Below are positions 1 through 29,085 of a stretch of 29,085 nucleotides of DNA, one piece after another. The notes under the pieces are model-generated. The model saw only the letters and a list, made by a program, of their open reading frames with translations. It did not search any database and was not told the origin of the DNA. The stretch lies in the NCBI GenBank assembly GCA_023653245.1, contig JAMNXK010000007.1, forward strand, positions 1-29,085. The letters are read 5' to 3'. Within the stretch, counting starts at the first letter, position 1. The number at the start of each line of letters is the position of its first letter. Source of the stretch: Tagaea sp. (GTDB taxonomy: Bacteria > Pseudomonadota > Alphaproteobacteria > CACIAM-22H2). The translations under genes were made by a program, and so were the position numbers.

Positions 1-340
1 GAATTTTGTAGGCGCCCACGCCGACGTCTTCGAGAAGATCGACCGCTTCGAGGCTGAACGGCGAGGACAGGAAGGTCACGCGCGCCGCTTCGCACGCCGC
101 CTTGAGCGCGCGCCACTGCGCGGGCGTGAAGCCGGTGCGTTCGAAGTATTCGAAGCGCGGCTCGCCTTTGAAATAAGGCGGCATCGGCGCGTCGTGGAGA
201 GTCTCGGCCGAAGCGATATGCGTCTGGAACTTGACCGCGTCGGCGCCGGCGGCGGCGGCGGCTTCGATCAGCTTGAGCGCGTTGCCGAACGAGCCGTCGT
301 GCACCGAGCCGATCTCGGCGATCAGGAAGGGGAAGGTCAT
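1..340 (-). CDS. NeuB-family sialic/nonulosonic acid synthase, N-terminal part (runs off the left edge)
   Basis: The visible 113 residues start MTFPFLIAEIGSVHDG and continue with a GADAVKFQTH segment and FLSSPFS, the start of the TIM barrel of the NeuB/SpsE/PseI/LegI family. These enzymes condense phosphoenolpyruvate with a hexosamine-type sugar to give a nine-carbon nonulosonic acid in the cytoplasm. The common EIGxNHxG box reads EIGSVHDG here: the Asn is Val, while the His is kept. The ATG at 340 lies 14 bases after the stop of the FkbM methyltransferase gene, so it is probably the next gene of the same operon. The C-terminal antifreeze-like domain would lie outside the window. The family is clear; whether the product is neuraminic, legionaminic, pseudaminic or another acid cannot be told from this fragment. 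Confidence 0.85.
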   Translation of the reverse strand, partial: MTFPFLIAEIGSVHDGSFGNALKLIEAAAAAGADAVKFQTHIASAETLHDAPMPPYFKGEPRFEYFERTGFTPAQWRALKAACEAARVTFLSSPFSLEAVDLLEDVGVGAYKI

Positions 341-354
341 GACGTCGGAAAACC

Positions 355-1392
355 TCAACCGCGCAATCCAAGGCGCGTCAATAGACCATCGACTCTGAGC
401 GGAACGTCTTGCCATGCCTTGCGCAGTCGGCGAAGCGTACCGACCCGCACCAAGGCGGTTTCGATCGCATCGACGCACGCGCCATCGACAAGTCCGGCCT
501 CCCGCATCAACTGGAGACCGAAACTGTTGAAGCCGGTCGCTATCGCGATCAGACCCAGTCGATGGCGGGACAGCGCATCCATTCCGGCGGCGTCGGGATC
601 GAGGACGAAAACCGCGTCGCCGGCATGCAACAGGCGGCGGTCGTTGTCCGCCGGCACTCGGCTCGGTGCGCGCATGTACCCCGAATGGCCGATCTCCAGC
701 GCGATCAATCGCAGGCCCTTGTCGCGCAAGAACGCGTGCTGGTCGCCCAAAACCGGATGCTCGGCGTAGTAGGGGAACGAGACGAATTCGGTGTAGACGA
801 ACAGGATCCGGCGGGCGTCGAACAAGGCTTGCGCGCCGCGCATTGCGCGCAGCTCCGCGCCTTCGACGTCCAGCTTCAGGCAGTCGACGGTGGTCGAGCG
901 ATCCAGGATGGAATCCAACCGGCGGCACTTGACGTTCTCTTCGCGCGTCACGCGACTATGCAGAGCGTGGAACGATTTGCCCGTCCGCGCGTCGTTCGGG
1001 CCGTAATCCTGGAACACGCGCGTGGTCACGTTCTCGACGGCCGCGCCCATCATCGTGCACGCGCCCGGACCGGCGGTGACGTAGAACGGACGCTCCTCGT
1101 CCGCATCCCACACCGCGCAGTCGTGGTAGACCTCGCGGGCGAAGCGCGCCGCGCGGAATCCGCCGCGTGCCGTGTCGGTCGTCCCATGGATCAGTTTGGC
1201 GTATTCCGACGCGTTGGCTTCGAACCCGACGAGCTCGGCGTGCGCGGCGTATTCCTGGGGCAACAGGAACATGCCGTTGCGCGCGCCGACGTCGACGACG
1301 CGCGGCGTGACCCCGGCGCGTTCCAATGGCGCCATGAGCGCGTCGATCGCGCGCCGTCCGTCGGGCAGGCGGAGTCCGAGGCATGGTTTCAT
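355..1392 (-). CDS. FkbM-family SAM-dependent methyltransferase
   Basis: The protein has 345 residues. It has a SAM-binding motif I, VVDVGARNG (residues 32-40), and the FkbM signature LKLDVEGAE (172-180), which together identify the FkbM family. These enzymes usually O-methylate sugars or other small molecules, often in polysaccharide loci. The ATG at 1392 directly follows the stop of the upstream gene (TAG then ATG), so the two are translationally coupled. The family domain ends near residue 230; the C-terminal third carries no motif I recognise. Its place after an ABC flippase gene and before neuB suggests it methylates a sugar of the exported glycan. The acceptor cannot be inferred. Confidence 0.85.
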   Translation of the reverse strand: MKPCLGLRLPDGRRAIDALMAPLERAGVTPRVVDVGARNGMFLLPQEYAAHAELVGFEANASEYAKLIHGTTDTARGGFRAARFAREVYHDCAVWDADEERPFYVTAGPGACTMMGAAVENVTTRVFQDYGPNDARTGKSFHALHSRVTREENVKCRRLDSILDRSTTVDCLKLDVEGAELRAMRGAQALFDARRILFVYTEFVSFPYYAEHPVLGDQHAFLRDKGLRLIALEIGHSGYMRAPSRVPADNDRRLLHAGDAVFVLDPDAAGMDALSRHRLGLIAIATGFNSFGLQLMREAGLVDGACVDAIETALVRVGTLRRLRKAWQDVPLRVDGLLTRLGLRG

Positions 1393-1805
1393 CTATTTGT
1401 TTCCGAATACGTGGAACGAGGCGACGAACATCCGCCGCGCGGCGCCGTGAAGGCCCGCGCGCCAGAGGGCCGACAGGACCATCGGTTGATGGAATGCGAA
1501 CGCGGGGTAGAGTCCGGGCAGACGCGCGCGCGGGCCCGGCCCGTCCAGACGCAGAACGCCGAGTGTGGATTCCGGTCGTACCCGATCCGCGCCGAGCGTG
1601 GCGACCAGGTGACGACGCTCGGCCTCGCGCAAAGCGTTCCAGGCGGACGAGTCGGCGGCGGGCTCGTCGTCTTCGAGAAGTCGCGGAAATACGCGATCTC
1701 ACACGGATTGATGGCGCCGAGCATCCACCCGGGCACCCGTCCGGCCGCGAGAATCGCGGCGGCTTCCTCCTCCATAAGCGGTGCAAGCCCTTCGTTCCGG
1801 TCCAT
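1393..1805 (-). pseudogene. Small protein of unknown function with a one-base frameshift
   Basis: Reading from the ATG at 1805, the frame gives MDRNEGLAPLMEEEAAAILA and on to EIAYFRD. It then degrades into low-complexity Ser/Pro/Arg sequence. From about 1680 a second frame continues sensibly (LLEDDEPAADSSAWNALREA, later HQPMVLSALWRAGLHGAARR) and ends FHVFGNK at 1393. Restoring one C at about 1680 gives a single protein of about 137 residues. Both ends fit the operon exactly: the ATG is one base after the ABC transporter stop, and the stop abuts the FkbM ATG. I do not recognise the family; there is no signal peptide or membrane segment. The shift could be a recent mutation or a sequencing error, as no slippery site for programmed frameshifting is visible. 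Confidence 0.65.
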
Positions 1806-1806
1806 T

Positions 1807-3627
1807 CTAGACCCCATTCGAGACAATGGTGCTTTCCGCACCGGATTCGGTGCGGGCTAGCGCGGCGAAGTCCGGATTTCGGGCGATCAGTTCGTCGTAG
1901 CGTCCGACGTCGCAGACATGGCCGGCGCGCAAGAATATCACCCGATCGGCGTGGCGTACGGTGGACAGACGATGGGCGACGATCACGACCGCGCGACGCC
2001 GCTTGAGGCGGCCGATCGCCGCGACGATTTCGTCCTCGGTGATGTTGTCGAGCGAAGCGGTCGCTTCGTCGAATATGAGGACGTCCGGATCGCCGTAAAG
2101 CGCGCGCGCGATACCCAAGCGTTGGCGCTGACCGCCGGAAAGCCGGACGCCGCGCTCGCCGATGGGCGCGTCGATCCCATCGGGCAAAGACTGGACAAGC
2201 GATCCGCAGGCCGCGTCCTCGAGCGCCTTGCGGACGCGATCCCGATCGATGTCTTCGGGACGGCGGCCGAGCGTCACGTTCGCGGCGATCGTATCGTCGA
2301 TCAGGAAGGTATCCTGTTGGACGTAGCCGAACGTGTCGCGATCGAAGGCCTCGGCGGAGGCGATCGGATTTTCGTCGACCAGCAGCGCGCCGGATTGCGG
2401 CGGCATCAAACCCGAAAGCAGGTCGACCAAAGTCGACTTTCCGGAGCCCGAACGTCCCACGAGGGCGATCGTTTCTCCAATCCGCACTTCGACGTCGACG
2501 TTCGTGAGAGCGGGTTTCTGCGCGCCCTCGTACGCAAAAGTCTCCCCCTTCAGGCGCAGACTCGTGCGGACCCGCACGCCCCCCGTCCGGCGGCCCGTCG
2601 CGGGCATCCGGCGCGCGCGTTCCAAGTCCGCGCAGACCGCTTCGATCATGGGTACGGCGAACCGCAGCGATTGGAGCAGCGCCGCGATGCGCGCCAGCGC
2701 CGGGATAACGCGATAGGCAGCCACGCCAATCAACGCCAAAGTCGGAAGGACTTCGGCGGAGTTACCGCCGACGCCGAACAGCCAAATAAGCGCCCCCATA
2801 AGAACGCAGACCATTCCCGTCTCCAGCGCGGGTCGGATCAGCGTCTGGACGAACGCGAAGCGGCGTTGCGTCTCGACATAGCGCGCCAAATTGGCGTTCA
2901 GCCGTTCCGCGAAGAACGCTTCCGCGCCGAGGGCCTTCACCGCGCGCACGCCCACCAGGGGCTCGACCGTCGCCCTGACGGTAACCTGGCCGACCTCTTT
3001 CGCTTGTCGGCCCCATCGCGTGAAATAGGTCTGACCGAACCGCCAATATGCCACCAGCATCGCCGTGCCGATGGCCAAGGCGCCGCCGCCGATCGCCGGC
3101 TGGATGAGCATGATCGCTATGGCGATGGCGATCAGTAGAACCGCGTCGCCCAGCAACTCGGTGACGCCCACGATACCGCCTTGGGTCGTTATCGAAACGC
3201 CGGTGGTGACCGTCTGCAGCAGGGCACTGGAATTGTTCCGCGTATGGAACGCCAGCGGCCCGTACAGATAGCTTTCGAACAATGCGCGCGTCAAATCGCG
3301 ATGGATGGCCCACTGCAATCCCGTCTTCAGCCAACCGGCCGTCACGGAAATCGCGGCCTTGAGCACGAACAACAGAATGAAGCCGGCGCAAATGACGATC
3401 AAAAATCCGCTCGGCGAGGCGATTCCCAGGGCATCGCGGATCGTCGCCACAGCGGGTCGCTCCAGGAACGCTTCGGGGTTCTGCAGCGAGGCCACAAGAT
3501 AAAAGACCAGACCGATGCCGATCGCTTCGCACGCGGCCGCGGCGAGAGTCAGCGCCGCCGCGATTCCCAATTGGGCGAATCGCCGCCGCTCGATCGCTCT
3601 AGAAAGTTGTTTTAAAATATAAATCAT
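1807..3627 (-). CDS. ABC exporter/flippase, fused membrane and ATPase domains (MsbA/PglK type)
   Basis: The protein has 606 residues, the usual length for a half-transporter that works as a homodimer. The first 325 residues hold the membrane domain, with hydrophobic segments near 18-48, 74-97, 158-195, 270-285 and 295-318. The ATPase domain follows, with Walker A GRSGSGKST (391-399), signature LSGGQ (496-500), Walker B VLIFDEA (516-522) and the H-loop His in VAHRLS. Proteins of this layout in glycan loci flip lipid-linked oligosaccharides (PglK) or lipid A-core (MsbA) across the inner membrane, so a lipid-linked product of this operon is the likely cargo. The first codons are unusually AT-rich (3600-3627) for this genome. 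The start lies 6 bases after the aminotransferase stop. Confidence 0.9.
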   Translation of the reverse strand: MIYILKQLSRAIERRRFAQLGIAAALTLAAAACEAIGIGLVFYLVASLQNPEAFLERPAVATIRDALGIASPSGFLIVICAGFILLFVLKAAISVTAGWLKTGLQWAIHRDLTRALFESYLYGPLAFHTRNNSSALLQTVTTGVSITTQGGIVGVTELLGDAVLLIAIAIAIMLIQPAIGGGALAIGTAMLVAYWRFGQTYFTRWGRQAKEVGQVTVRATVEPLVGVRAVKALGAEAFFAERLNANLARYVETQRRFAFVQTLIRPALETGMVCVLMGALIWLFGVGGNSAEVLPTLALIGVAAYRVIPALARIAALLQSLRFAVPMIEAVCADLERARRMPATGRRTGGVRVRTSLRLKGETFAYEGAQKPALTNVDVEVRIGETIALVGRSGSGKSTLVDLLSGLMPPQSGALLVDENPIASAEAFDRDTFGYVQQDTFLIDDTIAANVTLGRRPEDIDRDRVRKALEDAACGSLVQSLPDGIDAPIGERGVRLSGGQRQRLGIARALYGDPDVLIFDEATASLDNITEDEIVAAIGRLKRRRAVVIVAHRLSTVRHADRVIFLRAGHVCDVGRYDELIARNPDFAALARTESGAESTIVSNGV

Positions 3628-3633
3628 CTATAG

Positions 3634-4734
3634 TTACGGCCTCAACGCTTTTCGGGCGGCGGTGGCCGTGCGCTCTACCTGGCTTTGCGTCAGGTCGAAG
3701 CGCGAAGGCAACCAGAGTCCGGCCGACGAAAGGCGCGCCGACGTCGGAAACGGTCCCGCGCCGCGGAACGGGGCTTGGGTGTGCAGCGGCAGCCAGAAGG
3801 CACGATGGCCGACGCCGGCCTCGTCGAACGCCGCGCGCAAAGCCGCGCGATCCTCGACCAGAACATCGGTCCATTGGCGCGCTTCCTCCGGCTCGGCGTC
3901 CATGTCCGGAAATCGCAGGCCCGGCAGATTTCCCAGGGCGTCGCGATACCAAGCGTCGCGCCGGCGCGCGATCGCCAGGCGCTCGTCGAGCTTGTCCATT
4001 TGCGCCAGACACACGGCCGCTTGCAAGTCCGTGAACTTGAAATTGAACCCGACGGTGGGATGCAGGTCGTCGCCCCCGGTCCCCCGCACCGGCCGGCCCT
4101 GGTCCTTGAGTTCGATCAGACGCGCATGAAGCTTGGCGTCGCGCGTGGCGATCATGCCTCCTTGGCCCGCGGTGATCGTTTTGTTGGCGGAGAACGAAAA
4201 ACAGCCCGCGTTTCCGAAGCCGCCGAGCGCGCGACCGCGGTACCTCGAGCCCAAAGCCTCGGCCGAATCGCAGATGAGCGCCAAGCCACGCTCGGCGCAG
4301 AAGGGTTCGAGAAACGCGTAGTCGGCGCCTCGGCCGTTCACGTCCACGGGCACGATCGCGCGGGTCTTGGGGCCGACGGCCGCGCGCACCGCCTCGGGCG
4401 CCAAGCAAAGGCGCAAGGGCTCAACGTCCACCAAAACCGGTGTGGCGCCCGTCAAGCGGACGGCATTCGCCGTCGCCACGAAAGTGAGATCGGGAACCAG
4501 CACCTCGTCTCCCGCACCCACGCCGGCGGCCATCAGAGCGAGCGCGATCGCGGCCGTCCCGCTGGTCACCGCGACGCAATGCGGTACCCCTACGACCGCC
4601 GCCACGCGCGCTTCGAGCGCGCGCGTCAACGGACCGTCGTTCAAGTAGTTGGAATCCAGAACGCCCTTCAGGCGCGCCAGCTCGTCCCCCGCCAATTGCG
4701 GGCCGAACCACTCGATCTTGTCTTCAGCGCGCAT
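3634..4734 (-). CDS. DegT/DnrJ/EryC1/StrS-family PLP sugar aminotransferase
   Basis: The protein has 366 residues. PLP-fold motifs are visible: the SGTAAIALAL phosphate-binding segment (58-67), the Asp of ICDSAEALG (D156) that contacts the PLP ring nitrogen, and the Schiff-base lysine in FSFSANKTITAGQGG (K185). Family members transaminate keto-sugar nucleotides, usually to amino-deoxy sugars. I chose the ATG at 4734 because it begins the conserved domain and overlaps the acyltransferase stop by 11 bases; the open frame extends further upstream only because GC-rich DNA lacks stops. Pairing with the NeuD/PglD-like acyltransferase just upstream suggests an amino sugar that is then N-acylated, as in the PglE-PglD pathway. 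Confidence 0.9.
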   Translation of the reverse strand: MRAEDKIEWFGPQLAGDELARLKGVLDSNYLNDGPLTRALEARVAAVVGVPHCVAVTSGTAAIALALMAAGVGAGDEVLVPDLTFVATANAVRLTGATPVLVDVEPLRLCLAPEAVRAAVGPKTRAIVPVDVNGRGADYAFLEPFCAERGLALICDSAEALGSRYRGRALGGFGNAGCFSFSANKTITAGQGGMIATRDAKLHARLIELKDQGRPVRGTGGDDLHPTVGFNFKFTDLQAAVCLAQMDKLDERLAIARRRDAWYRDALGNLPGLRFPDMDAEPEEARQWTDVLVEDRAALRAAFDEAGVGHRAFWLPLHTQAPFRGAGPFPTSARLSSAGLWLPSRFDLTQSQVERTATAARKALRP

Positions 4735-5350
4735 TCTCGTCTCCCATGATCCGCGCCGGAACGCCCGCGAGCGTCGCGCCGTCCGGCGCGTCGCGCACGA
4801 CGACCGCGCCCGCGCCGACGCGCGCGCCCGCACCCACGTCCACGCGCGGCAATACCGTGGCGGACGCCCCAATATAGGCGCCCGTGCCGACGCGAACGTT
4901 GCCGAGCAACCGGCAACCGGGCGCCAACGTCGCGAAATCGCCCACCGCGCAATCGTGGTGCACGGCGGCATCGACGTTGAGCTTGCAGAACGCGCCGACG
5001 CGCGCGCCGGACGAGACGTACGCGCCGCGCTGGACGATGGTCCCGCGCCCGAGCGACGCGTCCGGCGCCACGCGCGCACCCGCGCAGACGATCGTGGCGG
5101 GCTCGGCGCCGGCGTATTCCCGCTCGACCAAGCGGCGGCGGATCGCCGGCACGTCCACGGCCATCGCATAGCGCGCGTCGGGATGCGCGCGCGCCCAGGC
5201 GGCGAAGGCCTCGTCGCCGCCCAGCACGGGGATCTCGCAAGCGCTGGCGACGGGGGCGGGATCGAACACCGCCACGATCCGGTAGCGCGGATCGCCGCGC
5301 AGCGCGTCGATCAGATCCTTGTCGATGCCGGCGATGGCGAGAGAGATCAT
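4724..5350 (-). CDS. NeuD/PglD-like sugar O/N-acyltransferase
   Basis: The protein has 208 residues. The first half is a small alpha/beta region like the sugar-nucleotide-binding domain of PglD/NeuD. The second half is left-handed beta-helix repeats (GARVAPDASLGRGTIVQRGA and similar hexapeptides). The segment NVDAAVHHDCAVGDFATLAPG matches the catalytic His region of PglD. Such trimeric enzymes transfer acetyl (or another acyl group) from acyl-CoA to an amino sugar nucleotide or a sialic acid. The N-terminal glycine-rich loop is weak (AIAGIDKD), so sugar-nucleotide binding may be altered. The ATG overlaps the glycosyltransferase stop as ATGA at 5347-5350, and the aminotransferase start lies inside its 3' end. 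Confidence 0.85.
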   Translation of the reverse strand: MISLAIAGIDKDLIDALRGDPRYRIVAVFDPAPVASACEIPVLGGDEAFAAWARAHPDARYAMAVDVPAIRRRLVEREYAGAEPATIVCAGARVAPDASLGRGTIVQRGAYVSSGARVGAFCKLNVDAAVHHDCAVGDFATLAPGCRLLGNVRVGTGAYIGASATVLPRVDVGAGARVGAGAVVVRDAPDGATLAGVPARIMGDENAR

Positions 5351-6591
5351 GCGGCGGCCATCAAATCGGCGGCGACCGCGTCGGGCGCGAAACGCTTCGC
5401 GTAGGTGGCGCGCCCCGCTTCGGCCAGGCGCCGACGCAAATCCGCGTCGCGCGACGCGCGCGCCACGTGGGCGGCGATCGATTTGCCGTCGTCGCCGAGC
5501 AGGCAATTCTCGCCGTCGCGCAGTTCGGGCATGGAGTCGGCGAGGCGCCGATGCGCGACCAGCGTGGCGCCCGCCGTCAGCGCGTAGATCGCGCGCGTGT
5601 AGCCGCCCGTGTAAGGCCCGGCGTTGTTGCACAGCAGGAAGATCCGATTGGCGAGCATCTCTTCGTCGATGTCGGGCACGAAGCCGCGCAAGACGATGCG
5701 CGGATGGGCGAGGCGCCGGGCGAGATCCTCGGGCAGCTTTCCGCGCCCGCAGACATTGATCCGCCACGGCTCGTCCAGGCCGAGACGTTCGAGTGCGGGC
5801 AGCACCTCGGCGGCGAGATAGGAAAGGCCGAAGCGATTCCCGGTCGCGTCGAGCCCGCCGATATTGCCCAGAATTTCGAGCCCCTGCCGTCCCGCTTCGG
5901 CGGCCGCGCGCTTGGCCGCCCAATCCGCTCCGAAGACGTCGGGCCAGGTGTTCGGCACGTAGCGCGACGCGACGCCCTTGGCCGAGTATTCGGCCGCGTC
6001 GAGCGCGCAGATATCGGTCGCGGCACCAAGCTTGCGCAGGCGCGCGAAATGCCGCGCTTCGGCCTTGCGCATCAAGGCGCGCGTCAGCCGCCAGCGCCAA
6101 TCTTTGCGCGGCATGGCTTCGAGGCGCGCGGCGGGCGCGGCCAGCGGCGGGCGCGCGAGATAGCCCAAGGTGCGGAACCCGCCGAGCCGGGGCAGCAGGA
6201 ACTCGAACTTGGTGTCCCAAAACAGCACGATCGCGTCGGGCCGGAATCCGGCGATGCGCGCGACGGCCTGGCGCGGGTCCGAAAACCTCGGCGCGCCGTC
6301 GTCGGCGCCGAAGCCCGCCAGGGCGCGCAAATATCCGATCCACCGCGCCGGCCGGCTTTTCGCGCCGGCCCGCGGGGCGAGCAAATCGTCGAACGCGCCC
6401 AGATCCGCCGCGCCCATCGCCGCGAGCCGCGCGCGGCTCGCTTCGGGTGCGGGCGCGCCCGCTTCGAGCGTCGCCCAGCCGACCGCATGCCCGGCCCGCG
6501 CTTGCGCTTCGATCAGGCATGCGAGCACCGTGTTCGCGGCGCGCGCGTGCCCGAAATCGGGCGCGACCGAAGCGAGCCAAAGGATGCGCAA
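5347..6591 (-). CDS. Glycosyltransferase, GT-B fold (family 4-like)
   Basis: The protein has about 414 residues. It starts RILWLASVAPDFGHARAAN, a typical N-terminal Rossmann strand of GT-B enzymes. Its C-terminal half contains GNIGGLDATGNRFG, RGFVPDIDEEMLANRI and the acceptor/donor region ALTAGATLVAHRRLADSMPELRDGENCLLGDD, where the E of PELRDGEN sits in the usual nucleotide-sugar contact zone. There is no ATG at the domain start. A TTG at 6591, preceded by GGCGGA with 8 bases of spacing, is the best start. The gene is inside the minus-strand operon and overlaps the next gene by ATGA. It probably adds one sugar to the lipid-linked glycan; donor and linkage are unknown. Confidence 0.8.
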   Translation of the reverse strand: MRILWLASVAPDFGHARAANTVLACLIEAQARAGHAVGWATLEAGAPAPEASRARLAAMGAADLGAFDDLLAPRAGAKSRPARWIGYLRALAGFGADDGAPRFSDPRQAVARIAGFRPDAIVLFWDTKFEFLLPRLGGFRTLGYLARPPLAAPAARLEAMPRKDWRWRLTRALMRKAEARHFARLRKLGAATDICALDAAEYSAKGVASRYVPNTWPDVFGADWAAKRAAAEAGRQGLEILGNIGGLDATGNRFGLSYLAAEVLPALERLGLDEPWRINVCGRGKLPEDLARRLAHPRIVLRGFVPDIDEEMLANRIFLLCNNAGPYTGGYTRAIYALTAGATLVAHRRLADSMPELRDGENCLLGDDGKSIAAHVARASRDADLRRRLAEAGRATYAKRFAPDAVAADLMAAA

Positions 6592-6605
6592 TGCGCGATT
6601 CCGCC

Positions 6606-7853
6606 TCAGAGTTCGATCACGCGGGGGCTCGGCAAGGGCGAGATGAACTTGCCCTTGAAGCCCTTGCGCCGCAGGAGTGCCGCGAGCTCGTCGGCGATAT
6701 GCCAGGACAGCAGCAGCGCGTATTCGGGCTGGTCCTCGAACAGCTTCTTCTCGTCGAGCACCGGGATGCGCGTACCGGGCATGTATTTGTCGAGTTTGTG
6801 CGAGGTCGAGATCTCCAGCACGCAATCGACGATGCCGTCGTCGGCACCCACGTAGTTGAGCAGCGTCGAGGCGCGGCTCGGCGCGCCGATGCCGTAGATG
6901 CGCGCACCCGCTTGGCGCAACGGCGCCAGCAGCGCCATCAAGTCGAGTTTGGATTGCACCACGCGCTTGCGGAAGCTGGCGAGCGCGCTGCCGTCGGTTA
7001 TCCCGAAGCTCGCCTCGTGCGCGAGACGCTCGGCCACCGACGCGTCGATCGGCTTGGTTCCTTTGCGCGCGGCGTAGACGCGGATCGAGCCGCCATGGGT
7101 GGGAATGCGCTTGACGCGGTACGGTTCGAGACCGTGATCGGCCAGCAACTTCGACAGGCTGCCGAGCGCGTAGTAGCGCAAATGCTCGTGATAGATCGTG
7201 TCGTATTGCAGCGTCTCGACCAAATCGAGCAGATAGTGCGACTCGGAGACGAAGGTCCCGTCCGCGTCGAGCAAGTCGACCAGGGCTTCGACCACCGGAT
7301 GGATCGAGCCGATATGCGCGAACACGTTGGCCGCGGTGATCGTCTTCGCGCGGCCGTGCTTGGCCTTCACCTCGGCCGCCGTCGCCTTGTTGAAATAACC
7401 GGTCAGCGTGTCGATGCCGCGCGACCGCGCGACCTCCGAGGCGCGGCTCGGCTCGACGCCGAGCACGCGGTAACCGAGCTCCTTGAAGGGGGCCAGCAGC
7501 GTGCCGTCGTTCGAGCCGATATCGACCACGAAATCGCCCGGCTTCAAACCGGCGGCCGGACCCGCCTCGCGCGCCAGCTCGGCGAAATTGTCGCGCAAGA
7601 TGCGCGTCGAGCCCGACAGGTAGGGGTACGAATACGGGAACAGCACCGTCTGATCGACCTCGAGGCCGATCTGCACCAGGCCGCAATCCCGGCAGCGCAG
7701 CATCTCCAAAGGATAGGCCGGCTGTTCGGCCGCCGCCTTGCCGATCGGCGGCATGGTGTTCACGGGCGGGATGTAGCCGACGAACAGCACCGATTCGAGA
7801 TGCGCCCCGCCGCAGACTTGGCAGGCGGAAATCGGCTTGGAGGTAGCGGACAT
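6606..7853 (-). CDS. TylC3-like sugar C-methyltransferase (zinc-binding, Methyltransf_13/14 layout)
   Basis: The protein has 415 residues. Order of parts: a putative zinc site CQVC...CRDC (C11, C14, C54, C57), a SAM-binding motif VVDIGSNDGT (109-118), the hallmark YHEH segment (221-224), and a C-terminal Rossmann-like domain with YGIGAPSRASTLLNY. This is the layout of NDP-hexose 3-C-methyltransferases such as TylC3/TcaB9, where the HEH region provides the catalytic base and the substrate is a 4-keto sugar nucleotide. The start is the ATG at 7853, at the beginning of the zinc domain. A paralogue with the same layout lies in the heptose operon at 16468-17691. The exact substrate is not predictable. 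Confidence 0.85.
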   Translation of the reverse strand: MSATSKPISACQVCGGAHLESVLFVGYIPPVNTMPPIGKAAAEQPAYPLEMLRCRDCGLVQIGLEVDQTVLFPYSYPYLSGSTRILRDNFAELAREAGPAAGLKPGDFVVDIGSNDGTLLAPFKELGYRVLGVEPSRASEVARSRGIDTLTGYFNKATAAEVKAKHGRAKTITAANVFAHIGSIHPVVEALVDLLDADGTFVSESHYLLDLVETLQYDTIYHEHLRYYALGSLSKLLADHGLEPYRVKRIPTHGGSIRVYAARKGTKPIDASVAERLAHEASFGITDGSALASFRKRVVQSKLDLMALLAPLRQAGARIYGIGAPSRASTLLNYVGADDGIVDCVLEISTSHKLDKYMPGTRIPVLDEKKLFEDQPEYALLLSWHIADELAALLRRKGFKGKFISPLPSPRVIEL

Positions 7854-7867
7854 GCGATGGCTCCGGT

Positions 7868-8845
7868 TCAGTTCGGCGCGAGTGCGGCGTTCGCCGCGTA
7901 CCAATCGACGACGGGGCCGAGTCCGTCGGCGAGCGCGATCTTGGGCGCGTAGCCGAGCGCCGCGAGACGGGAAATATCCGGGCAGCGGCGCTGGGTCGAG
8001 CCCGCGGGCTCTGGGCCCGCGTCGATGTCGATGTCGCGGCCCAGCCGCTTGGCGACCAGGCGCGCCAGATCGGCCATCGCCGTCTCCTCGGGCGTGCCGA
8101 TATGGTAGATCGTCAGATGCGCGCCATGGGCGAGCACGAGCGCCAAGCCGTCGACGAAATCGTCGATATGGTTGAACGCGCGTTTCTGCGCGCCCCCGCC
8201 TTGCAAAGGAAAGCGCAGCGTGCCGCGCGGCGCGGCGTCCGCCAGTCTTTTCGCGCGGACCGCGAACTGCGGGATCACGTGTTCCCAGCCCATATCGGGG
8301 CCGTAGACGTTGTGCGGCCGGAACACCGCCACGCGCGAAAACCCCGTGCGGCCGTAATTGAGCGCCACGAGTTCGGTGAGAATCTTGGAGCCGGCATAGG
8401 AGTAGCGTGGGTTGGCCGGATCGGGGATGGCCATCGGCGCGTCCTCGGAAGTCGGCACGCGCGGCGGGCTCTGGTAGACCTCCGAGCTCGACGCCACGAC
8501 CAGATCGCCGATGCCGTTGGCGCGGCACGCGGCGACGACGGACAGCATGCCGCGCACGCCCACGTCGAGCACCAGCTCGGGCTTGGAATAGAAGAATTCC
8601 GTGCCGTTGACCGCGGCCAGATGCAGCACGCCGTCGCAACCCTTGGCGGCGCGCAAGACGGCCGTCTCGTCGCGCACGTCGCCCGCGATCATCTCGAACC
8701 CGCCGGCGACATCGGCCAGGCGGCGCGGATGCCCGCGCGAATTGTCGTCGATCACGCGCACCGAATGCCCGTCCTTGAGCAGCCGGCGCACGGCGGCGGC
8801 GCCGATGAACCCGGTGCCGCCGGTGACGAGATAGCGTTTGCTCAC
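7868..8845 (-). CDS. NAD(P)-dependent sugar nucleotide epimerase/dehydratase (extended SDR)
   Basis: The protein has 325 residues. The nucleotide-binding loop TGGTGFIG (8-15), the active-site stretch ASSSEVYQ (118-125) and the catalytic YxxxK pair YAGSK (Y150, K154) show an intact extended short-chain dehydrogenase. These act on NDP-sugars as epimerases, 4,6-dehydratases or reductases. The Ser-Ser-Glu motif fits a 4-epimerase or dehydratase, but I cannot decide between them. The start is a GTG at 8845 overlapping the previous stop as GTGA (8842-8845). Placed between a 6-dehydrogenase and a C-methyltransferase, it may prepare a keto-sugar or a uronic acid epimer. Confidence 0.85.
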   Translation of the reverse strand: MSKRYLVTGGTGFIGAAAVRRLLKDGHSVRVIDDNSRGHPRRLADVAGGFEMIAGDVRDETAVLRAAKGCDGVLHLAAVNGTEFFYSKPELVLDVGVRGMLSVVAACRANGIGDLVVASSSEVYQSPPRVPTSEDAPMAIPDPANPRYSYAGSKILTELVALNYGRTGFSRVAVFRPHNVYGPDMGWEHVIPQFAVRAKRLADAAPRGTLRFPLQGGGAQKRAFNHIDDFVDGLALVLAHGAHLTIYHIGTPEETAMADLARLVAKRLGRDIDIDAGPEPAGSTQRRCPDISRLAALGYAPKIALADGLGPVVDWYAANAALAPN

Positions 8846-10194
8846 GCCAGGCCCGCCGCCACGCCGTATCCGCCCAGCGGCACGTAAGCGCGATTCGCGG
8901 GCAATTCGAGCCGGCGCGGATCGAAATTGTTCCAGAAGTCGTAGATGAGGCCCGGATTCGCCATGCTTGCGGCCAACGCTTCGAGTGACATCGCCTCGAA
9001 GGCCGGATGGTTGTTGCAGATCGCCACCAGATGCGCGCCGGCGAAGGCGTCGGCGAGCGAGGTCGCGGGCGCGAGGCCGAACGCTTCGATCTCGCGCATG
9101 GACACGACCTCGTCCCAGCCGCGCATCGCCGCATCCGGAAACGCCGCGGCGACCGCATCGACGATGCCGCGCGCGGTCGTGCCGCGCAGATCGTCCGTGG
9201 CGGGCCGGCCTTTGAAGGCGAGACCGAGGAAGGCGATCGTCGGTTTCGCCGGAAAGCCCGGCAGACGCGCGGCCGCCGCGCGCATGCGCGACGCCGCTTC
9301 GAGTGCCTGGCGCTCGTTGATCTTTCGCGCGGCGACCACGATCTCCGGCGTCACGCCCGTCGTCTCGAAGCTCTCGGCGAGGATGTAGGGATCCTTGCTC
9401 AGGCACGGCCCGCCGACCGGTCCGGGCATCGGCAAATTGGTGCGCGGGTAGCCGAGCTTGCCCGCCTTGATCACCTCGGCGGCCGAAATTCCGGCGACGT
9501 CGCACATACGCGCGATCTCGTTGGCGAAGGCGAAGTGCACGTCGCGCTGGGCGTTGTCGACCAGCTTGATCATCTCGGCCGCTTCGATGCTCGAAACGCG
9601 CACCGTCGTGGGCGTGAGGAACTGGAAGAGCTGCGAAGCGCGCACCGTCGCCGCCAAGGTTTGGCCCGCGACGATTTGCGGCAACACGCGCAGCTCGGGC
9701 AGCGCCAGGCCTTCGATCGTGCGTTCGGGACAGAAGGCGATGTCGTAGGGCACGCGCGCCCCGTCGAGGATCGGAATGGCGACGTTGCGCGTGGTGCCGA
9801 GCTTCAACGTCGAGCGCATCACCACCAAATCGCCCGCGCGCAGCCGCGCGGCGACTTCGCGCGCCACCGACTCGACCATGTCGAGCCGCGCGCGGCCCTC
9901 GGGGTCGAGCGGCGTGCCGACGGTGACGATGTAGACGCGCGCGGGCTCGGTTTCCGCCAAGCGCCGCACGAAGCGCAGGCGCCCGGCGGCGACCAGGCGT
10001 TCGAGCATCGCTTGAAGGCCGGGCTCGTGGAATTGCGGAACGCCGCGTTTCAGCCCGGCGAGCACGTCCGCGCGGATCTCCACGCCGGTCACGTCGAAGC
10101 CCACATCGGCCATCACCGCGCACAGCGTCAGGCCGACATAGCCGCAGCCCACGATCGCGATGCGCCGGTCGGGATAGTCGGAAGGAACCAGCAT
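8842..10194 (-). CDS. UDP-sugar 6-dehydrogenase (UDP-ManNAc/UDP-glucose dehydrogenase family)
   Basis: The protein has 450 residues with the three-part layout of the family. An N-terminal NAD domain carries IAIVGCGYVGL (12-22). The central domain has FCPERTIEG (155-163) and a Lys/Asn pair in IKLVDNAQRD. The catalytic cysteine is in GPVGGPCLSKDPY (C264), and the C-terminal UDP domain carries AFLGLAFKGRPATDD. Such enzymes oxidise C6 of a UDP-sugar twice to give a uronic acid. The GPCLSKDPY form and the PERTIEG motif look more like the WecC/TviB branch than like Ugd, so UDP-ManNAc or UDP-GlcNAc is a likely but unproven substrate. The ATG at 10194 overlaps the Nudix stop by one base (TGATG). Confidence 0.88.
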   Translation of the reverse strand: MLVPSDYPDRRIAIVGCGYVGLTLCAVMADVGFDVTGVEIRADVLAGLKRGVPQFHEPGLQAMLERLVAAGRLRFVRRLAETEPARVYIVTVGTPLDPEGRARLDMVESVAREVAARLRAGDLVVMRSTLKLGTTRNVAIPILDGARVPYDIAFCPERTIEGLALPELRVLPQIVAGQTLAATVRASQLFQFLTPTTVRVSSIEAAEMIKLVDNAQRDVHFAFANEIARMCDVAGISAAEVIKAGKLGYPRTNLPMPGPVGGPCLSKDPYILAESFETTGVTPEIVVAARKINERQALEAASRMRAAAARLPGFPAKPTIAFLGLAFKGRPATDDLRGTTARGIVDAVAAAFPDAAMRGWDEVVSMREIEAFGLAPATSLADAFAGAHLVAICNNHPAFEAMSLEALAASMANPGLIYDFWNNFDPRRLELPANRAYVPLGGYGVAAGLA

Positions 10195-10727
10195 CAGAAC
10201 TTGCCTTTGAGTATCGCGAGTCCCACCAGCGCCACGTGCAAGGCCGTCGGGAAGGCGCCGGAGCGGATCATGTCGAGGAATTCGGCCTTGGGCACGAGCC
10301 GGCGCTCGAGTCCCGGCTCGGGCCGCCAATCGGCGATGGGCTCGATCGCCGGCGCCACGTAGCAATGGAAGCGATTCTCCAAGCGGCCGGTATCGGGATC
10401 GAGCGTGCCCAGGAACGCCGGCGCGCCGACGACGCGGTAGCCGGCTTCTTCCTCCAGCTCGTGCGCCACCGTGGTCGCGGGATCGAGCGCGCCGTCGACC
10501 AGCCCGCCCGGCAATTCGAGCGTGACGCGCTCGAGGGCCGGCCGGTATTGGCGGACCAACACGACTTCCTGAGCCGCCGTGACGGCCAGCAGCGTCACGT
10601 AGTCGGCTTGGCGGATCGAGTGGAACGTGCCGACCGTGCCATCGCGGTCGATATCGCGCGCGACCACCGTCACCCAGGGGGAGACGGCGTCGAGACGAGT
10701 GGCGCGCACGCGCGGTGTTGCGGTCAT
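10194..10727 (-). CDS. Nudix-fold hydrolase with an altered Nudix box
   Basis: The protein has 177 residues from the ATG at 10727; a TTG at 10739 would add four. The core (VVLVRQYRPALERVTLELPGG) is like ADP-ribose/NDP-sugar pyrophosphatases. The Nudix helix reads GGLVDGALDPATTVAHELEEEAGY. Against the consensus Gx5Ex7REUXEEXGU, the first Glu is Leu and the Arg is His, while the metal-binding E(L)EEE core and the final Gly remain. It probably hydrolyses a nucleoside-diphosphate-linked compound, perhaps as house-cleaning for NDP-sugars, but the changes could reduce or shift activity. It is the first gene of the minus-strand operon. Confidence 0.82.
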   Translation of the reverse strand: MTATPRVRATRLDAVSPWVTVVARDIDRDGTVGTFHSIRQADYVTLLAVTAAQEVVLVRQYRPALERVTLELPGGLVDGALDPATTVAHELEEEAGYRVVGAPAFLGTLDPDTGRLENRFHCYVAPAIEPIADWRPEPGLERRLVPKAEFLDMIRSGAFPTALHVALVGLAILKGKF

Positions 10728-10744
10728 GTTTCGAGCCAAGCTAC

Positions 10745-10770
10745 CGCCCTTCGGGTGCGACCGAAGGGCG
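10745..10770 (-). promoter_or_regulatory. Hairpin in the leader of the minus-strand operon
   Basis: Bases 10745-10754 and 10761-10770 form a perfect 10-bp inverted repeat (CGCCCTTCGG / CCGAAGGGCG) around a 6-base loop. In the minus-strand transcript the second arm contains AAGGGCG, the only Shine-Dalgarno-like sequence before the Nudix gene, 4 bases before the TTG and 16 before the ATG. Folding would hide it. Because the flanking genes diverge, a role as terminator is unlikely. A DNA operator is an alternative. Confidence 0.5.
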
Positions 10771-10827
10771 CAGCCGGGGCGTCAAGTCCGATATCGGGCG
10801 CCGAATGTGCCCAAAAACTCGGGAGAA

Positions 10828-10855
10828 TTTATGTGCGACCGACGGCCGGCGTCAA
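10828..10855 (-). promoter_or_regulatory. Sigma70-like promoter for the minus-strand operon
   Basis: On the minus strand, TTGACG (10855-10850) and CATAAA (10833-10828) are separated by 16 bases. These match the -35 in 5 of 6 and the -10 in 4 of 6 positions. Transcription would start near 10821, giving a leader of about 95 bases that includes the hairpin at 10745-10770. The palindrome at 10861-10879 lies directly upstream of the -35 box, where an activator or repressor could act. Confidence 0.5.
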
Positions 10856-10860
10856 TCGTC

Positions 10861-10879
10861 TTGTTCATTCCATGAACAA
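10861..10879. repeat. Palindrome copy 1 (TTGTTCATTCCATGAACAA)
   Basis: This is a perfect 8-bp inverted repeat with a 3-base centre, in AT-rich DNA between the divergent Nudix operon and the broken oxygenase gene. The 15-base core GTTCATTCCATGAAC recurs in the same orientation at 12759-12773. The size and symmetry suit a dimeric DNA-binding protein. It sits next to the -35 box of the minus-strand promoter and 68 bases before the oxygenase ATG. Confidence 0.65.
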
Positions 10880-10946
10880 AATTTCTTGAATTTATTTCAG
10901 GCCCTTAGAAGAAAAGCACCGGCGGCTGCCGAGGGAGACCAATGGC

Positions 10947-11641
10947 ATGGGCGTGACGACAAGTTTCGCGCGCGACGCGGAAGTGGCGCTGGCGGAAACA
11001 TTCTTGCGCGACGGGTACGCGATCTTCGACGTCGAAGACCGCGTGGCGCTCGACGCGATCCGCCTGGGCGATTACCGGCATTTCGCGAAACTTCGGCCCG
11101 GCTATTTCGCCATGGGCCGCAGCCGGCTGGAACCGCTGGTCGGCAACGAACTGGCGATGCAGAACCGGATCGATTTTTCGATCCAGATGCCCGGCGACAA
11201 GACGTCGCTGCTCGACATTTATGCCGATGTGTTTTCGGGCGAAACGCCCTATCAGGTCGTCATGTGGACGCCCCTGGTGGACGTCCACCGGCCAAGTCGA
11301 TGTTCATCTTGCCGCGCGCGAAATCCGAAGCGGCGATCCGTACGCTGCCCGAGCTTGGCGCCGGCGGCATGAAGGCGCTCTACGACAAAGTCGAGCGCGA
11401 CCTCGTGTGGCTCGACATCCCCTTCGGCAAGACGCTGATCTTTTGCCCGAACTTTCTGCATGGCAATGTCCTCAACGCGGAAGCGACGACGCGCTGGTCG
11501 ATGAACGTGCGCTTCACCGGTCTGTTCACGCCCTATACGAGCCCGGACAAGCATGTCGGATCGTTCTATTTGCCGATCACGCCGCGTCCCGTCACCCGGC
11601 TGGGGATGTCCTACGTTCCGCCATCGGGGTTCGAGGCGTAG
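10947..11641 (+). pseudogene. Broken 2OG-Fe(II) oxygenase of the sporadic carbohydrate cluster type
   Basis: The start has a good ribosome binding site (GAGGGAGA, 8 bases before the ATG). The first frame runs MGVTTSFARDAEVALAETFL to VVMWTPLVDVHR at about 11290. The sense then continues one base earlier in frame (AKSMFILPRAKSEAAI to YVPPSGFEA, stop at 11641). Restoring one G in CGGCCAAG at about 11290 gives a 231-residue protein. It matches my memory of the family named sporadic carbohydrate cluster 2OG-Fe(II) oxygenase, which modifies surface sugars. The distal His and Arg are visible in FLHGN and TRWSMNVRF. The expected H-x-D iron site appears as Y-A-D (residues 92-94), a second sign of decay, although that alignment is from memory. 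Confidence 0.72.
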
Positions 11642-11646
11642 ACGCC

Positions 11647-11977
11647 GTGCCCGCCGCGCGCTTCGGCCACAAAGGCTACGTGACGTCGCGTCGATTCGGC
11701 GATCACGCGATCCCCGTGCCGGTGCAATCGCTGTTCTTGCGCGACGATTGCGCGTGCAAGGGAGTCACCTACGTGCTGCCCGTGAACGAGAACGCTTTCC
11801 CCAATTCCTATCTGGTGCTCGTTCCACATGCTGCCCCGGCGCGCCGAACGGCGGCGGGCGATCATGGAGAAGCACGTCGGGCAGGGCGCGTCGCCGCATT
11901 TCGTGCTAGAGGATCCGGCCGTGGTGAACGCCGCCGACATCGCCGCGACCGAGTCCCCGATCGCGTTCGCCGACCTC
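11647..11977 (+). pseudogene. Remnant of a LIC12192-family sporadic carbohydrate cluster protein
   Basis: The start is a GTG at 11647, 5 bases after the oxygenase stop. The N-terminal half (HKGYVTSRRFGDHAIPVPVQ, later NENAFPNSYLVL) is typical of the LIC12192 family of unknown function. At 11820 the frame breaks. The family's C-terminal half resumes in another frame (FHMLPRRAERRRAIMEKHV, then ASPHFVLED). Compared with the family as I remember it, about 15-20 residues between the YLVL and MLP parts are missing, which suggests a deletion rather than a single-base error. No stop follows: the frame runs straight into the remains of the next gene. The right border given is approximate. Confidence 0.65.
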
Positions 11978-12771
11978 GGGCGGCGCGCGCTCGCCGCGCG
12001 GGGATTTGAGGTAACCGGCACCTGGCGCGCGGCACCGCCCGCCGCCGGCGGATTTCGCGCTTTGCGCGTCGATCTGGAGGGGCCGCTCGACGATCTTGGG
12101 GATTTCGAGTCGGTGTTTCACTGCGCGGCGGAGATTCCGGCGCGCTGCCCGGACCCCGATCGTCTCCACGCGGCCAACGCGTCGGCTTGCACGGCCCTGT
12201 TCGAGCGCGCCCTCGAACGCCGCGCGCGCTGCGCGGTTTTTCTGTCGTCGATGTCGGTCTATGGCGCGATCGGCGTCGCGCGCGTAACCGAAGATGTCGA
12301 ACCCGCGGCGCTCGACGCGTACGGGCGTTCGAAACTGGATGGCGAAGCCGCGCTCGCCCGTGCTGTCGAGCGCGGTCTGCCGTCGGGGCTTTCGTTGCGA
12401 TTGCCGGGGACGGTCGGCCGCGGCTCGCACGACAATTTTCTGTCCGCCGCGCGCGTCACCCCGACGCCGCGTTCAACAACGTGCTTCATGTCGGCGATCT
12501 GTACGAATTCTTGGCGCTCCGGATCGAAGCGCCCGCGCCCGGCCACGTGATCGCCAATCTCGGCGCCACCGCGCCCGTCGCCATGCGCGCGGTCTACGCG
12601 GCGCTCTGCGAAGGGTTGGGACGCGAAGCGCGTGTCGAGTGGACCGATGCGGGGAAACCGGCCTTCACCATCGCGATCGACCGCGCGCTGGCGCTGGGAT
12701 TTCGGTCGCGGGGAACAGCGGCTTCCGTGCGCGATTTTGGGCATGATTCAAGGGCTTCGTTCATTCCATGA
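11978..12771 (+). pseudogene. Headless and frameshifted SDR epimerase
   Basis: The sequence from GRRALAARGFEVTGTWRAAP onward is an extended SDR. FHCAAEIPARC, FLSSMSVYGAIG and the catalytic YxxxK in AYGRSKLDGE are readable. The first dozen residues, which should carry the GxxGxxG loop, and the start codon are missing, and the frame is fused to the LIC12192 remnant. Between about 12440 and 12462 the frame shifts by one base, and the C-terminal part (HPDAAFNNVLHVGDLYEFLA and on) ends at 12771. The last codons run through palindrome copy 2. It cannot make a working enzyme as it stands. It was probably an NDP-sugar epimerase or reductase acting with the two genes before it. Confidence 0.72.
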
Positions 12772-12773
12772 AC
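12759..12773. repeat. Palindrome copy 2 (GTTCATTCCATGAAC)
   Basis: This is the identical 15-base core of the palindrome at 10863-10877, in the same orientation, 1896 bases downstream. The flanks are also similar (A-rich after the core). It overlaps the end of the broken epimerase and lies 50 bases upstream of the -35 box of the heptose operon promoter. The arrangement suits either a shared operator or a repeat bordering the decayed module. Confidence 0.65.
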
Positions 12774-12823
12774 ACAATTGCAATGGGCGTTTCGGCGCGA
12801 TTTCCCGATGGCGGGAAGGGGAG

Positions 12824-12852
12824 TTGATCGCTCTCCCGGGGGCGACTATAAG
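12824..12852 (+). promoter_or_regulatory. Sigma70-like promoter for the heptose operon
   Basis: TTGATC (12824-12829) and TATAAG (12847-12852) are separated by exactly 17 bases. The -10 box matches in 5 of 6 positions and the -35 box in 4 of 6. TATAAG stands out in very GC-rich surroundings. Transcription would start near 12859, leaving a leader of about 135 bases before the ATG at 12994. This is the only convincing promoter I see before the eleven-gene operon. Confidence 0.55.
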
Positions 12853-12993
12853 GACCCATCCTCGGGGTCCCCGGGGGCTCGATTCGGCGGCCCGCCCGGG
12901 GCGCCGGCACGAGTCGGCACTCGCCGGACGTCGCCGGGGTCTCGTTTTCCGACGGCTACGGCTTTCTCCACCACCCTTGCGGAATCACCCCCG

Positions 12994-13986
12994 ATGGTCG
13001 ATCGGATTCTCGTCACCGGCATTACCGGCTTCGTTGGCTCGCATTTGGCCGAGTACGTCCTCTCCCAAGGACCGAAATTCCGTGTCGTCGGGACCAAGCG
13101 CTGGCATCTGTCGCGGCTCGACCACATCCGGCCGATCCTCGATCGAATCGACATGCACGATTGCGACCTTACCGACGCGGTATCGACGCTCGACCTGATC
13201 CAGGCCGTGCGGCCCGCACGAGTCTTCCATTGCGCGGCCGAGAGTTTCGTCAGCCCGTCCTGGAAGCATCCGAACCGCTACATGGACGTCAACTACCGCG
13301 CCACGGTGAACCTGCTCGACGCGCTGCATCGAATCGGATCCAAGGCGTCATTCCATATTCCCGGCTCGGGCGAGGAATACGGCGACATCGCCGAGAGCGA
13401 ACTGCCGATCACGCCTGAGACGCCGCTGCGTCCCGTCAATCCTTACGCCGTCACCAAGGTCGCGCAAGACCTCATCGGCTACGTCTACCACCGGTCCTAC
13501 GGGCTCAACGTGATCCGCACGCGCGCCTTCAACCACGAAGGTCCGCGCCGCGACAAGGTGTTCGGCATTCCTTGGTATGCCTATCAAATCGCGCGTATCG
13601 AGGCAGGGCTGCAGGAGCCGGTCGTGCTGACCGGCGAGATCGACGATCGGCGGAACTTCACCCATGTCCGCGACATGGTCGAGGCCTATTGGATCGCCTC
13701 CGAAAAATGCGCGCCGGGCGAACTCTATTTGGTCGGCTCGGAAGCCGACGACATGATCTACACCTTCCGCCAGGCGCTGGAGATGCTGATCGCCATGTCC
13801 GCGGCGAAGGGTATTTCGCACCGCGTCGATCCGCGCTACGTGCGCCCGACGGCGGTGCCCCGGCTCATCGCCGACACCAGCCGCTTCCGCGACGCGACCG
13901 GCTGGACGCCGAAAATTCCCTTCGCCACCATCCTGACCGAGACTCTCGATTACTGGCGCAAGCGCGTGGCCGACGGCACGGCCTGA
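12994..13986 (+). CDS. GDP-sugar 4,6-dehydratase/Rmd-type SDR, probably acting on GDP-heptose
   Basis: The protein has 330 residues. It has an NAD(P) loop TGITGFVG (8-15), the active-site stretch GSGEEYG (124-130) and the catalytic pair YAVTK (Y151, K155). The later segments AFNHEGPRRDKVFG, QIARIEAG and NFTHVRDMVEAY are typical of the GDP-mannose 4,6-dehydratase/GDP-4-keto-6-deoxymannose reductase group. The ATG at 12994 begins right at the domain; the frame is open further upstream without plausible coding. Because the operon makes GDP-heptose, the likely reaction is formation of a GDP-4-keto-6-deoxy-heptose, as by the Campylobacter DdahA/WcbK-type enzymes. The sequence also resembles reductases of this group, so the direction of the chemistry is inferred from context. 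Confidence 0.8.
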   Translation: MVDRILVTGITGFVGSHLAEYVLSQGPKFRVVGTKRWHLSRLDHIRPILDRIDMHDCDLTDAVSTLDLIQAVRPARVFHCAAESFVSPSWKHPNRYMDVNYRATVNLLDALHRIGSKASFHIPGSGEEYGDIAESELPITPETPLRPVNPYAVTKVAQDLIGYVYHRSYGLNVIRTRAFNHEGPRRDKVFGIPWYAYQIARIEAGLQEPVVLTGEIDDRRNFTHVRDMVEAYWIASEKCAPGELYLVGSEADDMIYTFRQALEMLIAMSAAKGISHRVDPRYVRPTAVPRLIADTSRFRDATGWTPKIPFATILTETLDYWRKRVADGTA

Positions 13987-14019
13987 CGCGACCCGTTTCC
14001 ATCCGCCCGGAGGAGCCGC

Positions 14020-14472
14020 ATGGCGATCCACGACGTAAAAGTGATTCCGCTGCGCAAGATCTGCGACGAGCGCGGCATGGTCTGGCACATGCTCAAGGCC
14101 AGCGATCCCCATTTCAAGCAATTCGGCGAAATCTACTTCACGTGCGGCTACCCGGGCGTCGTCAAGGCCTGGCACATCCACAAGGAGATGACGCTCAACA
14201 ATTGCTGCCTGGTGGGCATGGTCAAGCTCGTGCTCTACGACGGCCGCGAGGGCTCGCCGAGCAAAGGCGAGCTGATGGAGTTGTTCATCGGCGAGCACAA
14301 TTACTGCCTCGTGCAGATCCCGCCGGGAATCACCAACGGCTACAAGGCGTACGGCGACAAGATGGCGATGATGGCCAATTGCGCCACCATGCCGCACGAC
14401 CGCAACGAGCTCGTCTACATCGATCCGTTCAAGAACGACATTCCCTACGATTGGTCGCTCAGACATGGATGA
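14020..14472 (+). CDS. RmlC-like (dTDP-4-dehydrorhamnose 3,5-epimerase family) cupin
   Basis: The protein has 150 residues, somewhat shorter than classic RmlC (about 180). Cupin-type features are GEIYFTCGYPGVVKAWHIHK (36-55), with the catalytic-type His in the WHIH segment, and the second half VQIPPGITNGYKAY. A strong ribosome binding site (GGAGGAG) precedes the ATG at 14020. RmlC-fold enzymes remove a proton next to the 4-keto group and epimerise C3 and/or C5 of a keto-sugar nucleotide. Following the dehydratase, it probably epimerises the keto-heptose. A cupin isomerase of the FdtA type is a less likely alternative. Confidence 0.8.
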   Translation: MAIHDVKVIPLRKICDERGMVWHMLKASDPHFKQFGEIYFTCGYPGVVKAWHIHKEMTLNNCCLVGMVKLVLYDGREGSPSKGELMELFIGEHNYCLVQIPPGITNGYKAYGDKMAMMANCATMPHDRNELVYIDPFKNDIPYDWSLRHG

Positions 14473-15481
14473 AGCCGGCCGCCACCTTCCCGCGATCGTG
14501 ATGGCGCGCGCGCCATTGCGCGTCAGCTTCGCGGGCGGCGGCACGGATTTGCGCGAGTACTACGCGGGCGGCTACGGCGCGGTGCTGTCCACGACGATCG
14601 ACAAATTCGTCTACGTTACGGTCAAGCGCCACGGCACGCTGTTCAACGAACGCTACCGCCTCAACTATTCCGAGTCCGAGAACGTCGGCTCGCTCGACGA
14701 GATCAAGAACGCGATCATGCGCGAGGCGCTGCGCGCGATCCCGGTCGATCCGCCGATCTACGTGTCGACCGTGGCCGACATCCCGGCGCTGTCCGGCCTC
14801 GGCAGTTCGTCGAGCTTCGCGGTCGCGATGGTATTGGCGTTGCACGCCATGCGCGGCGAGCGCGTCTCCACCATCGCCGCCTACGAGCTCGCCGCGCGGA
14901 TCGAAATCGAGATCCTGGGCCGCCCGATGGGCAAGCAGGACCATGCGGCCGCAGCGTTCGGCGGCCTCAACTACTTTCGATTCCTCGCCGACGGGAGCAC
15001 GGCGGTCGAGCCGTTGGCGCCGCCGGCCGCGGATCTGCGCCGGCTCTTCGCCTGTTTGCAGCTGTTTTGGACCGATCAACGCCGCGACAGTTCCAGCGTG
15101 CTGCGCGCCCAGAAGGCGAATACCGGATCGCGCCGCGCCGAACTCGACACGATGCGCGCCCAAGCCGAGACGTTGCGCAACGCGATGCGCGAACGTTTCG
15201 ATCCCGAAGCGCTGGGCACGATGCTCGACGAAGGCTGGCGGCTCAAGCGCGGTCTGGCCGACGGAATCAGCAACGGCGCGATCGATGGCTGGTACGCCGC
15301 GGCGCGCCAAGCCGGCGCCTGGGGCGGAAAAATCGCCGGCGCGGGCGGCGGCGGGTTCCTGCTGCTGGTCGTACCGCCCGAGCGGCGCGCCGACGTCGCG
15401 CGCGCGCTGCCCGATCTGGTGGAAGTGCCGATCGCCTTCGAGCCTGAGGGCGCGCGGATCGTCTACACTCTCGCCGGATGA
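14465..15481 (+). CDS. hddA: D-glycero-D-manno-heptose 7-phosphate kinase (HddA-like GHMP kinase)
   Basis: The protein has 338 residues. It begins with ARAPLRVSFAGGGTDLREYY, carries the GHMP ATP-binding motif LSGLGSSSSFA (109-119), and has the third motif GAGGGGFLLL near the C-terminus. This order and the GGGTDL start are characteristic of HddA and related sugar kinases, which phosphorylate the anomeric position of heptose 7-phosphate to give the alpha-1,7-bisphosphate. The companions GmhA, GmhB and HddC in the same operon support this over a fucokinase or galactokinase-like role. The ATG at 14465 overlaps the previous gene by 8 bases. Confidence 0.85.
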   Translation: MDEAGRHLPAIVMARAPLRVSFAGGGTDLREYYAGGYGAVLSTTIDKFVYVTVKRHGTLFNERYRLNYSESENVGSLDEIKNAIMREALRAIPVDPPIYVSTVADIPALSGLGSSSSFAVAMVLALHAMRGERVSTIAAYELAARIEIEILGRPMGKQDHAAAAFGGLNYFRFLADGSTAVEPLAPPAADLRRLFACLQLFWTDQRRDSSSVLRAQKANTGSRRAELDTMRAQAETLRNAMRERFDPEALGTMLDEGWRLKRGLADGISNGAIDGWYAAARQAGAWGGKIAGAGGGGFLLLVVPPERRADVARALPDLVEVPIAFEPEGARIVYTLAG

Positions 15482-16431
15482 GCGCCCTCGAAGCCCCCGT
15501 GCTGGTCACCGGTGCCGCGGGGCATATTGGGGCCAATCTCGTGCGGCGGCTGGTCGGGCTCGGCGTGCGGCCGACGGTGCTCGCGCGCGCGGCCACGCCG
15601 ACGCCGAGGCTCGCGGGGATCGAGGATCGCTTGGAATTGGTCCGGGCCGATCTCGCCGACGCGGCCGCGGTGCGCGCGGTTTTCGAACGCGCGCGGCCCG
15701 CGACGGTTTTCCACCTCGCCAGTTCGTTCTTCAATCCGCCGACGCTGACCGCCGTCGAGCATGTGCGCGACAACGTATCTGCGATGGCCGGCTTGCTGGA
15801 AGCCGCGCGCGCTTTTCCCGTTCGGCGATTCGTGCATATGGGAACCGCCGCCGTCTATCCCGCGCGGCCGGGCATGGACGAGGCCGTGCCGTTGGCGCCC
15901 GCCACGATCTACGGCGCGGCCAAGGCCGCGGCATCGACGCTCGCGTCGATCCACGCGCGTCTGCACGGCACGCCATGCGTGGAGCTGCGCCTGTTCGCCA
16001 CCTTCGGGCCGTGGGAACGCGCGGCGCGCTTGGTGCCGTCGGTGCTGATCGCGGCGCTGGAAGGCCGTCCCGCGCGAATCGGCGACGCGCGCCCGATGCG
16101 CGATTTCGTGTTCGTCGACGACGTGATCGACGCGCTGCTCGCCGCGGCCGAAAAGCCCGTGGCGCCGGGCGCGGTCTACAACATCTGTTCGGGCCGGGCG
16201 CGCGCGGTGGGCGAAGTGGCGCGCGCGGTGCTCGCCCGGCTGGGCGACCCGGTTCCCCTGGAAACCGGCAGTTTCGCGCCCCGGCCCGACGAAATCTGGG
16301 AGATCTCGGGTTTGGCGGCCGCTGCCGCGCGCGATCTCGATTGGCGGCCGCGCGTCGGATTCGAGCGCGGCCTCGACCTGACGATCGATTGGTTCCGGGC
16401 GAATCTTGATGTCGCCCGCCGCCTCATGTAG
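15478..16431 (+). CDS. NAD(P)-dependent sugar epimerase/reductase (extended SDR)
   Basis: The protein has 317 residues. It has the intact loop TGAAGHIG (11-18), MGTAAVY (121-127) at the active-site Ser/Thr position, and YGAAK (Y145, K149) as the catalytic pair. The ATG overlaps the kinase stop as ATGA (15478-15481). It is one of two SDRs in the operon beyond the dehydratase. The likely roles are 4-keto reduction finishing the GDP-sugar, or a 2- or 4-epimerisation. Which of the two does which cannot be told from sequence. The end is 36 bases before the methyltransferase. Confidence 0.82.
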   Translation: MSALEAPVLVTGAAGHIGANLVRRLVGLGVRPTVLARAATPTPRLAGIEDRLELVRADLADAAAVRAVFERARPATVFHLASSFFNPPTLTAVEHVRDNVSAMAGLLEAARAFPVRRFVHMGTAAVYPARPGMDEAVPLAPATIYGAAKAAASTLASIHARLHGTPCVELRLFATFGPWERAARLVPSVLIAALEGRPARIGDARPMRDFVFVDDVIDALLAAAEKPVAPGAVYNICSGRARAVGEVARAVLARLGDPVPLETGSFAPRPDEIWEISGLAAAAARDLDWRPRVGFERGLDLTIDWFRANLDVARRLM

Positions 16432-16467
16432 GTCTGCGTTCCGACGACGACGAGGATTCCCGTTTCC

Positions 16468-17691
16468 ATGCCCGCATGCATCGCCTGCGGCGGCGCCGAC
16501 GTCGAGATCTTCATGGATCTCGGCGCCACGCCGCTCGCCAACAAGTTCCTGGCGCCCGACGAGTTGGGCGCGCCCGAGCCGTCCTATCCGCTGCGCGTGG
16601 CGTTCTGCCGCGCGTGCGGGCACGTCCAGCTCGCCGAGATCGTCGAACCGCCGGCGATGTTCGACCACTATCTTTACGTCTCCTCGGCGTCGAGCACGCT
16701 CGAGAACCACCTTTTGTCGCTCGCCGAACGCGTGCGCGCGCGCATGGCCCTGAAGCCGGGCGATTTCGCGGTTGATGTCGGCGCCAACGACGGCACGCTG
16801 CTGTCGGGCTTTCTCAAGGGCGGGCAGCGCGTGCTCGGCGTCGAACCGGCGGCCAATTTGCGCCCGCTCGCCGAGAAGCGCGGCGTGGCGATCGACAATT
16901 CCTATTTCGGCGCCGCGACCGCGCGCCGGCTGCGCGCCGCGCACGGCCCCGCCAAGGTCATCACCGCGACGAACGTCTTTCCGCATATTCCGGCGCTCGG
17001 CGATTTCATCGCCGGGCTCGACGAATTGCTCGCGCCGGACGGGATCTTCGTGCTCGAGGCGCATTATCTGCAGGACCTGCTCGACGCGGCCGCGTTCGAC
17101 ACGGTCTACCACGAGCATTGCTCCTACTGGGCGGTGCGCCCGATGATCGCGCTTTTCGAGCGCCACGGCTTCGAGGTCGTCGACGTCGAGCGCCTGCCGA
17201 TCCACCACGGCCAGCTGCGCGCTTGGGTCCGGCGCAAGGGCGTGGAGACGCCTTCCTCTCGCGTCGCCGAGCTCGCCGCCGCCGAGAAGCGGCGCGGCAT
17301 GGACACGATCGCTCCCTTCCGGGCGCTGGCCGAGCAAGCCAAGCGAATCCGCGTCGAACTGGCGGCGCTGCTCGACCGGTTCAAGGCCGAGGGCAAGCGC
17401 GTCGTCGGCTACGGCGCGCCGGCCAAGGGCACGACGCTGCTGAGCTATCTCGACATCCGCGCCGATCGCATCGCATGGATCGCCGACCGTTCGCCGCTCA
17501 AACAAGGCCGTTTCACGCCGGGCACGCGCATCCCCATCGTGCCGGCCGAGCGCATCCTCGCCGAGAAACCGGACTACGTGCTGCTGCTCGCCTGGAATTT
17601 CGTCGACGAGATCGTCGCTCAGCTCGCCGAGTACCGCGCCGGCGGCGGACGGTTCATCCGCCCCGTTCCCGAAGTGGAGATTCTCGCGTGA
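16468..17691 (+). CDS. TylC3-like sugar C-methyltransferase (zinc-binding, Methyltransf_13/14 layout)
   Basis: The protein has 407 residues. It has a zinc site CIAC...CRAC (C4, C7, C47, C50), SAM motif AVDVGANDGT (101-110), the YHEH segment (214-217) and a C-terminal domain with GYGAPAKGTTLLSYL. The same layout occurs in the paralogue at 6606-7853, but clear divergence argues against a recent duplication. Enzymes of this type add a methyl branch to carbon 3 of a 4-keto-NDP-sugar. Placed between an SDR and the isomerase gene, it probably acts on the keto-heptose intermediate, giving a C-methyl-branched sugar. Methylation of another sugar is possible. Confidence 0.85.
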   Translation: MPACIACGGADVEIFMDLGATPLANKFLAPDELGAPEPSYPLRVAFCRACGHVQLAEIVEPPAMFDHYLYVSSASSTLENHLLSLAERVRARMALKPGDFAVDVGANDGTLLSGFLKGGQRVLGVEPAANLRPLAEKRGVAIDNSYFGAATARRLRAAHGPAKVITATNVFPHIPALGDFIAGLDELLAPDGIFVLEAHYLQDLLDAAAFDTVYHEHCSYWAVRPMIALFERHGFEVVDVERLPIHHGQLRAWVRRKGVETPSSRVAELAAAEKRRGMDTIAPFRALAEQAKRIRVELAALLDRFKAEGKRVVGYGAPAKGTTLLSYLDIRADRIAWIADRSPLKQGRFTPGTRIPIVPAERILAEKPDYVLLLAWNFVDEIVAQLAEYRAGGGRFIRPVPEVEILA

Positions 17692-18260
17692 CCGACGCCG
17701 AGTTCCTCGCCGACTACGAAGCCCGCCTGCGCCGGGCCGCCGCGATCGGGCCGGAGATCGCGCGCGCCATCGCCGCGTTGCGCGATCGCTGGCGCGCGCT
17801 CGCGAAGACCGGGTCCAAGGTCATGCTGTTCGGCAACGGCGGCTCGGCCGCCATCGTCCAGCACATCGCGGTCGATTTGACCAAGAACGGCGGCGTGCAG
17901 GCGGTCAGCCTCGACGCCGGCGCGATCACCTGCCTCGCCAACGATTTCGGGCACGACAATTGGATGGCCGAAGGCCTGCGCCTGTGGCACCGGCCCGGCG
18001 ATTTCGTGGTCGCGGTCTCGTCCTCGGGCCGCTCGCCGAACGTGCTGGCATTGGCCGATCGCGCCAAGGCGCTGGGACTGGGCCTGGCCACGTTCTCGGG
18101 ATTCGCGCCGGACAATCCCTTGCGCGGCCGCGGCGACGTCGACTTCTGGGTCGATTCGCGCGCCTACAACATCGTCGAGACCGCGCATCAGTTCTGGCTG
18201 ATGGCGGCGGTCGATCTGCTGATCGGCCGCGCCGAGTATCCGGCCTCGCCGGCGCGTTAG
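17688..18260 (+). CDS. gmhA: Sedoheptulose 7-phosphate isomerase-like SIS protein (GmhA-like)
   Basis: The protein has 190 residues and is a single SIS domain: FGNGGSAAIVQHIAVDLT (48-65), AVSSSGRSPNV (109-119) and VETAHQFWLMAAVDLLIG (163-180). The length and motifs fit GmhA, which converts sedoheptulose 7-phosphate to D-glycero-D-manno-heptose 7-phosphate, the first step of the pathway. The catalytic His is likely H167. The catalytic Glu of E. coli GmhA (in HIAAEL) aligns with D63 here, a conservative change, so a related sugar-phosphate isomerase is not excluded. The start is a GTG at 17688 overlapping the methyltransferase stop as GTGA. Confidence 0.82.
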   Translation: MTDAEFLADYEARLRRAAAIGPEIARAIAALRDRWRALAKTGSKVMLFGNGGSAAIVQHIAVDLTKNGGVQAVSLDAGAITCLANDFGHDNWMAEGLRLWHRPGDFVVAVSSSGRSPNVLALADRAKALGLGLATFSGFAPDNPLRGRGDVDFWVDSRAYNIVETAHQFWLMAAVDLLIGRAEYPASPAR

Positions 18261-18264
18261 ACGC

Positions 18265-19152
18265 ATGCGCGTGTTCGTCACCGGCATCGCCAGTTTCGTC
18301 GGCCGCGCGTTCGAGCGGCGGGCGACCGAAGCCGGGCACGAAGTTTGGGGGGCCGATCTCGCGCCGTCCGAAAGCCCGCGCCACGTCCGCGCCGACATGC
18401 GCGACCCGTCGTTCGCCGACGCCATCCCCGACGGGATCGACGCGGTCGTGCATCTGGCCGCGCTGTCCCGCGATCCCGATTGCCGGGGCAAGTCGTACGA
18501 ATGCTTCGACGCGAATGTGATGGGCACGCTGGCGGTCGAGCGCGCGGCGCGCGCGCGCCGGGCCAAGCGTCTCGTCTTCGCGTCGAGCGAATGGGTCTAT
18601 GACGGCTTGCCCGAGGGCGCGCCGCGCCACGCGGGCGTGGCGCTCGACGCCGCGCGCATCGGCGGCGAATACGCGCTGTCCAAATTCGTGTCCGAGTGCA
18701 ATCTGCGCCAGATCGCCGCGCGCGGCGGCACGCCCGCCACGGCGCTGCGCTTCGGCATCATTTACGGTCCGCGGCGGAACAACTGGTCGGCCGTCGAGTC
18801 GCTTTTGGACAAGGTCGCGCGAGGCGAGGCGATTTCCGTGGGTTCGCGCGCGACCGCGCGACGCTTTCTGCACGTCGCCGACGCCGCCGGCGCCATTCTC
18901 GCCGCGGCGCCCCGATCGGGCGGATTCGAGATTTTGGACGTGCAGGGGCCGGCGCTGGTCGCGTTGGGCGAGATCGTCGAGCGCGGCGCGGCGATCCTGG
19001 GGCGCGCCGCGACGCCGACCGAGACCGACCCCGCCAATCCGAGCGTTCGGGCCGTCGACGATTCCGCGAGTCGCGCCGCCCTCGGCTGGGCGCCGGAGAC
19101 CGGAATCGAGGCGGGGCTGCGTTCGGTTGCGAAGTTCTGGGGCTTGCTGTAG
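18265..19152 (+). CDS. NAD(P)-dependent epimerase/reductase with an atypical glycine loop (extended SDR)
   Basis: The protein has 295 residues. The nucleotide loop reads VTGIASFVGRAF: the middle Gly of GxxGxxG is Ser (S10), with the outer Gly residues kept. The active site is ASSEWVYDG (106-114) and the catalytic pair YALSK (Y136, K140). The C-terminal part (WAPETGIEAGLRSVAKFWG) is typical of NDP-sugar SDRs. It starts 4 bases after the isomerase stop. It is probably a reductase or epimerase of the same sugar pathway; the altered loop may affect cofactor preference. Confidence 0.82.
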   Translation: MRVFVTGIASFVGRAFERRATEAGHEVWGADLAPSESPRHVRADMRDPSFADAIPDGIDAVVHLAALSRDPDCRGKSYECFDANVMGTLAVERAARARRAKRLVFASSEWVYDGLPEGAPRHAGVALDAARIGGEYALSKFVSECNLRQIAARGGTPATALRFGIIYGPRRNNWSAVESLLDKVARGEAISVGSRATARRFLHVADAAGAILAAAPRSGGFEILDVQGPALVALGEIVERGAAILGRAATPTETDPANPSVRAVDDSASRAALGWAPETGIEAGLRSVAKFWGLL

Positions 19153-19188
19153 AGGTCCTGCGGTTTTCGCCGCCGGAGTCATCGTCCG

Positions 19189-19746
19189 ATGGAATTGCGC
19201 AAGCGCCGCTTGGACGGCCTTTTCGACTTGGTGGCGCCGCGCCTGACCGATGCGCGCGGCTTTCTGCACAAACCCTACGACTCGCGCGGCTTTTCGGCCG
19301 CCTACGGCGCCGACAAGGCGTGGCGGCAGGTCATCGTCTCCCATACCGAGAATGCGGGCACGGTGCGCGGTCTCTACGTTCAGCGCGCGCCCTTCACGGA
19401 AGGCAAGGTCGTGGTCTGTTTGCGCGGCCGCATGTGGTGGGTGGTCGTCGATCTGCGCCGGGGCGGCGCCGGTTTCGGCGCGTGGGAAGGCGTCGATCTC
19501 GCGCCGGGGGCGGGGCTGTATATCGAGCCCGGCTTCGCGCATGGCTGCGTCTCCCTGGCCGGCGACACGGATCTCCTGCTCCTCGCCGACAGCGACCATT
19601 CCGACGAGGCGGGGGTCGCGATCCTGTGGAACGACCCCGAGCTGGGCATCGACTGGCCGCTTGACCGCGCGACGCCCACGCTGTCGGCCGCCCACGCGGC
19701 GGGTCTGTCCTTCGCCGAGTTCAAGGCGAAACATGGCGCGATCTGA
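19189..19746 (+). CDS. RmlC-family 3,5-epimerase homologue lacking the usual catalytic His
   Basis: The protein has 185 residues, the normal RmlC length, with the full family pattern: DARGFLHKPYDSRGF, VRGLYVQRAPFTEGKVVVCLRG (59-80), GLYIEPGFAHGCVSL (109-123) and ILWNDPELGIDWP (145-157). In canonical RmlC the RGLHFQ motif carries the catalytic base; here it reads RGLYVQ with Tyr at position 63. The second-half Tyr (Y111), the His of FAHG and the Asp of NDP remain. It may epimerise only one centre, use another base, or be non-catalytic. It follows the SDR in the heptose operon and overlaps the next start by 14 bases. Confidence 0.85.
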   Translation: MELRKRRLDGLFDLVAPRLTDARGFLHKPYDSRGFSAAYGADKAWRQVIVSHTENAGTVRGLYVQRAPFTEGKVVVCLRGRMWWVVVDLRRGGAGFGAWEGVDLAPGAGLYIEPGFAHGCVSLAGDTDLLLLADSDHSDEAGVAILWNDPELGIDWPLDRATPTLSAAHAAGLSFAEFKAKHGAI

Positions 19747-20677
19747 AGGAACGCAAGCCAACGCCGATTTCGGCCTCGCGCGCGAAGTCCTGCGTCTGCG
19801 CCTGTCGCAGATGCTGATCAACGAGATGTACCGCGCCAAGGCGTTCAAGGTGCCGATCCATCTCGCCATGGGCCACGAAGCGATCGCGGTCGGCGTCGTG
19901 GGCGCGCTCGCGGCCGCCGACCGGCTCGTGCTGCCGCACCGGAATTTGCACTACAATCTCGCCAAGGCGGACGCGCTGCGCGCCGTGGTCGACGAGTTCC
20001 TGCTCAAGCCCGAAGGGCTCGCGCGCGGCAAGCTCGGCTCGATGAACCTCGCCAATCCGGACGCGGGCGTGACGTACAGCTCGAGCATCCTGGGCAACAA
20101 TTTCGGCGTGGCGGTCGGACTCGGATTGGCGCTCAAGCTGCGCGCCGAAGGCGGGCTCGTCTGCGTCGTCACCGGCGACGGCGCGATCGAGGAGGGCGCG
20201 TTCCACGAAGCGCTGGTGTTCCTCGCGGGCCACCGGATTCCGGCGCTGGTCGTGGTCGAGAACAACGGCTGGTCGCTCGCTTCGACCATCGCCGAACGGC
20301 GCGGACCGATCGATCTGGGCGGGCTCGCGCGCGCGCTCGGCGCGGGGTATCGCGCGCTCGCCGGCAACGACGTGCAGGCGTATCGCGACGCGGCGGCCGA
20401 TTCGCGCGCCGAGGCGCTGGCGCGCGGGGGCCCGATCGTGATCGAGGCCGGCCTCGATTCGCTGGGGTCTTGGCGCATGAAGACGCCCGACCATCCCGAG
20501 GGCAAGTACATCAACTATCATGCCGGCCCCGCGCCCGAGATCGAGCCGCGAGAATGGCCCGCGCTCGCCGCCGATGCGAGCGATCCGGTGCACGTGCTGA
20601 CGGCGCGCTTCGCCGAAGAGCGTCTGCGCGGCGAGGCGGCGGCGATGCTGGCACGGTTGCGCAAGGAGCTCGCGTGA
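19733..20677 (+). CDS. Thiamine-diphosphate enzyme, E1 alpha-type subunit
   Basis: The protein has 314 residues. It matches the E1 alpha fold of 2-oxoacid and acetoin dehydrogenases: GHEAIAVGVVGAL (47-59), RGKLGSMNLANPDAG (98-112), and the thiamine-diphosphate/Mg motif running from GDG (148-150) to the Asn pair in VENNGWS (177-178). The E1 consensus GKGGSMH is GKLGSMN here. There is no E2 lipoyl or E3 gene nearby, so a dehydrogenase complex is unlikely. A carboligase or transketolase-like role, adding or moving a two-carbon unit on the sugar or supplying sedoheptulose 7-phosphate, fits the context better. The ATG at 19733 lies inside the 3' end of the RmlC-like gene. Confidence 0.82.
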   Translation: MARSEGTQANADFGLAREVLRLRLSQMLINEMYRAKAFKVPIHLAMGHEAIAVGVVGALAAADRLVLPHRNLHYNLAKADALRAVVDEFLLKPEGLARGKLGSMNLANPDAGVTYSSSILGNNFGVAVGLGLALKLRAEGGLVCVVTGDGAIEEGAFHEALVFLAGHRIPALVVVENNGWSLASTIAERRGPIDLGGLARALGAGYRALAGNDVQAYRDAAADSRAEALARGGPIVIEAGLDSLGSWRMKTPDHPEGKYINYHAGPAPEIEPREWPALAADASDPVHVLTARFAEERLRGEAAAMLARLRKELA

Positions 20678-21630
20678 GCACGCTGGTCGAGCACTTCAAC
20701 GGCCTCTTGCGCGCGCGCCTGACCGCGCGCGGGCGGCGCGCGGCGCTGATCGGGCAGAACGTCTCGACGGGGTCGTGCCTGTCGGGGCTCACGCGCGGGT
20801 TCGACAAGGTGCCGGGCTGTTCGGTTCTCAATACGCCCAATTGCGAAAACGTGCTGGTCGGTGCCGGGATCGGTCTCATGCTCGGCGGCGTGGACGCGAT
20901 CGTGGCGCTCAAGCAGCAGGACTTCCTGCTGCTCGGACTCGACCATCTGGTCAACACGTTGAACGCGCTGCGTCATCGCGCGCCGCAGGCGTCGTTGGCG
21001 GTGCTGTCCATCGCCGTCGACAACGGCTGGGAAGGCCCGCAATCCTGCCTGGTCGATCCCGACGATTTCTGTTCCTTCGCGCGCATCCCCGGCTACTGCG
21101 TGAGCAACGCGCACGACGCGGCACTCGTCGCCGAGCGGCATTTTTTCGCGCCCGGCGCCAAGCTCGTGACGGTCAGCCAGCGCCAGTTCCGCAAGCCGAT
21201 CGATCCCGCGACGTCCGTCGCCACCCTCGACGCCGCCGGCGATTGGCTGCGCCATCGCGACGGACCCGACGCCACGATCGTGGCGTGCGGCTTCGCGCTG
21301 CCCGAAGCGATCGAACTCGCCGACTCGCTCGCCGCGCGCGGCATGCGCGCGAGCGTTCTCCAGCGCGTCAACGCCGCCGCGCGCGACATGGGCCCCGCTT
21401 TGCGCGAAGCGGCGCGCGCCGGCCGGCTGGTCGTCGTCGACGATTCGAAGGCGGTCAACCGCGCGAGCCTGCATTTGGTCGCCGCCGCGCGCCGCGACCT
21501 GCCCGGCGGGCGCGTGATCGAGGTCGCGCGGGACGCGTGGAACGACGAACTTTCGGCGCCGACGGGCGACGCGCTGGCCGTCGAGTTCGACCGCGTGGCG
21601 CGCGAGCTGGGAGCGGGCGGTGCCGGCTGA
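20674..21630 (+). CDS. Thiamine-diphosphate enzyme, E1 beta/transketolase C-terminal-type subunit
   Basis: The protein has 318 residues and is the partner of the upstream alpha subunit. TPNCENVLVGAGIGLMLGG (54-72) holds the Glu (E59) expected to activate the thiazolium via the aminopyrimidine ring. The pyrimidine-binding domain is followed by a transketolase C-terminal-like domain (DATIVACGFALPEAIELADS, then LVVVDDSKAVNR). In a tetramer with the alpha subunit it would complete the cofactor site. The start is a GTG at 20674 overlapping the previous stop as GTGA, so the two subunits are translationally coupled. The substrate is unknown. Confidence 0.82.
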   Translation: MSTLVEHFNGLLRARLTARGRRAALIGQNVSTGSCLSGLTRGFDKVPGCSVLNTPNCENVLVGAGIGLMLGGVDAIVALKQQDFLLLGLDHLVNTLNALRHRAPQASLAVLSIAVDNGWEGPQSCLVDPDDFCSFARIPGYCVSNAHDAALVAERHFFAPGAKLVTVSQRQFRKPIDPATSVATLDAAGDWLRHRDGPDATIVACGFALPEAIELADSLAARGMRASVLQRVNAAARDMGPALREAARAGRLVVVDDSKAVNRASLHLVAAARRDLPGGRVIEVARDAWNDELSAPTGDALAVEFDRVARELGAGGAG

Positions 21631-22816
21631 TCGGCCGCGTCAGGCGGTCGTGCTCGCGGGCGGGTTGGGCACGCGGCTGCGCCCGCTGACCGACACGACG
21701 CCCAAGCCGATGATCCCGTTCCACGCCAAGCCCTTCGTCGAGTATCTGATCGAGCATCTGCGCGACCAAGGCTTCGAGCGCGTGGTGCTGCTGCTCGGCT
21801 ATCTGGCCGAAACCGTGCGCGCGCATTTCGGCGACGGCAAGCGCCTGGGCATCGCCATCGACTACGTCGTCTCGCCCGTCGAGGACGAAACCGGCGCGCG
21901 CTTGCGACACGCGCGGGATCTGCTCGATCCGGTTTTTCTGCTCGCCTATTGCGACAATTATTGGCCGATGCCGTTCGACGCGTTGTGGGAGCGCTATGTC
22001 CGCGCCGGCCGCGCCGCGCAAGTCGTCGTCTATCGCAACCGCGACGGTTATACGCGCGACAATCTCAAGGTCGAGCCGGACGGACGCGTCTCGATCTACG
22101 ACAAGTCGCGCGCTTCACCTGGGCTCGCGGGCGTGGATATTGGCTTTATCCTGATGCGCCGCGAAGCTGTCGATCTGCTGCCCGAAGGCAATGTCGGGTT
22201 CGAGGCCAACGTCTATCCGCGTCTGGTCGCGCAAGGGCAACTCGGCGCCTTCGAGACAGATCATCGCTACTACTCGGTCGGAACGCTCGCGCGCTTGCCG
22301 GACACCGAGCGCTTCCTCGCGCGCAAACCCGCCGTGATCCTCGACCGCGACGGCACGCTCAACCGCAAGCCGCCGCGCGGGCAATACGTGCGCACGCCGG
22401 CCGAGTTCGAATGGCTGCCGGGTGCCCGCGAAGCGCTGGCGTCGTTCGCGCGCGCGGGCTTCACGGTGGCGCTGGCGACCAACCAAGCCGGGATCGCGCG
22501 TGGCGCCATGACGCCGGCCGATCTCGATGCGATTCACGCGCGACTGCGGGACGAAGCCGAAGCGACGGGGGGCCGGATCGACGCGATCTATCATTGTCCG
22601 CACGGGTGGGACGAAGGCTGCGCGTGCCGCAAGCCCAAGCCGGGGCTGCTGCACATGGCGCAGCGCGACTTCGCGCTCGATCTGAGCCGCACGCCCTTCA
22701 TCGGCGACGACGCGCGCGACGGCGAGGCGGCGGCGGCGGCGTTCGCACCGTTCCACATGGTGGCGGAAGAGCGGGACCTGCTCGCGGTCGCGCGCGAGCT
22801 GATTTCAGCCCAGTAG
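21620..22816 (+). CDS. Fused heptose-1-phosphate guanylyltransferase and heptose bisphosphate phosphatase (HddC-GmhB)
   Basis: The protein has 398 residues in two parts. Residues 8-235 are a nucleotidyltransferase with VVLAGGLGTRLRPLTDTTPK and PMIPFHAKPFVEYL, and a metal-binding Asp in AYCDNYW. Residues 238-398 are an HAD phosphatase with LDRDGTLN (241-248), ATNQAGIARG, the zinc loop CPHGWDEGCACRKPKPG (326-342) and FIGDDARDG, the GmhB pattern. It would remove the 7-phosphate from heptose 1,7-bisphosphate and add GMP, giving GDP-D-glycero-alpha-D-manno-heptose. The start is a GTG at 21620 overlapping the E1 beta stop by 11 bases. The stop overlaps the converging glycosyltransferase gene by 12 bases. 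Confidence 0.88.
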   Translation: MPADRPRQAVVLAGGLGTRLRPLTDTTPKPMIPFHAKPFVEYLIEHLRDQGFERVVLLLGYLAETVRAHFGDGKRLGIAIDYVVSPVEDETGARLRHARDLLDPVFLLAYCDNYWPMPFDALWERYVRAGRAAQVVVYRNRDGYTRDNLKVEPDGRVSIYDKSRASPGLAGVDIGFILMRREAVDLLPEGNVGFEANVYPRLVAQGQLGAFETDHRYYSVGTLARLPDTERFLARKPAVILDRDGTLNRKPPRGQYVRTPAEFEWLPGAREALASFARAGFTVALATNQAGIARGAMTPADLDAIHARLRDEAEATGGRIDAIYHCPHGWDEGCACRKPKPGLLHMAQRDFALDLSRTPFIGDDARDGEAAAAAFAPFHMVAEERDLLAVARELISAQ

Positions 22817-23989
22817 GGCCGCGTAGCGCCGCCCGACGAAGGCCGCCGCGCGATCGATCGACTGGAGGTCGGCGGCGACGGGCGCCGGATGGGGTGTCAG
22901 TATCTTGCCGAGCCGATCGCGCAGCGACGCCGCGATCCGAGCGAGCCTTTTGGGCGAAGCGGGCGGCGGCGTGTCGCGTGGCGGCACGTAGCCCGCGGTC
23001 AAGGCTGCGCGGACCTCGGGATCGGCGGCGGCCAGTGCGGCGGCGTACATGCGCCGCTCCGGCGACATGTCGGTGGCTCGCGCCTCGAACTCCGCGATCG
23101 CGGCGGCGCAGAAGTGGAAGTAGCCCGCCCAATCGAACGAATAGGCGCCGAAGAGACGCGGGTATGTCGCCCGCAGGTCGAGCATGGTTTCCGACTTGAG
23201 CGCGGGCAGCAAGCGGCGCGACTTGATCGGCGTGTGGACCAGCCGCGAATCCCCGTTGGTCGACTCGAACACGCTGGTAGGATCGCCGGCCCGGGAAATC
23301 GAGCCGCTGGCCGAGTCGAGCGTTTCGCCGAGCAAAGTGAGCGGCAAATCGACCGCAACGAAACGTTCGATCCGAGTCAACGTCAACAGCGCCATCGACG
23401 TCATCGGGTCGAAAGGCCGGAAGAACGCGCCGCCGGCTGCCGCGCGCAGGCGCGAATCGAGCGTATCCGCGATCGCCGCCAGCGGAATGTTGGGCGTGCG
23501 CGGCTTCATCGGCCCCGGCACCGTGCCGGACGCGAAAACGGCGCGCAGCACGGGCTCGGCGGCGATGGTTTCGGCTCGTCCCGAGAACTCCGGCAGTCGC
23601 AAGCGCCGCCCTTGCGGCGCGTCGGGTGCGAAAGCCGCGTGGCTCCAGCGGATCGCCTCGATGCCGGGATGCGCGTCGATCAGGCGCTTGAGACATGCGA
23701 GCGCCTGGGGAACCAGCGCGTCGTCGTCGCACAGCATCAGGCGCCAGCGCCCGCGCGCGGCGGCGAAGGCGAAATCCCAGTGCGACGAGACGTTCATCGG
23801 CCCGGGCGGCCGGAGCACGCGCAGTCGCGCGTCGGATGGAATCGCATAGCGGCCCGTCAATCCGTCGGCCGTATTGTCCGAGACCACGACTTCGAAATCA
23901 CCGAACGTCTGGGCGAAGACGCTGGCCAGCGACGTCGGCAGGTAATGCGGCCGGGTGGTCGGAACGACGATCGAGAAAAACGGCGTCAT
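22805..23989 (-). CDS. Family 2 glycosyltransferase
   Basis: The protein has 394 residues. The GT-A start FFSIVVPTTRPHYLPTSLAS (4-23), the VVVSDNTADG strand and the metal-binding DDD motif in LMLCDDDALVPQAL (85-98) identify family 2. The C-terminal 170 residues have no motif I recognise. It probably adds a sugar, perhaps the GDP-heptose-derived one, to the glycan on the cytoplasmic side of the membrane. Its ATG overlaps the SDR stop as ATGA (23986-23989), and its 3' end overlaps the end of the heptose operon on the other strand. Confidence 0.85.
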   Translation of the reverse strand: MTPFFSIVVPTTRPHYLPTSLASVFAQTFGDFEVVVSDNTADGLTGRYAIPSDARLRVLRPPGPMNVSSHWDFAFAAARGRWRLMLCDDDALVPQALACLKRLIDAHPGIEAIRWSHAAFAPDAPQGRRLRLPEFSGRAETIAAEPVLRAVFASGTVPGPMKPRTPNIPLAAIADTLDSRLRAAAGGAFFRPFDPMTSMALLTLTRIERFVAVDLPLTLLGETLDSASGSISRAGDPTSVFESTNGDSRLVHTPIKSRRLLPALKSETMLDLRATYPRLFGAYSFDWAGYFHFCAAAIAEFEARATDMSPERRMYAAALAAADPEVRAALTAGYVPPRDTPPPASPKRLARIAASLRDRLGKILTPHPAPVAADLQSIDRAAAFVGRRYAALLG

Positions 23990-24897
23990 CGCGCGAGGGC
24001 CCGCAAGTGATCGAGGACGATCTCGCGCGCGCGTCGCTTGGGCGCATGGCCCAAGCGCAGCAGCGCGTCGTGCCGGCTGGGCGGCGCCGGTGCGGGCGCC
24101 GGCGTCGCGGGACCCGGCGCCCAGTCGATCGTCAATTCGAAATCGCGCTCGCAAGCGGCGAGAAGGTCGAGCTTGGTCGCGGGTGCCGCGCTCCAGATGT
24201 CGAAGACGCCGGCGGCCGGGCGCGCGGCGGCGAGCAGCTCGATCGCCGCGGCGAGTTCGCCGCCGTCGATATAGTCGCGCAGCATGTCCGCGCGCGGCGT
24301 TCGAAACGGCCGGCGCGCGACGACGGCGGCCGCGAGTTCGGCCAGGAAGAACGAGGAGTCGAGGCGGATGAACGGGCTGAAAAATCCGAAGACGCGCAGA
24401 TCGTAAAAGGCGAGATCGGGCCGCGCACGGTGGCGCGCTTCGAGCGCCGCCTTCGTCAGCGCGTAGAGCGCCGCCGGATCGGGCGCGTTCACCGGCCATT
24501 CGAGCTTGGCGTCGGCCGGAATGGGCCAGGCGCGCCCCAGCCCATAGACGGCGCCCGAGCTGATCGACACGCAAAACCGCGACGGCCGTCGTTCGAGCCA
24601 CGCGCGCACGCGCCCGTCGATCGCCCAGGCCGCCTCCATATACGCGGCGCCTTGCGCGATCTGGCTCGCACGGTCGCCCGCGCCCACGGCGTTGACCGCG
24701 CCGTCGTGCTCGGACGCGTCGAACTCGTCGAAGGGCAGGAAGCGCGCGGCCGAGGGCGCGAAACGCGCGAACGACGCGCGCGCGCGTTCGGGATCGCGCG
24801 CGTAGCCGGTCACGCGGTGCCCAGCGCCGAGCGCGCGCATCAGATCGAGTCCGATCTGCCCGCTCGCACCCAAGATCGCGATATCGAAGACCGCCAA
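23986..24897 (-). CDS. NAD(P)-dependent epimerase/reductase (extended SDR)
   Basis: The protein has about 303 residues. The nucleotide loop ILGASGQIG (8-16), active-site stretch SISSGAVYGLG (111-121) and catalytic pair YALTK (Y145, K149) are intact. No ATG or GTG lies at the domain start; a TTG at 24897 preceded by GGGGGCGG is the best start. The C-terminal region contains a Pro/Ala linker (GPATPAPAPAPPSRHDALLRL). It is coupled to the glycosyltransferase that follows. The likely role is making or finishing an NDP-sugar for that transferase; the substrate is unknown. Confidence 0.78.
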   Translation of the reverse strand: MAVFDIAILGASGQIGLDLMRALGAGHRVTGYARDPERARASFARFAPSAARFLPFDEFDASEHDGAVNAVGAGDRASQIAQGAAYMEAAWAIDGRVRAWLERRPSRFCVSISSGAVYGLGRAWPIPADAKLEWPVNAPDPAALYALTKAALEARHRARPDLAFYDLRVFGFFSPFIRLDSSFFLAELAAAVVARRPFRTPRADMLRDYIDGGELAAAIELLAAARPAAGVFDIWSAAPATKLDLLAACERDFELTIDWAPGPATPAPAPAPPSRHDALLRLGHAPKRRAREIVLDHLRALAR

Positions 24898-24923
24898 GCG
24901 CCCGCCCCCTCGGCTCAGGGCCG

Positions 24924-25910
24924 CTACTGTCCGATCACCAGCCGCTTGGGCTCGTTGTACAGCACCATGCAGCCCGCGCAGATCTTCAGATTCCGGCGCT
25001 TGCCGTCGGCGTGCAGCTTGCGGATTTTCGCGAAGCGCGCCGAATTGAACACGTCGATCGGATCGGCGCCGAACACGTTGCCGAAGCCGAACTGCGCGTC
25101 GAGAATATCCTCGAAGCACAGCGACACTTCGCCATTCGCCAGGATGACCAGCTTCTCGAAAATGTGGTGGCAGGCATTGCGGTCGATCACGGGATCGCGC
25201 CAATCCTGATCGACGACGGCGCCGTCTTCGATGGCGCCGGACCAAGTGTGCACGTCGTAGCGGATGATCACGTCGCGCTTGGCGGGCGAGACGACGCTTT
25301 GCCAGAAGCGCGCGTATTCCTCCCATTCATGCGCGTTGCCGGGTTGGCGCACGAAACGGACCACGAAGCGCGTCTTGAAGCCTTCGGCGTCGCGCATCCG
25401 GATCATGCCGACCGCGTTGGCGACCACGCGCTCGAAACCCGTGCGCACGCGCGCGGCCTCGTGGGTCGCCTTGCTGGCGCCGTCAATGCTGAAGATCACC
25501 GTGTCGAGACCCGCTTGCATCAACGCGCGCGCGCGCGTCCCGTCGAGTAGATGCGCGTTGGTCGAGATCGAGGTGTTGCGGAAGCCCTTGTCCTTGACGT
25601 AGCGCACGCGCTCGGCCAGATGCGGGTCGATCACCGGTTCGCCCAGACCGAACAGGTCGAGCATGTCGATGCTCTCGCGGTACGGCACCAGCGAATCGAT
25701 CAGCTCCCGGAACTTGTCCATCGGCATGACGCCTTTGGGCCGTTTGGTGGGCTGGTTGATCACGCAGAACCCGCAGGCCGCGTTGCAGCCGAAGATCGTT
25801 TCGATCACCACGCGCTTGGGTACGATCCGCTCGCCATTCCAGGCGGGATCGTAAGCGCGTGCGGGCGCGAGGCTGGTACCTTCGGCCAAGGGGCCTCCGA
25901 TGGATGGCAT
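24924..25910 (-). CDS. Radical SAM protein with SPASM-like C-terminal domain
   Basis: The protein has 328 residues. The 4Fe-4S cluster motif CxxxCxxC is in GCNAACGFC (C42, C46, C49), followed by DLFGLGEPVIDP (the GGE-like SAM motif), STNAHLL and IFSIDGAS. The C-terminal Cys residues (NACHHIF, VSLCFED, ICAGC) with LANGEVSLC form a SPASM-type auxiliary cluster domain. Such enzymes perform radical oxidations, methylthiolations or peptide and sugar modifications. In a glycan locus, dehydrogenation or epimerisation of a sugar is plausible but unproven. The ATG at 25910 is chosen because it precedes the conserved domain; no clear ribosome binding site is visible. Confidence 0.85.
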   Translation of the reverse strand: MPSIGGPLAEGTSLAPARAYDPAWNGERIVPKRVVIETIFGCNAACGFCVINQPTKRPKGVMPMDKFRELIDSLVPYRESIDMLDLFGLGEPVIDPHLAERVRYVKDKGFRNTSISTNAHLLDGTRARALMQAGLDTVIFSIDGASKATHEAARVRTGFERVVANAVGMIRMRDAEGFKTRFVVRFVRQPGNAHEWEEYARFWQSVVSPAKRDVIIRYDVHTWSGAIEDGAVVDQDWRDPVIDRNACHHIFEKLVILANGEVSLCFEDILDAQFGFGNVFGADPIDVFNSARFAKIRKLHADGKRRNLKICAGCMVLYNEPKRLVIGQ

Positions 25911-25950
25911 ATGGGGTCGTTCTATCGTCGTTGTTCGTCGGGTGTCAAAT

Positions 25951-26685
25951 TCACGCCACGCAGCGCAAGAATCCCCCGGGGCAACATGTGAATAGCAGCT
26001 TGTCTTCGAGGTTTTTGTCGACTTCGAAGCGCTTGTTTTCGCGCAAGAAAGCGGCGACGGCCGAATGGGGTGAATTGCCTTCGCCCCAGGGCCGGCCGGC
26101 ATTGGCCTCGGCCGGCAGGAATTCGATCACCGTATCGAACACCACCACATACGAACCCGGCGTGGCGAATCGCGCGTAGGCGCGCAGCTCCTGCAGCACG
26201 TGATCGTGGGTGTGGTTCGAGTCGAGCACAACCAGCACCGGCGCGCGCGCGCCGATCTGGCGCGTCACTTCGGCGACGGTGGCCGGATCGACCGAGGATC
26301 CTTCGATCAGCCGCACGCGGCCGGCCAGCGGATGGGCCTCGATACGTGCGCGGTTGTGCGCACGGATGTCGATATCGACTCCGATCGCCACCCGATCTCC
26401 GCCGAGCAGCGCCAACAGCGAGGCATAGTTGAGCACCGAGCCGCCGCGCGCCACGCCGGTCTCGACGATCGCCCCGGGCTTGATGCGCCAGACCAGCTCC
26501 TGCACGGCCAGGATGTCCTCGGGAAACTGGATGATGGGCAGGCCGGCCCAGTCGAAATTGTAGTGATAGCGCGCCGCCACCATGTCCGCGAACATGCGGC
26601 GCGCGCGCGCGCGCAGTTCCGAATCGCCCCCGAGGCGGGCGATGTTCTCGGCTCGCTCTTTTTGGAATCGATCCAAATCGTCCAT
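25951..26685 (-). CDS. Cephalosporin hydroxylase/CmcI-like protein (SAM-dependent methyltransferase fold)
   Basis: The protein has 244 residues. IVETGVARGGSVLNYASLL is the SAM-binding loop, followed by AIGVDIDIRAHNR, the metal-region segment LVVLDSNHTHDHVLQELRAY and YVVVFDTVIE. This matches the CmcI/rhamnosyl O-methyltransferase group, common in LPS and glycolipid loci. Methylation of a sugar hydroxyl is the best guess. The start at 26685 has a good ribosome binding site (GAGGAT). It is the first gene of the right-hand minus-strand set; 40 bases separate it from the radical SAM gene. Confidence 0.85.
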   Translation of the reverse strand: MDDLDRFQKERAENIARLGGDSELRARARRMFADMVAARYHYNFDWAGLPIIQFPEDILAVQELVWRIKPGAIVETGVARGGSVLNYASLLALLGGDRVAIGVDIDIRAHNRARIEAHPLAGRVRLIEGSSVDPATVAEVTRQIGARAPVLVVLDSNHTHDHVLQELRAYARFATPGSYVVVFDTVIEFLPAEANAGRPWGEGNSPHSAVAAFLRENKRFEVDKNLEDKLLFTCCPGGFLRCVA

Positions 26686-26840
26686 TCGGAATCCTCGGGG
26701 TCGGTGGCGGTCGTGGCGCGGGTGTTTAACAGGCCGGGTGGCCGGACGCACGCCTCGCGTGGCGGGCCGCGAAGGCCACTGGCCACACGCAAAACCCACG
26801 TCATCGCCGTATATCCCACTAAATCAGTAGGAATTTGCTC

Positions 26841-26868
26841 TTGACTGGTATCGAATTTCCCGTAAATC
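26841..26868 (+). promoter_or_regulatory. Possible sigma70 promoter before the B12-type radical SAM gene
   Basis: TTGACT (26841-26846) is followed after 16 bases by TAAATC (26863-26868). The -35 box is good (5 of 6), the -10 box weak (3 of 6). The region is AT-richer than its surroundings. It lies 54 bases before the GTG start of the radical SAM gene. No copy of the GTTCATTCCATGAAC palindrome occurs in this 236-base divergent gap. Confidence 0.35.
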
Positions 26869-26921
26869 ACCTGGGTGCGCTGCGGTACTGGCGCGGCGCG
26901 ACCCTTTAAGGCGAGTTTTCC

Positions 26922-28832
26922 GTGACCGCTCCCATCGTTCCGGCATTCGATCTTTTCAAGCCGGCCGTCGACAGCGACGGCGCGCGTGGCTTCCTCGCTC
27001 GGCGTTTCGCCGGCCAAAAAATCCGCACCGTCTTGCTCGTCAATCCGCCCGATGGAACCGCCGAACTGTTCCGGATCGAAACCGCCATGCGCCGGCGCTA
27101 CCCGAACTATCCGCCCTATGGGCTGGGGATCATCGCGCAGAATTTGCGCGAGGTCGGCATCGAGGTCGCGATCGTGAATCTGAACCACGAGGTGTTGAAG
27201 GCGGCGCGCCGGCACGGCGAAGCCGCGGCCTTTGATTTCGACGCGGTGTGGACGGCCGCGCTCGACGACGCGATCGCCCGCCATCGGCCGGACGCTATCG
27301 GCGTGACCTGCATGTTCACGATGACGCACGAATCGCTCAAGCGGACTTGCGAGCGGGCGGCCGGATCCGGAATCCCCGTCGTGATCGGCGGCGTGCACGT
27401 CACCAACGACGTCGAGCGCGTGCTCGACGATATTCCTTGCGCCACCGCCGCCTTCACGCGCGAAGGCGACATCGCGATCAAGCGTTTCGTGCGCGCGGTC
27501 AACGGCACGGGCGCGGTCGAGGATCTCGGTCAAGTCATCCTCAACGATTCCGACCTGGGCGTTCGCTACCGCTTCCTCGCCGAATGCCAGCCCGAGTCCG
27601 CCGAGATGGACACGATCCCGGCTTACGAGTTGCTGGAGATCGGCGACCTGACGGCGGAAGGCGTGATGGGCAATTTCTACGGCTTCAAGCCGCCCGGCAC
27701 GCGCTTCGCCACCTCGCTTTCCGCGCGCGGTTGCCGCGCGCAATGCACGTTCTGCAGCGTGCGCAATTTCAACGGCAAGGGCGTACGCCAGCGCTCGGTC
27801 GATTCGGTTCTCGACGAGTTGCAGATGCTCAAGGAAGTCCACGGCGTCGGCCACATCGTTTGGCTCGACGACGACCTTCTCAAGGACGAGCGCCGCGCGA
27901 TCGAGCTGTTCGGCGGCATGGTCCGGCGCAATTTGGGCATGACCTGGGACGCGACCAACGGCGTGATCGCGGCGTCGTGCACCGAACCGGTCGTCCATGC
28001 GATGCGCGATTCGGGCTGCATCGCGCTCAATATCGGCATGGAGTCGGGCAATCCGACCGTGCTCAAGCAGGTCAAGAAGCCCGGCACGGTGCGCAACTTC
28101 GTCGAAGCTGCCGCCGTGCTCAAAAAATTCCCCGAAATCCACGCGCGCGTCTTCCTCATGCTCGGTTTTCCGGGCGAGACGATGGCGATGATCGCAGACA
28201 CGATCAACGTCGCGCGCGCCATGGATCTCGATTGGTGCAGCACCACCGTGCTGCAGCCGCTGCCCAACACGCCGATCTACGATTCGATGGTGGCGCAGGG
28301 TCTTATCAAGGCGATGAAAGCCAGCGAGGTCCGTTTCAATTCGGGCGGCTACGGCAAGCAGAACGAGCTCGATTCGGGCGAACGGCTCGCCACGCGCAGT
28401 TTCGACGAAGCGTTCGCTTCCATCCCGATGGACGCGATCCCGAATTCGGCGCAGCTCGAAGACATTTGGTTCTTCATGAACTACCATCTCAACTTCCACC
28501 GTCTCTTCTCGGAGACGCGCGAGATGAAGCTGCGCCAGCAGATGATGAATCTGCGGACGCTATCGGACGTGATCTCGCCCGAGCACGGGCTGGCGCTGTA
28601 TTTCACCGGCTATCTCCAGCACCGTCTCGAAGGCCGAATCGAACCGGCGCTGATCGCGCGCCTCAAGCGCAAGCTCGCCGAAGGCGACTATTGGAGCGAC
28701 CGTTTCGCCGCTTTCGGCCTCTCGGCGTCGGACCTCGAGCGAGCGGATTTCCGGAACAAGGAAATCGCGCGCCTGCTGCCCGGCAAGCTGCCGCGCGACG
28801 ACCGGCGCTTCGAGGATCTGGTTCTGGGATGA
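26922..28832 (+). CDS. B12-binding-domain-type radical SAM protein
   Basis: The protein has 636 residues. An N-terminal Rossmann region (IRTVLLVNPPDGTAELF, YPPYGLGIIAQNLREVGIEV, IGVTCMFTMTHES, VVIGGVHVTND) is the cobalamin-binding-type domain. The radical SAM core has CxxxCxxC in ARGCRAQCTFCSV (C271, C275, C278), then HIVWLDDDLL, NIGMESGNP and FLMLGFPGET. The classic B12-ligating DxHxxG motif is not seen, so cobalamin binding is uncertain. Family members methylate unactivated carbons or rearrange carbon skeletons. The start is a GTG at 26922 with AAGGCGAG upstream. The stop overlaps the lptE start as ATGA. A C-terminal region of about 200 residues is conserved only in part of the family. Confidence 0.85.
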   Translation: MTAPIVPAFDLFKPAVDSDGARGFLARRFAGQKIRTVLLVNPPDGTAELFRIETAMRRRYPNYPPYGLGIIAQNLREVGIEVAIVNLNHEVLKAARRHGEAAAFDFDAVWTAALDDAIARHRPDAIGVTCMFTMTHESLKRTCERAAGSGIPVVIGGVHVTNDVERVLDDIPCATAAFTREGDIAIKRFVRAVNGTGAVEDLGQVILNDSDLGVRYRFLAECQPESAEMDTIPAYELLEIGDLTAEGVMGNFYGFKPPGTRFATSLSARGCRAQCTFCSVRNFNGKGVRQRSVDSVLDELQMLKEVHGVGHIVWLDDDLLKDERRAIELFGGMVRRNLGMTWDATNGVIAASCTEPVVHAMRDSGCIALNIGMESGNPTVLKQVKKPGTVRNFVEAAAVLKKFPEIHARVFLMLGFPGETMAMIADTINVARAMDLDWCSTTVLQPLPNTPIYDSMVAQGLIKAMKASEVRFNSGGYGKQNELDSGERLATRSFDEAFASIPMDAIPNSAQLEDIWFFMNYHLNFHRLFSETREMKLRQQMMNLRTLSDVISPEHGLALYFTGYLQHRLEGRIEPALIARLKRKLAEGDYWSDRFAAFGLSASDLERADFRNKEIARLLPGKLPRDDRRFEDLVLG

Positions 28833-29085
28833 TCGGTCGCGCGCGACGTCCATCCCGGCGCGCCTTGAGTGCCGCGCTCGCGGCGGCCTTCGTCCTGGCC
28901 GGGTGCGGCTTCGAGCCGTTGCACCGGACGACGGCACGCGGCTCGGCGGCCGACTCGCTGGCGGCGATCCGCATCGACCCGATCGCCGACCGCTCCGGCC
29001 AAATCCTGCGCAACTACTTGCTCGACCGCCTGAGCCCGCGCGGCACGCCCGCGCGCCCCGATTACGTGCTGCGCGTGCGTCTGGA
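28829..29085 (+). CDS. lptE: LPS-assembly lipoprotein LptE, N-terminal part (runs off the right edge)
   Basis: The visible 85 residues begin with a basic start and a hydrophobic signal (ALSAALAAAFVLAGC) ending in a lipobox LAGC, with the lipid-bearing Cys at about residue 26. GFEPLH follows, the hallmark after the lipobox in alphaproteobacterial LptE. ADSLAAIRIDPIADRSGQIL then matches the start of the mature domain. LptE plugs and stabilises the LptD barrel that inserts LPS into the outer membrane. The ATG overlaps the radical SAM stop as ATGA (28829-28832), which is unusual for this housekeeping gene. It anchors the locus next to LPS export. Confidence 0.85.
   Translation, partial: MIGRARRPSRRALSAALAAAFVLAGCGFEPLHRTTARGSAADSLAAIRIDPIADRSGQILRNYLLDRLSPRGTPARPDYVLRVRL

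What the first reader, a model, noticed from the sequence alone, without database searches (positions are those of the whole stretch)
12994..22816. Eleven-gene operon for an unusual GDP-heptose-derived sugar
GmhA-like, HddA-like and fused HddC-GmhB proteins give a full route to GDP-D-glycero-alpha-D-manno-heptose. Interleaved with them in one tightly coupled operon are a GDP-sugar dehydratase-type SDR, two RmlC-like proteins, two SDRs, a C-methyltransferase and a two-subunit thiamine enzyme. Known 6-deoxy-heptose pathways (Campylobacter Ddah/Mlgh, WcbK) use a dehydratase, an epimerase and a reductase but no thiamine enzyme or C-methyltransferase. I infer a branched, methylated heptose or higher sugar.
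Basis: partly seen in the sequence, partly recalled or inferred. Interest (0 to 1): 0.7.

Follow-up and report, generated by a model that had tools for sequence, protein, structure and literature searches.

The report
Operon for a branched heptose sugar
Eleven neighbouring bacterial genes look like an assembly line that builds a rare seven-carbon sugar and then adds extra carbons to it with a vitamin-B1 enzyme, and much of the set recurs in very different microbes, including archaea.

Summary
Eleven same-strand genes (12994-22816, gaps -14 to +36 bp) encode GmhA-, HddA- and HddC-GmhB-like proteins, three SDRs, two RmlC-like proteins, a C-methyltransferase and a PDH-E1-like alpha/beta pair. The thiamine and methyltransferase genes are not passengers: of 28 loci from bacteria and archaea chosen by the E1-beta gene, 26 carry HddA and 19 the C-methyltransferase; 0 of 8 control loci do. 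No E2 gene was found in the 29 loci looked at, and 4 of 10 host genomes show none, so the pair is probably a non-oxidative carboligase like those that add two-carbon branches to antibiotic sugars. Most likely product: a GDP-heptose given a C2 branch and a C-methyl, about ten carbons, for a surface polysaccharide; no product is shown. Homologues of three more window genes (CmcI-type methyltransferase, SPASM and B12 radical SAM, 24.9-28.8 kb) recur in these loci. The closest biological analogue is the eleven-gene bradyrhizose cluster, which I believe I located in Bradyrhizobium sp. BTAi1: heptose-type genes with a split transketolase. BTAi1 shows neither HddA nor this E1-beta family, so bradyrhizose itself is unlikely here.

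The parts
12994..13986 (+). A: GDP-sugar SDR (GDP_Man_Dehyd family), putative maker of the keto-sugar
   Evidence: Pfam 242 bits; PDB 2pk3 196 bits, 7us5 GDP-heptose 4,6-dehydratase 153 bits; A in 10 of 28 loci, another SDR (Z) instead in 16
14020..14472 (+). B: RmlC-fold protein, isomerase/epimerase-like
   Evidence: PF00908 39 bits; PDB 3ejk 'dTDP Sugar Isomerase' E 5e-30
14465..15481 (+). C: HddA-like heptose 7-phosphate 1-kinase
   Evidence: NF049969 126.6 bits, below cut-off 600; in 26 of 28 related loci
15478..16431 (+). D: SDR, reductase/epimerase-like; no acidic residue seen in the dehydratase motif (by eye)
   Evidence: PF01370 160 bits; alignment of 6 sequences
16468..17691 (+). E: SAM-dependent sugar C-methyltransferase (Methyltransf_13/23/14)
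   Evidence: PF08484 187 bits, PF08421 76 bits; in 19 of 28 loci
17688..18260 (+). F: GmhA-like sedoheptulose 7-phosphate isomerase
   Evidence: SIS_2 45 bits; GmhA-type models up to 59 bits, below cut-off
18265..19152 (+). G: SDR coupled to the thiamine pair
   Evidence: PF01370 119 bits; in 22 of 28 loci; its distances track those of J (Spearman 0.77)
19189..19746 (+). H: RmlC-like protein; Tyr at the position of the RmlC His and Leu at that of a Tyr (catalytic roles partly recalled)
   Evidence: PF00908 120 bits; alignments
19733..20677 (+). I: E1-alpha-like TPP subunit (start could be 19811)
   Evidence: PF00676 86 bits; GDG..NN invariant in 26 sequences; AlphaFold pLDDT 88, nearest PDH E1-alpha
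20674..21630 (+). J: E1-beta-like subunit; invariant Glu58; G-x-Q-S where 1um9_B has its His run
   Evidence: AlphaFold pLDDT 91.4, nearest 1um9_B
21620..22816 (+). K: HddC-like nucleotidyltransferase fused to GmhB-like HAD phosphatase
   Evidence: NTP_transferase 65 bits; NF006506 156 bits, NF049965 69 bits
24924..26102 (-). M: SPASM radical-SAM protein, extended set
   Evidence: PF04055, PF13186; homologues in 9 of 28 loci, e.g. directly after J in L003
25951..26799 (-). L: CmcI-type O-methyltransferase, extended set
   Evidence: PF04989 253 bits; in 21 of 28 loci, but distances do not track J
26922..28832 (+). N: B12-binding radical-SAM protein, extended set
   Evidence: PF02310, PF04055; 60-71% identical copies in L001, L006, L017; a B12 radical SAM of either form in 8 of 28 loci

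Best explanation
The operon makes a GDP-activated higher sugar for a surface polysaccharide. [quoted passage not shown] A oxidises C4 (with or without loss of the 6-hydroxyl). B and possibly H shuttle protons at C3/C5. On the keto-sugar, E adds a methyl to the neighbouring carbon and the I/J pair decarboxylates pyruvate and adds the two-carbon unit to the ketone, leaving a tertiary alpha-hydroxyketone; G and D reduce remaining ketones. Carbon count 7+2+1 = 10. L, M and N may O-methylate, oxidise or epimerise, and methylate it further. Shown here: gene content, recurrence of the set, E1 fold and TPP motif, no E2 found in the loci. Inferred: substrates, order, carbon positions, and that all modifications fall on one sugar.
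Against: No product, substrate or kinetics. The heptose-gene matches lie below equivalog cut-offs. 9 of 28 loci show no C-methyltransferase, and L070 has the C-methyl genes without the thiamine pair, so one sugar carrying both changes is not forced. CmcI distances do not track J (0.06, p 0.29). The window's H differs from RmlC at two active-site positions. A is closer to a reductase than to a dehydratase. Many loci are cut by contig ends, and several hosts are MAGs. No sequence of a characterised sugar alpha-KADH2 could be compared.
Confidence: 0.6

Rival explanations
1. Two sugars, not one: K-A-B-C-D-E makes a C-methyl (6-deoxy)heptose, and G-H-I-J makes a separate C2-branched heptose from the same GDP-heptose pool.
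For: L070 has K-Z-B-C-D-E without the thiamine pair; 9 of 28 loci show the pair without the C-methyltransferase; in some loci, such as L017, the two blocks are kilobases apart and on opposite strands.
Against: In the window the blocks are interleaved in one operon with F between them and K at the end; only one nucleotidyltransferase in the operon; J and E distances correlate (0.32, p 0.001; shared ancestry not removed).
Confidence: 0.25
2. The thiamine pair acts early and on an aldehyde, like a transketolase or DXP synthase, lengthening the phosphorylated chain (C7 to C9) before GDP is attached.
For: E1, transketolase and DXPS folds are related; the putative bradyrhizose cluster of BTAi1 has a split transketolase beside a GmhA-like gene.
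Against: I/J are nearest to 2-oxoacid dehydrogenase E1 subunits in sequence and fold; the E1-type sugar enzymes described add C2 to keto-sugars; homologues for a whole C7 route are present.
Confidence: 0.12
3. The operon makes only a plain or 6-deoxy GDP-heptose, and the E1 pair is a small 2-oxoacid dehydrogenase.
For: HddA-like kinases occur without the E1-beta family in 53 of 55 HddA-bearing alphaproteobacterial genomes of the sample; E1 homology.
Against: No E2 in the loci, none found in 4 of 10 genomes; where 1um9_B reads HHHSQ the family reads G-x-Q-S in 39 of 40 sequences, P0070 having His; the linkage is seen across phyla.
Confidence: 0.05
4. The operon makes bradyrhizose itself.
For: Carbon count 7+2+1 = 10 equals the ten carbons of bradyrhizose (PMC9912281); both clusters have eleven genes.
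Against: 0 of 16 Bradyrhizobium genomes with the BTAi1-type transketolase gene have the E1-beta family; BTAi1 and the 9 other photosynthetic carriers show no HddA; the thiamine enzyme is of another class.
Confidence: 0.05

Closest known systems
Bradyrhizose cluster of photosynthetic Bradyrhizobium (gdh cluster of Busset et al. 2016, PMC4743980; putatively L092:1944-12182 in BTAi1)
   Same: Eleven genes; GmhA-like SIS isomerase, sugar kinases, nucleotidyltransferase, two SDRs, a two-subunit thiamine enzyme, a methyltransferase, and a HAD-like protein by eye. Bradyrhizose has ten carbons, the count inferred here.
   Different: Split transketolase instead of an E1-type pair; HldE-like and APH-type kinases instead of HddA; Methyltransf_11-type enzyme instead of Methyltransf_14; a zinc alcohol dehydrogenase; no RmlC among the eleven. 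That L092 is Busset's cluster is my inference from gene number, order, distribution and distance to a Wzy_C gene.
alpha-KADH2 two-subunit carboligases of antibiotic sugars (AviB1/AviB2, EvdU5/EvdS3, KbDH, aldgamycin; PMC12247030, PMC10338323, PMC4753412)
   Same: PDH-E1-like alpha and beta genes beside a nucleotide-sugar pathway; would add C2 to a keto-sugar.
   Different: Those described in the passages I saw are in natural-product pathways with hexose- or pentose-derived sugars; here a GDP-heptose-type pathway in loci of Gram-negative bacteria and archaea.
YerE-like thiamine enzymes of LPS sugars (yersiniose and others; PMC12247030, passages)
   Same: Two-carbon or longer branch on a 4-keto sugar of LPS, giving a tertiary alcohol.
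   Different: YerE belongs to the decarboxylase superfamily (a single protein, PMC4753412 passages) and acts on CDP-3,6-dideoxy-4-keto-glucose.
Campylobacter GDP-heptose modification pathways (PMC10680097, PMC7949155, passages)
   Same: Isomerase, kinase, phosphatase, guanosyltransferase, then a 4,6-dehydratase or 4-dehydrogenase, RmlC-like epimerases and C4 reductases.
   Different: No thiamine enzyme or C-methyltransferase in the part of the enzyme table that I saw.

Membership tests
[quoted passage not shown]
   F, C, K
[quoted passage not shown]
   HddA 126.6/600, GmhA-type 59.2/320, HddC 69.2/300, NF006506 155.9/178 bits
[quoted passage not shown]
   needs an assay
alpha-KADH2-type sugar carboligase | E1-alpha plus E1-beta fold with TPP motif and activating Glu | tested here: met
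   GDG..NN invariant in 26 A2 sequences, Glu58 in 40 of 40 A1 sequences; folds
alpha-KADH2-type sugar carboligase | no E2/lipoyl partner beside the pair | tested here: met
   0 of 29 loci hit by four E2 proteins, 3 of 3 PDH-type loci hit; E2 genes of six genomes on other contigs, none found in four, some of them MAGs
alpha-KADH2-type sugar carboligase | sequence kinship to AviB/KbDH/aldgamycin enzymes | not tested
   no such sequence was at hand
alpha-KADH2-type sugar carboligase | C2 transfer from pyruvate to a ketone | not testable with these tools
   needs an assay
2-oxoacid dehydrogenase complex E1 | linked E2 | tested here: not met
   positive controls G001:C78, G003:C70, G004:C224
RmlC 3,5-epimerase (H) | catalytic His and Tyr (roles from PMC7949155 passages, positions partly recalled) | tested here: not met
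   Tyr and Leu in the window; in the 19-row alignment His is kept in 16 and Tyr in 6
Bradyrhizose cluster | split transketolase, no HddA | tested here: not met
   window has an E1-type pair and HddA; BTAi1 has the reverse
YerE-like | decarboxylase-superfamily single protein | tested here: not met
   two E1-type chains

The most novel reading that the evidence does not exclude
This is one member of a widespread, undescribed class of heptose-plus-thiamine pathways, in bacteria and archaea, that build nine- to eleven-carbon branched or carbocyclic surface sugars. Bradyrhizose would be the transketolase-class example; the window would be the PDH-E1-class example, in which the added C2 ketone may close a ring by aldol addition and radical-SAM enzymes add further carbons.
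Probability: 0.3. Interest if true: 0.85.

Novelty: new variant of a known kind. Interest (0 to 1): 0.62.

Why it matters
In the review passages I read (PMC12247030), thiamine-made branched sugars are described for YerE-type enzymes in LPS and E1-type enzymes in natural-product pathways. An E1-type pair tied to a GDP-heptose-type route, recurring from Alphaproteobacteria to Nitrosopumilus, would add another kind and a source of C-C bond-forming biocatalysts. The comparison also gives a testable gene-by-gene hypothesis for bradyrhizose, whose genes were called unknown in 2016 before the cluster was proposed (PMC4743980): heptose-type isomerase, kinases and nucleotidyltransferase, then a split transketolase and a methyltransferase.

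Tried and rejected
Bradyrhizose as the product was my first idea (7+2+1 carbons); rejected because BTAi1 shows no HddA and BTAi1 and 15 other carriers no E1-beta family (the same profile rang). The G365 split-transketolase locus (L076) as the bradyrhizose cluster: rejected, its gene is in 5 of 265 genomes of the genus and in only 1 of the 27 with Photo_RC. Plasmid collection with J: no match. Telling dehydratase from reductase for A by the active-site motif: not possible, both 2pk3 and 7us5 have the Glu. Two paper searches for the gene combination listed no paper on it, only papers on analogues or unrelated ones; this does not prove it unpublished. Dropped rows: L028 (31% over 90 residues, none of the genes) was left out of the 28-locus counts and L071 was added; of nine weaker J matches, eight served as controls and the ninth, in L006 beside the sugar cluster, was left out; bit thresholds were set by me after seeing the data. 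In one search one of five E2 stretches (L110) gave an antisense frame and is not counted.
Full report
Observation. The eleven genes are real and tightly packed: gaps run from -14 to +36 bp over 9.8 kb on one strand. Two cautions: the curated equivalog models for the heptose enzymes match below their cut-offs, so 'GDP-heptose' is homology plus context; and gene A resembles a GDP-6-deoxy-D-lyxo-4-hexulose reductase (2pk3, 196 bits) more than the solved GDP-heptose 4,6-dehydratase (7us5, 153 bits).

Two modules. L070 has K-Z-B-C-D-E with no thiamine pair, and 9 of 28 loci show the pair without the C-methyltransferase. Hence a 'C-methyl heptose' block and a 'G-H-I-J' block seem to exist apart, and the window interleaves them. 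SDR Z stands in place of A in 16 of 28 loci; both occur only in L016. The motif of A reads GSGEEYG; in Z it reads SSQSMYG in 11 of 21 rows and has no acidic residue in any of the 20 rows that cover it (one locus appears twice). So a simple 4-oxidation rather than a dehydration may suffice there; Campylobacter uses both a 4-dehydrogenase and a 4,6-dehydratase (PMC10680097, passages).

The thiamine enzyme. I carries the GDG..NN motif and aligns in sequence to PDH E1-alpha only up to about position 237, after which it has its own conserved tail (LG.W ... GKYINYHAG). J keeps an invariant Glu (40 of 40), taken as the TPP-activating one; where 1um9_B reads HHHSQ the family reads G-x-Q-S in 39 of 40 (P0070 has His). 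A histidine of E1-beta is named in reductive acylation in PDB titles (1olx and 1ols); that it falls in this segment is recalled. Models of both subunits are confident (pLDDT 91 and 88) and match E1-beta and E1-alpha best. PF00198 (E2) was not found in 4 of 10 host genomes; the 11 E2 genes of the other six lie on other contigs than the sugar pair (contig numbers; lengths). Four E2 proteins hit 0 of 29 sugar-pair loci and 3 of 3 PDH-type control loci. MAG incompleteness limits this. The best reading is a non-oxidative carboligase. The review PMC12247030 (section 7 read; passages) says that E1-type 'alpha-KADH2' enzymes add C2 branches to C3 or C4 of sugars in natural products, pyruvate being shown as donor for some, and that YerE-type enzymes do so in LPS. 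PMC4753412 and PMC10338323 (passages) give AviB1/AviB2 and EvdU5/EvdS3 as PDH-like pairs proposed for such steps.

Epimerase-like genes. The window's H has Tyr and Leu where RmlC has a His and a Tyr. This is not general: in the 19-row alignment His is kept in 16 and Tyr in 6. In Campylobacter heptose epimerases a His mutant keeps reduced C3 activity on heptose (passages of PMC7949155). H may be a C3-only enzyme, a non-enzyme or a new activity.

Beyond the coordinates. Clustering of ORFs in the loci picked out three more window genes: a CmcI-type O-methyltransferase (25951-26799), a SPASM radical-SAM protein (24924-26102) and a B12-binding radical-SAM protein (26922-28832). Homologues sit beside the pair elsewhere: SPASM directly after J in L003 and L017; B12 radical SAM 60-71% identical in L001, L006 and L017. 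The SPASM (9 of 28) and B12 (8 of 28) genes are in a minority of the loci, so their part in the pathway is less certain.

Comparison with bradyrhizose. Busset et al. 2016 (PMC4743980; section 15 and passages seen) found that mutants in gdh, in an eleven-gene cluster conserved in six photosynthetic Bradyrhizobium strains and about 40 kb from rfaL, lose bradyrhizose, and proposed that cluster for its synthesis (polar effects not excluded). All eleven are collinear in four further genomes that I fetched (L104-L107); in two of these (L105, L106) neither of the two flanking genes tested is found. The transketolase C gene is in 16 of 265 genomes of the genus: 10 of 27 with reaction-centre genes and 6 of 238 without. 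None of the 16 has the window's E1-beta family, and none of the 10 with reaction-centre genes shows HddA (the other 6 were not tested). So the two systems share logic (heptose-type genes, two-subunit thiamine enzyme, SDRs, methyltransferase) but not enzymes. Bradyrhizose has ten carbons and forms hemiacetals through O4, O5 or O9 (PMC9912281, passages and section 7 part 1). With a heptose, a C2 unit and a methyl the count is also ten; this is inference for both systems.

Verdict. A real, conserved and apparently undescribed combination, within known chemistry. The bold reading, a family of heptose-plus-thiamine pathways to nine- to eleven-carbon branched or carbocyclic sugars, is not excluded and can be tested first with two purified proteins. 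'Undescribed' rests only on the searches in an open-access library.

Noticed in passing
window 10947-12771: Two genes upstream of the operon (an oxygenase-like and an SDR-like product, by eye) each seem to continue in a second reading frame, which suggests frameshifts or sequencing errors.
   Followed up: no
window 6606-7865 (-): A second C-methyltransferase-like gene in a divergent sugar operon; its ORF clusters with E (no Pfam scan run on it).
   Followed up: no
L006:18964-20925: A second E1-alpha/E1-beta-like pair (31% and 26% to I and J) about 8 kb from the first; similar pairs in L032 and L039.
   Followed up: no
   Followed up: partly
L092:1944-12182 (BTAi1): Eleven-gene cluster that fits the published bradyrhizose cluster; contains a split transketolase and a GmhA-like gene.
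   Followed up: yes
L018, L025: The E1 pair with HddA, GmhB-type and G genes in Thaumarchaeota and Nitrosopumilus records.
   Followed up: partly
window 1-930 and 28830-29085: NeuB-like and LptE-like gene ends by eye, placing the window in an envelope polysaccharide region.
   Followed up: no
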